Of a DNA stretch of 64,000 nucleotides, positions 1 through 64,000 are shown one piece after another (positions within the stretch are counted from its first letter, which is position 1; each line of letters begins with the position of its first letter). The stretch comes from Morinoia aosen (Eukaryota > Arthropoda > Malacostraca > Amphipoda > Talitridae), in contig CM059557.1 of the NCBI GenBank assembly GCA_030386875.1, forward strand, positions 54,700,514-54,764,513, written 5' to 3'. The position numbers were made by a program, and so were the translations under genes. The notes under the pieces are model-generated. The model was not told where the DNA came from. It saw nothing but the letters and a program-made list of their open reading frames with translations, and ran no database searches.

Positions 1-575
1 AGATTGTGTCTCGTGCTGTGTAACGCAGCATCTCGATTGTGTCTCGTGCTGTGTAACGCAGCATCTCGAAGATTGTGTCTCGTGCTGTGTAACGCAGCAT
101 CTCGAAGATTGCGTCTCGTGCTGTGTAACGCAGCATCTCGAAGATTGTGTCTCGTGCTGTGTAACGTAGCATCTCGAAGATTGTCTCGTGCTGTGTAACG
201 CAGCATCTCAAAGATTGTGTCTCGTGCTGTGTAACGCAGCATCTCGAAGATTGTGTCTCGTGCTGTGTAACGCAGCATCTCGAAGATTGCGTCTCGTGCT
301 GTGTAACGCAGCATCTCGAAGATTGCGTCTCGTGCTGTGTAACGCAGCATCTCAAAGATTGTCTCGTGCTGTGTAACGCAGCATCTCGAAGGTTGTGTCT
401 CGTGCTGCTTAACGCAGCATCTCGAAGATTGTGTCTCGTGCTGTGTAACGCAGCATCTCGAAGATTGTGTCTCGTGCTGTGTAACGCAGCATCTCGAAGA
501 TTGTGTCTCGTGCTGTGTAACGCAGCATCTCGAAGATTGTCTCGTGCTGTGTAACGCAGCATCTCGAAGATTGTT
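1..575. repeat. 36-bp minisatellite with 178-bp higher-order period
   Basis: About 16 tandem copies of a 36-bp unit fill the left edge and probably continue outside the window. Each unit contains an imperfect inverted repeat (TGCTGTG, loop TAA, CGCAGCA) able to form a 7-bp stem with one G-T pair. Shortened 34-bp units lacking one TG dinucleotide recur at about 179, 357 and 535, spaced 178 bp apart. This gives a five-unit higher-order repeat (four of 36 bp plus one of 34 bp). Open frames across it follow from the unit length and are not genes. Confidence 0.95.
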
Positions 576-744
576 TTGTGTACTAGATCTGGTGTCTCGA
601 CGGCCCCCAAGGCTTGTGTTGTGGCACCTCAATGAATGCACGTTTGTCGATGAAATTTTTCTGTTTTTATATGCTGGCAGACAAGGATCATAGGATTGGC
701 GAGTTATTGATGAAGGCAATGAAGTGGTCAGGTTACTGCCACAA

Positions 745-1030
745 ACAATCTAAGAAACTGGCAACGGTCCACTGCTGCCAAAAACTGGCAACGGTTCGCT
801 GCTGTCCTGTTTTTCAGCACCTCTGACTTTCTTCCTGAACTTTTATCTCGTTTACTTATTTTCCTTCTCAACTTACTATTTCCATGCGCATGCAGAGGAT
901 CCCGTGCTGAAACACACCTTTTACATAGATTCTGCGCTCCCTTAACTCTATACTGAATGATAACTTCATCCTTCCTCTCTTTGAACATATTTGTTGTGGT
1001 AAGGAAGGCTCGAACTAACTTGTAATCAAT
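745..1030 (+). mobile_element. Dispersed element family R1, 5'-truncated copy
   Basis: Matches the R1 consensus from the 'ttcactgctgtcctgttttt' block through 'gcacacctt..acatagattc' to the terminal 'aaggctcgaactaacttgta'. The 5' third is missing. Confidence 0.75.
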
Positions 1031-1559
1031 CCCAGCGATTCACTTCCTGCATTTTATTATTGACGCATAGGCGCTGCACACCCGGCTGTTGGCGAGTAAC
1101 ACTACTGCTGGAAGTTGACGGTTCCTTGCACAACCTGCGTCATTTTCTTTTTTGAACCATCATTTATTTGCAGGAGCAGAAAGCACTCTTTCCCAACATG
1201 ATATATATGAGTAGAATTTTAGTAAATATGCATTGCCTTATCAACTTTTTTCTCTCTCCATTCTCCTACCGATATTAGGAAAAATAAACAATAAAATAAC
1301 CGTGAAATTTGGCTTACAGCGTGGGGAAAAAACAAAAGAACTATGATTATTACGCGTCACCGTGTGTGAAATTAATACTGACGAATAACTATCACTCAAG
1401 TGCCTAGCGGTGGGAATATCTTGCTATCATTAACAGATCATCTTAAAAATAAATGTCATGTTGTTCCCGATTTGATGCATGCAATGAACAAGTAGCTTCC
1501 TTTGGTAGTAACAAAATAATACGCCTCTCGTGCAACATTTGACACACTTCTAAAACCTT

Positions 1560-1930
1560 TCAGGGGAATACACCTTTTTTATCTACCGGAGTAAGCACTT
1601 TCACGAAGAAGATGTGAGGTCCCGAGCTGAACACTAGGTAAACCTTCCTTTTGTTGAAATAAAATAGGATTATTATTTTTTTTCCGGACCATCTTTCCTC
1701 GGTTCACTGTTGTTGTGTTGCACCTATCATTTCCTTCAATTTTTATCTTATTTCCTAACTTTCCTTTACAAGTGGCTATTTTTATGAGCTTTAGATCTTA
1801 TGTGGGAACATACCGTGTGCACAGGCCCGTCCCCTTACCTCCACACTAAATGATGGCTTCATCCTACCAATCTTTTGATACCTTTTCTGTGGTAAGGGAG
1901 GCTCAAACTATAACTTGTAATCTAATTTAA
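1560..1930 (+). mobile_element. Dispersed element family R1 copy
   Basis: Carries the R1 signature blocks in order: 'tgtgaggtcccgagctgaa', 'ggttcactgttgttgtgttg', 'ccacactaaatgatggcttc' and 'aagggaggctcaaactataa'. It is diverged from the TSD-flanked copy at 27955-28291. Confidence 0.8.
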
Positions 1931-4900
1931 CTGAATTACACATTTGGTTAAGCCAATTACGACGAAAGATAATGACTAGCCAGTTCATACATTAGAAAAT
2001 TATATTTTCATCACGCATGGATAATAAATTCAATTACTACAATCATGGAATTATTCAAACCGTCAGATAATATTCAAGATGCGCCTGTAATCTTTTCATG
2101 TTATCGTTGTGTCAACTAGTTTTTAATGCTCATTAGATGTTTCCTTTACATCTCACTCTAAACTACGGTATACCGTGCTCGAAAACTTGAGTCTGCCCCC
2201 TCTCTCTCCCATCTCCATCACCAGCGTGTTAGTAAGTACAGCGGTTTCTCTGCCTCACGAACTTCTCTTCACTGTTTCTCATTAGTCCCTTGATCACACA
2301 GTTTCGTATTTCGTGAAGTGTATTTCGCTGTTTGGAAATCATTCGAAACCTACTAAATGATGTTTCTATTTATTTGACGAATGGCATTCTCGTTTGCAAT
2401 TCATTTGAATAAACACAAATATATTGGTTTCTTTGAAATCTTTATAAAGGGTGGCGAAAAAAGTACACGTGGATTTGACCGTTCTTTTTGTGCCATCCTT
2501 TACAATCACTCATGCGGTAAACCAAATTCCTAGATGCCAAAGGTAATTAATGCAATTCTTGAGTTCAGGTAAGCAACAGAATAGCCTACAGTGCAGAGTT
2601 TTAAAAGCACAGAGATTAGGTAATGAGTTAGTTTAAGCCTCTCTAAATAAGACGGCCAGCTAGGGTGGCGCAAAAAGAACTACCAAACACGTGCTTTCTT
2701 CTTGCGCCACCCCTTGTGTTCTCAAATTTTAAAAATATGTGTATCGTGTCAAATCTGACAGCGCACACCGTGTAAACGAATAGACAATACTTACTTGACC
2801 TGATTCCATGAAATGTGGATAAAGAATTACTGCTCATAGGGTCATAATATTGAAATTCTTTATATCCCTGTATAAGCGCAGTTCGTCCTCGGCACCCTAC
2901 CAGTGTGGTTGTTCCTGACGCGTTAGCCCGCCCATAAGTGTTTCTGATTATATTTCTTGAGAGCCGCTAAAAAGCAAACCTAAAGGCGCCATTTAGGCAG
3001 CTACGCTTGCGCCCCAACTTAGCAGTGTTTACTTCTCATTAGTGCTCTCTGGCGCAGATTGCAGCGGAAAAAGCGGGTTGTGGCTTCCTCTCCCTCTTCT
3101 CTCAGCTGTAGCTTTTACTGACGAAAAGAAAAAATGAGAGTTGTGACCAGTTTTACACTGCATTTTGTTCATGAACGTACGCTTTTTTCCCCGTCCTTGC
3201 GATTGGAGTTGCTTGAGAAAAAAAATTGTTGATTGCGCGTCATTTCTTGTGAATGAAGGCCTAGTGTGTGTGTTGTTGTGTGAGGACGTGATTGTTTTTC
3301 TGAATCAGGTATCGGTCTTTTCGTATCGGCTATAGTTCTCGTACTTTCATGCATTCGCGAGAAATTTTGGATACTACTTTTTCTCGAAATCTTCTAAACC
3401 CTTCAAATTGGTTGTGCATTTAATTCGTCTCTGTTTAATTCATTTAATTCGTCTGCGACACTGTCTGAGCAGCACAGTCATTTCATTTCGCCTTCTAGCA
3501 CTCAACACTAAATTGGGGGGCATGTGCAAATGAGAGGGTTCGCTGCTTTGGGAAGCTACGCAGCAAAATCGTTATAAGGTTGATCGCTTAACTATTTTTG
3601 ACCGCCTATTTCCCCACGATGATCCTATAGCATTAAGAGCTTTGCCATCAAAGAAACTGTTGAGCGTGACATCAAAGGAAAGCCATCAAAGCCTTTTGCG
3701 CGCAGTTATCAAATTTAATGCTGTAAATGAAGTTAATGGACAGGATTCTGTAAATGATGTTTGGAAATATTAAGTAAGACCGTGCATCATTCGTTCCGGG
3801 AGTTAGATGAATGTACACTCGAGCTTCGCTTGCTGATAACCAGTTGAGCCTGCGGATCCAAATGTAGTAAATGTGTGCTAAGAATTGTATATGATGAAAT
3901 TGTTCGGTTACCGTTCTTCCTGCGAAGCAATATATTTGTCTTCCGCAAAATAATTCCGTATGAGTGCGTAATTACTAAATACATGAGCGGTGCAGTTCAG
4001 AAGAAGGCCTGATACAAATTGAATTTTAATATATATGTATGCATGTAAAAGTCGACAATTATCCGGGCTGAGAAACTTTTGAATATGACATTACAAAATT
4101 ACTTAAACAGTTAATACGACATTTTTTTCGTAGCCTGTCCTCGAGTACATTTTTATCAGCTGTAAATTTTTTGCTTACCATGCATTATTCGTTCCACATA
4201 ATACTCTCGCACTGCTAGGTTTTCATTGTGGTTAAGTGCAAACTTCATGTGTGCAAAAGTAAAATTTTTTCAAAAAAATGGCAGCTGGAAATCCAGGCCA
4301 TTATACTGGAAAGGTTAAGTCTGTTCCTGAACTTGAATTCGGTTGAAAATTGCTGAAGTTTTTGAAAATTTAAACTCAATTGAGAGGTACAGGAAACACT
4401 CATGAGCCGCAGGAAAATTGGTAATGAAGAATCAAATGAAAAACATGTTATAATCTGCAAAGCCTTGACTGATAACTACACAAATTGCCTAATTACTGAA
4501 CAAACGAATACTGGCTATGTTATAAAATGCTAATTGATAATGGTGTATTCATTTTTGTACGATTTTTACGTCATAATCTTATCAAATAGAGAAAAATACT
4601 ATAATTACATCAGATCTTATCCAGTTTTCCTCTGCATACTTATCATGAATGTGCATAGAATTATATGGATGGCTAATTTTGTATTTGTTGGCACCACGTT
4701 GAGTGATCAATTTCACGACTTGTAAATGTGCCTTATTGCGTGGCTATACTTAAACGAAGAAATGAAGCTGCTTTGAGGTAGGCTGGTGTGGCATGCGAGA
4801 ATGGACAACTGAGGAGCTGTTCAAGTCAGTACGAGCTCGCCGCCGCCTAATGACCAGGCTTGTCTCAGGAGTATCCTCTGCTGTTGGCATGTTACACGAC

Positions 4901-6016
4901 TTCAGGTCCCATTCTTAACTATGGCTTGAAATGAAATTTTCACATCTAACTCAAACCCCAGTAGATTTTGAAATAGTTGAAATAAAATACTTTGATTTTT
5001 ATTAGAAACTTTTTAAGGAATTGCCTTGGATTTTTTAGCAAATATACCCCACCAAAATAACGCTCGACAAATGTTGGGGTAAGGCTCTCGTACCAACGCT
5101 GCATCAACTCCCCTGTCTACAGTGGCGCGCTGTGTGCCTGTGTGCTGTCAGTGTTCTGTTTGGTTATTGCTGGACGAAGTCCTCATCCTTAATTAGCTCA
5201 CGGAAAGTAGATTGTTTATACTTGAGTCTGCTTTGACAGTCTTGTAATTCTTGATCCTTTCAGCTGTTGTTATTGTTGAAGAAATAGATCAAAAATAGTC
5301 AAGAAGCGTTTCGGCCTACAGATACTAATTTTCGTAAGCAGTCGAACCTACGATTTTGAAAATCCGGCGGTAGAAGAACTTTTTCTCTGAAGCTAGCCAA
5401 TTGTTCTTAATCTTTAATGTACCTCTTAAAATATAAGTTCAATAGTTTTCCTTCATATCTTTTAAAACATTTCAAACATGAATTTATATCGATTCATCCT
5501 GAAGACGTAGACATGTCCTTCGTTCAGTTTTCGTAGAAAAAGTAACTGATCGTTGAAACATTCAACGATCAAACATCAAACAAACATTCGAACAACGCAT
5601 CAAGGGATCGTCATCAACGTTGACAATCTCTCTGGACTAAATAATGCGCTTCATGAGATATTGTTACGCCTACAGTATAGTTTTGGTGTTACAAGTATGA
5701 GGTTCAACGTGAGCGCTCGTCCATGCACCACCTGACGTTGCTGCCATCCCACCATGTCGCCCCAGTCGTTTGCTTCGCAGGCGACCTGTGTCCGAAATCG
5801 ACCCAAAAAATTGCTTTGTTGTGCTATGCAAATTTATTTTCATTTAGCTTGACATTATTGCTCGAATGCGTCAAATTATAAAATCTATCTCTGTAGTATA
5901 ATTTTGCCGAATGGCATAACTTATCATTGTGGTGGACTCTGAATGCTCGAATTTAACACCAATGCAGCGTAATAAGAATGTGACAATGCGTAACTTGCCT
6001 TTTGTTGCTTCCTCAG

Positions 6017-6135
6017 TGAGGGGCGACCAGCATGAGCTCGGTATGGAAGAGGTTCCAGCGCATCAATAAGAAGGCCGCCAAATTCCAGTTCACAGCCTCC
6101 TTCCACGAGCTCGCGCTCCACCTCACTCCCAAATG
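6017..6135 (+). CDS. EHBP1: EHBP1 exon with start codon (C2 domain, N-terminus)
   Basis: Acceptor 'ttgcttcctcag' ends at 6016, followed by 15 untranslated bases and ATG at 6032. It encodes [18 protein letters not shown] then [17 protein letters not shown], closely matching the vertebrate EHBP1 N-terminus (MASVWKRLQRVGKHASKF..). The donor is AAATG|gtgagt at 6136. The exon ends two bases into the Trp codon, completed by G at 6814. This start is chosen because it aligns with the family N-terminus. Confidence 0.93.
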
Positions 6136-9100
6136 GTGAGTTGTGCGAATTTGTGAGTTAAGGCCTCCTGCGTTGTGTGGGTTGCTTCTGGTTTGTGAAT
6201 TGGCCAAGTGAGGTTTTCTGCAGTGTGTTTTTTTGAACTGCAGTGTGAATTGGCCACATGTGTTTACTGAACAAAATTTGTATTTTCCATACCGCTTGTC
6301 GAAGAAAGTTTTCGAAACCGATTTTGGTTATGAGCTCTTGTACGGATAATGAAGAATAACTTGAATTACACTAGCAAAAATAATTTTGTTGTGTATATGT
6401 AAGTTGTATTTTAAGCTAATTTTAGAAAATTACCGTAAGTTTGAATTCTTGAATTCATGTCGCATCCGAAGTCAGAGAGAGAAAGAAGGCACCCAACAAT
6501 TTACGACACACTAACAGGAGGTGAAGCTTACCGTTGTTAGCGAAATTTTCTTGAGTTAATCTCCTATTGTTCTCTTGTCGATAATAATTGCTGGCAACTG
6601 TGAATGTTTTTCCTGAAACTACGAAAATTATCGCGGACTACCGCCGTGCTGTCCATGAAGCAACGCTAATTATATTTATTGCTGCTTATTCTTGATTCTT
6701 CGTAAGGCAGAGGTTATTATCACAGACTACCGCTGTACGCTCCTTGAAACAGAGAGTTTATATAATCGTAGACTACGGCAGTGCTCCCCATGAAAAAGAG
6801 GTCATAATTGCAGGCAGCCGCAGAAGCTGGAGGTGGTGTGGCAGCGGCGGAACCGCCGAGTGGTGACGCCGGTGCCGGGGTGGGAGCCCGGCATGCGGGA
6901 GCCGCTGGAGGGCGTGTGTGTGTGGACCGTCCCCGCCAACACCGTCATCACCGTCACGCTCTTCAGGGACAACCGCACCAACAGATATGAGGACAAGGAG
7001 TGGACCTTCGTCATTGAGGATGTTAGTCGTGCCAATTTCGTCCTCTTTTCCTATTGGTTATTTCCCAAACTGGTTTTCTGATTCTGTGTAGTAATCTCTT
7101 GAACTTGTTCGCCAATTTTCTCTTGGCGATCGCTTAACGCATGAGGAGCGCTGATAGCCTTTTATGGCAGCGTGCGAGGAAAGAGCCGTTGATAAAAGAG
7201 GACACCGAATCAGTGTTGTATATTCGTTTTGCCTTTTAGATGTTCCATTCAAGTAATCATTTCTGCTGATGTCACCAGCAGAATGTATGTATGTCCTTGT
7301 ACGTATTACATTTATCAATTTCATTTGGTGATACCAATTGAATTGGAAACACGATGTCCTCGTCCAAATTATACTTAGATCCCCTTAGAGTAGAACAACT
7401 GTGGCATCCATCGAAATTGGTGGTTCCAGGAGGTAGATGTTAGGTCCCGAGGTGAATGTTAGGTATGCCTTCCTTTTATTCAAATAAAATAGGGGTTTTG
7501 ATTAGTTGCGAACCAGCTTTTTCGGCTCCCTGCTGTCCTACTTTTCATCACTTGCTACTTTCTTCTCCAATTGTCATGTTTCATAAGCTTTTTTTCTCAA
7601 CTTAATGTTTCTATGCGTAGGTGGCCTCGTGTGGGAACACACCTTGTGGATAGATACCCTGTTCCCTTAATTTCATACTAAATGGCGCTTTCGTCCTTCT
7701 TCTCTTTGGAACATCTTTGTTGTGTTTAGGAATGCTTAAATTAACATCCGATCTCGTCACATTTAAGCAGAAACTAGGTTGCATCACACGAGTGCGTTAT
7801 TGCATGAAGTACATACTTGAATTGGTCACAGCACTCCAATACTGCCTTGAATGAGGCATGCAAGCTAATGGATTATGGCATGCACTGACTGCGCTCAACA
7901 TTGCAGGTGTCACCGAACGGCAAGCGGCGTCAAGTCGCCACGGCTCAGCTCAACATGACCCAGTACGCCGGCATCTGCCAGCACGACCTCAGGGTCTCCC
8001 TCAGGCCACTCAGTAGGAAGCTCGTCTCCGCCAGTCTCGAGCTCACCCTCTCTTGCCTCTTCCTCAGGGAGGGCAAGGCAACGTGAGTGGCAGTTGTGCC
8101 GAGCCTGCTGTGCCTGTCTCACGTTTGCCTTCTCCTTCTGTATCGCTTTGGTTTTCTCCCCTCCTTTAAGGGAGGACGAGGCAACGCGGGTGTCTGTTCC
8201 GTCATAGTGTTTTTTTTTCTCAAACATAGCTTGTTTTTCTGTATCTCCTTGTCTTTTTGACCTCTCTCTTGAAGGTGGCTTTCACATCGGGTGTCTATTC
8301 GTATAGTGTATAAGAAGATTCTCAACGTCTCGGTTCGGAATTAAAAGATCTTTCCGTACAATTATTACATTTTCTTTGTGTAGAAGGATATCTTAGTGTA
8401 GACGCTTTTTGAAAGTGGGCAATTCTAAGAAATGTTCACTTACATAGGACTCCGCAAACTCACTAGCCTACAGAGAACAATTTAAAAGTTTATTCTGAAC
8501 ACAGTGCTTCAACTTGTCGTAAGAAGGGTCAAACTATCTGAAAAACACGTGTTCGAAGTGACGCAAATAATGCCAAATATGCGTTGAAATATTAAGTTGA
8601 TAAGAAATAAGTTCTTGCGTGTAATTTGCATTGAAGATTTCCCCTTGCACAGAGACGAAGACATGCAGTCCCTGGCCTCCCTGATGAGCATGAGCGCACC
8701 CAACGACATCGCCCCTCTCGACGACCTCGAGGAGGATGACGAAGAAGGTTGGTTGCTGGCATAGTGCGTGGGCGGGCGCTCGGTGTTGAGTGGTTGTGGT
8801 GATGGTGTTGCGCTGCTGTGCAACTCTTCTCGTAGAGATGTGCTCGTACTATACAGCAGCACGTATATCTAACGCTATCTTGGGGTGCACGCTTTGTTTT
8901 GAATCTAGATTGTTGCTTGCGTCTTTTCTAAGTGATGGATTCCTAATAAGCTGTATGTACATAAGTAAATGGCCTTATTAACTTTTTAGGATGTATGCCC
9001 AGTTTCGTCTGTTTCGTCGTAGACCTTCAATATGCGGGGAACATTTAGTGTATCTGTCTTACGTATTTTTAAATATATTTTACTTGTATTAGTAAGAAAT

Positions 9101-12100
9101 TTACAACTTTGAGTTTTTTGTTAATGTTATTGCCTTAAGCGTTGTTGCTATTTGTGATTTTCGGACCACTATGGTTGGTGGCGGTAACTCGTTTCTGTGT
9201 AGATAATAACTTCAGTGCTGCTTTGTTACATAGGACTGATGAGAAGGCGAGGTTTATGTGCTAGAATCTGGAAGAGGGAGTTGTTTTTCGGTCATCTATT
9301 TTATTGTGGGTTAAAACTTACAGTTCAGCTCACTTTGTTGTCAATCCATGTCTTTAAATTTTTTGCGCTTGATAGGTCGATCTAACCTATAACGTATCAC
9401 ATCTCGAATGTCGACGTAGTTCTCTAAGTTTTTCTTTTTATGCAGTTCATTTTGAGCTCTAGCTTTTCTGATAGGTGAGAGGCGTCGGAGCTAAGTTTTT
9501 GAAGCTTATTTCAATTTATCTACCACTTAATTGAAGTTTTTAGTGATGTATATCCGCTATTCTTATGGAACTCAGCAGTCAAGCGGAGCTAAACCTACGT
9601 AAACTCTACGACGGAAGCAAATCAAAAGTGTCCTCAGTCGACAGTTGCTTCAATGATATGTAAAAATTCTATAAAAATAAAATCACTTAACCACCGTTGC
9701 TGTTAGAAGATAGGTTCTTGATGCGCGATGTGTTAATATTCCTAATAACTCAACTTTAGGAAAAATTAGATCATTATCGTGTTAAGACACAAATCTATGT
9801 TTACTATGCCCCACAAATGTGCCCCACAAATCTATGTTTACTAGTGAAGCCTGTTAGGCTTTTAGATATTGCCGTACAAGTTTAGCGAACTCCGTGAGTT
9901 TTCACTTGAGGAATCTTTGGATGGTTGCTAACATCGTGAGTTTTAAGAGATTTGACCAGTAGTTAGTCGATTTTCATTTAAGATTATCTTTTCTTGGTTC
10001 ATATTGGTTGAAGTCGGTTTGACAAAAATACCATGTTTAGCGTTGCGTTTGTTTTGCGGTGCAGTTTCACATTTGTGATAGAGAAAGCTTGGTAGTCTTC
10101 ATTCAGATCGAGACATGTTGATAATTATATCTTTTTGTGTTCATTATCGGGGCGGATATTTACGACGTGTTTTATTAACAAATCTCTTAAAGTGACAGAT
10201 TGTTGAGAGACCGGCCTACTCGGGTACAAGACTCAGTGATTTTAGTACGCGGCTTGAATTATAATTATCCAAGGATTTCAACTCATTAATGTGAATGTAC
10301 TCGCTAGCTAATTTGGTATATCAGGGTTAGTTTCCAGTTCTGAGAACTAGTGCCATGAAGATCCGAATCCAAGATATTTGCGTTAACTGTGAGGAATTGA
10401 AATAGCATGTTTTCCCGATGGAAGTGTTAGTTGGGTAAGTGTGATTGCCAGCTGCTCTGTCTACTGGTTGTGTATACTGGCTGTGTAACGGAGCGTCTGT
10501 TGCTGTGTTAGCGTTAAGGATGTGTTATTTCTTCTTCTTCTTCAGTTTACTTTTCACTGGCATATATCCGGTTCTTCTTGCCTGTTCCCCATTGTGATAT
10601 CGTAGACGCAAACGGAATCTAATTTTCCACGCTAACATTTCGTTAACTCCTGTTGCATCGAACCCAAGCTGCACACCAAACTATGAGCAACACTAATCTT
10701 TTAGAAGTCGTGTGTGGGTTTAACGCGCTGTAGATACCTAAGCTACATCTGGGGAGTTATATTGGTAGCGTCTGTCCTCGTCAGTGCACCTTTTGGGAAG
10801 TAGCGATCCTCAGTGGCTGCACACGCTACCCACCGCAGAATCAGCAAGACTTGTAGCAGAAGTAGATTAATAGTTCGGTAACCTTCATTTTTTCTTCACA
10901 TTTTTGTCTCTCGCATGCGTACCTAGAAACCGAACTCCTCCATCAGTGTCTTCTTCTTTTATTCTTTAATTTTCTTCATCTTATCGTCACAATGAGTTAT
11001 GTTTTCTTTTCTCGCGTAGCGAGCTGTGAATTGACGAGCATAATTGCTTGATTCTCAGCAGTGTAACTGACTTTGCATTCGGTAGATTCGATACGAAATG
11101 GAAGAAAATGCTGATGCACCACTAGTATTTGCCACTAAACTAAACTGAGAGTTTTAGATAGGCATGTTCCATCTTTTATTCTTGACATCTCGTTCTTTCT
11201 CGTGGACGAAGCCGGCATGTCGTGGAACCGGTTTCCTGCAAGAGTGTCCTCGTCTCTTCTGTATCCTTATTTCTCTTTTTTCTAGCATTGAGATTCTTCC
11301 TCTTTCTTTTACCAGTGCCTACCACTTTCTTCATGGTTACCTCTTAGTTCATACAACAAGTATTGAATTATCACAATACAGAAATATTACACTCATTTAC
11401 ATTTTTATCTTTGTAGCACGCGTGTGCAGAAAGCCATACGCTGTGGTGATTTCTATAGTGCTTCACCAAGCAGAAATGCTGATCACGTGTTCAAAATAGC
11501 CAGTTCAGGTTAGCTATTGTGCTGCTTGCTACTGCTTTCTGACATCGGATTGATTAAAAAATTGTGAATTCTACGCTTTAATTTAGGGGAGCTCATTTTT
11601 AAATAACAAGGAAAGATATGGTACATCTCCCCGTAATAAAGAGAGTGATGCATTTGAAATGTCCTTAACTTGAAAAACTGAGGCATTTGAAATTTAGTGG
11701 AGCGAAGCCAAAGTTCATCAGTCTCAAATGCCTTGGAAGAATTGACTTCTGTGTAGAACTGGACAAGAACCAACGCTCATGCTCCAATTTCGTGATATCT
11801 ACAATGGTGACACGAGTGTCGCGTGTCGCTGCTCTGGAATAAATTTTCACCGCAGGTAGCGGTAGCGAGCCCTGCAGTCGCGTGAGCACCTTGCGCCGCA
11901 AGTCGCGCCTAAACGCCTCTGCCCTGTCGCACCAGCCCCCGCCAGGTACTGCGCTTGGTCCGTCTTGTGGCTGCTGCACTGCTGCCACCGTAGGCTTTGT
12001 TTCTGGGTAAAGTTGTGCTGCTCGGCCTTTTTGCTAGTGTAAACCGGTACCTCAGCATCTGGCAACCTTGCACGGTTGCAAAAGCGTACTTTATTACGTT

Positions 12101-15100
12101 AACTGCTGCTGGTTAAACTGAAGTTCAATATTCAACTCAAATTAGAATTAATTTTGGAGATCAATTTGAAAATAATGAATATTGAATAGATTGTGCCTTC
12201 CGAAAAAATTCCACGTCATTGAATGCGAAGAAATAAATGCCGCGCATGTGCGTGAGCGGCACGCAACTAGAGACTGCTTGACCCACAAGCGGCAGCTAAC
12301 GTGTTATGGTAAAATTTCCCTGCAAAAATGCCGAAGTTGAAAGTTTTGCCCAGAAAAAAGCTAATATAAGGCTCTGCATTACCAGTGTGTAGCATGTGTT
12401 GGTTGTCGCTTTGTAGCCCTCAGCGCGTCCGTGCTGGACCCGCCTAGTGCACTGATGCGGTGTGTTGTGCAACAAACGTCACTTTAATGTAGTTATGTTG
12501 GAGTTTTTGTACGTCGTAACTCATCAGCGTTTTCGCTGCAGCTGCCTCCGCCGAGTTAGCTTGTGCACTATTGTTCCTCTATGCATCACGCTTCCTCTAG
12601 CTCATAAAGTATGTTTTTTTTTTGCATTTGTTCTGGTTTCAGCTTTGCCTCACATCCAACCTAGTGCAGCATTTTCACTACGCTGTTGCAAAGCGACCTT
12701 GTTTTTATATTTATTTTTCTGTAGCGTCTTATTGCTTGTAGTTTTTTGTAATTATGCCGTAAATCTAATTTGCACTACTACACAGTTTTTCTGTATTCAG
12801 AGAGCCATTCATGTTTGTGCGCACTTCTGCAGCTTTGGCTAAACATTGAGTTGTCGCTTGCCAAGTATAGTGCGTCGTGAGCGTACGCTACTAAATTTCA
12901 CGTGTGCGCGTGTCTTTTTTCAGCTAGCGTATCACAGGCATGCTTATACGCTTTTCGTTCTTATCACCCTTCTTTATTTGCCAAGTTCATTTCCCTCAGG
13001 GAGCATAGAATGAGCAATACATTTCGGTTAAGTAGGTTGGTCGACCCTGCACTCTGGGAACTGGCACCTCCAAGGGAGATTGTGTTGAGATACCTCAGGT
13101 ATAGATTGGCCGTTTAGAATGCTATCTTTTGGGTTCACTTTATTTCTTTCCGTTTTCATATCTGCTTCGGGGTCTCTTTTTTGTCTTTTCCTCCGCTTGT
13201 TTCTTAACTTGCTGTTTCTGTGCGCAGGGTATCCGGTGTTGGAACTCACTTAGTTAATAATTTTCCCCCGTTTTTTACAGTGTATATTAATAAAATGGTC
13301 CATCAACTTCGCTCTCTTGAAGTCGCCTTTCTTATTGCCAGAGAGTTTACAACTAACTAATATAATAATGTCAAGTTAAACGACCGCTTGTGCCAAAAAT
13401 GACGGCAGTAAATTTTAAAATGGAACCATTCTTATTATTCCATGTTTTTAGTTGATTTTACAATTTCATTTGTGCGACTCGTCGTCATCCAATTGTGCTG
13501 TGTGTTGTTATTGAGCTTTTTATTTTACTTGTGTGGTCGTTTATTTGTTGTACGTATTGATGCCCCTCCAATGATTGCCTTAACAATTCGTCTGCTTTCA
13601 TTATCTTTTTCGATTACTATGCGTTTTCTTGTGATCACATGTCGTTTTTAGTTACCTTGGCTCCTGTGTGGGATGGGTTCAATTGCTTGTGTTCATGTAT
13701 TTCTTTTGAGTTGTCAAATTTTGTTTCACATTTACTCGCTAATTTTATTGTGAACGTTTTATGCTAATCGTTCAGAAATTTTTGTTTTCGTGTTTTCAAA
13801 TTTTTCTTAACTTACATGACTGCTTGGTGCCATTTTCTGCCCATGTTTCCTTTGATGTATTCAGTGTGCCAGTACGTAGCCGGTTGTTTCCTATATCTTA
13901 ATATTTGTTACCACTTGTGGATCACTGAAGATGCATGCGACCTTTAGGGGACGATTGCGTTTTATTTGTTTGCTTAAGTGACTTGACGTTCCTCACCATA
14001 ACCCGAAGTAGCCTTGTGAAGTGCCGAGGGTTGAGGTTTGCTGCCTCCCTCTTGTGAGAAAAAATAACGTAGTCGACGGCAATCTTCGTGGAGACTTGTT
14101 TTCTGCATTTTTATCTGCCTGAACTTCGATTTTTGCTTGGTGACGTTGCTAGAGTGAAGTGTCATTGATTACTAAGTACTTTGTTTCAAGTAAAAGCATT
14201 GTACACTTCGAGGGGGATTGCAATCAGCAGGCTGATTTGTTTCTAATAGAATTAAATTGAAATGAAATCGTTGTACACCTTAGGGCGGTGTGCGGAGATC
14301 AGCAACCTGGCCGCCCAGATCAGCTCCCTCACCTGCTCCCTGCAGGACGACGATCCAGCCTCTCGGTCCCTCAGTAAAGGTGCGTTGTGTTCCTCTCTTG
14401 GTGGGCAGACTTGTCTCGCGCGCGCCTCAGTTCATTTACTCTTTGAATATTAATGAATATTAACTCGGTATGCGCTCTTCCATACGTGATTGATGTGGAT
14501 TTTAACGAAGCTTGGATTACTGAAGTGACCTGAGCAGACTCGTCTCAGACGCGCCTGGGTTCACTCTGAAAATTTACTCCGTGTGTGCTCTTCCTCGATT
14601 GACTTGGATTTGGACGAAACTTGGATAACTGAAGTGACATAAGCTATTTTACTGCTTGTTCTAGTTAAAGCTGTAGTTTTTCATTTCCTAACTGTATTTT
14701 TCATAGCAGTCGCTTGGGTCAGAATTTTCAATGTGATGCTTTAGAACGCTTGCGTACATTAGTATCCTTAGTCTTGGTTCAGTTTTGTTTTGCTCATTTT
14801 TTCCAGTATCATGGAAAGCAATTCTCAATGTCTTTCATAAATAAGATTCCAACTAAACAGTTGTGTGCTAATATTCAGAAGAGAGGATAAATTTTCATAT
14901 TCGATCATGAGCGTTAAATTTTGTCAGAAAGTCCAAAGGGATGATGTGTCAGCCTCACACCATCGTACAGATTTCCTGGACTTTACTTTGATCAGAAGCA
15001 ATTTTCTGAACTTTAATTCTGAAACGAGTACGTGAAACATAATTGTATCTTTCGTAATATTAAAACATTTCGCCGGTTCATGTAGGCACGGGAGCTATTA

Positions 15101-18100
15101 TATTTATGGAAATTGGTACTCTGAGATGGTGTCAGATCGCGAGCTTAAGATAAGGTAGGCCTTCATTTTATTCTTATCACCATTACTTATCACCATTACT
15201 GACTTTGCATTCGGTAGATTCGATACTAAATAGAAGAAAATGCTGATGCACCACTAGTATTTGCCACTAAACTAAACTGAGAGTTTTAGATAGGCATGTT
15301 CCATCTTTTGTTCTTGACATCTCGTTCTAGGTAGGTAGGTAAGTTTACTCTAGTAAGTTTACTACTCTAGTAAGTTTTACTCTAGCAAGTTTTTTACTCT
15401 AGGTAGGTGAGTTTACTCTAGTAGTTCGGGCAATTCAGCTCAATTTCAGAAGGAACCTATTCTAAAATTGATTGGGGCACTACAGTGCTCAAGTTAGATC
15501 ATAAGAGTTGTAGGCTCATCGTTCTTTCGTGAAAGAAGCAGATGGGAAAGACGAGCTCTAACTGCTTGGTGAGCTTTAGGAGCTTTGCCAAAGGCAATGG
15601 TACCAGAAAAGCAGAAACTCAAAAGACGCGAGCGCTCTCCGCTGGGAAAGCGGGTTAGGGATCAGTGACAGTTTTGGCTGCCATTTCCGTTCGCGTCTGG
15701 ACCAGGGTTAGCTGCAGCAAGCGTGTTGTATGAACAAAAGAAAAGAAAATTTGAAGACAAACGAATAAGATCCAAGTAATCATACGTTTGAGGAAAACTT
15801 TATAGTCAGAAAAAAATTGAAATTACTTAATCCAACGATAGTCAACTTCATACACTTCCAGTTGTTAACTCATGTTGTAGCTGTTTGCTCGGGAGATATT
15901 GCATAAACCAAATAAGTGGTAAAAGTAAGTGCGAATTGATAGTAGTCGTGACAATAGTGTTAGTATCGAATTAATAATAGTGATATGAATATTCCAGTTA
16001 TATGACAGAATTAAAATTCTCACCTTAAGAACTTAATTCCGAAAGTGACGTGCTAGGTAAATTTTCCAAGAGTTGAAATGGATAAAGAGAAAAATGGCGA
16101 AGAAGAGTGCTCTCGAACAAGTTAATTACGAAACAGTAGTTAAGTGGTATCAAGGAAACTTGCTTTGAGACCAATAGCCTAAGAGGAGTTACTCTATTTT
16201 ACAATTTAGGACATCATTTTAACCGTAAGTAAGAAGAGAAGTATTCAGGGGAAAAGTTTGTGAAGTGATTATTAAGTTAAGTTTCACGAAATTTTCCAAA
16301 TTGAGTGCTCTATAAGAAAAAGTTACATAGCCCAAAAAATAGTGCCAAAAACAACAAAGACGTTCAAAATAAAAATTAGCTACATGCAGCAGAAAAAAAA
16401 CTATGAGGAAGCTCCTTTGGTAAGATTCTGCTCGTCGGTTTCAACCAGCGTTAAACTAAAGGAAGAGATGGGTCCCAAGGCCCATTCTATACTAGCGTTT
16501 GAAACGCTGCGTTTTTACGGCTGACGCCTCCCTGTATTTTTTGTAATCTATACGGGGCGTTAAAAGCGCGGCGTTTCAGATGCCGCAGAAACTCAGTGCG
16601 TTCTATAGATGGCATTTGTGAACAGAACTGCTGTGGCAACGCCTTCACATGCGTTGCCATTGCCTGACGCCCGATCACCGCTGACAGCCAAAGCGGTAAA
16701 AACGCCTTTATAGTCTGAAAATTTGCATTCCATTCTTTTAAAGTTTATTAATTAAGAGGCGTTAGCTGGACGTTAGAACTGTCGCATTGAAAACGCTAGT
16801 ATAGAGTGGGCCTAAAGCGCTCTACGAGCGTCCCGCTAGGGATGCTGTACAGAACTAGTGCAATGGGCTGGGCTTGGGACGCTACTGCAAGTACTGGCTT
16901 CCGAATCGCAGTGCTGGCCGAAGCATCACGATATCCAGTGTCATTGTTACAGACACTGGAGTCGCGCAAGCTGCTCAATTTGACCCCAATAAGTTACTCA
17001 GTTGTGATTGAATAAGACTTTTGAAATATTGGGCCCAATGGAGACTCATCGATAGTGTGACCTGTCGGCCCCCGCAATCCAGGACGATAACCTCCAGCCA
17101 GGATACTCGCCGCGTCCACACCGACTGAAATCTTAAGAACTTCCTAGCTAGCGGTAGAAAATAATTATAAAAGAAGTATCTAAAAATTGATGTGTGAGAA
17201 GTACCGAATGAAGTTCCATAACTTCATCGTTTAGGTAATGTGCATCATGTGTCTCACAGTCCTTCATTAGATGCGTTTCATGTGGTGTCAATGTCGTGCT
17301 GCGTTACCTGCTAGAAATGACAATGCATTTGCGTATAGAAATCTAGTCCTCAGTTACTTGAGTACATTTTTTAATTCACTATTTGTTGAAAACTTTTTAA
17401 CCTATTTTCCCTCTAGTTTATGAATTTTCCCCAAACTTTTCAGTAATATTTCTTTCAGCAAGTGATTCACTTCTCGTTAATTTTTACTTAACATGTATGC
17501 AGGAGTTGAATGATTTTTTAACTTTTTGAACGCACCACATTTTAACGAAATATTATCCCGTATATAGTGAATTATTTATTTTATTTAATGTTTGAGTGTA
17601 TGCAGGTTTCTGGCTTTTTTAGTACTTTTATCTCATAGGTGATGCATTTTCCAACTCTCGTATTTTTAGGTATTAGAATTTTTACTAACTTTCTCGTTTT
17701 TCTTCTTCTAATAACAGTCATTGCATAGTCTATTGACTTTCTTCTATGGGTTTGCTAGCCACTGCGACGTGTGTCGACTGGTCTGGTCAGCTCAACGTCC
17801 ATGTATCACCTGACTTTAAAAACTACCATTTATTCCTATTGATGGTGAGATGACTCCCAACAGGTAGAGGAGGAAGCCCGGCGACACTCCCTACTTCCCC
17901 CCCGCACTTCCCCGTACGCTCCCCTTCCCTCACTCCCACTCTCACTCCCTCACATTATTCAGGTAACTGCACGCACTTTACACGTTATCTTCGCTGGCAC
18001 GTCAAGTGTTGGTGCAGGTATAACCGTTTCATTGGTGTTGCCACTCTAGTAATTCAATTATTGATTTCAGATTTGTAAGTTTTACTAGCGTTAGATTTGT

Positions 18101-21100
18101 TCTTGTCCGCATGGTAATTAGCAAGCTTATGAATGAGTAGTGTATCGTTGCTGCATGAACTCGGTAAACAGAGCACATGGTGCTATCATGGGGCGAATGC
18201 TACGCTCTCTTATTTAGTTTCAAGTGTGAACCGGATACCCGTGACTCGTAGGGTCTGGTTACTTTCACTAGATCAGACAAAAGGGAAGCAGCTATGTGTG
18301 AAGTTAATATTAGGTTCTTACTAAAAATAATTACTGATTCCTGAAACACAATTTTACCATGAAAAAAAAACAGTAAACTTGTTTGAGCTAATCAAAACCT
18401 AAGCCTAGAGATCTGAGCATCTCTGCCATCTATCAAGTTTTTTTATTCCCCGTTGATGAACATTCAATGGATATAATGCTGGAAAGTTTATGAGCTAATT
18501 TCACCTCTTGTGAGGTCTTGAAAGTTTTGCCATTTCAAAATGTTCTCATTTATCTTAAAAAAAGAATTGGCCGTAGATGAAAGGTTTGGAGATTATGGAG
18601 AATGTGGTAGAGTCTCGTATCTGAACACTTTGACCGCAACGTACGCCGTCGGTGGCCACGGAGGGGATTTTCATAATGCTGCTGACCAGTAATCACAAAC
18701 CCAATTTTCATAAATACTTCATTAAAGCTAGATGAGGGCATAATCCAGTTATTGATTTCGATTTTTACAATTCTTATTTGAATTGACATTAAATTTGAGT
18801 TGAATATTGAACTTCAGTTTTACCAATTGCTGTCAAAGTGTTGAGTATATGACTTTCTGCTATGGCTTCATTGCGACATGTGTGGCCGCGCATTTTCGTG
18901 GAGCAGAATTGGGCAACCCCGATTCTCCAGTGCGGGCCTGATTTTTTGTAAGCAAGCACTCATTGCATCGAGTTAATTGAGGTAAATCTCTACAGTAATC
19001 CTCGAATTGTCTTCCGAGTGGACAACACTAATTGTGCCCCCGCAGACAGTCACCTTCATCTTATATTCTTGCAAATCTGGTTTTAGGAAATTGGCTTTAG
19101 GGGGCTTCGCTATCATACCTGATCGTTCAATGTTATAAAGAAAAATCCACTTTACATCACAAGGCACTGATCGGTCAAGAAACTTGTCATATGCGTCGTG
19201 GAGAGAGAACGTCGAGCACATCTTTAAGCGCCGAACTTTTTAATCTTCTTTGAGCTCAGGCGGTACCCATCTATCGAACCCTTTTATCGTACCAGTCGTT
19301 TCATCTGCAAATGGCGTGAGACTTTCGCAGTACTGATACCAAGATTCTAAGACTGTCTTACACTTGGACAGGAATTTTGCTGTACAATTGCTTTCAGTGG
19401 TTCATTGTCAAGATCGCATGACCGTCCTCTACCCTCTTCTTCTGCTTTTTTTTCTTCGAGGCTCTCATCACCACTACTAAATTTCTGAAACTGCTTATTC
19501 ACCATCTCGTGGCCTGTATAGTCTTCTCCCCATGGTAAGCAGCTGTTATTGATATAGGCAGCTGTTTTAGAAGAGTTGTACCTCAGCTTGAATTCATGCA
19601 AACGTAAGCGAAGGCCAGAAAATTTTAAGGCGAGTAACAAGGTTTTGAATGGGAACATTTTAATCATTTTGATCGTTAAAATTGAAATTTTTGACTAAAG
19701 AGTCTTCATCAACGAACGATCTGAAACGGTTTTGTATTACACATGAAAGCAAATTGTGCAGCATATTAAAAGTGATGAGCAGACCGAGTGTCATTCGCAT
19801 GAGATTTGCGTTGTAGAATGCGTAACTTGCAGATCGATAATATTGCAAGCAGACGCTAAAATGTTGAGATCGTTTAATTTTACAAGAAGATCATATTTTT
19901 CGGCATGGAAATGGATGGCTGAACGAAAAGGAACTACAAAAAGAAGATTAGTACGTACTCATTTGAACGAAACTTTGCTGTCCGTTGCGCATCGATTACA
20001 GTTTTCCTTTACTTGTGATCTTTCGTACAATGGCATGCTCTGCATTGCGGACACGCAGCGCTCTTGTGAAGAAGTTTACTTATTCGGCCTCACGCTGTGC
20101 TCAACTGTGTTGATAAATTTCTGAGGCATGAAGGATAGCATGCTTTCTTCAAATTTGTATTTGCGGTTAAATAAGAAATGGAAATAATTATTGAACGAAA
20201 TAATTTATATGCATGGTACATTTGGGAAGAAAAGTAAAGAAACTTTCTTAATTTCCTCCGATTGATGGCCGAAATAAGGGAGAGAAAATTTCTTTCTACC
20301 GACACAAAAGTTAGAAAAACTCATATGTTCACAATTTTTTCCGTAGAGTGCTCGAAAATCAAGTACAGAAACCCATTTGAGTTGAAAGAATTTTCTGTTC
20401 AATGTTTGGTTTATTTTTTCTACTTGAATACGATTCCTTCCCAGCTTTTCGAACGATCTTTAAGAACATCTTTAAACAGTCAATTTTGTCTGTGTACTTT
20501 GATAGTAAAAATGTTTCTGGTACTTTTCATTATTTCGGCCACCAATTTAAAAAATGAAGAAAGACTTCTCTTTTTATTCAAATTTTCCTTGCACATTGAT
20601 TTTCATGTTTTTTTAACAATGATCTCAACTTTTTCAACTGTTTTTAACAATTGTCAACTTCTTAAAGGCATACTCTCTTCAAGGATACATGAAAGCAGTT
20701 GTGCACAGAACGCACCTGAATAAGTTGGTTTACCACACTAGCGCTGCGTGTTCGCGTTGCAGAGCATGGCGGTCGGAGCTTTCGCATTGATCATCCTCTA
20801 GTGCAGTGGTTCATAACATTTTTACTCCCACGCCCCTCCCTTAAGAATTTTCTGGGGAAATTAGGGGCAGATGGACTGGCAAATAAGAGGTCACAACGAA
20901 GAATATTGTAAATAGGTCCTCAAACATATTCAACAGTGAAAGTTCACTCTTCTGTCGAAAACATTACTGGGAAAAATCAGGCTTTACTGCGGAGGCTCGC
21001 GCCTCCCAGGTTAAGATCCACTGCTCTAGTGTGTCCTCAGCGATCCACTTCCATGCCGGAAATGTAATCTGGCTGTAAAATTAGACGGTTTCAATATTTT

Positions 21101-24100
21101 AGCCTATGCTTTCCATATTCTCGATCTTCGCATTATAGAGCTTACGGATTCTATAACGGAAATCTCATTTGAATGGCACCGAGTTTTCGAGTCGGTTGTG
21201 GTTTCTTTTTTCCTCTCACTTATATTCTGTTGTTTGAATTAACTTTGTGTGATTAATATTTTCTTTGCTGCAGTTTCAGATCCTGTGTTAATTATTACCC
21301 TACAAATCAAAACTTTTAACTTCAACGATCAAAATGCTCTAATGCGAAGCCTTGTTCCGTGTTTTGTAACCTTATTTCTTGCTTTATAATTTTCTTGAGA
21401 TGTGTTAAAAACAAATTGTAATGCTCTTCCATGGTTTTTCAAATACTCATAATAGAGGGCTTGAATGTTCGAAGAATGTATGGTGCCTGAAATGTGTTGA
21501 ATGCTATTGAAGAACTCACTTTGAAATTAACTAGAAGTACACTGAAAATATTAACATGCTGAGGAATTTTCAAACACAACGGTGTGATCGGGCGTAAAGT
21601 TTTTAAGCGCCTTATAAATGAGACTTGAAATAATTCTACTAGAAAAAATTTGTAAAACTGTTAAGTACATTGAAAGACGTTGCACTATCTAAATGGCTTC
21701 TTTGATCTTCTGTGATAAAGTGCATTTTCATATTTTGGAAACTTTCGGAAGCCGCCCCTTTTGATAGTGGTCTGAGAACAACTAACCCCATTGATTTTTA
21801 CGATGAAGAATACGACGAGGAAAATATCAAGGGAGACTTTTTCTAATTTTCTTGACCTCAGTTGAGTAACTACGTTTCTTTTTGTAACTCTGTTTCTGCC
21901 AAGTGTGCACTCTCCTATTCTCATGTCAGCTTCGACGTCACTGACGTTCACATATTTCAGTGTCGTCTCGTTTTGTAGAGCTGTCCTCCTTTCATTAACG
22001 TTCAAGTCCTATCTCCTTTCTGTCCTTCCATTATATCGAGGTTCAAGTTCAAAATCCCGTTCGTAATGATTCAAGTTGTACTTTTGAGTAGTAATGATTA
22101 AGGTTCTGTCTTCCATTCATCAAGAATGTAGTTGTGTATTCCTTTCAAAAGAAATCAAGTTCTCTCTACTTTCCATGAAAACCCCCTGCAAAGAGCACGC
22201 ATGTGTGTTGCAACTATCAACTGCGCGTGCTGGTGTGATTTGAGTAGCCACGCTCCGCTCCACAGACGCGCCTGAGGTCATGCTGAAGGACCAGGACGGC
22301 GACAACGCGACCCTGGAGGGCGACGTCGTCAAGGAGTGCGGGGTGTTGTCACCTGATGATCAGCCCTGCGACGCCCTCCCTGGGACACACGACACAAGAC
22401 CTCCACCTGTTGCTGCGGAGGTGCCTGCTCTTGCTAGTGGCGCTGCTGGTGAGCAGGATGCTGGCCCCCAAGCTATCCTGGATACCTCCGGCGAAGCGAG
22501 GTGAGCGCAGGTTCAGAATTTGGCAGGCTTCTGAGGCAAGAATTTATGTGTCTCTTCACGATGGATGCTGTGACTAATGCCTTTATCCGATTATGCGGCG
22601 ACACGCGTGTTTTGTCACGAGAGAACTAAATTTGAATTTTCTCTCGACACTCTCTCGATGATAATTGATGGTAGCATGACATTTTCATTGCGATGCATTT
22701 TTTCTTTGCCGTGGCTTTAGGTGCTAATTTAAAGATGGCTGCTGTGATCAACGCTATGCTATGTGTTCAGCGCATTCTTTGTTGTTGTGTAGTTGGAGTA
22801 ACTCACCCCTACCTCTGCCCAGGGACGAGACACCAGAAGAAAGCGACCGCCGGCGCACCCTACAAGACCGCCAGGCACTGAGACCGCTGGAGCTCAGCTC
22901 TGGGGTGCGTGTTGTGTGCTTGTCCTTTAAGAAGATTTTCCAGTCACAATGATTAAGGTTAAGAAGTAGACTTCTGGGCAGATGGACTGTGCCAGATGGC
23001 TTGAATGGCTTGTTTTTTTGGCTTGAAGTCCACTTCTTAACACTGCTTTAATACTTTGAAAGCAACGTTAGCGACCGGTGGCTACGGAGAGATTTTCATA
23101 ATGCTGCTGATCGACCAATAGTCACAAATTCCATTTTCATAAATACGTAATTAAAGCTAAATAAAAACAAGATCCAGTTAATGTTTGCTATTTTAAAAAT
23201 TGCTTTCTACAATTGACTTTAAATTTGAGTTGAATATTGAGCTTCATTGTAAACAATTACGTTCCAAGTGTTAAGATATTTTACTCTTAGTAGAACTTGA
23301 ACCCTAATGTGTTTTTGAAGCTCATGCCCGAGTGGCAGTTCTTTCCTCATTCTTATATCGTAGATAACCTGATGTTCTTTCTCTTGCGAGTGAAAACAGT
23401 CGTTGTAATATCGGCACCAGAACGAAAAATTTAGATTGTAAAAAGTTTAAGAATTACTTTTGCTGGGTTTAGAAGAAATGGAAACGCAAATTTCTCTGCC
23501 ATCAAGAATTCTCTCGATTTAATCCACTATCTAATGTTTAATTTTAATTTTTTAATTTAATCCACTGTCATTGTATGGATACTTGATAATATTATTTTTC
23601 ATGGTTTTTCATAGTTCAAATAATCACTGAGTTTCATTCGTTTGTATGTACTCCCCTCAAGAAAAGACAACTATTTTATTTATGAGAATTAGCGTTACCA
23701 GGGGGAAGATGTGAGGTCCCAATCTGATGGTTAGGTAGGCCGCACATCTAATGAATTAGAATTTTTTTTTCGTCCCAGACCATCTTTTTCTCTTCACTGT
23801 TGTCGTTTTTAGCACCTATTACTTTCTTCTTTAGCTTTTATCTTATTTCATAAACTTTTTTTCAGTCATATTGTTTTCGTGCCCCAGGTATTCGGCTTGG
23901 AAATACACCCTTGCTTAGATTCTCCATTCCCTTGATTCCTTACCAAATGATGCTTTCCTCTTTCTTTAATTGAGAATACATTTCATGTGTTCTCCTAGAT
24001 ATTTGTTGTACCTAAGATTTTATACTTCTACGATGCTTGATGTTCTTAAGAGTTTTTTTAGTAGGCTTTCACGACGTATTCGAGTCGAGTTATTTCTAGC

Positions 24101-27100
24101 TATAACTTTTTATTACTCCTTAATAAATATCTCCCAATATCGACAAAAAATATCATACAAGGCATCCGAAGAGAATCTTGGATGTTATTCTTGATTAAGT
24201 GTCAATGAATCTAGCTGTTTAGAAACAGTTGTCACCTCTGTTATGTAGGGCGTACAGAATGACAGTCAAATTGTTATGGAACGAATCTAACCTTGAGTGT
24301 ATTCTGGAATGTGTTTATCTCGTTTGAATCATCAACAACATGAAATTGTAAATTTACATCATTTTCTCTCTTGGTTAACTTTTATTAGGTCAGAGTATGT
24401 TCCAGATAAGTGTTCAAGATTAAACAAAATTTATACATTAATGTTGCCATAAGATGCTCTTCAAGTCACTGAAATTATTCGGGCTCACAAGTAATTATGT
24501 GTCAAACTGTTGATTGCAACAGGTCTTGAGCTTTGTTTTTTCTGTTGTGTCGCTTGTAGAAATGAAATACTTGTTTCTATTTTCCTTCTCAAGTTTTATT
24601 GGAATAACCGTTTTACATACAATTTTATTTTGGCCCTAGTTTCTTTCTTGTACATTTATTATGTATCTGCATTGTCAAACTAGATTACGTAACAAAGGGA
24701 ATGCATTTTTCCATGCGTTTCTCCCTATCTTTTGTTTCGACTAATGGATACTGTGATACTCATGTCTGAATATCAACTAAGGATCTCTATGTTATGACAT
24801 TTTAAAGATCGATGATGTTTTTTGAATCAGCTTCATTGGAAACGAACTGTTTCTTCTTTCGTAATTTTCTTGTAGCTACTCTGACGACGGATTTATTTTC
24901 GTGCAGTCGACGGACGCTTCTCCCCAGGAGAGCGCCCCCGGCAGCTGCGTGCCGCCCGCGACGCCAGGGCAGGACCTGATCACGTGGTGCCAGCAGGCGG
25001 TGGCGGGCCACAAGGGCGTCAGGATCACGAACATGACCACCTCGTGGCGCAGCGGCCTCGCCTTCTGCGCTCTCATTCACGCCTTCCGGCCTGACCTCAT
25101 GTGAGACGCTCGCCTGGGGTGTGGCATGGGCTGTGTTTAAGGATGCCCGCTGTGTTGGAGGATACGCGCTTTGTGGAAGGGGACGCGCTGCTGGGGCCAC
25201 ACACTCGAGGGTTTGATGCTTCGCTATCGATACTAGTGATGATATATCTGTAGAGGTTATAATTTTCTTCTAAGTGACTGGATTCAATTGTTGAGGCTGA
25301 ACCATGTTGGAAAAGACGGGGCTTAACCGTATTAAAAATTAAAAGTAAGTAACTATCATTGCCGTGGGCGTGAAATGGGGGAAGCCGTAAATGAGTGTAC
25401 AGGTCGGATTATTTTCCTTTCTAGGCTTACCTAACTTTTTTGTAGTGTTATAATTGCCAAATGCCTGAGAAATATATTGCTGGGTGAGATACACTGAAAT
25501 AAATATATGAGTTAAAAAATATTTTGACATTAAAGACATTGAATTAAAAATTCGACATTTTGTGTACCTTTTTTGATACTAGCTCGTTCTTTTAGTTTCA
25601 GACATTACTCACCATATAGTTTGGTGCCTCCGGTGTCGGGCGTACCGGTGTTTGATTTTCTGCGCAAAAGTATTTCAAATGAGCCAAATATGTTTGTCTT
25701 CATTGCCCGTCAGGCTGTGAGATTTAGAGGTCAAGGCTGCTTGTGATGCTTTGACACGACTTTCTCTGCAGTTAAGCCTCATTTGGAGGCTTGGAAATGT
25801 GAAATTTGTTTAGGAATCCGGGGAGGAAATGTTTTGTGTTTATTTGTGTGATCTGTAAACTCATGGAGCAGCCACGATAGTTAGTGAAATCACTTCTTGC
25901 TTTCATTTATTGGTCAAGCTTGAACAGAAGTTCTTTGTGGGGGATAGTATAGTGCTTTCTATTTCTTCAGACTTTAAGAAATTCACTTGAAACTTGACTT
26001 TGCTTGAAAGTAAAGAACAAGAAAATAAGTGTAGCATCCAAACTTTAGATAGGATATTCGTCTATCGCGGGGTCTACGGAACGTAGCACACATTCCGTAG
26101 ACCCTGCGATGGACGAATATCCTATCCAAAGTTTGGATGCTACTTTTATTTTCTTGTTATTGACTTTATCTTCTTTATTGGAACTTTTTTCTTCTTTTTA
26201 CGTATTTTCTTCTCCTTCTTTAATGGTATTTGTAGCTTCTTTGCTGGACGATATATCTGTGAAGATTTATTTCGCACCTGATGCCAAAATTACCATAGGG
26301 GCTTCGACAGTCAGTTTATCATTTTTTTCCTAAGTAAGGAAATGAATTGCTTAACACATAACCAGCCGGAAATTGTAATGTCCCGAGCTTTGAGTTAAGT
26401 AAACCTTTTTGTTGAAGTAAGATATTTTTTGTTACGTTAAGGACCACATTTTTTCGACTCACTGCTGCCCTGTTCTTCAGCATCTCTGACTTTCCTCTTC
26501 AACTTTAATCTTGCTGTCTTTTTTTTCTCAACTTGCTGTTTCTATGCGCATGGGATCCTGTGATGGTACACACCTTGTGCATAGATTCCGCATCCCTTTA
26601 ATTCCATCCTAAATGGTGCTTTCATCCTTCCTCACTTTAAAAAAATATTTGTTGTAGTGAGGGATATTGAAACTAACTTTAATCATTAAGACTGTTAACA
26701 GTGAAATATTTTGAATAGTGAGAAAATCAGTTGCCTAAATACGACAGTATCGCGTAAGATAACAGAAAATCCTCATTACAAAGATACTTCTTTGGTAAAT
26801 AAATGCGTTGCAGCGAAGTGCAGTGTAGTGCTAAACCACTTGGTTTCTATTGATCTTTGTGGTGACCATCTCGTACTTCAAGTGCCTATCCATAAGGTTT
26901 GCACTTGCATCGGGGTTCATGAGTTGCCTGTGAAGGTGGAGAAAAAAATGAAATAAACGCGAAAGAAACTCGGTAACCTTTTTCACGTTCTCGACCTCGG
27001 CAGAGACTACGACAGCCTGTCACCGCAGGACGTGATCGGGAACTGCAGAGCGGCGTTCGAGGCGGGGGAGAAGCTGGGCGTAGCGAGGCTCATCGAGCCG

Positions 27101-30100
27101 CAGGACATGGTGCTTCGGGCCGTGCCTGACAAGCTCGCTGTCATCACCTACCTCTACCAGCTGCGTGCGCACTTCACAGGTGGGGGCTGTTGTGAGCTGT
27201 GGGCACACTTCACAGGTGAGGGCTGGTGTGAGCTGTGGGCACACTTCACAGGTGAGGCTGTTGTGAGCTGTGGGCACACTTCACAGGTGAGGGCTGGTGT
27301 GAGCTGTGGGCACACTTCACAGGTGAGGGCTGGTGAGAGCTGTGGGCACATTTTACAGGCGAGTGCCATTTGTGCGCTCACTTATCAAGTGGGTTTCAGT
27401 TGTGGGCATATTTTACTGTAAGGCCAGCTGTGGACAAACTTCACTGATGGAAACTGTCATGTGCCTACGTCATGTATGGGTTGAGTATTCTTTGCGAATG
27501 ACTGCTTATGAGTTAGGTGTGGATAATTTCACTTGAGGGTTCTTTATTTTTGTTCCAGTTGGTGAGGACGAAGTTATTAGCCATTTTGAGCTTTTTATAG
27601 AGGATTAAGCTCCCAACGACGAATTCAGTAGTACTCTCTAGAAGACTGTATTGGTTCCGGAATAGAGCAAAGTAGCCTTATTTGACTCTTAACTAGAGTT
27701 AATAATTTATTTTACTACAAAATCTTTCTCGAGATTTTCGCATTAGTTGCCCTTCTTCTCTTACTCCATTCGTAGCTGTATTAGTTGATATTTTGTTCCC
27801 GGTACACCGCTTTTGGAAGACTGCCTCTCACACTAAAGCGATCCATAAACGATCCATTTAATTGTCAATATCATTGACTCAATATATTGATAAAATTTTT
27901 TGTTGCCTGCAAAGTCAATTAGTTGACGGTCGTCAATCAATCCCACAGACAATCCCCTCAGGGGGATACAATTATTGTATCTATGGCAACTAGCGCTCCC
28001 AGGGGGACAATGTGAGGGCCTGAGCTGAGAGTTAGGTAGGCCTTCTTTTTGTTGAAATAAAATGTTTTTGTTATGTTAAGGACCACCTTTTTTTGGTTCA
28101 CTGCTGTCCTGTTTTTCAGCACCTACTACTGTCTTCTTCAACTTTGGTCTTGTTGCATAATCTTCTTTCACAACTAACTGTTTCTATGCCTTTCTGCGTA
28201 GATTCCGCGTTTCCTTAACTCCATACTAAATGGTGCCTTCCTCTCTTTGGATCGCAATTGTTGCTGGGTAGGGAGGCTAAAACTAACGACTAATCCCACA
28301 GACAATCAATTAAATTGTCAATAATCATTATTGACAATAAAATTGATCGTCTAAGGACCGCTTAAGGGGGTCCTCCCGTCAAAACTGAGTTTTGATCCGA
28401 TTGGTCTGAAATTTAGCCATTATATGTATTTTTGCAAGAAAAACATGTAACTTTTTTGATTTAGACCTTAGTTTATTTTTTATTTTTAAAAAACTCGTTT
28501 TTTGGTTCATTTTTGGGATGTTTTCAAAAGAATAGAAGTCAATGAATTTTTATGCTAGAACAAATACAAAGACAGTTTTGGAATCTTAGAAACATTGCAA
28601 ACAAACTGACAGTCCTGAATTTTTTATTTGAAACTTCATTTTTTATAGATATGCGATATTTGACCAATACCTAAAATATTCCAAATTTTTAGGTTTTGAA
28701 CTAGCATAAAAAAAAGACAACGTACAAATTTGAAAATCGAGGAATGTCAGTTTGTTAGGAATGTTCCAAGGATTCTAAAAATGTCTTTGCTTTCTTCCTA
28801 GCATAAAAATTCAATGACTTCTATTCTTTTGAATTTCGAAGAAAAGTAACTTTACAGTATAGGCCATAAACAAAATATTTTGTTGAAGTGTAATATAATG
28901 GAAAATTTATGTAATTGAATGCTGTTTTCATTTTTATTTCGATAATCTCCATGCATGACATCATATTCAAACTGTGAATTGTAATTTAAAATTTAAAAAA
29001 AAAGTAAAAAAAATTTTACTTATTTCATAAAAATTATGAAATTTTTTGTTTTCAGTCTGATTCTTATGAAATTTGACTATTATACGTAACTTTTGAAAAC
29101 AACACAATTTCCCCTATACATTTTTTTGATTCAAGCCGTAGTTTTTGAATAAATTTGACATATTGGTTTTTAGTCCACTGGTATTGATATTTCAAAAGAA
29201 TAGAACTCATTTAGTTTTTGTGCTAGATCAAAAACAAAGACAGTTTTAGAATACTTGGAACATATCTAACCGAAGTACATTCGCAAATTTTCCATTTCTC
29301 CTTTGGTTTTCTTTTTAAATGGGGTCAAAATGTGCTCGAAAATTTAAGATTTTGGTCCCCTTACCCCCCCTGGGGGGGGGATCTACTGTCCGTAGCGCCA
29401 TAAAATTTTAGGACCGAATAGTCCACCACCTAAGGGTTCTTTTCCAACAATAACATGAAAAATATCCATCGGAGAGAAAAGGGGCCCCGGAGGACCCCCT
29501 TAACGCTCATGTTAGAGCATTCCTGTTGCCTTGCCTTAAATGGTAGATTGTGAAGGTGACATGGCTGAAAATAGCCGACATTTCGTAAGGGTGTCATAGC
29601 TGAGAATAGCCAACATTTCGTAAAAGCTTCATGGCTGAAAATAGCAAACATTACGTAAGGGTATCATGGCTGAGAATAGCTAGCATTTCGTGAGGGAGTC
29701 ACAGCTAAAAATACCACCATTTGCCGTGTTGTCGGTCAGGTCACGAGCTGGAAGTGGCGCAACTGGGAGACACGACCGCACAGTCGTCCTACACAGTAGC
29801 GAGGCTGTCTGACGCCTCGCCGGCTGCGGCGCTGCCCACCGCCGCCTCGCTCCACTCTAGCGCAACGCAAGACGGGCTTGTGGACGCCACCACTGCGCTG
29901 TACAATGACAGGTGCTCCTGCTGCTGCTGCTGTTTTGGATGTTATGTGTACGAATTGCAAGGAAATTATGATGAGGAGTTACCAGAAAGTAGTGGTTGGA
30001 AGTGTTGAGGGAACAATATTTACGTCAGTTTACAGCACAGGGCAAGACGGGAGTGTGGACGCCACCACAACGCTCTACAATGGCAGGTGCTGCTGCTGCT

Positions 30101-33100
30101 GTTTTGGATGTTAAGTGTATGAATTGCAAGAAAATTATGTTCGGTAATTTCCGTGAAGTAGTGGTTGGAAGTGTTGAGGGAACAATCTTTACAACAGTTT
30201 AGAGAGCAATTTTGAGGAAGCAATGTTTTAGGAATGGTCTAGAATGCACTGAGAGTAAGGTTGACGTTCTTTTTTTGAAATAGAATTGGTTTTCATTTTG
30301 TTCAGAATCATATTTTTTCCGGTTCACTGGTGTCCAATTTTTCAGTACCCATTACATTCTTCTTCAATTATCTTTCTTAATTTATAAGGTTGGTTATTTA
30401 AAAGATTTTAGGATTTTTTTATTTTTTCTTATATGTGTTCTCAATTATGCGTGTTTGTTATACCACTGGGATCATTTTGGGGCTGAATAAATCCCGCGCA
30501 TTTTAAATTTTTATATTCTACAATGGTATTATTTGGTTTGCGTTGATTGCTGGATGCTATCAAAGCGCTAGTGGATTGCAGCGAGCACTGTATTGCTGTG
30601 CGACTGGCAAATGACCGTCTTACTCAGCATGTCTTGCTGTTAGGCGTTATGAGCTGTGAATAAACGATACATGAATACTTCCCCTTTATCGACCCCTTTT
30701 TGCACTAACATCATTTCCATTTAAAGTAAAATTATACTTGAATAATTATGGTAGAAGAACATAATCATCTCATGAAACGTATGCATGATACACGGCCTGT
30801 TGAAATGCTGAATGCTTCATTTCACCACCAGGAACACACGGCTGTCAGCCAGCGCTGGGGGTGAGGCTGAGGGCTGCGAAGTGATCCAAGACGCTGCCTC
30901 GGCTGCGAGGGTCAGCCGCCAGTCGTCGGTCTCCAGTCAGGAGTCCGTCAAGTGAGTCGCCAAGCTGAGCCGGTCTGCGCTCAGTGTTGTCGTCTCATCT
31001 CTGTTTAGTGTAGGGAATCCATCAAAATGGATGTAGAGGAATGAGTCAAATGAATGTTGTTCTTTTGGCGCTTTAGATTATCTGTTTCTAATGTTCTTGT
31101 ACAGGGAAACTAGGGATATGTTCTTTTTGAAATTTTATGAAAGATGTTGAGCTTGTCTTGTGTGATGCTATCGTCTCCTGCCCAATGGAAGAATTTTCTG
31201 TTATTATTTGAATGAAGCACCTTATAGTTTTCTTGAAACTTTTTCGTGTGTCGTCAAATCATCCGTGCATTGAAATTTTTGGAATGTAGTAGCGTGACAC
31301 TGGGGCGTGGCCTTCGATAAGACTTCATTACGAGGCTGATCGAACAGCTCAAGTTACCGTTGTTGGATGAGCCTCATGTGGAGAAAATACATTTCCAATA
31401 AATAACGTCATTCTTGTTCAATTGCTTTCGTGCAATATACTCTGGAATTAAAAATACATTTTAAATTTAAAAACAACACCTGTAACGAACGTAAGCGCAC
31501 ACTATGCTGGATTACCGCGCATTGGCTGGTGAAAACAAGACTTTTTCCTCAAGATAAGCCATAGTCTTGCTAATGTGAAAGAACGCTAAGAAGCTGCCGG
31601 AGCCCCTGCAAGTATCATAGGTCTTGTTATTTGCACTCATCGTGTCGCCTTCTAATTTGTTGATGTAAGACACACCCGTTTGATGTTATAAAATTAGACC
31701 ATTAAGGTTTTAATCATTAGGAACTATTACAAAAGGTCTACGGTGTGTGGACAGAATTTAGATTTGAGCTCGCAACACTAGGTAGTTTACCAGCTGAGCA
31801 AGGCCAGCATGGTACTATTAACTTTACTGTTTGGTCACTACAGGTCTGGTGCGTCATCAGCGTCGGCCAAGGACCGCCTGCTTGCGTCGTCCAAGAGCTT
31901 CACCAACGAAATACTGAAGCTCGGCAACAAAGTTCTCTCGCCCACCTCACACAAAGAAGCCAAAGCTGACAAACGAAATTCAACCGTGAGTTTCACGTTC
32001 GCCTTTCTACTGCTTTGCTTCAAAATTTCTCATGTATTTTTATGGTGGTTTTGATTGAAGAAACTCTTTGCTTTTTCACATGCTTCTTCGTAGTTTGAAT
32101 CAACGTTTATTTACTGATTGTATATTTTGTGTAGTTTTATGGCTCTGTCTCTACTGTCTTAACTGAACTTCTCCGGTGAGAAACATTGTCGTCGCTTCAT
32201 GTTATGTTTTCTTTAAATTAATGCATTCTGTATTTCATCGAGATCATATCTCTTGAGATAGTAAAATCATTTTGCCCATGTTACAAATATTTGTCCGCTT
32301 TTTCTAAAGTTCTTCTATTATAATAAAAAACAACTCGATTCATGATCTAGTTAAACTGCTGCAGTGTGTTTGACCCTGTCAATGAAAGCTCATGCAGCGC
32401 CCTGATATGCTCTACAGTTGTTTTAACATTTTTCTAACTACTCTTTTGATTGTTTTGTTGAGAAATGCTTTACATGCAGTTGATCGACTTATCCGCGGAA
32501 GTGGTATGACTATTAAAATTTATTACTGTCAATTCTACAGTTTTTGACGTTCGAATCAAATTCGTTTCGATTCTTATGTAGAAGCTATTGTGTGTCCTTA
32601 GGTATGTTCCTCTTTCCTCTTTCGTATAACGGGAAGTAGTTATTTGATATTAATATTTTTTCTATGAGCTGAAAGCTGTTGTCCCTGCACGCCGGTATGT
32701 TTTTTGCGGTGCTGCCGGCTCTGAGTGACTGAAAAAAGGAGTTATTTCGCTGTGAGCTGTACCACGTGAAAATTCGTTCACTTCAAATGGATGCAGAATT
32801 TCTCTAATTGAAGTTATATCGGTTACAAATTAAGAAAAAATCATCAAAGGTAAAATAAAACTTATTCAAAATGAAATATTTTAAATGAAGTTGCATTTCA
32901 TATCGAAAAGATCTTGCCTTGATGGTATATTTAATCATAATAAAGAAAATTTCAGCGCATTGGATTTTATAAGAGTGTGGTGGTTTAGTGGAAACACGTT
33001 GCTCTAGATTTTATATTTTCCAATTTATTGTGCTTGAAGTAATGCAAAATAACTGGTCTTTTCAAAAACTCTGATCGCCTTTAATTCCGCTGATGTTAGT

Positions 33101-36100
33101 TATGTCTAGGTCTATATATCGTACTTATAAAACTAATAATATTCTTGGGTTGCTTGTCTGGTTGGCCGGTTGTGACCGTATGAGCTCAGTTTTGAGTAAT
33201 AACCTAGTTCAAAACTTCAAGACCCTACTCTTATGAACAATAGCGGGCAAAAATTTAAAATCCTCACACTCTGTATTGGGGATGCGATCTATTACAAATA
33301 ACCCATTGCGAAGAAAATTCCTCAAAAATCCAATAAATTGCAACCTGACCCAGAGAGTCGAGGGTGGTCTACGTATGTATTTCGTATGTACGTATGTATT
33401 GTATTTCGGACGCCTGCAGGGTTCTATGGGAGCCGTGAGCGGCGGTGGGGGCGAGCGGCAGCAGCTGATGACACGCCGGCAGCTGATGGATCCCTTCGCT
33501 TCTGACGAGGAGGACGACGATGTCAACAACAGGCAAGAACAAATCATGTGGTGCATTTTAATCCTAAAATTCTAATGAACATAAATGTACTAGCGCCGTA
33601 AGTTTAAAAACCGAGAATGACATTCTTGCACTTCATCTATAGCTGTATTAGATCACTAGGGTAATAAAAGCATATCTGTAATTTCGGTTGCTGATATTTA
33701 TTGGTTTTCAGAAGTTGTGGGCGTTTTTCTATTTTTCAGCCTGAGCGCAAACCCAGCACAGAAAGATATTCTAAGGCGTGGTATACTTTGCTGCAATTGG
33801 AAATCTTCCATATTATTCCGACGCAAGTTAATATTTCCATTGTTTTATTGAGGACCTATATCAGACTGGATGGACGATGGCTATATTTTTTTAAACTAAT
33901 CCTGCTGTGAAGGCAAAAGTAGGTGTGAAGTCCGAAGGTTAGTGATAACGCTGGTTACTGTGCGACGTTTACTGGTAACGATGTTGCAAGGGGGTAGAAC
34001 ACGGACCAAATGCGACTCTAGAAGTCTCCACACGCTCTTTTATACTGTCAAATTGCTGACTAAGCGTGCGCATTGCGGCAGAGCCGCGCCCAGGCATAGC
34101 ATTACCATACGTACGAACACATGTACAGACAAAGTGCGCACACATACCTTCCCCCCATACATGGTTGATCACAAACCACAAAAATAAATGAATCAAAGGG
34201 AAGAATCGTAACTTAAAAAGCAACACAGTAAGCTAAAGGCATCCTAATTAGGAAAACCAAAAAAAATAAAAATAACCCTTTCGTGGCAAAAACAACTGCC
34301 AGTAACAGGAAAAACAAACTCGTCCAGTTAAATTCGACAAAAAGCATCGCAAAGAAAAACCGCAATCACCCCCATCACCAAAAAAACATGGGAAGAGGCG
34401 CTGCTCAAGACATGTATATAATGCAAAAAAAAACAAACAATTTTTCGCACACGAATAGTGCAACATCAAAAAAAAATTTTCTGGCAACAGAAAACCTTAA
34501 AACAATGCACCTCGGCAGGTGTCGTACTAAAAAAAACAAAAATCCGCTAACATGAACACCAGCCATGAAAAACACAATTAACTCTAACATTGTTTTGTGT
34601 TAAACAGTTGAAATGATAACGCAGTAAAAATGAAAGAAAATCGCATCGTTGAAACAACAACTAAAAATTTTTTAATCAAACACAAATAAGAAATATGGCA
34701 CGCAGATACCTCGACAAATAAAAAATCATTCTCGCCATAAAATTTAAATAAATCAATACGAACGTTAAGGATAATAATAACACGCATGAAATTAAATACA
34801 CAATGCCGTTAAAATTTTAAGTGAACAACGTATTCGCATAAATTGAGTTATCGATAAACCAAAATGAAACAAATCGTAATTATATACCTGAACATTGCAT
34901 CGACTCGAGCATCTTCGCGAACATGGTAAAACACTCGGGTGGAAAAAACAACTTAATAATAATTGGGTAAATATTAAACATCCGCTTACATTTCTGGTGA
35001 AAGCTTAACACCGAGCAAAACACGATTTCTTCGACAAGTCTATGTCATAAAATTTTATAATGAACAACGCTATTACCTCGTAGGTAACGAAAAATAATAC
35101 AGAAAAGTTGAGTTGATATTAAATAAAGCATCATTAAAGTTTTCACCAAAAAGAAACATTCAAAACATCGTCTTCGTTACCGTAGACTTAAAAATAGAAG
35201 TTGGATAATCTTATAACCAAACATCGCACATATTAGAACAGAATTTTTCCACTATTAGTAAAACAACCAATCAGAATAAACAGAGTACCGTAGACTCGTA
35301 AAACTTAATTCTATCGGTAACATAACGATATAGAACGTGGAGTAAGATATAAGATAATACGTAACAAAATCGAACACACGCTAGTTTAAGACATCAAGTA
35401 TGAATATGAAAATCGGGTTTCCAAATTATCGTAATGTAATCGTAATAAAATGTAAACAAAGTCATAATTTTTGAATGACTGAATTTATAATTACCTACTT
35501 TCAAGTTTCAAAATTTATTAAACCACGTTTTCAACATTACGAACATGGTAAAGTAACACTGTAAAGTATTAAAACCACATTAAATCTTCAAGGTAAGTTA
35601 CTCTTTTCAAATCACTGCGCGCGAAGATGAATTTCAGTAAACTCTTGACTGCGCGCGAAGGTAAATTTCAGTAGTCTCTTTGCTGCGTGCAAAGCTCTGC
35701 TGCCGCCAAGGCCATCGATGTTTGTTGACAAGCGCTCTGGCACCAGGCTGTCGTACACCAACGCGATGCGCCAACACTAGCCTAGTTTTGAGCGGTCGAT
35801 TGAAGATTTTCGCTTTGGGTCCATTAATAACTTTAGCTGTTTCTGTCAGTATCCCGAGAGCTATCAATATACCACCAGGTCTAGTCGATTTGTACGGCTT
35901 TTACCCTTTCAAGCATAGTAGTACTGAATATGATCCACCGTAGAGAATACGTTTGCTAAGGTTTTTTGTAAACCCTTAGGCAAATAAGGCAAAACGGTTA
36001 AAAGTCTGGACTTTTTATCTATCTTTTCCATTGAGTACACGTCTTCTGCCAGAACCACCTGTGTATTTAAACTTTGGAGCCGAGTATTTACAGCGAAATC

Positions 36101-39100
36101 TCCTGCGAACACTGAGATATAAAAATGAACGGTCGTGCATTTGCGCATTCTATCATGGCACACCAGCACCTGTTCACACCCGGTCATGAGAGCAGGGTTC
36201 CACATTCCACAGTTAAGGTACTAAGGCGAAGTTGACGAAAATTGCCAATGTGGAAGAAAGGCAACAAAGGTACAAGAATAAAATTGATATACTAGATTTT
36301 AGATTATTCAATTAAGACAGTAAAATGCAATGTCATTTTATACTCCTGCTGCTCACACACTGGTTCTCTGGTAGGTTGGGGCACACAGGATTCAATTTTC
36401 TTATTTTCCCTAATATATTCTTAAAACGTTAGGATTAACAGCGCTATTTTTCTTGGACAAACATTCTGAATACCGATTTTCTCACTGAGATAAATATTTT
36501 CTCATGTGATGTCACCATTCTCGAGATCTGACATTCGCTGTGTTTGGGTTCCAAAATGACATAAGGTACCATTCAAACTGGTGAATAGAAACTTCCTAAG
36601 CGGTTCATGTTCATACTGTATTTGGGTTCCATCCTGATATCGATTACGATTTGTCACTTCTGATCACAAACGTCTAACGTAATTGTAGTTTTAAGTCCTA
36701 AGTCTTGAATTTTGTGTGTGAACCATTTCATATTTCCAGATGTCCCGTCACCAAAGACGAGGAGCCACGTCCGGCGGTCACCTCAATAGTGTATCAGGTA
36801 CTGGTTCTACCTTCTGCTCTCCTATCGTATCTTCACGTATGCTATAGCCTCAATTGCTTCAAATAATCGCTGCCTTAATTACGATTTGAGGATCACTAAA
36901 GCGAAAGCAGCATAACCGCTACCGGGTTTCGATAGAATGAAGGTTTGCGTATTGCCTAAATTGTTCTGGGTTTCTTGCATCATTGGTAGAGATTTCATGA
37001 GAAATTTTAACTTCATTTAATTAATGGCTTGCGCTTATAAACGTGTGTGATGACACGTGTCCAAACTTTCATTTCGTTGATGGTAACTTAATTTAAGAAG
37101 CATAAAATGTTTAATGGCTCCCAGTCTAAAGATTTAATGGCTTTCCTTTATACCCCGCCGATTTCTAGTAATTTCGGCATCTGTTTGCTTAGGGAATGAG
37201 TACTATGAAGACATCCAGTATGAGAAATTTGACTAAATTATCAAGTTGTGTCCTGTATATCTCAATACTCTGCACTGCTTATATACCGATATTTACTCCC
37301 AAGTATTTGAAGCTGCTAGCATCTGTGATGTCGCTAATGCTCGTTGTGTTTCGTGTTATTCGTATTTTTCTTCTTATTTACTTCAGGGAAAATATTGACG
37401 AACCAATGAGCCATGACAGTTCCGTCTACATCATATTTTGTTTGAAGTTTTCGTATTTTTCTGTCGTATGCCTAATTGAATTTCGTTCATTTGTCGTTAA
37501 CCAAAGTTGAGTAACGAGTTATGTGCTATGTGAAGGATTTTATCCACTGCTCTGTTTTTTCTGTCTAATTTTGCTTCGTCTTTTTTTGAAAAATGGTCAA
37601 CATTCCGAGAGCTAAGAAGCTCTTCCCACCTATTAGCTGTCGGGGCAGAAAGGAGTATACACGGCCTGCTCAATGTTCCTTTCTCTGTCATCAAGGAATA
37701 CTCGTCTAAATCTGAACTTTCAAGAACCTGCTAGAGAGCTACTTCCTCGTTGCTAAAGCCATTCTAATATGAAAAGATAATGCTCGTCAAATCGTACATC
37801 TGGCCGAAGCGAAGCGGAAGAATTCGCCTGAAAATGAAATGCATTTCCCCAACGATTTAATATTTTATTCTGTTATGCTGTTGCTTCCTTCTCTAGTGCG
37901 GGGCACAAGCTTGAGCTTGAGGTTCTTCTTCTATGGTAGCTTGCCCTTGTTGGTACCTTCCCTTGTTAATTTAAATACTGTATAGTGTTTCTGATGACTT
38001 ATTTTCGGGGTATTTCTTGGTTCTTCCCATGCAAAATTTTGTCCACTGCTTCACACTAGTGACTCTCCTATCTTTTCACTCAATATAAACTAAGCTTGTC
38101 GTTCAAAGGATTTTACTTAGCCCATTACTTCGTTCTACACTCTCCGGACGATCTTTCAGTTCTGATTCTGGTAACTGGTCTGTGGTACTTCTGCTCATAT
38201 CGAGCAATTTTCATTAACTGCTTATGGGTACTTCTGTAGGCCTCAGGGAATTTCTGGAAGCTTATGACTATTTGTTGTACATACTTACCGTCCTCCCTTC
38301 TCTGTTCATCATCATTTGCTCGTCCACTTCGTACACTGAAGAGCGGCGCTGACTCCGTCAAAACGAACACCTCTGGCGGCGACGGTGTAGCACATCTCGA
38401 AGACATCAAAGTTCCAGGGCTGCTGGACCTGTCGCCCGTGTCCCCCACGCAGGCACTCAATACCCGGTCTTCTGCTGCTAGCGGCCGCCATAACAAGGCT
38501 CGCCCCAGCTCTCCCTCAGACCCGCCTAGTACGGGAGGCTCGACTGCGGCGTCTCAAGCTTCCCTCCACAACGCCCGCTCCCCATCGCCGGCCTCCGACC
38601 TGACTTCCACGAAAGTTAGTCTGACGTCCCCCGGCGCTCTCCCCACTTCGTTCAATACGCCTCCCGTCACGCCGCTAGCTCCAGACCAACACTTGCAGCA
38701 AGACGAGGTGCATGACACCAGGTCCAAACTGCAGTCCCCCTCTGATGTTGTGTCTGCCGCAGCGCTGCTTGACCGCCTCAGGGATGAAGCTACCAGTCCT
38801 GCCGGCTCCAAGGTTGGACATCTTCACTTTCATTTGTTCTTCCATCCTCCCCCTCTCCTCTCTCCGCTCTAGCTGCATTCCGACCGAACGCGTGTGTATT
38901 TTCCCCCTTGTTTGTGCGTGTAATTTCAAATCATTATACCCTTGTAACTTTTATTTGTTCGCCTGTGTAATTTTCATTCGTTCGCGCGTGTAAATTTTAT
39001 TTGTTCGCGCGTGTAATTTTCATTGTTACGGGCGTGGAACTTCCATTTGTGACTCGCGTGTAACTCCCTCTGTTGCGTGCGTATAATTCTTGAGCTTAAT

Positions 39101-42100
39101 GTTTTTTAATTAATACTTTTTTTTGCTAATGAATTTTTTTATTTTCCTTGCAGTTCTGCTTTTAGCATTTTTCTCACCACCCATTCTGGTATTTCTTAGT
39201 ATTGTGTTTCTCCCTTGTGATTAATACCGTAGCAATATTTTCCAATACTTATTTTAATGCTGTCTGGATGCTTAACTTGCCTTGTTCTGCCTTTGGCCTG
39301 GTACACTGAAACTATTGTTTTTAGGTTATCATGTAGACCTGACGCTTTTAGAACGAAGGTTGGTTTAGTAATGGGCACACTTATTGATGTGCCCATGGTT
39401 AATTGCTCCAAAATTGCTACAGCTTTTCACAGAAGACGTAATGGCTTTTGTTACGTAGTTTGGTAAGCTTTACGATAGCTTTTCTCTGCTTTCTTTTTTT
39501 GTGGGAAAGCACAGCATGATGAATTAGCAATTGTCTTTTTCATGAGAGTTCTTCATACTTTGTCGTCTCTTTCTCTCTTTATTCACTCGTTGTCTTGCGA
39601 TTCTTCGCTGCTATCTTGGAAGAGACTCTTCTAACTTCTATGATCGTAAAGCTGTGCATAATTGGTCGATATTTTAATATATTCTGTTATTTTGAACTGC
39701 CTTTTTTAAATTCAGTTTCCCTTTGCTTGAGTAGTTTTTGAAGAAATGTACTTTCATTTTCTGGTTCTGCTCTTTCTACGCCATTGTATGATGTTCAATA
39801 ATTAATATTCTGCATACCTCTTAATGTGTGGTTTCATTCACGTGTATGAGTTTTGCTGTTTTTTATTTTTTTGTATCTTTACTTTCATTGTTAACGACGG
39901 TTAGTGCCCGGCCACTTGTGTTCCTGCCAGTGATGTCAATGTTACAGTTGATTCCCTCAGGGGGATACAACTATTGTATATATGGGAATTAGCACTCCCA
40001 GGGGAAAAATGTGAGAGTCCAAGCTGAGAGCTAGGTTGGCCTTTTCTTGTTGATATAAAACGTTTTTGTTATGTTAAGGACCATCTTTTCTCGGTTCACT
40101 GGTGTCCTGTTTTTTCAGCACCTTTCTTCTTCGATTTTGACCTTGTTTCATAATCTTTTTTCTCAGCTTACTGTCTCTTTCGCGCACCTTGGGCACAGAT
40201 TCTGCGTTCCTTCAACTCCACACTACATGGTGCCTACTTCCTTCCCCTTTGGATCGCCTTTGTGGCGGATAGGGAGGCTTAAACTAACTAATAATCTAAT
40301 ATTGCAGTTGATATATGTGTTTGGTTTCCCTTGGAGTTTTGACTTCGGTGCGGCGTCTCATGGGCTGCATTTTCATCATTGCCAGAAGATTTGAGGGCTC
40401 AAGCCGGATCCACAAACAATACTGGCGTATCTGTTGTACGACGTTGAACTTGAATCGCGACGTCGATATGCACCAACTTCTTCGTTTTGCATTTTTTGGA
40501 TGTAAATATTTGCCGGGAACTAGTATTTCATTCTTTATTTTTAACCAGAAATGGAATGAAGCTCTACGGAAAAACGAAAAAATGGTAGGAGAATGGGAAA
40601 TACCCTGAGGTACTCACTGATTAGTCTAAGAAGAACTATAGTTTTTACTCTGGAGCTGACGATTGGTTAATTGTTCCTGGCCTTCCTTATCATGTATACC
40701 TTCCTGCCGCCACATTGGGTGTTGCCAGATTTGCATTTTTTCTCGTCGAAATCGTTCAAGTTCGAGCACTCCTCTAGTAAAATTTGTCCATAAACACCAG
40801 TTAGCATTTGACATCCCTGTTAGGTTAACAAATGCTAGAAGGTCACTGCGATAAATTTTTCTATAAAAATGACCGAAATCGCGAATTTAGCCGAAGAAAA
40901 GACCAATCTGGCGTCTCTGGGTCCACCTATGCACAGAGTAAAATTGTGAGAATGTGATCAGCATTGACCGGCAAGCAAATCAGTAGTCTCAGGCTTCAAA
41001 CTCATAACATTCAGCGGTGTTGACTCTAGGCCCACTGTTCTACGTACTTTCTTTTGAAATAGGTTTTTTAAATGTCAAAACAATGGATCCGATCTCTTTA
41101 AATTTAAATTGTTATGACATCCTTGGTCTACGTCTAGAATGTTCATTCCAGCTGCTTTTCGGCTCTTTATGTTGTTCTTTATTTAACGAGATATAGTGTT
41201 TAATGCATTGAATTACGCTCTTATCTCTTAACGCTTTCGGCTATTTCGACCCTCATCGCCGGCTTTCATTTAGTGATCCGGATATTTTCGTGTTGTGATT
41301 CGTGTCTTTGGTTGCATTTCTCCTATGAATTGCATTTCTCCGTGCAGTTAAACTATTCACTAGGAATATAATTGAACAAAAATTAGGTTGTATTAAATTT
41401 CATGGTGATACATCGGAAGAAGATTTTTCCTCTCAATTTAGTAAATTTTTACAGATAGGTGATTTTAGTAGCATTTATATTTTATATAGTATTTCGAAAT
41501 ATATTATTGCCTCATTTTACATATTCATGTGGTTTGAAGCTATCCACGTTCATCAGATTGTATAAAACGTATGAGTATGTATCCTATTAAATAGCCAAAA
41601 TACATTAATTTGAGGCTGTTGCGGATGTTCAAAGGCAGGACACGTTACACGAATAGTGGACGGAATTTGAAACACTTTATGTGGTGGGAGCGCTGCAGCA
41701 CGCAGCGTGACTTCCAATATTCATCTAAATAGACTTGAAATTACCCTGCCAGCTGTGTCGCTTTTGAAAATTTGGCCAACTTTTCTAACGCGTAAATGGC
41801 CTACGGCTATTATCTGAGCTCAAACCTGTGTCTTCTGAAGAGAAACGAAACGCGACTCGCGCCACTTCTGGCTTGGTCAAGTTGTAAGATCTCAATGTAT
41901 TTTGTCAGAATATAACTACGTTTTTTTATTAACCTTACGAGCTTTACACATATTTTCACACACTCATTTTGAAATTTTGAACTTGGTGGTGTTCCGGATG
42001 TCTACTTCATAGTTGAATGACTTCCGTATTGTGTTCCTGTGTTCGAAAACGCCTTGTGCATAGATTTCACTTATTCCTTTGTCCATAATAGATGGACTCT

Positions 42101-45100
42101 TCTCTTTCTGTGAAAGCATTTTGTAGTTGAAACGAGACCTCAAACTAACTACCACACCATACCCAGTCTGACTTTTTCGCCGCCTGCATGCATGTTTTTC
42201 GCCGCCCAAGTTATGAAATCGCTTTGGCGACGAAAAACATGCATGCTCCGGCGAAAAAGTTTGACTGGGTACCTCCGTATTGTGTTCATTATTTAAAAGC
42301 CATTACCTTTATTCAGGCCGAGGCGTCAGTGACTTTTCCCCAACTGCAGCTTGCATCACGTGTGTTGTGATCCAGTGTGCGTACACTAATCGCTTGTCTA
42401 ATTACAGCTCGCTCTCTCACTTGAATTGCATAGTGTTATTCTTACGCTAAGGCTTTTTTTGGGCTCTGTACGAGGAAGAATTATGTGCTCGATTTTTTGT
42501 TATGACAACAGTGCTTATTTTTATGTGATTATTGATTATTGGCCTTAATATCACAGGTTTGTTTTAATGCTCAAGAGGAAACGATTTGAGCCACAATCGT
42601 ACGATATTATTGTTCACTGTTAGGATTTTTATTCCTTTTGACTTTGCTTCTTATTTGTGCAAGTATGGGTCTTCTTATAAATTTGCTTGAAGTGGTGCGC
42701 ACGTTTTCCTCTTTCTTATATTTTTCGGTTATGTTCTACACAGTCTTGCTATGCTTAATTTCTACTATATTTGATTCTGGGTTTAGTAACGTCCTTTGAC
42801 TGCAGATTTTTTCCCTCGTTGTGTAGATGTCTGCAGGAAGTGCTAGTGTCGCACCGCTCTCAGCTGCAGGACGCGACGGGTCTGAGACTCCGCACGCTTC
42901 TCTCGCAGTGCGACCAAAAACCTTGAAGAACAAGTTCAGACCCGCTTTTGGCAAATCGAACGACAAGAAACATGCACTTACATCGAAAAACAAACCTGAG
43001 GAATTCTCGTCGAACGAATCTTTGTCGAGTCCTATGTCTAAGTTCAAGAATGATGGTCAAGAAAAACACCTTCCGTACTCGAAGCTCAGCAGCCGCTCTA
43101 AAGGCTTGAGCAGACTTTGGAAAAGAACGGCTGCGTCTTTGGAAGATTCCGATGCTGAGCTTGAATCAAAATCTGGAGGTCAGGCAAAAGTGAAAACGAA
43201 ATCGCCCAAAGCCGTTAAGACTAACGGTGAATCCAAAGAAAAGAAACGTAACAAAGAGAAAGACAAACAAAATGTTGGTGAAGCGAAAGTAGAAAAAATA
43301 TCTGACAAGTCTCCGCCGCTTATCAGCGAGACAAAGATCGTCACAACCGGGAAAAGAACGGTTGAGTCGTCCGCCGGTTCTGTCGCTAAGAAGAAACGAA
43401 AAGGCCCGTCGTTGTCGCGCTTGGTTGGTTTCAAAATAAAGCTCGCTGCGAATCCTAACGCACCAGTGCTTGATCAGCGTATAGCGAGTGCTGGAGCCGT
43501 GGTGGCGGATAATGCTCCTCTGCAGATGGATGTCGCTCCCGTTGAATTAGCACCAGAGGCCGCGAATAAAATAACGAATGAATCTTCCGTTACCACGCAG
43601 AAAAACGTCAAAAATGACGCTACTAATCGTGAAGCTTTAGATTTCACGTACTGTGCAATCCCGAGAAGGAGACCCGATAAATCTAAAACACTTGGAGCAG
43701 GTGCTTTGTTTGAATTACATCAATTCGGGGGTCAAGAGAGTCTTGCCTTCAAAAGTACTACACTGCCTCCTACTTTTGAAGCGTCTTGGGCCAAGTTTGA
43801 TGAAAACACTGGGCCAGAGGCGCTACCCGAGACAACAGGACTTGATTCAAAGGGAGAAGTTTATGAAGGTTCGTATCAGCATCCTGATGATCGCCCTTCT
43901 AGTTGGGTCTCGTTTGATGACGAAGCGAATGTAAACGAGTTCAATGATGGTGAAACGGAATTAGAGCCTGACGACACTGAGGTAAGCATTTCTTCATCCC
44001 CGACTAATTCCTCGAACGTTACAGAAGTATCATTACAACTAGCTACCAACGCGGACGAAAGTTCTTCCAAAGAATTTTTCACACTTCCCGAGACTGAGAA
44101 AACATTTGAGAAAGAATGGTTCGAAGATGACGCAGTTTTTTCCGATGATTCACCGAAAGCGGTAAATAAACACGACGATAAAGCTATGGGTGGTTTCAAA
44201 ATTTACGCGAGTGCTATACCTTTCGGTGACAGTTATAGCAGTACAAAGCCTGCTGAAGAGTCTCGTTTCTCATCCAACCCTGACACATCGTGTCCAATGG
44301 TCAAGGTTGAGACCAGTTCAGGCTTGTCGTCGAAGTTTGTTACTCCTCTTTCTACAACCGTGGTAACCGGAAGTGACTCATTCCACTCTAATGGGACTCA
44401 AAAACTGGATACGTGTTCCCAGTCAAGTAGGTCCTCAAATATTGATGATTCTTCTGAATTTTTGAGAAATGAAGCGAAGTCTTCACTTGCAGTAGGGACT
44501 CCTGAGGCTTACGCGAGCGGTGATGAAGAAAAAACTGACGCGGCCATTCAGCAGCAATTTGCATACTCGCCTCTCGAGTGTGAAAGTCCCTTAGTTATTG
44601 AAGGCCCTGCCCAGGAAATGATGTCTCGACCTATGAGGTTCGACCGCATTTTCCAATTGAACACTTCATTGGAATCCTCTAAAGTTGAGTTAGGTGCGCA
44701 GCTATGTTTGTGTAGTCGAAGCTGCGCTGTGAGCTCCTCGCATATCTTACTGGATACCTACTTAGATATGCCTCCATTAAAAAATGAGGGTTATTTCAGC
44801 CTCATCAAGTTCGAAAAGAATGTCCTGAAAGTGGCTGGTTGCACCAGGAATTATGCGATGATTCGATGCAACGGTGACACAGCGCACCGTCAACAAGACG
44901 ATTCATCAGGTTACGTTGAAGTTGGCACCGTAACGAGCGTGGCGGCTGACTCTTTGAGTGCAGAAGACTCATGGCATAATATTAAAATCTTCAATACAAT
45001 TTCGGCGTTAACATCAGCGGGCTTACGTCCTCCAGAAACTGGTCTGAGTGGTGACTTTTCCCAGTACACATTCGAATCAAACGCAAGTTGTGATCATGGT

Positions 45101-48100
45101 GGGTTAATTCCTGATGTCGGCACTACCTGCGACCACGTTGCGGACAGTGAGGAAAAAGCTGTCTCCCCAGTAAAGGAGTCATTCATGGCAACGTTCTCAA
45201 AGCTCTGCAACCCGTCTATTAAAGGAGGCTCGAAAGGCTTGTTCAGCGTTACAGTTGGATCTGACGCCACGAATAGGTCGAGTGATCTCGATGAAGACTT
45301 CCGAGGTCAAAATTTCACATCAGTTGCAGAAATGGACAAGTTCGCCTCGCCTTCCATCTTCAGCTGGACGAGAAACGCTTACAAGAATAAAAATGAAGAT
45401 ACTCGCTTAACATTCCGCCCTTTACCTACCATAGGAGAGCATGATGCGAATGAAGAAGACCCAAAAGACAGCTCTGCTGATAGAGAAACTGTGTTAGACT
45501 TCAGGCCTGACGGTGGGACATTTAAGGACATATTTTCATCCAACACTGCACTTAACGAAGATGTAATTTGTTCAACAGTTTCTTTCCCTAAGAGGGAGAC
45601 ATGCGTTTTGATCGATTTTTTCAGTGAAGAAGATAGCAATGACGATCAAGATGGCATTACATCTTTTACTGTAGTGAACTGGACTTCTGAAATTGCGGCT
45701 CCTTCTGAGGTAGTTGCGGCTCCTTCTGAGGTAGTTGCGGCTCCTTCTGAGGTAGTTGCGGCTCCTTCTGAGGTAGTTGCGGCTCCTTCTGAGGTAGTTG
45801 CGGCTCCTTCTGAGGTAGTTGCGGCTCCTTCTGAGGTAGTTGCGGCTCCTTCTGAGGTAGTTGCGGCTCCTTCTGAGGTAGTTGCGGCTCCTTCGGAAGT
45901 AGTACTCACGAAAGAGATGTCAGCGCAATCAGAAGTTTCGGTGCTAGCAGGAGTGTTGCTTCCGCCTGAAAGTTCTGTGTCGCCGGAAGTTTCAGTGCCG
46001 ACACAAGTTTCAGTGCCGACACAAGTTTCAGTGCTGACACAAGTTTCAGTGCCGACACAAGTTTCAGTGCCGACACAAGTTTCGGTGCCGACACAAGTTT
46101 CGGTGCCGACACAAGTTTCGGTGCCGACACAAGTTTCGGTGCCGACAGAAGTTTCGGTGCCGACAGAAGTTTCGGTGCCGACAGAAGTTTCGGTGCCGAC
46201 AGAAGTTTCGGTGCCGACAGAAGTTTTGGTGCCGACAGAAGTTTTGGTGCCGACAGAAGTTTTGGTGCCGACAGAAGTTTTGGTGCCGACAGAAGTTTTG
46301 GTGCCGACAGAAGTTTTGGTGCCGACAGAAGTTGTTTCGGTGCCGACAGAAGTTGTTTCGGTGCCGACAGAAGTTATTTCGGTGCCGACAGAAGTTGTTT
46401 CGGTGCCGACAGAAGTTGTTTCGGTGCCGACGGAAGTTGTTTCGGTGCCGACGGAAGTTGTTTCGGTGCCGACGGAAGCTGTTTCGGTGCCGACGGAAGC
46501 TGTTTCGGTGCCGACGGAAGCTGTTTCGGTGCCGACGGAAGCTGTTTCGGTGCCGACGGAAGCTGTTTCGGTGCCGACGGAAGCTGTTTCGGTGCCGACG
46601 GAAGCTGTTTCGGTGCCGACGGAAGCTGTTTCGGTGCCGACGGAAGCTGTTTCGGTGCCGACGGAAGCTGTTTCGGTGCCGACGGAAGCTGTTTCGGTGC
46701 CGACGGAAGCTGTTTCGGTGCCGACGGAGGCTGTTTCGGTGCCGACGGAGGCTGTTTCGGTGCCGACGGAGGCTGTTTCGGTGCCGACGGAGGCTGTTTC
46801 GGTGCCGACGGAGGCTGTTTCGGTGCCGACGGAGGCTGTTTCGGTGCCGACGGAAGCTGTTTCGGTGCCGACGGAAGCTGTTTCGGTGCCGACGGAAGCT
46901 GTTTCGGTGCGGACAGAAGCTGCAGTGTCACCAAAAATGTCCGGATCTTCAAAAGTACCTCAGTCCGATGTATATATTTGCGGTAGTGAAGGTATTACTC
47001 CAAGCTGTGTTAAGGATTCGTTATCATCCAACGCGTCATCATTCTATAGCGTTCGTCCTGAAAATATTGCTTCTACAAATTTAAGGGCAGATTTTACTCC
47101 CGTGGCTCCGGCCCAAACTTCCGCGGATATTCCTGCCAAAACTGCTTCTAATTTTCCTGGATCAGTGCAGATTCCGTGTGAATCGCCTATTCCATCTGGA
47201 ATCTCTTCCATTTTTAATTTTAATACTTGCCCGATTTTGTCGGAAGACATTGTTGGTGGTGCTGAGGCTGATCTGTCACCAAAGGTTTCTGAGTTTTTTT
47301 CAGACAGCAAGTTTGGCTCTTCACAGCATCCTAGAGCTCTGAGAAGTCCTAGCCTCTTACTTGATCTCATGAGATCAAGCCAGTTAGGATCTTCTGAGAG
47401 TAATCATGGGAATAATTTTTCGCTATCTGTGCCCGGTACTGTCGTTCCTGATGAAAACCTATTTGACATTCCATTGATGTCTGATGCTGATGATAAAATA
47501 TTTTATCCCTCTCAAAATGCCTTCAGTCTTTCGCCGGATACGAGGGCATCAGTTTCATCACTTTTCAGTCTAAATATTGAAGATAATTCGAGATTTGTTT
47601 TGCCGGAGCGACAAGGAATTGACTTTTTTGGCTTTGCGCACGCTGATTCTGCTGAGTCCTGGAATGCCTCTCATTCACAGGCTTCTCACGTTAACAATGA
47701 AACACCTCTTTTAAACGTCAATAGTGCATCCACTCGTGCACTGTTGACAAATTCCTCACTCTTGCAAACCTCTTCTGATAATTTTGGCAGTGAATACGTG
47801 CAACTGCCTGCTGTGTTACGTGATTCTATGCAGTTTGCATCTTTACAAATTGAACAAACTCCCATGGAACATCTTCAAGAAGTGGTTGACCCTCTTCATA
47901 ACACTACGGACCTCTGTTGCAACCAGTTCTTGGTAGAAACCATGGATGCAACTCCTCCGGTTAGCGGCACTGTAAGAGAGGACGACAGAGCTAAGTTCAT
48001 CTGGAGAACAAGCGAAAACCGTACTTATTCTGCTTCTTCGTGTACAAATGACGTTTGCGCGGAAGAAAATAGAAGCCAAAATGCAGATAACCAAGGAACG

Positions 48101-51100
48101 AGTTCTAAATTCAAAGTAGTCACCATCAACGTCCAACGTGATGATGGTTTGGAGAAAACTTTCGACTGGGACAGAATGAATTTGAAATCAAGTAGTGAGA
48201 TGAGCGACGACACCAACGACAGCGATTTAGAAGACATCCCAATATGTTCTCTCGCAGAAGAGGAAATGCTTAGGGCAATAATGTATGCTTCGTCTAGCGA
48301 GTCTGTTCAGGAGTTTGTCACTACGTTTGTTATCAATGAGAAAGAGTGTTATTTACCAGAACGAATTCAGTACAAGTGGAAATTAATTGACTTCTACTTA
48401 GTGTATCCTTGCAAACAAGAAACAATTACTTCTCTAGAGAAAGAAGGCATTCTTTCTTTTAGTTGTGGGTGCACTGCGTCTTGTATTATTGTTCCTGACA
48501 CCTTTTTTGAAGTGGAAACGGAACATGCTCCCAAAGTACTCCAGGGATTAACTACAAAACCGACCGGGGAGGAGCTTGCAGAAGACAGTGTGCTACTTGA
48601 CGCACCGTACCCGTTTTTGAAAGATACTCAAATACCGCTTTCGATTCTCAAATGTGAGCAATCGTCCACCTCTGAGAAGCAGAAACAAATCCCTCGTAGC
48701 CTTCGTACACCAATAGGCAGACCGCCCATCGCTTCGAAATCTGGTAACAAGGGATCCAACGATCCTCCATTGAGAAAAATAAACAGCAGTTTGACGGTGA
48801 AGAAAGATTCTCCGACTACTCCTCAAAATCGCCCCCTACCAGGAGATGAGAGGCGTCGAAAAGCGCGAGGTCGAGCTAAAACTCAGTCTCGTGCACCTTC
48901 TTTAATTGCTTCTCGAAGCCTTTCTCGGCCACGTCCAGATTCTGCTCGCGACCATCAGGGCGATGAAACGCAGCCTCTCGACGACCATCACAGGAAATGG
49001 CTGTCGTGCAGTGATGATTTAGACGCGCATGCTTTGTCGATTAACAACGAAGCTGTGTTGGATTATTGGTCAGAGGTTTTGAAATCCCGACGTATACACT
49101 TTGGGGTGCCTTCTATGACCACATTCACTGCTTCTCAAGAGAGTTTGCCTCAATATAACTCCGATTTGACGTTGCCATCTTCTTCACAAAGCTACGAAAC
49201 GTGGTGCAAGAATTTGAAAAAATCCTCCTTAATGAGCCCTGGTCTACGAGGTGCGACGTTGCCGGCGAGACCGACTTTCCGCAGAGAAAAGTCTTTTGCG
49301 TCATTTTCTACGCCTACTACTTCCCTTGTTCGGCCTCAGTTTCGCCGTGAACAAACGTTTTCTTCAATAAAAGCTACGAAAGATCAGAAATTGATAGCTG
49401 TGAAACTCCCCACAGCGATTGAGAAGTGTAAGTCACGTAGCAGCGTACGACTTTACAATGGGAACCTATTCACGATTCCATCTAGTTCTGCCATTGAAGA
49501 GGCGGTTCCTACTCCTATTTATACAGCAAAAACTTCAGAAGTTTTCATATCATCTATTTCTCGTCTTCAGCGAATGCTTCGCCCTGGACGCTTGTTTGAA
49601 GACATCAAAGAAGACCACGAGAAGATATGTTCCTTGGACGTATGTTCCGTGCCTAAATACTCGAGTCCCTCTTTGAATACTTTTGATACTCAACAGCCCA
49701 ATACTCGCCTCTTCCACGATTTGATAGTTAGCGATGAATGTTTCTTCTTACGGTCTTCTCTCGAATCAATGTGTAGCGATAATTTTGACAAAATTGAAGA
49801 AGGCGTTGAAAATGACTTGCTGGAGGATCTTGAAGAAATGTCTGGTGATGAAGACTTCTATGAAGATTTGGTGCACCCGGACGTAACATGCTGTGATGTT
49901 GAAGTTCTCATTAACAGCTCGGAGGAGGCGGAGTTGCATCAAGACGCTGCCGCTACGGCCATTTCTGTAGCGACCCAATCGTCTAGCAAAGACACGAATC
50001 CCAAATCTTTTTCGAATCGTTCGAAAAAGTTAATGAAGGAAATTCGACAAACTAGCAGGGAATTGTACAGATACCTATTTCAAGAGCACAAGAGTGAACA
50101 CCAGTGTACCGAAAAATCTGCAGAACACAGTGCTCGTAGTAATTCTCCATCGGCATCGAAAACTAGCATTGCTTCGAAAACGAGTGCTGCCTCGAAAGTG
50201 AGTGCTGCCTCGAAAGTGAGTGCTGCCTCGAAAGTGAGTGCTGTCTCGAAAGTGAGTGCTGTCTCGAAAGTGAGTGCTGCCTCGAAAGTGAGTGCTGCCT
50301 CGAAAGTGAGTGCTGCCTCGAAAGTGAGTGCTGCCTCGAAAGTGAGTGCTGCCTCGAAAGTGAGTGCTGCCTCGAAAGTGAGTGCTGCCTCGAAAGTGAG
50401 TGCTGCCTCGAAAGTGAGTGCTGCCTCGAAAGTGAGTGCTGCCTCGAAAGTGAGTGCTGCCTCGAAAGTGAGTGCTGCCTCGAAAGCTAGTGCTGCCTCG
50501 AAAGCTAGTGCTGCCTCGAAATCGAATGTTGCAATAAAAGCGAGTGCTGCCTTGAAAACGAGTGCAGGAGCCCCTGAAAAGAACCCTGTTTCGAAAGCTG
50601 GTGCTGTTTCAAGAACTATCAAAACTTCAGAAATGAGCCTAACTTCACATTCTAGGGGGTCCCAACTGAGTGCTGTTTCGAAAGTAAATACATCTACGAA
50701 GGCAAACATTTCAAATACAGGAACTTCTTTATACCCACACCAGTCGAAAATTTGCTCTATGTCTTTTGTACCGAGTACAGATACTACTACATGTGCTGAA
50801 CAGGCACTTGATACTGAGATTGCCTCATCAAGCAAGAATGTTTGCACTACTGAATCGAGTACACAGAGTAAAAGCACGGGAAGGTATGGTAATATTACTG
50901 CTAAGATTCGAGGTAAAAAGAACAACTCTCGGAATGAATCAGAAGTGAAACTCTTGAACGATAACGTTAAATTAAAAAATTGTGAACCAACTTCTGATAC
51001 TGCTCTTCATTACAATCTGATGACAAAGTCATCTGCGCAAAGGCAGAAAAGGAATCCTGACTCTATAAAAACGTCAACGTTTTCCGTAACAAAAGGGAAT

Positions 51101-54100
51101 GCTACGTTAACTCAGTGTGCTCCGAGGAGCAATAAAAGCTTATCTCCGGTTTCTAAAACATCTCGTGCTTCTTCCATCTCTGTTGGTTCGTCTACAGAAC
51201 ACGATTCGACATCACAAGGAAAGTTATCTATTCAATTAGGTAAAAATCCCGAGAGTACTCCTACGTCTTTAATGGATACTGCGCCAAGTGAAAGTGCTCA
51301 CGAGTCAACAAAGCCGTCCGTAATGCATTCATCTGTACAAAAAAAAACTCCGATGAAAGTCAGCCTACCCGAGTGTGATGGTATGGAAGATGGGATGGTA
51401 AAATCCTTGCAGGTTACTGGAAAGGAAGTTTTTTCTAGCATGCCTGGGAAACTGGTGCGAATTGGTGGTGATCTTTTTGCCAATAAGGAGAGCTGCTTGG
51501 CTCATAGACTTGAGGGGAAAGAATTAACTTCGATGAATAATGAAACAATTACTAACTCTCAGTGCGATCTAGTTGCTCCTGTAGAATTATGCGCACGCTT
51601 ACCAGAAGGAATTCGTAATGTCTCAGTTGTTCTCTCTAACGGGTCTTGCGATCAAACATTGACCAAAGAATCTTCGCAGATTGGTCCTGGAACCTCAGAA
51701 CCTTGTGGATGCAACCCGACGGCACAGTCTTCTTTGGAGGAAGTAATTCCTCGGTTGACTGAAGTGCCCATTTTGTCGGTGCAAGCTCAACGTGGAGGGG
51801 AGGATTTAGGTAAGGAACTCGTGGCTGACCAAGATGTTGCAGTGTCAGTTTGTGGTGGTAATCATAATCCTGTTCTCGAGCAATTGTTTGATGCTCGTGT
51901 TGCACCGCCAATCGAAAAACCCTCAAATCAATTTTCTGAAAATGAAAATATCTTTCCTTCTGGAGAACAAAAGTTCTTATTTCTTGATGAACGTTCTAAA
52001 AATAATAATAATAATAATGAAATCGATTCATGTTTTCCATCAGGTGCAAAAGAAACTGATAAAGCCGTGAGGACTGAACCTGTTGAGAGGAACGTAGTTG
52101 GATACAATAGCGTAAACCTTGAATCTGAGAATGATCAATCCGTTATGACTTCCTCAACCATAGAAAATATGATGGAGTTACAATTAAAAACAGTAAATAT
52201 CAGTACTAAAGAGGTTTCATCAGATAATGGTGAATCAGTGTCTCTAGAGCTAGACGCATCGGAAAAAAATTCCGATTCTGATCTACCCGAAGATTTTTCG
52301 TCAACGGCAGCTTCAGAAGAGTTGCCTGCGAAACTCAACATTCGTCGCTTCTCGAGTTTCTCAAAGAAAGATGTTCTACGGGTGCTTGGTGTGGAAGACT
52401 CTGAAAGTAAAGAGCATTCCTCGTCAGATGTCCCTCCACGTGGTAATGAAATGACTACAGATAAGTATTTCTTGGATCAGACTACCGTCGAGTTTGGAGT
52501 GGATGCTTTGGAAGAGGGTGTGAATGCAGACTTGGACCTAACTCACGTCTGTACTTCGGGAACCAGTATGGAAAAAGCAATGGATACGAATATAACAAAT
52601 AATGTTATTGATTCTGATAGTGATGTTTTGCAAGGCACGCATCAAAGTGTACATCGATGCAAAGCTACCCCAGTAAGTTTTTACCTAGATCCTCTAAGAA
52701 AACACACAGTGGATACCATCAGTAACAGAACACTTGAGACCACAGAGGACTCGGCTAACACCCTAGGTATAGGGAAACTCGTTTCTTCTCCTTGCCATAT
52801 AACTGCAAAGGAAACTCATTCCACGAGATCTTTTGCAGCACAACAAGAAACATCACACCCTTCTTCCAACCTTGAATCATTCAACACTGCTCAGACTCAA
52901 GATGTAATCCTAACGGAACATTCCAATCATGCAATAGATGCTACTCCTAGCGCTGTGGCTGCTTCGTCACTTTGTCTTACGTCAGGGAAAATAAATTCAC
53001 TTCAGCCTTCGGACTGCGACGAGTCTGAGGTAACAACTTCCAAAAACCGTACAGATAATTTGAATCGCGACGTTTTTGATTGTGCGCTTTTTCGAAATGA
53101 TGTTACTTCACCACCTATCTCATCAATTAAGGTTACATCTTTAGAAAACAAGTCCATCGTAAAAATTCCTCGAAGTTTAGAGACGATCCCTGAAAGGACA
53201 TCATTAAACACAGCAGTATCCGAAACTGATGGAAATTCATTTGCCTCGACTTCTCTTGTAAATCCTAACGCTCAAGACACAACGACCAAAAATTCAAATT
53301 TCGATGCTCTGGAAGCTTCGTGTGTGAGTACACGGGATTCGAACGAGAGCTCAAGCACGAACAATTCTTTGACGTCAACCATAGCGGAGACCACTGCAGG
53401 TGTGAATTCGACCTTTTTACCCACTACAAATGTGCCTGGTGATGTAACGTCTACGTCACCTTTCAACCAAGCGGTAATGGACGAAGCTATGCGCCTGTGT
53501 TGTGACCGAGAAGAAGCTGAAGAAGAAGCCAGCGTGTGGAGCTTCGTTGATATTGCAAATCTGGATCTGGTGAATGAACCTGACGACACAGTCTCGGCTG
53601 TGCACTGGCTCTTCTCGCAGGTGCCTAGTTTTTTCGAGTGGACCTTTGAAATTCTCTAACAGGTGTTCTGTGTTCGGCGCAATTTTTGAGGCCCGCGGAT
53701 GTCACATTTTGAAGCTTCCAGCTAACCAGCACTATTTTTATCGGTGCCTTTTTCTAACTACACGTGTGTTTTTTATACTTAACATGTGTTACTAGAGTGT
53801 TATTGATTTTTTTTTACAAATTGCGACTCTTTGCTAACCATAATATTGTTAGACACAAGAATGTTTATCCGTGTTGCGGAATTTTTGAGTGGCTTCAATT
53901 GCTCTTCTGTCTACCTCCAACTACATTAATAATATCGTTTCAGTGTACATACTTGTCTAAAAGGACACCCGTCTATTATGGATTCATCACCGTTTGTAGT
54001 TTTTAAGACATATTTCTTAGATTAAGACAATAATATCCCTATTTGGGGATCCCCAGAATATTCTGAAGCTATTTTATAGTTAAGTTATCGCCGTTTTGCT

Positions 54101-57100
54101 AAATAAGGCATAACCTCTCTCCAGGGCTCAAGTTTAAGGTTGAATAATTTATTTCTTGGATTTGTTTGGAATCCACGTTACATCTCCGTTCCGAACTTAG
54201 GTTTTATGTACTTATACTGTTCGTTTAGAGCACATTAGGTTAATATGTGTTGCGTGTTTCAGAGTAGTTAGATTCTAAGCAAATTATTTACGCATGTCTA
54301 ACGCAATTGCTTTTTTTGCATAGAATTATTACTTTGTTTGTGTTGTTTACCTTAATTAGCATGCCTACGCCTATGCTCACACGCTTGCTGTTTCTTGCTG
54401 TTTCCTTACTTTTACTCGTTGCAAATTTAGAGTGTCTTATCTAACACGTTTCATTTTTTCAAGTTTCTTGTGTTGTGTACAAACCAAATCATAATTCTAA
54501 GCAGAATATTGCGACTAGAAATACGAACTATTTCAAATGAAATCCACTTGAGTATTTTTCTGTTTTGGCTCCCGTTATAATGTATAAGTAATGTATTCTG
54601 CCTTTTAGTTTTATTTTTTCTGTATAAAATAAGTGTACATAGCTTGCGACTTTCTTGGAGATTACTTGCGGTCTTCGTCACATTTCAATTCATCGGTACT
54701 CGGATACTTAAGGTGCTGCTTTTGTAACATTGGGAATCGAAAGCAAAACAAGAGCGGTAAGTTCAATAAAACTGATAACCGCATGAAAATACTTACTCGG
54801 AAGTTAAGATTTGTAGCCGCCCCTCGTTCTGGAGGTCAGCGTAGTAAGATGAAACGTTTCTTATGGAATTTGAGAGTGGCCCACCATAGATTCAGTAACA
54901 TCCTTTTCTGGGCATGGCCTTGTCGTTCGACAGGTTTTACTTCCCGTAATCCAATCAAACATTAAATATAGCTTTTTTTGTTATTCTCACTGCATGTGAG
55001 AATTTAGCTTAGACGCTCAATGTTGTCTCAGTCATCGCTTACGGTACTTCTAGTGTCATCTTCCTGTATTTTTATTTTGCCTGAGTGAACTGAGCGTCTT
55101 TTATTCATAATCATCTACAAATAGGGTGTTCAGAGATTGTACCTTTCAGAGGGATGCGCAGAAATGGGTGGTTCTTCAGCGCATCATGGGATATGTTGGA
55201 CACCTGTGCTACACTATGCTGATATTGATTTTCCCCGTCAATGTATCTTGGGGAAAATGAAGCTCTCCAGTGCTCGCCCTAGCAACTTACTACAGAATCA
55301 GCAGCGCTTGGCAGGAGTCTGATGCATGATTAGATACGTAGATTGTGGGATTGGATTCGTAGATTGTGGGATTAGATTCGTAGATTGTAGGATTTAATTC
55401 GTAGATTGTGGGATTAAATTTGTAAATTGTAGGATTAAATTCGTAGATTGTGGGATTAGATTCGTAGATTGTGGGATTAGATTCGTAGATTGTGGGATTA
55501 GATTCGTAGATTGTGGGATTAGATTCGTAGATTGTGGGATTAGATCCGTAGATTGTGGGATTAGATTCGTAGATTGTGGGATTAGATTCGTAGATTGTGG
55601 GATTAGATTCGTATATTGTGGGATTAGATTCGTAGATTGTGGGATTAGATTCGTAGATTGTGGGTTTAGATTCGTAAATTGTAGGATTAGATTCGTAGAT
55701 TGTGGGATTAGATTCGTAGATTGTGGGATTAGATTCGTAGATTGTGGGATTAGATTCGTAGATTGTGGGATTAGATTCGTAGATTGTGGGATTAGATTCG
55801 TAGATTGTGGGATTAGATTCGTAGATTGTGGGATTAGATTCGTAGATTGTGGGATTAGATTTGTAGATTGTGGGATTAGATTCGTAGATTGTGGGATTAG
55901 ATTTGTAGATTGTGGGATTAGATGTGTAGAGTGTGGGATTAGATTTGTAGATTGTGGGATTAGATTTGTAGATTGTGGGATTAGATGTGTAGAGTGTGGG
56001 ATTAGATTCGTAGATTGTGGGATTAGATTTTTAGATTGTGGGATTAGATTCGTAGATTGTGGGATTAGATTCGTAGATTGTGGGATTAGATTCGTAGATT
56101 GTGGGATTAGATTTGTAGATTGTGGGATTAGATTCGTAGAGTGTGGGATTAGATTTGTAGAGTGTGGGATTAGATTTGTAGAGTGTGGGATTAGATTTGT
56201 AGAGTGTGGGATTAGATTTGTAGAGTGTGGGATTAGATTTGTAGAGTGTGGGATTAGATTCGTAGAGTGTGGGATTAGATTCGTAGAGTGTGGGATTAGA
56301 TTCGTAGAGTGTGGGATTAGATTCGTAGATTGTGGGATTAGATTTGTAGATTGTGGGATTAGATTCGTAGATTGTGGGATTAGATTTGTAGATTGTGGGA
56401 TTAGATGTGTAGATTGTGGGATTAGATTCGTAGATTGTGGGATTAGATTTGTAGATTGTGGGATTAGATTCGTAGATTGTGGGATTAGATTCGTAGATTG
56501 TGGGATTAGATTCGTAGATTGTGGGATTAGATGTGTAGATTGTGGGATTAGATGTGTAGATTGTGGGATTAGATTCGTAGATTGTGGGATTAGGTTTGTA
56601 GATTGTGGGATTAGATGTGTAGATTGTGGGATTAGATGTGTAGATTGTGGGATTAGATTCGTAGATTGTGGGATTAGATTCGTAGATTGTGGGATTAGAT
56701 TCGTAGATTGTGGGATTAGATTTGTAGATTGTGGGATTAGATTCGTAGATTGTGGGATTAGATTCGTAGATTGTGGGATTAGATTTGTAGATTGTGGGAT
56801 TAGATGTGTAGATTGTGGGATTAGATTCGTAGATTGTGGGATTAGATTTGTAGTTAAATAGCCCTTATATTTCGTTGTTTACTTTTCTATCTCTCGTGGG
56901 GGAGGCCAGGGTACCGTGCTGCCGACCACCTTCATTAGTGTCTTCGTCTTTTATTGCGTATCCTTGTTTCTCTTTTCTCCTCATTGAGATGCTCACACCT
57001 TTTTTTTTTTACCAGTGTAGCGACTTGTCGATTGTCGTGCACAATTATTTGACTGTGGATAGTATAACTGCTTCTTCTCTTAGTGAATTCGGAGCGAATT

Positions 57101-60100
57101 TGCAGAAATTTATGATTTACTCGTAAATATTTGCTACAGAACTCAGTAAGTACACAGAGTGGAACAAGTTTTACACTTATTCGAAAAACATGAAGTCGCC
57201 TCTTTGTTCAATCAAATATCACCTCCAATCCCTCAACAGCTACAACTAAATTATCCCTCAAATTTGCGATCGTTCAACTTATTCGCCTCTCAAACTCTCG
57301 TAACACAGTCATTCCTCGAGTTATACATTATCTTATTCGAACCTTAACTTTACGGATAAAAATTATTATCGGTTATTCACAATTTAAATGAAGTGCCGTA
57401 TTGTATGAATAACCAAGACTAATTTTGACCCGTATGCGTTGAGGTTCATATAAGATGATGTATAACTCATGGATCCACCGCGTCTAACTGAGCTTTCGTT
57501 GCGCTCGGTGTGGCAGACCCGCAGCAGCTCCCGGCACGAGGAGCTGAAGGAAAGAGCGCGGGTGTTGCTGGAGGCGGCACGACGCGACGCTGCTGCCGCT
57601 GCGGACGAGGCCGGCGCTAGAGTGGGCCCTTACGAGCACTCGCTTTCAAAGGTGTCGTACCAGGCTTCCAGTGGGGAAGTATTCGTGGCGTTCGCTTGTG
57701 TTATAACAACCGTGTCTGGCCGTCCGTCAGAACATCCCTCTGGTTATTTGTGATCAGTTTGGGTTTACGTGTTTTGTTGAATTCCACCGTACGAATGCCT
57801 GCATTTTTGAGAGATCGCATTCACTAGCTCGAATGTAATTTTCATTTCTAACCACAGAATAAATTTGAATATAGTTTAGAGGAATCGGGAACCATTTCAG
57901 TTTGTATTTTCACAACCAGGTAATCTCACCACGAAGGTGAGATTACCTGATAGCAAAAATGCAAACTGAAATGGTTGCCAAAATTGACAGTAGCAGATAC
58001 AAGTGGCTATGTACGAGGCTTATTCAGAAAGTAAGTCTCCCTAAACCAAGAAAAAAATGATTCTATGGATAAACTATATTTCAGCAGGCACAGCGCACGT
58101 TGTGCCATGTTTCATTTAATCACCGCCAGAATTAGAACAATTGTCATACTGTGTCACTTTGACATGCTTTGCACGGAACATTCGTGGGATAGCAACATAT
58201 TCAGTGGGGATTCAGTGAAAGTCTTTAGGACACGTCATGCGTGTCATCTATCGCCTAGCATAGGTAACGACTCGCTTGTACTTCGAAATGTGTAATATCT
58301 CGCTGCTTGCGATACGACCCATCGATGGGTCATTTGTAAAATTTTAACAATCTTTTAAAATTAATGATATTTGATGGACCCAGTTAATGTTTGATATTTA
58401 TAAAATTGCTAACAACGCCCAAAGTTAAATTTGAATTTAGTATTGAGCTTTAGTTTAACCGATCGTAGTCAACGTGGTATACTTGTTGAAACATGACTAG
58501 GTTCATTCATGTACGTGTACGACTTACAGGAGGAAGAGGAGCGTCAGCTGACGCTGCGGGAGAGAGCGCGTCGCCTCATAGCGGAGGCCAAGCAGGGAGT
58601 TGTGTCCCCGCCCCGGGCCCTCGCTTCACCAGTGCGCCACGCCGCAGGTCTTTATACTTCGGAGTAATTTGAATATTTACTCGACCTGAGTGTACGCCAC
58701 ATGTCTTTATAGTTAGGAACCTTTCAAATATGTACTCGACGTGAGTGTTCACCGCAGGTCTTTATACTTGGAGTCATTTAAATATTTGTTCGACATGAGT
58801 GACTGCAGGTCTTGATACTTGGGAGTCATTCAAATACGTACTCAACCTAAGTGTACACCACTGGTCGTTATATTTAGGAAGCATTCAAATGTTCATTCGA
58901 CTTGAGTGTTCCAAAAGTTTGTTTTTATTGGCTAGTCTAGTGAGGAATTTGTTGCCCGTCTGGTGCTTTATTATTTTCGTAGTTCCTTTAGGATGTTTGT
59001 ATGTAGGCTACCATGCTATTACATTCTTCTGAAGGAGATGGGCACGTTGGCTTTTTTGTGAACAAAATCCTCAAGTTTGTGCTTCTCCAGCAAATTTTTA
59101 CTATTAACACCTCTCGGCATCTGGCAATTCTGCTAGGTTGTCAGACGAATTCTCCTGCATATTCGATGTTTTTGTCTTCGTTGCAGAAAATTGTGTGACC
59201 GTTTATTTCATTGGCAGAAGTGAGTCTTCGTGTGACAAAATGTTGTGTAATTCATATAACTCTGTAATTTTAATGTAGTTAGATGCGCTTGTTAGAAATT
59301 GTAAGCTAAGAGCATGGAACACATCAGGCAAAAGGTGGCAGCAGAATTTGGGACTCAAATCATGCAGATTCGACGTGAAAAAATAACTAGCAAAACAATG
59401 CAGGGGTACAATTTCAAAACTTTCCATAGCTCTCACACTTCGTTGCTGGGAAGTGGTAAGATTGTTTCAAAATTTGGAAATTTAAACTTATCCCTGGCTG
59501 CTTTTTTTGAAGAAGCGTTTCATTTTCATTGGCATAGCTTGTAATATTTAATGCAGACCTCGTTTACAGCTGAGAATGGCATTGAATCGCTGAGGATGGA
59601 CCCACCTGTGGTCACTGAAGGGATTTTCTTTATGCTGCTGACCGACCTACAGTAACTTATTCAGTTTTTTTTAGAAATACTTAATGAAAGCTAAATAAGG
59701 GCGCGGTACAGTTAATGTTTGCTGTTTTCAAAATTGCTCTCTATAATTGACTTTCATTTTGAATTGAATACTGAACTTTAGTTTAAACCATCTCAGGAAC
59801 CGTTTTAAATTCAATTTCTTGTTTCTAATTGCATTTTGTCGACTAAACTTCCTGCTCCTGATAGCATATTTTGTTGAGTAAGTTTCTTGTTTCTAATTCC
59901 ATTTCGCTGTATCTCCCCCTCAGGGGTATACAAATATTGTCTCTATGGGAATTAGCGCTCCCAGGGGAAAATGTGCGAGGGCCCGAGCTGAGAGTTAGGT
60001 AGGCCTTCTTTTTGTTGAAATAATTTTTTTATTATGTTAAGGATTATCTTTTTTCGGTTCACTGCTGTCATGTTTTTCAGCACCTTCTACTTTCTTCTTC

Positions 60101-63100
60101 AACTTCAATCTTGTTTCATGAACTTCTTTCTCATTTTACTGTTTCTATGCCCCTTCTGCATAGACTCTGCATTCCCTCATCTCCATACTAAATGGTACCT
60201 TCCTCCTTCCTCTCTTCGATATGCTCTTTTTTTGTAGCGCTTAGGGAGGCTTAAAGTAACATATAATCTAATATTCCATTTTGCTGACTTTATTTTCTTG
60301 TTTCTGATCGCATATGGGGGCTAAATTTCTTGTTTCTGATTACAGTTTTTTGACTAAATTTTTACTGTTTCAGGCAGCCCACCGCTGAGGCCCCAGCGCA
60401 GGGACGACCGAGCTCTGGTTAGTGCCACATTGGTTCCGTTTTTGTGTAGACTTACTCGAATTCTGCTGTAAATTTTGTGTCATCGTTGCTCTAATGATCT
60501 TAGATTTTATGAGTGAGCATTTTTTGCTGAAAATAAGTCTCTATAAGACAAGAAATTAGGATATCCAAAAACTTAGTGAACTTTCGGCAAATTAGGCTGT
60601 GTTTGGCACTTAGAGTCGTTTGAGTCTGTTCCCGTGACGGTGCCAGGTTCTCCAATGATTCCATTGCCTTAGTATAGAAGATCGAACCATTCTCGGGTTG
60701 CTACCCCAGTGTCATGTAAGGCATAGCAATGGCATGCATGGTAGTAATGAGGACAGCAATGAGGCATAGTAGCTCGGGTCGTCGGAATCGATTTTCATGC
60801 ACATATCGAGTGTTGTTCTTGGCATGCAGGAAATCCAAGAGAAGAGGTGCTTTAATTATGAGGCTTATGTACTTTTATTACTTTAAAATTTGAGAATTTC
60901 CCCTCGCGAATTCATTTTGAGGGCATGAATGAAGCACTTCCTGGACAGGTGGAATAATTTCGTTCACATTTTTAAAAAAGAGCTCGTCAGAGTGAACAAA
61001 ACATCGAAAGTGTATCCTTATTTTCAAACGTTTGCCCCAGTACGACGCGGGCTGATGCATAGCCAATATAGGAGAAGTGGTCATTGTATTAACTACCATG
61101 TAGTCTCTAATGTTAAGGGAGTGACCGCATTCCCCGTTATCACTTATGTGTCCCTTGCAGAGGGACAAATGTGCTGAAATTAATATTCTTTCGTGAGATT
61201 ATCCAGGCTTTGCTTTGAGTAGTCGGGGATTTGGAACCAACGTGCAATTAATCACATGCTGAACACGTTTCCTGTGAAGGGACCCACCGGTGGTCACTTA
61301 GGAGATTTTCATAATGCTGCTGACCGACCTGCACAGTCACTAACTCAAGTTTTATAAATTCCTAATGAAAGCTAAAGCAAGGCACGATCCACTTACTGTT
61401 TGCTAATATCCAAATTTCTTACTACAATTGACTTTGAATTTTAATTGCATATTGAACTTCAGTTTAACCCATCACAGGAAACGTTTTTCAGTATTATTTA
61501 ACGTACTTTGCGTGCTTTTATAAATGATGGTGATAGAGATTCATTTTCTTTGTCATATATTCACCAGCGTTGTTCTTTATCTAATCGCCTTTTCACATAT
61601 AAAACTCCCTTACTTGGGACGGTGGTGGCTACATTGTTTTAGACATTCGCTGGTGCGATGCTTTCATCTCATGTCTCAAATTTGTCAGCTTACTGATGTT
61701 TCAAACTGATTCAATCTTGCATTACCATTTCAAAACCCAAAATGAATACAATGGACAAGTGTAGAATTAGTCTCAGTTTCTGCTTTTGTGTGATGTAAGT
61801 GCATTGGTTGAAAATTTAAACCATCCTCCGTGTTTAGACAGGCTGCACTGCACTCATATAGTATATTCGGTTGACGTTTATGGGGCCAAACCGTCTGCCA
61901 CTGTATGGCGTGCAGCCCTGTCTGTGAGCTAAGGAAAGTAGCCGCTTTGATTAACTAGGCGATTCATTCGCCCTAATTCTATTATTACGTTGCACACAAC
62001 TTACGATTTTTTTGTAATTTATGAGGGGCCAAAACTTTATCTAAGCTGCCGTTTTGGTAGCTCTCTGTTCTGTAAGTAGCATTTCTGTTGGCAGGTGACT
62101 CTGAATTTTACGTTATGAAACTTGCTTTGCGCGATGATTGATGCATGCAAGTTTATCCTCAGTTTCAGTGCTATAGATACTTCCATGATAGAGGTAGAAC
62201 TGCCTGATTTATTGTCTATTTGGGTATCGTAACACTTCATTATTTTCTGTTTATCTTTTTTCTGGCTTTAAAAATGCAAGTTAGATGCGACGAGCCGTTT
62301 TAGGTAAACCAAGTGAGCGGAATATTGTGGATGTTTGCTACGTAGTGCTTAGAAACTGTTGAACACAAAACCCAGAGTCTTTCGATTTTTGGACTTCAAT
62401 ATTCTGTGTACAATTTAAATAATTGGTAAGTATGACCTTATTTTCTCTGTCGAAGAATATATTACCCTCTAACGTTTTAACAAAAAAATAAGCAGATTCA
62501 GAGCTGTTTCATTGAGAAATTATTTCATTCTCTTTTAATTGCAGGACGGCAGTGTGGTGGTACTAAGCAGCAAAGGTGCCGATGTCATATCAGACTGCCA
62601 CGCTGTGAACACCTCGACTTCCAACAACGACGCCTCAAGAGCCAACGGACTGACTTCTCCGAGCGACGCCTCCATAGCGTCTCCCTCTCCTGCACCGTCC
62701 GGCAGCTCAGGCAACGTGGCCTCGGATGACCACGCCGAGCTGGGCACTCAGCGCACCAGCGTCCGCGCCATCCACTTGCAGTCCTTCTCCAACATCATCG
62801 ACAGAATTAGCCCTGAGAAGGAGGCTTCTTCCGCCACTTCGCAGTCTACTGAGAAGGTGCGTGCCGTTTTGAGCTGTCTTTTTATGGCGCAACGCATGGA
62901 TTCAAGAATCTCATTTACTAAAGCGCATGTAAAGTATACTCTGCAATATCCAATTTGTCTTGGTGAGTGTGCGTATATACAATATATATTGATCTTATTC
63001 AACACACTGAGTTGCCCAATACTATTAGTAGTATCTACGCTGATGACAAGGGTTCTGTTGCTCTGACAGGGATTGCAGCGAGACTTTATTGTTAAAAGCA

Positions 63101-63969
63101 GGTTCTTCTGTTCAATTTAGCATTCACAGGTGCTCATAGAATAAAACAGTTTACAACTTTCTTCCTAAATAAAAACATGTGTTGACTTGTGACCAAATAT
63201 TGAAGCTTAGCTCGTTTTTGATTACTAGAAAAAGTAAGTACTTCGTTTCCATGCGTGAGGCCCACCACATAGAGAGACAGCGCGCTAAAAACGTTAGCCC
63301 TTTCACTGCGAGACCTTTGTAACTGTAGGGGAAATAAAAGAAAGTATGAAGCTATCAGCACCCTCAAATGTATTAGAAATTCCCATAACTTGGGTCATGT
63401 TCTGACGATGCTGATGCTTGTTCATTTTTAATTACGAAATATGACGTCATCAAGAGAGGCTCAATGTGAAAGAAAATACCTTCCATGACCAGAAAATATG
63501 TATTCAAATTGTATGAGTCAAGTTTTTATCTGGACCAAATGTTTAATGAAAACGTGAAAATACGAAAGCCTCGATTGAGTTTGAAGAAAATCAGTTGCCA
63601 TAAATTATGCAGCATAAAGTTGGCGGGAATTAAAGAATCATTCCAATTAAAAGATTGCCGCAGTATGAAATATTTTCTGAATACGGTCGATCATGCTAAA
63701 TTTTGTTTTTTATCCCAATATTCCACCCTAGCATTGAAATAGTTTAAAATGCATTTTTTTTCCCCAAAGTGCAACCACCGATCGCTCCGGTTCTGCTAGA
63801 TATCGTGAGCAGCGTAAGAGTTGAGGGAGTTGCCCACAGGTCCGCACCGCGGGCCGGGAGCGAAGCCAGTACCTGACAGGGGAGCTCCTGGCGCTGGAGC
63901 GCGAGCAGGAGCAGATTGACGCGCAGGCTGCCAAGCTGGAGAAGAAACTCCGTAGAGTTATGGAAGCTG
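6017..63969 (+). CDS. EHBP1: EHBP1 homologue (EH domain-binding protein 1), 3' partial
   Basis: Gene-level entry; coding exons are listed separately. In studied animals EHBP1 family proteins couple endosomal recycling to actin: the N-terminal C2 binds membranes, the CH domain contacts actin, and the C-terminal bMERB domain binds Rab8/Rab10-type GTPases. Here I see an N-terminal C2 (about residues 1-160), a conserved [13 protein letters not shown] segment, a single CH domain (about 383-482 without optional exons), two RERAR-type helices and the start of bMERB ([12 protein letters not shown]..). Splice phases join consistently from 6032 to 63969, except around a doubtful micro-exon at 12417. 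The predicted protein is about 1,090 codons in the window without the giant exon, comparable to the human N-terminal portion, and about 4,700 with it. No NPF motif is visible in the predicted exons; one DPF is present (exon 33420). The rest of bMERB and the stop lie right of the window. Confidence 0.93.
6136..6813 (+). other. Intron
   Basis: GT-AG intron. Its first 130 bases hold diverged short repeats (two 'gtgaattggcca' copies and related G/T-rich blocks) close to the donor. The remainder is AT-rich without recognisable features. Confidence 0.75.
6814..7021 (+). CDS. EHBP1: EHBP1 exon, C2 domain core
   Basis: Acceptor 'ataattgcag' ends at 6813. The translation includes [45 protein letters not shown] and [12 protein letters not shown], which align block by block with the NT-C2 domain of EHBP1 proteins (the ..[12 protein letters not shown].. 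region is nearly identical). The donor GAT|gttagt at 7022 departs from the commonest consensus, but the phase-0 join to 7907 gives a family-like sequence. It is much richer in GC than the flanking introns. Confidence 0.93.
7022..7906 (+). other. Intron with an R1 element
   Basis: GT-AG intron. An R1 copy occupies about 7380-7755. The remainder shows no gene-like features. Confidence 0.75.
7380..7755 (+). mobile_element. Dispersed element family R1 copy
   Basis: Contains the blocks 'gttaggtcccgaggtgaatg', 'cggctccctgctgtcctact' and 'catactaaatggcgctttc', plus the terminal 'aggaatgcttaaattaacat'. Confidence 0.8.
7907..8082 (+). CDS. EHBP1: EHBP1 exon, C-terminal part of C2 domain
   Basis: Acceptor 'acattgcag' ends at 7906. 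It encodes [20 protein letters not shown], then [19 protein letters not shown] and LFLREGKAT, matching the EHBP1 blocks INMKQYA and [12 protein letters not shown]. The donor is AC|gtgagt at 8083. The exon ends two bases into a Thr codon. A diverged copy of its last 26 bases lies in the intron (see 8050-8310). Confidence 0.93.
8050..8310 (+). repeat. Diverged tandem duplication across exon end and donor, period about 102 bp
   Basis: The exon end 'agggagggcaaggcaac' plus its donor is echoed by 'agggaggacgaggcaac' + gcgggtg at about 8169-8191. A more decayed third unit ends 'cgggtgtctattc' near 8288. Units two and three also share 'ttctgtatc' and 'tagtgt' blocks at a spacing of about 101 bp. Confidence 0.65.
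8083..8652 (+). other. Intron
   Basis: GT-AG intron. The 5' half is the diverged tandem duplication; the 3' half (8320-8652) is AT-rich with nothing recognisable. Confidence 0.7.
8653..8747 (+). CDS. EHBP1: EHBP1 exon, post-C2 conserved segment
   Basis: Acceptor 'ccttgcacag' ends at 8652. It encodes [18 protein letters not shown] followed by an acidic run ([10 protein letters not shown]). The [13 protein letters not shown] block is nearly identical across EHBP1 proteins, and the acidic run matches DDFEEDNEDDDE of the human protein. The donor is GAAG|gttggt at 8748, leaving one G that joins in frame to 11856. Confidence 0.93.
8748..11855 (+). other. Long intron, no exon recognised
   Basis: About 3.1 kb of AT-rich DNA. 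It contains 11069-11196, one member of a 128-bp duplicated segment, and a small local duplication near 9795-9842 ('ccccacaaatctatgtttac'). No coding block with family similarity or well-formed splice pairs was found. Confidence 0.65.
11069..11196 (+). repeat. 128-bp segment duplicated at 15201-15328
   Basis: Collinear over 128 bases with 15201-15328 with only a few substitutions and no indel visible, from 'gactttgcattcggtagatt' to 'gacatctcgttct'. The two lie about 4.1 kb apart in different introns. Confidence 0.9.
11856..11945 (+). CDS. EHBP1: EHBP1 exon, linker
   Basis: Acceptor 'tttcaccgcag' ends at 11855 and donor CCAG|gtactg starts at 11946. In the phase imposed by the previous exon it reads [15 protein letters not shown] then [15 protein letters not shown]: a basic, Ser-rich linker with no domain. 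It is supported by two good splice sites, an open frame and GC-rich composition. It enters and leaves in phase 1. Confidence 0.8.
12417..12459 (+). CDS. EHBP1: Possible EHBP1 micro-exon
   Basis: Acceptor 'cgctttgtag' ends at 12416, and a GC-rich open stretch in the expected phase reads [14 protein letters not shown]. With the donor ATGCG|gtgtgt at 12460 the exit phase does not fit the next exon. Donors at 12447 (A|gtgcac, 30-nt exon) or 12462 (T|gtgttg, 45-nt exon) do preserve the frame. Since 11945 joins 14284 directly in frame, this exon may be optional or spurious. Confidence 0.4.
13055..13260 (+). mobile_element. Degenerate R1 fragment
   Basis: The order of blocks resembles R1: 'ggcacctccaagggagattg', 'cctcaggtatagattggcc', then 'cttaacttgctgtttctgtg' and 'ggtgttggaactcac'. 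It is strongly diverged. Confidence 0.5.
14284..14379 (+). CDS. EHBP1: EHBP1 exon, linker
   Basis: Acceptor 'tacaccttag' ends at 14283 and donor TAAAG|gtgcgt starts at 14380. The coding frame reads [14 protein letters not shown] then [17 protein letters not shown]. This frame requires one carried-over base, which is what 11945 supplies. The product is a short amphipathic-looking segment plus a Ser-rich tail, with no known domain. Phase 1 at both ends. Confidence 0.75.
14405..14645 (+). repeat. Two-copy tandem duplication immediately after a donor
   Basis: Two diverged units of about 120 bp. Each begins 'gcagact.gtctc..gcgcct' and ends 'ttggat.actgaagtgac'. The array starts about 25 bases after the 5' splice site of exon 14284-14379. 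Confidence 0.75.
15201..15328 (+). repeat. Second copy of 128-bp segment
   Basis: Collinear with 11069-11196. It is followed at once by a (taggtagg)/(agtttactctagta) simple-repeat tract at 15326-15425. Confidence 0.9.
15326..15425 (+). repeat. Simple repeat tract
   Basis: 'taggtaggtagg' followed by irregular repeats of 'aagtttactctagt' with internal slippage differences. Confidence 0.8.
16479..16812. mobile_element. MITE with about 22-bp terminal inverted repeats (Harbinger-like)
   Basis: Left end GGCCCATTCTATACTAGCG.. and right end ..CGCTAGTATAGAGTGGGCC are inverted repeats with one mismatch over about 22 bp. The element is 334 bp without coding capacity. The flanking trinucleotides are CAA and TAA, close to the 3-bp TWA duplication of PIF/Harbinger elements but not identical, so the superfamily is tentative. 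Confidence 0.75.
17864..17962 (+). CDS. EHBP1: EHBP1 proline-rich cassette exon
   Basis: Acceptor 'gactcccaacag' ends at 17863 and donor TTCAG|gtaact starts at 17963. The exon is 99 nt with phase 1 at both ends, so it can be included or skipped between 14379 and 22266 without a frame change. It encodes [16 protein letters not shown] then [16 protein letters not shown], rich in Ser-Pro and Thr-Pro. No domain is recognised; it could hold proline-directed phosphorylation or SH3-type sites (inference). Confidence 0.65.
18650..18835 (+). mobile_element. Dispersed repeat family R2 copy
   Basis: Shares with copies near 23085, 59600 and 61270 the blocks 'gattttcataatgctgctga', 'attaaagcta', 'atccagtta', and the end 'gagttgaatattgaacttca'. 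Confidence 0.8.
20796..21031. mobile_element. 220-bp hAT-type MITE with 8-bp target duplication
   Basis: The element (20804-21023) starts CAGTGGTTCATAAC and ends GTTAAGATCCACTG, imperfect terminal inverted repeats typical of hAT non-autonomous elements. It is flanked on both sides by the identical octamer CTCTAGTG (20796-20803 and 21024-21031). No coding capacity. Confidence 0.9.
22266..22500 (+). CDS. EHBP1: EHBP1 exon, acidic/Pro-Ala linker
   Basis: Acceptor 'ccgctccacag' ends at 22265 and donor GCGAG|gtgagc starts at 22501. It is entered in phase 1 and reads [40 protein letters not shown], and a C-terminal Ala/Gly/Pro-rich stretch ending ILDTSGEAR. Low complexity between C2 and CH domains, as expected for this family; no motif recognised. 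Confidence 0.82.
22501..22822 (+). other. Intron
   Basis: Short GT-AG intron of 322 bp with a pyrimidine-rich acceptor tract. Nothing else seen. Confidence 0.8.
22823..22904 (+). CDS. EHBP1: EHBP1 exon, charged linker
   Basis: Acceptor 'acctctgcccag' ends at 22822 and donor TCTGGG|gtgcgt starts at 22905. It reads [18 protein letters not shown] then [10 protein letters not shown], and exits in phase 0, matching the phase-0 start of the CH exon. Supported by splice sites, phase and composition only. Confidence 0.78.
23085..23270 (+). mobile_element. Dispersed repeat family R2 copy
   Basis: Blocks 'gctacggagagattttcata', 'aagatccagttaatgtttgc' and 'gagttgaatattgagcttca' in the same order as the other R2 copies. 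Confidence 0.8.
23650..23970 (+). mobile_element. Dispersed element family R1 copy, 3' end decayed
   Basis: Has 'cagggggaagatgtgaggtc', 'gttaggtaggcc' and 'tcactgttgtcgtttttagc'. The characteristic 3' block 'gggaggct..aaactaac' is not recognisable. Confidence 0.75.
24907..25100 (+). CDS. EHBP1: EHBP1 exon, calponin-homology domain part 1
   Basis: Acceptor 'tattttcgtgcag' ends at 24906 and donor CTCAT|gtgaga starts at 25101. After a short linker it encodes [20 protein letters not shown] then [20 protein letters not shown] and RPDLM. These match the first half of the EHBP1 CH domain ([41 protein letters not shown]). The signature TTSWR-GLAFCA-IH-FRP is intact. Strongly GC-rich relative to the introns. 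Confidence 0.95.
26016..26158. repeat. Near-perfect inverted repeat, 66-bp arms, 11-nt loop
   Basis: Left arm 26016-26081 pairs with right arm 26093-26158. The inner 11 bp (GGTCTACGGAA / TTCCGTAGACC) and outer 13 bp (AACAAGAAAATAA / TTATTTTCTTGTT) are perfect, with scattered mismatches between. No flanking target duplication was found. Confidence 0.92.
26345..26690 (+). mobile_element. Dispersed element family R1 copy
   Basis: Contains 'taatgtcccgagctttgagt', 'gactcactgctgccctgttc' and 'tccatcctaaatggtgcttt', and ends 'gggatattgaaactaacttt'. Confidence 0.8.
27004..27179 (+). CDS. EHBP1: EHBP1 exon, calponin-homology domain part 2
   Basis: Acceptor 'ctcgacctcggcag' ends at 27003. It encodes [40 protein letters not shown] and [13 protein letters not shown], aligning with the second half of the EHBP1 CH domain (DYKSLNPQDI.., [32 protein letters not shown]). 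The donor is ACAG|gtgggg at 27180. Joined in phase 1 to 29740 it gives [11 protein letters not shown], matching HFSGQELNVVQ of human EHBP1, which fixes the canonical donor. Alternative donors downstream are described separately. Confidence 0.95.
27165..27415 (+). repeat. 36-bp tandem array duplicating the exon end and its 5' splice site
   Basis: Each unit ends 'cacacttcacag' followed by a donor-like sequence. Donor positions are 27180 (gtgggg), 27216 (gtgagg), 27252 (gtgagg), 27287 (gtgagg), 27323 (gtgagg) and 27359 (gcgagt). Unit lengths are 36, 36, 35, 36 and 36 bp, then decayed copies to about 27415. The unit re-encodes AHFTG, so splicing at 27216 or 27252 would add 12 or 24 codons in frame. 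The 35-bp unit breaks the frame from 27287 on. Confidence 0.92.
27939..28307 (+). mobile_element. R1 element with 16-bp target-site duplication
   Basis: The element body is 27955-28291, about 337 bp, starting CCCTCAGGGGGATACAA and ending near GGGAGGCTAAAACTAACGAC. It is flanked by identical AATCCCACAGACAATC (27939-27954 and 28292-28307). It has no open frame, no terminal inverted repeats, no poly(A) tail and no clear Pol III boxes, so the class is unknown; the duplication length suggests retroposition. Confidence 0.9.
28362..29503. mobile_element. 1.13-kb TTAA-flanked non-autonomous element (piggyBac-like target)
   Basis: The body at 28366-29499 has terminal inverted repeats GGGGGTCCTCC / GGAGGACCCCC and is flanked by TTAA on both sides (28362-28365, 29500-29503). 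TTAA duplication is the hallmark of piggyBac-type insertion. The interior is very AT-rich, non-coding and built from repeats: a block around 28527-28620 recurs inverted at about 28740-28845 and directly, more diverged, at about 29195-29280. Confidence 0.82.
29555..29718 (+). repeat. 35-bp tandem array upstream of an acceptor
   Basis: Four to five copies of 'catggctgaaaatagc..acatttcgtaaggg'-type units, diverged at several positions. The array ends about 21 bp before exon 29740. Confidence 0.9.
29740..29911 (+). CDS. EHBP1: EHBP1 exon, post-CH segment
   Basis: Acceptor 'gttgtcggtcag' ends at 29739 and donor GACAG|gtgctc starts at 29912. The phase-1 join yields [20 protein letters not shown], matching GQELNVVQIEE..KSTYKVG that follows the CH domain in human EHBP1. 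It continues as an Ala/Ser/Thr-rich linker to [10 protein letters not shown]. Family similarity is clear in the first 20 residues only. The last 44 bases of the exon are duplicated downstream. Confidence 0.92.
29868..30210 (+). repeat. 175-bp tandem duplication covering exon end, donor and intron start
   Basis: Copy 1 begins at 29868 and copy 2 at 30043 ('caagacggg..gtgtggacgc' shared). The copied donor GGCAG|gtgctg is at 30087, exactly 175 bp from the real one. The two copies end with matching 'gtggttggaagtgttgaggg'. Copy 2 is also preceded by an acceptor-like 'tttacagcacag' ending at 30040. Confidence 0.92.
29912..30831 (+). other. Intron
   Basis: Starts with the duplicated exon end, followed by a decayed R1 fragment (about 30235-30400). 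Nothing else recognised up to the acceptor. Confidence 0.7.
30235..30400 (+). mobile_element. R1 fragment, 5' part
   Basis: 'ctgagagtaaggttgacgt', 'tttttccggttcactggtgt' and 'ttttcagtacccattacatt' match R1; the 3' half is absent. Confidence 0.65.
30832..30951 (+). CDS. EHBP1: EHBP1 exon, Ser-rich linker
   Basis: Acceptor 'tttcaccaccag' ends at 30831 and donor GTCAA|gtgagt starts at 30952. It reads [19 protein letters not shown] then [20 protein letters not shown]. The RxSS.SSQES run resembles phospho-acceptor-rich linkers. No family match beyond position; phases fit on both sides. Confidence 0.82.
30952..31843 (+). other. Intron
   Basis: GT-AG intron, AT-rich, no repeat or exon recognised. 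Confidence 0.7.
31844..31985 (+). CDS. EHBP1: EHBP1 exon, basic linker
   Basis: Acceptor 'ggtcactacag' ends at 31843 and donor TCAACC|gtgagt starts at 31986. It encodes [20 protein letters not shown] then [20 protein letters not shown] and ADKRNST. A predicted amphipathic stretch ([16 protein letters not shown]) lies in the middle. It exits in phase 0, joining 33420. Confidence 0.85.
31986..33419 (+). other. Intron
   Basis: AT-rich 1.4-kb intron with no feature recognised apart from short simple repeats ('tacgtatgtat') just upstream of the acceptor. Confidence 0.7.
33420..33532 (+). CDS. EHBP1: EHBP1 exon with DPF motif; GC-type donor
   Basis: Acceptor 'acgcctgcag' ends at 33419. It reads [16 protein letters not shown] then [23 protein letters not shown] followed by an acidic run resembles endocytic adaptor-binding peptides (inference); human EHBP1 has NPF motifs in its linkers. 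No usable GT donor follows. The best exit is AACAG|gcaaga at 33533, a GC-AG intron, which places the next exon in an open frame. Confidence 0.78.
33533..36739 (+). other. Intron containing an A-rich island
   Basis: Between about 33950 and 35620 the + strand switches from the T-rich bias usual in these introns to A-rich. A TATAAAAG box reads on the minus strand at 34037-34044. Minus-strand open frames at 35634-35867 and 35909-36205 are unrecognised. The interval may be an antisense insertion, but its ends were not found. Confidence 0.5.
36740..36797 (+). CDS. EHBP1: EHBP1 small exon
   Basis: Acceptor 'catatttccag' ends at 36739 and donor TATCAG|gtactg starts at 36798. With two bases carried from 33532 it reads (R)[19 protein letters not shown] and exits in phase 0. 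A second frame is also open, so the assignment rests on phase. Confidence 0.72.
36798..38341 (+). other. Intron
   Basis: AT-rich, no element recognised. The last 60 bases form a long AG-free pyrimidine-rich tract that supports the acceptor at 38341. Confidence 0.7.
38342..38812 (+). CDS. EHBP1: EHBP1 exon, Ser/Thr/Pro-rich linker
   Basis: Acceptor 'cgtacactgaag' ends at 38341, the first AG after a long polypyrimidine tract; donor TCCAAG|gttgga starts at 38813. It encodes 157 codons, [18 protein letters not shown] .. [16 protein letters not shown] .. ending [20 protein letters not shown]. It is disordered, with many SP/TP dipeptides. Phase 0 at both ends: it can join either the giant exon at 42827 or directly the exon at 57517. 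Confidence 0.82.
38880..39095 (+). repeat. Diverged 20-27-bp tandem array
   Basis: About seven units of 'tcgcgcgtgtaattttcatt' type with varying length, starting about 70 bases after the donor at 38813. Confidence 0.8.
39951..40303 (+). mobile_element. Dispersed element family R1 copy
   Basis: From 'ccctcagggggatacaac' to 'gggaggcttaaactaacta'. Flanks 'atgttacagttgat' and 'atattgcagttgat' are consistent with a roughly 14-bp target duplication carrying two mismatches. Confidence 0.85.
41995..42155 (+). mobile_element. R1 3' fragment
   Basis: 'cgccttgtgcatagatttca', 'ccataatagatgg' and 'gagacctcaaactaactacc' correspond to the R1 3' half. Confidence 0.55.
42161..42270. repeat. Inverted repeat, about 50-bp arms
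   Basis: Left arm 42161-42210 (ACCCAGTCTGACTTTTTCGC ..) pairs with the right arm ending 42270 (.. GCGAAAAAGTTTGACTGGGT), with a loop of about 11 nt around 'ttatgaaatcg'. A few mismatches and one small indel. No target duplication identified. Confidence 0.88.
42827..53620 (+). CDS. EHBP1: Giant 10.8-kb cassette exon of EHBP1 homologue
   Basis: The open frame runs from ATG at 42827, immediately after the acceptor 'ctcgttgtgtag', to TAA at 53657-53659 (3,610 codons). The donor may be TCGCAG|gtgcct at 53621 or GATCTG|gtgaat at 53570, both phase 0, matching phase 0 at 38812 and 57517. I recognise no domain. Residues 1-200 are Lys/Ser-rich and basic; most of the rest is Ser/Thr/Glu-rich and presumably disordered. 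Cys-containing, more ordered-looking stretches lie near residues 625-690 and 1840-1930. Paired [12 protein letters not shown] / [12 protein letters not shown] motifs lie near 2150-2180. Three repeat arrays sit at about 957-1026, 1056-1362 and 2440-2570. No NPF motif. It is visibly less GC-rich than the other exons. It could instead be a nested intronless gene or an alternative 3'-terminal exon. Confidence 0.8.
45695..45904 (+). repeat. 21-bp coding repeat, ten APSEVVA units
   Basis: Ten in-frame copies of a 21-bp unit encoding APSEVVA, almost identical at the DNA level; the last copy differs (tcggaagta). This points to recent unequal exchange or slippage. Confidence 0.95.
45994..46916 (+). 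repeat. 18-to-21-bp coding repeat, VPT(Q/E)V(S/L) to VPTE(V/A)VS
   Basis: Ordered blocks: eight VPTQVS (one VLTQVS), four VPTEVS, six VPTEVL, then seven VPTEVVS (one VPTEVIS) and more than twenty VPTEAVS, the last ending in VRTEAA. The unit changes from 18 to 21 bp by one added codon partway, and later subtypes differ by single substitutions (gacaga to gacgga, gttgtt to gctgtt, gaagct to gaggct). All changes keep the frame. Confidence 0.95.
50150..50530 (+). repeat. 18-bp coding repeat, about 20 ASKVSA units
   Basis: Tandem in-frame 18-bp units encoding ASKVSA, nearly identical in the centre and with variants at both edges ([24 protein letters not shown]). The product is a regular basic Ser/Ala/Lys segment. 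Confidence 0.95.
53621..57516 (+). other. Intron after the giant exon
   Basis: Includes the in-frame stop TAA at 53657 if the donor is not used and an AATAAA at about 54765 that could serve a terminal isoform. A 21-bp minisatellite fills 55325-56855. The rest is AT-rich with no gene recognised. Confidence 0.6.
55325..56855 (+). repeat. 21-bp minisatellite, about 72 copies
   Basis: Tandem units of 21 bp with invariant core GATTGTGGGATTAGAT followed by a variable pentamer, mostly TCGTA, TTGTA or GTGTA; GAGTG replaces GATTG in a cluster around 56130-56310. The central part is highly homogeneous; the left edge (55325-55440) is more diverged. Confidence 0.96.
57517..57651 (+). CDS. EHBP1: EHBP1 exon, first charged helix
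   Basis: Acceptor 'gctcggtgtggcag' ends at 57516 and donor TCAAAG|gtgtcg starts at 57652. It reads [20 protein letters not shown] then [13 protein letters not shown], nearly identical to [20 protein letters not shown] of human EHBP1, followed by PYEHSLSK. Phase 0 at both ends. It establishes that the gene resumes with conserved sequence after the giant exon. Confidence 0.94.
57890..57976. repeat. Inverted repeat, about 41-bp arms, 5-nt loop
   Basis: Left arm 57890-57930 (AACCATTTCAGTTTG .. GGTAATCTCACC), loop ACGAA, right arm 57936-57976 (GGTGAGATTACC .. CAAACTGAAATGGTT). Outer 15 and inner 14 bp are perfect; the middle has a few mismatches. Confidence 0.92.
58320..58480 (+). mobile_element. 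R2-like fragment
   Basis: 'gacccagttaatgtttgata', 'aaagttaaatttgaatttag' and 'tattgagctttagtttaacc' match the R2 3' half. Confidence 0.65.
58530..58647 (+). CDS. EHBP1: EHBP1 exon, second charged helix
   Basis: Acceptor 'tgtacgacttacag' ends at 58529 and donor GCCGCAG|gtcttt starts at 58648. It reads [20 protein letters not shown] then [19 protein letters not shown], matching DEERRRQLRERARQLIAEAR of human EHBP1. Enters in phase 0 and exits in phase 1. Confidence 0.94.
58631..58912 (+). repeat. About 55-60-bp tandem array starting at the exon end and donor
   Basis: Five diverged units. Unit 1 begins in the exon ('gtgcgccacgccgcag') and continues 'gtctttatacttcggagta'. Later units repeat 'gtgttcaccgcaggtcttta' (donor copy at 58758) and 'gtgactgcaggtcttgatac' (donor copy at 58809). 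Degraded donor copies are near 58703 and 58866. Confidence 0.88.
59600..59800 (+). mobile_element. Dispersed repeat family R2 copy
   Basis: Has 'cacctgtggtcactgaaggg', 'tatgctgctgaccgacctac', 'gtacagttaatgtttgctgt' and 'gaattgaatactgaacttta' in R2 order. Confidence 0.85.
59808..60370 (+). repeat. 34-bp tandem array split by an R1 insertion, abutting an acceptor
   Basis: Units of 'aatttcttgtttctaattgc..ttttg..gacta' type occur at 59810-59910 and again at 60275-60360, ending directly at the acceptor 'actgtttcag' (60373). The R1 element sits between them. Confidence 0.8.
59919..60272 (+). mobile_element. R1 element inserted in the tandem array
   Basis: Full-length R1 from 'cccctcaggggtatacaa' to 'gggaggcttaaagtaacat'. 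The flanks 'attccatttcgctg' and 'attccattttgctg' fit a 14-bp target duplication with one mismatch, although the target is itself a tandem repeat. Confidence 0.85.
60374..60417 (+). CDS. EHBP1: EHBP1 micro-exon
   Basis: 44 nt. Acceptor 'tttactgtttcag' ends at 60373 and donor GCTCTG|gttagt starts at 60418 (the same unusual gttagt donor as at 7022). It reads (G)[14 protein letters not shown]. Phases 1 in and 0 out fit both neighbours. Confidence 0.8.
60418..62544 (+). other. Intron with R2 copy
   Basis: An R2 copy at about 61270-61480. The rest is AT-rich with nothing recognised. Confidence 0.65.
61270..61480 (+). mobile_element. Dispersed repeat family R2 copy
   Basis: Has 'ggtcacttaggagattttca', 'taatgctgctgaccgacctg', 'tgaaagctaaagcaaggcac' and 'ttgcatattgaacttcagtt'. 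Confidence 0.85.
62545..62856 (+). CDS. EHBP1: EHBP1 exon, pre-bMERB segment
   Basis: Acceptor 'tcttttaattgcag' ends at 62544 and donor GAGAAG|gtgcgt starts at 62857; 104 codons, phase 0 at both ends. It starts [16 protein letters not shown], continues Ser/Ala/Pro-rich ([19 protein letters not shown]), and ends [20 protein letters not shown]. The last block matches VRKTQLQSFSQYIENRPEMK just upstream of bMERB in human EHBP1. Confidence 0.93.
62857..63839 (+). other. Intron
   Basis: AT-rich, about 1 kb, no element or exon recognised. Confidence 0.7.
63840..63969 (+). CDS. EHBP1: EHBP1 exon, start of bMERB domain
   Basis: Acceptor 'gagttgcccacag' ends at 63839. It encodes [37 protein letters not shown] and RRVMEAG, matching the first helix of the EHBP1 bMERB domain (SQYVVGELAALENEQKQIDT .. 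RLRYLMDTG). This coiled domain binds Rab8-family GTPases in characterised homologues. The likely donor is GCTG|gtgagg at 63970; the rest of the domain is outside the window. Confidence 0.93.
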
Positions 63970-64000
63970 GTGAGGCGCAGGGTACAATTCTCCTGCTTGA

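Follow-up and report, generated by a model that had tools for sequence, protein, structure and literature searches.

EHBP1 is an adaptor of Rab8/10 and EHD proteins with NT-C2, CH and bMERB domains, and in its paralogue EHBP1L1 the long region is located before the CH domain. EHBP1L1 has been described as containing C2, CH and bMERB domains together with a proline-rich region (residues 442–595) that recruits CD2AP/CIN85 (PMC9986712). For human EHBP1, CH:bMERB autoinhibition has been published, and fly Ehbp1 has been reported to antagonise AP-1 (PMC11549480). A very long in-frame exon between the folded parts of a scaffold is found in ankyrin-G and ankyrin-B (ANK3 and ANK2), and in ankyrin-G an optional 7.8 kb exon gives 270 and 480 kDa forms and is used in part via in-frame splicing (PMC5422562). 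Published work shows binding of WxxF and WVxF motifs to AP-2, and the AP-2 ligands stonins, NECAP 1 and synaptojanin-170 carry such motifs.

Here, a window of 64,000 nucleotides from the amphipod Morinoia aosen was analysed, the + strand of which carries EHBP1 from 6032 to beyond the window end, as located by tblastn with decapod EHBP1s (Table 1). The first exons (6032–8082) share 73–86% identity with decapod EHBP1s and include the EHBP1-type N-terminus and NT-C2, while a single CH domain lies downstream of C2, as in EHBP1, its exon matching two EHBP1 structures (PDB entries 2d89, E 3.9e-16, and 6zsh, E 8.4e-16). The nearest relatives of the gene are decapod EHBP1s; in a tree it sits on a long branch amid four decapods, a placement that is not firm. 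The NPF motif (EHD binding) is absent from the giant open frame, the linker exons being incompletely placed, and is missing from 14 of the 16 decapod EHBP1 clusters as well.

Table 1. Features of the EHBP1 locus in the window (positions are those of the window; a slash marks an exon boundary).
Feature	Position	Strand	Remarks
Start-codon exon	6032–6135	+	tblastn with decapod EHBP1s; GT–AG ends
NT-C2 exons	6814–7021, 7907–8082	+	tblastn with decapod EHBP1s; GT–AG ends
DEDMQS exon	up to 8747	+	tblastn with decapod EHBP1s; GT–AG ends
CH domain, two exons	24961–25100 (5' end unplaced), about 27003–27179	+	tblastn; PDB match
Exon A (VPGLLDLSP...SPAGSK)	38390–38812 (5' end unplaced)	+	Precedes giant exon; donor AAG/GTTGGA, phase 0
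Giant exon (predicted)	42827–53620	+	3,598 codons, phase 0 at both ends; open frame, coding bias, Cherax counterpart, acceptor, end-anchored tail match
WAKFDE	43787–43804, residues 321–326	+	WxxF-acidic, AP-2 alpha-ear type; Cherax WAKFED
WVSFDD	43904–43921, residues 360–365	+	WVxF type; Cherax WVSFED
Internal donor GT	43982–43983	+	TGAG/GTAAGC, phase 0; exon would end after 385 codons
FK(I/V)YAS block	44195–44239 (from residue 457)	+	Kept in Cherax as FKVYASVKPFGD
AAPSEVV array	45693–45903	+	21 bp, in-frame
(V)SVPTE array	46079–46922	+	18 then 21 bp, in-frame
ASKVSA array	50170–50565	+	18 bp, in-frame; many copies with phase-0 AAA/GTGAGT site
Exon tail	53525–53620	+	End-anchored match to decapod exon-B tails; donor CAG/GTGCCT
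Next constitutive exon	57517–57621 (3' end uncertain)	+	Acceptor phase 0
Further exon	58530–	+	tblastn with decapod EHBP1s
LQSF exon	62545–62856	+	tblastn with decapod EHBP1s
bMERB start	63858–63965	+	First 36 residues only in window; 69–72% identity to decapods

The preliminary description had reported a single open frame of 3,610 codons starting at a splice acceptor, with two possible phase-0 donors near its end, set between two phase-0 EHBP1 junctions in the CH–bMERB interval. The coordinates of the frame (42827–53656, + strand; TAA stop at 53657–53659), the positions of the donors (53570 and 53621) and the phases of the flanking junctions (upstream ...GSK/ at 38812, downstream acceptor at 57517) are confirmed, and the upstream bound of the frame is a TAG whose AG is the acceptor AG itself. 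The frame is coding, because codon-position bias extends along it, fading near 53.6 kb, and the longest open run in 200 first-order Markov simulations is at most 222 codons. In 34 windows of 600 bp along the ORF, with the repeat arrays counted in, the codon-position chi-square is 11–246, with 33 windows above 16.9, the maximum of 71 comparison windows that are mostly intronic. With 577 codons masked as repeat, the 3,020 non-repeat codons are without any stop, and the other five frames contain 21–99 stops per stretch (each frame, three stretches). A Pfam search of the ORF gave no family at a cut-off as permissive as E ≤ 1, the stonin homology and mu-homology domains included, and Rfam (gathering cut-off) and tRNA scans of the window gave no matches. 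The GC3 of the giant exon is 0.385, similar to the intron GC of 0.386, compared with 0.802 in conserved blocks; this departure from the remainder of the gene counts against the explanation that we prefer.

The acceptor at 42827, TTTTTTCCCTCGTTGTGTAG/ATGTCT, is strong: pyrimidines make up 0.88 of its 16-base tract, where the 95th percentile among AGs of 9000–22000 is 0.75, and it is among the three of 94 YAGs in 38850–42900 whose tract is at least 0.875 pyrimidine. The donors GATCTG/GTGAATGA at 53570 and TCGCAG/GTGCCTAG at 53621, scored with a standard weight table, rank 29 and 38 among the ORF GTs; these middling scores also count against the preferred explanation. The top-scoring GT within 42827–54300 is instead the internal one at 43982, which has to be added to the two end donors proposed earlier; those two, both phase 0, are not equal. 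Donor 53621 is moderately favoured over 53570, because the sequence before it appears to match the end of exon B, a shorter alternative exon in three other decapods. In an end-anchored comparison with exon-B tails the predicted end is the best of 3,571 positions at 17.0, with a close second at 15.3, and in ungapped comparisons using the last 10, 13, 15, 20, 25 and 30 residues it ranks 4, 5, 12, 9, 80 and 295 of 3,571. An HMM built from exon-B tails did not pick up the giant ORF at E ≤ 100. The idea that the giant exon has exon B as its 3' end was dropped because whole exon B does not match the ORF better than shuffled sequence does (its score is reached in 90, 107 and 82 of 200 shuffles). Near a 3' piece of 165 codons there is no strong phase-0 acceptor; the three that occur inside the ORF leave 959, 1,350 and 1,427 codons.

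Sequence comparison indicates that the giant ORF is very probably an exon of EHBP1 and not a chance ORF, because the gene model of a relative joins like sequence directly to the equivalent upstream exon. The partial EHBP1 model P0004 of the crayfish Cherax (1,257 aa) has a 653-residue extension right after its exon-A homologue; the overall match of that exon to exon A is weak, VPGLLDLSP being common to both. Three landmarks, SWAKF(D/E)(D/E), WVSF(D/E)D and FK(I/V)YAS..PFGD, occur in the same order in the window and in Cherax. The extension scores 103 against ORF residues 1–950, a value that none of the 300 + 300 shuffles attains (maxima 100 and 92); BLASTP gives E 0.001, and tblastn without composition correction gives E 8.7e-5. 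The clear likeness lies within the first ~494 ORF residues, beyond which no homologue was found. The insert is not limited to the M. aosen genome. The earlier statement that EHBP1s are of 1,100–1,500 residues and have no such insert holds for length, the 44 EHBP1 proteins found spanning 1,102–1,359 residues, but not fully for the insert, whose motifs are present in one of the 44, Cherax P0004. In the models of the 16 decapod clusters the junction is alternatively spliced, exon A being joined to RPSS in seven, neither A nor B being present in five, exon B in three and the extension in one. When ORF residues 1–960 were compared with 5.8 billion proteins, none of 2,136 scored candidates reached E ≤ 0.001, in a length range from 0.55 × 3,610 (about 1,985 aa) upward that excluded the Cherax protein. 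A search for annotated EHBP1s of 2,475–7,875 aa found none, its six candidates all failing to reach E ≤ 0.01, and this too counts against the preferred explanation.

The explanation that we prefer, with a probability of roughly 0.7, is a giant skippable EHBP1 exon, possibly used in part, whose insert would dock a clathrin adaptor and loosen CH:bMERB autoinhibition. We consider it unlikely that in a real exon only the first 385 codons work, the end being GT 43982 or the 18 bp array donors and the remainder rarely or never being translated. The rank and phase of that GT, the confinement of clear Cherax likeness to the N-terminal residues, the lack of giant lengths among the annotated EHBP1s searched and the partial use in ankyrin-G all speak for such an exon, whereas codon-position bias without stops continues over a further 3,100 codons, the Cherax model extends beyond the 385-residue point up to its FKVYAS block and there is some exon-end match at residue 3598. 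Less probable again is a nested, independent single-exon-like gene in an EHBP1 intron, running from ATG 42827 to TAA 53657: the ATG at the frame start, the GC3 unlike that of flanking exons, and an AATAAA at 54765 with TATA-like words upstream would suit it, but the acceptor abuts the ATG directly, position −3 is T if the ATG is read without splicing, the Cherax counterpart is fused to exon A with a first residue other than M, and chance alone should supply an AATAAA and TATA words in an AT-rich intron. The original reading is upheld in part: the coding signal and the Cherax model support an EHBP1 exon at a phase-neutral position between CH and bMERB. A chance or decayed frame lengthened by in-frame repeats, for which the masked codons and the ability of repeats to open frames, as in the intronic array at 55328–56853, could be cited, is contradicted by the coding bias, the Cherax counterpart, the open non-repeat codons, the stop counts and the simulations, and can be set aside.

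The insert of the preferred giant exon is serine-rich, acidic and partly repetitive, and is probably disordered. The AP-2 alpha-ear ligand feature, WxxF with acidic residues, is present in both the window and Cherax; two W..F[DE][DE] motifs, a pattern picked after seeing the window sequence, were reached in two of 5,000 window-ORF shuffles and in none of 10,000 Cherax-piece shuffles. PxxP is depleted in the ORF (4, shuffled mean 8.7), YxxPhi is borderline (14 versus 8.9; 52 of 1,000 shuffles reach 14), and no enrichment over shuffles is seen for FxDxF, DPF/NPF, clathrin box, dileucine, LIR, SxIP and WxxL; none of these motifs carries weight in the present reading.

We infer that the exon is included in mRNA and may be used at its whole length. 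Without the exon EHBP1 would have a conventional size of about 1,200 residues; with all of it the protein would reach about 4,700–4,900 residues and about 500 kDa, around four times longer; and use of GT 43982 would give an intermediate, ankyrin-G-like form with a 385-residue insert. The two WxxF-acidic motifs in the conserved N-terminal part of the insert belong to the type that binds the AP-2 alpha-ear, so that the insert could act as a clathrin-adaptor docking strip by which Rab8/10- and actin-binding EHBP1 would be retained at a coated membrane or passed on from it. Full inclusion would also lengthen the CH–bMERB tether from about 490–650 to about 4,090–4,250 residues, which is estimated to lower the effective CH/bMERB concentration 17- to 42-fold and may thereby weaken the intramolecular CH:bMERB autoinhibition that is normally relieved by Rab8.

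Compared with the described systems, the window gene has the C2 and CH domains and the bMERB start of EHBP1, whereas its insert comes after CH and is poor in PxxP, unlike the long region of EHBP1L1. As in the stonins, NECAP 1 and synaptojanin-170, WxxF followed by acidic residues appears to lie in a disordered stretch, although the ORF has no stonin or NECAP domain. The comparison with ankyrins drawn in the preliminary description holds in that a very long, in-frame, phase-neutral exon is present; the ankyrins belong to another gene and pathway, and no sequence relation is claimed.

In conclusion, the predicted giant exon would be a novel instance among giant-exon scaffolds, literature searches having shown no description for EHBP1. 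Tentatively, a crustacean (decapod) giant EHBP1 might use one exon in three ways (skipped, 385 or 3,598 codons) to turn a Rab8-gated endosome–actin adaptor into an AP-2-docked, partly unlocked, string-like scaffold, so that invertebrates would have their own equivalent of the giant ankyrins, built independently and acting in endocytic recycling. If used, this would be a coding exon of unusual length among trafficking adaptors, absent from the relatives examined except the partial Cherax model. The case also suggests that automatic annotation may truncate gene models within giant exons. The exon would provide a natural experiment on how tether length tunes intramolecular autoinhibition, as well as on the coupling of a Rab8/10–actin adaptor to clathrin adaptors.

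The exons of an EHBP1 gene were placed on the window by tblastn, with four decapod EHBP1 proteins and one annelid EHBP1 as queries, and are listed in the table; the solved structures nearest to the CH exon are those of EHBP1 itself, 2d89 and 6zsh.

EHBP1 exons located on the window
Feature	Position	Strand	Method
Start-codon exon	6032	+	tblastn
NT-C2 domain	6814-8082	+	tblastn
CH domain, two exons	24961-27179	+	tblastn
Linker exons, several		+	tblastn
Exon following the giant exon	57517	+	tblastn
Further downstream exon	58530	+	tblastn
bMERB domain, start only (cut at window end)	63858	+	tblastn

As the preliminary description had claimed, a single frame runs from the acceptor for 3,610 codons without a stop (42827-53656) and is terminated by the TAA at 53657. 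The acceptor is strong, with a 16-base tract that is 0.88 pyrimidine and free of AG in the preceding 15 bases. The flanking junctions are in phase 0, also as described: exon A, the EHBP1 exon before the giant exon, ends at 38812 (AAG|GTTGGA) in phase 0 and the following exon starts at 57517 in phase 0, so the frame is kept both on skipping and on inclusion of the giant exon.

The giant ORF is coding. Its 3,020 non-repeat codons contain no stop, the other five frames of three non-repeat stretches contain 21-99 stops each, and 200 runs of a first-order Markov model of the non-repeat sequence never left more than 222 codons open in any frame. Codon-position base bias, expressed as chi-square in 600-bp windows, was 11-246 in the 34 windows of the giant ORF, with the highest values over repeat arrays, whereas 71 comparison windows, mostly intronic, averaged 5.4 and peaked at 16.9; only one ORF window (11, at 49201) failed to exceed that maximum, the other 33 lying above it, and the bias drops off at both expected ends of the exon. 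Codon positions 1 and 2 are biased and position 3 has an intron-like composition: within the gene (6032-63965), the GC3 of the giant exon (42827-53620) is 0.385, close to the intron GC of 0.386, whereas that of the conserved blocks is 0.802 (577 codons). The giant exon thus preserves its protein but lacks the marked codon preference seen in the constitutive exons. The low GC3 is compatible with a rarely included exon and, taken alone, equally with a separate gene.

The reading as an EHBP1 exon is supported mainly by a relative. A search with the C2 exon gave 44 proteins of 1,102-1,359 aa; decapod clusters, representing four species, account for 16. One of these, P0004 (Cherax quadricarinatus OTU49_007928, 'partial', 1,257 aa), continues for 653 residues directly after its exon-A counterpart, and chiefly because this extension resembles the giant ORF do we read the latter as part of EHBP1. 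The extension scored 103 by Smith-Waterman against ORF residues 1-950, with shuffle maxima of 100 (300 shuffles of the Cherax piece) and 92 (300 of the ORF part); BLASTP against ORF residues 359-494 gave E 0.001, and tblastn against the whole window without composition correction gave E 8.7e-5. Three landmarks occur in identical order, namely SWAKF(D/E)(D/E) (residue 321 in the window ORF, 345 in the Cherax extension), WVSF(D/E)D (360 and 541) and FK(I/V)YAS..PFGD (457 and 607), and among the 44 proteins a W..F[DE][DE] or F(K/R).YAS pattern is present in P0004 only. Cherax is the one relative carrying the insert, and the match spans window residues up to about 494. A Cherax genome annotation, from which OTU49_007928 may derive, is described as combining homology, de novo and RNA evidence (PMC10106460). 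A search spanning 2,475-7,875 aa found no annotated giant EHBP1, and no description of a giant EHBP1 exon was seen among the papers listed in searches of open-licence literature on EHBP1 together with giant exons, with crustaceans, or with clathrin, AP-2 and isoforms.

The decapod clusters (P0002-P0017) enter the counterpart of the exon at 57517 from exon A (7/16), from the exon preceding A (5/16) or from a shorter alternative exon, exon B (3/16; Panulirus, Macrobrachium and Procambarus), the 16th being the partial Cherax model. Exon B encodes 163-173 aa, ends in a conserved LLLTK tail and occupies the same position in all three (P0003, P0005 and P0017). When its last 40 residues were aligned, end-anchored and gapped, with every ORF position, residue 3598, the exon end predicted with donor GT 53621, was the best of 3,571 at 17.0 (runner-up 15.3), and the end given by donor GT 53570 scored -7.3. 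An HMM of the tail did not report the giant ORF at E <= 100, and whole exon B matched the ORF no better than shuffled sequence. The tail match moderately favours 53621 as the putative donor. By a standard weight table, the two 3' donors GT 53570 and GT 53621 score 2.6 and 1.9 (ranks 29 and 38 among ORF GTs) and the exon A donor 0.25; scores at clear EHBP1 junctions in the same gene lie between about -0.6 and 6.2. The top-scoring ORF donor is internal and in phase 0 (TGAG|GTAAGC, after residue 385), and the ASKVSA array, an in-frame 18-bp repeat, contains recurrent phase-0 AAA|GTGAGT candidate sites.

In the same clusters, the EHD-binding motif NPF occurs in 2/16, both from Panulirus, and reads NAF in the Macrobrachium and Procambarus models showing that region; some decapods may have lost the ability to bind EHD proteins.

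Several repeats were also recorded. The intron directly downstream of the giant exon holds a 1.5-kb array of 73 copies of a 21-bp unit (55328-56853), which is open for 494 aa on the minus strand and 487 aa on the plus strand and gives rise to false ORFs. A 36-bp minisatellite (1-574) is truncated by the window start. One interspersed family has three fuller copies (27952-28295, 39951-40303 and 59916-60275; 79-86% alike) and partial copies near 796, 7437, 23647, 26382 and 30249; a second occupies 18624-18850, 23050-23279, 59619-59788 and 61286-61469. A 131-bp repeat (11066-11196 and 15198-15328; 97.7% identity) is a recent duplicate.

No Pfam family matches the insert at E <= 1. Serine and acidic residues are abundant in it, its non-repeat part has a net charge of -121 and, judging from this composition, it is probably disordered. 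It carries two W..F[DE][DE] motifs starting 39 residues apart, similar to WxxF-type motifs that dock on the AP-2 alpha-ear (table entry in PMC8806629). At least two such motifs arose in 2/5,000 shuffles of the non-repeat ORF and 0/10,000 of the Cherax piece, figures that are not clean probabilities because the pattern was picked after the sequences were viewed.

The tissue-specific giant isoform of EHBP1 suggested in the preliminary description stays a hypothesis; it is closest in logic to the giant exons of ankyrins, among which ankyrin-G is described as using a 7.8-kb exon partly or wholly (PMC5422562). For human EHBP1, the CH domain is reported to be bound by bMERB with a KD of 1.2 µM, actin binding being blocked until Rab8 binds (PMC7442826). 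The CH-bMERB linker is 489-654 residues long in four decapod models, and by a simple Gaussian chain estimate the addition of 3,598 residues would lower the effective CH:bMERB concentration by a factor of 17 to 42, with approximate values of 330 µM before and 14 µM after; with the human KD, the open fraction would arithmetically rise from about 0.4% to about 8%.
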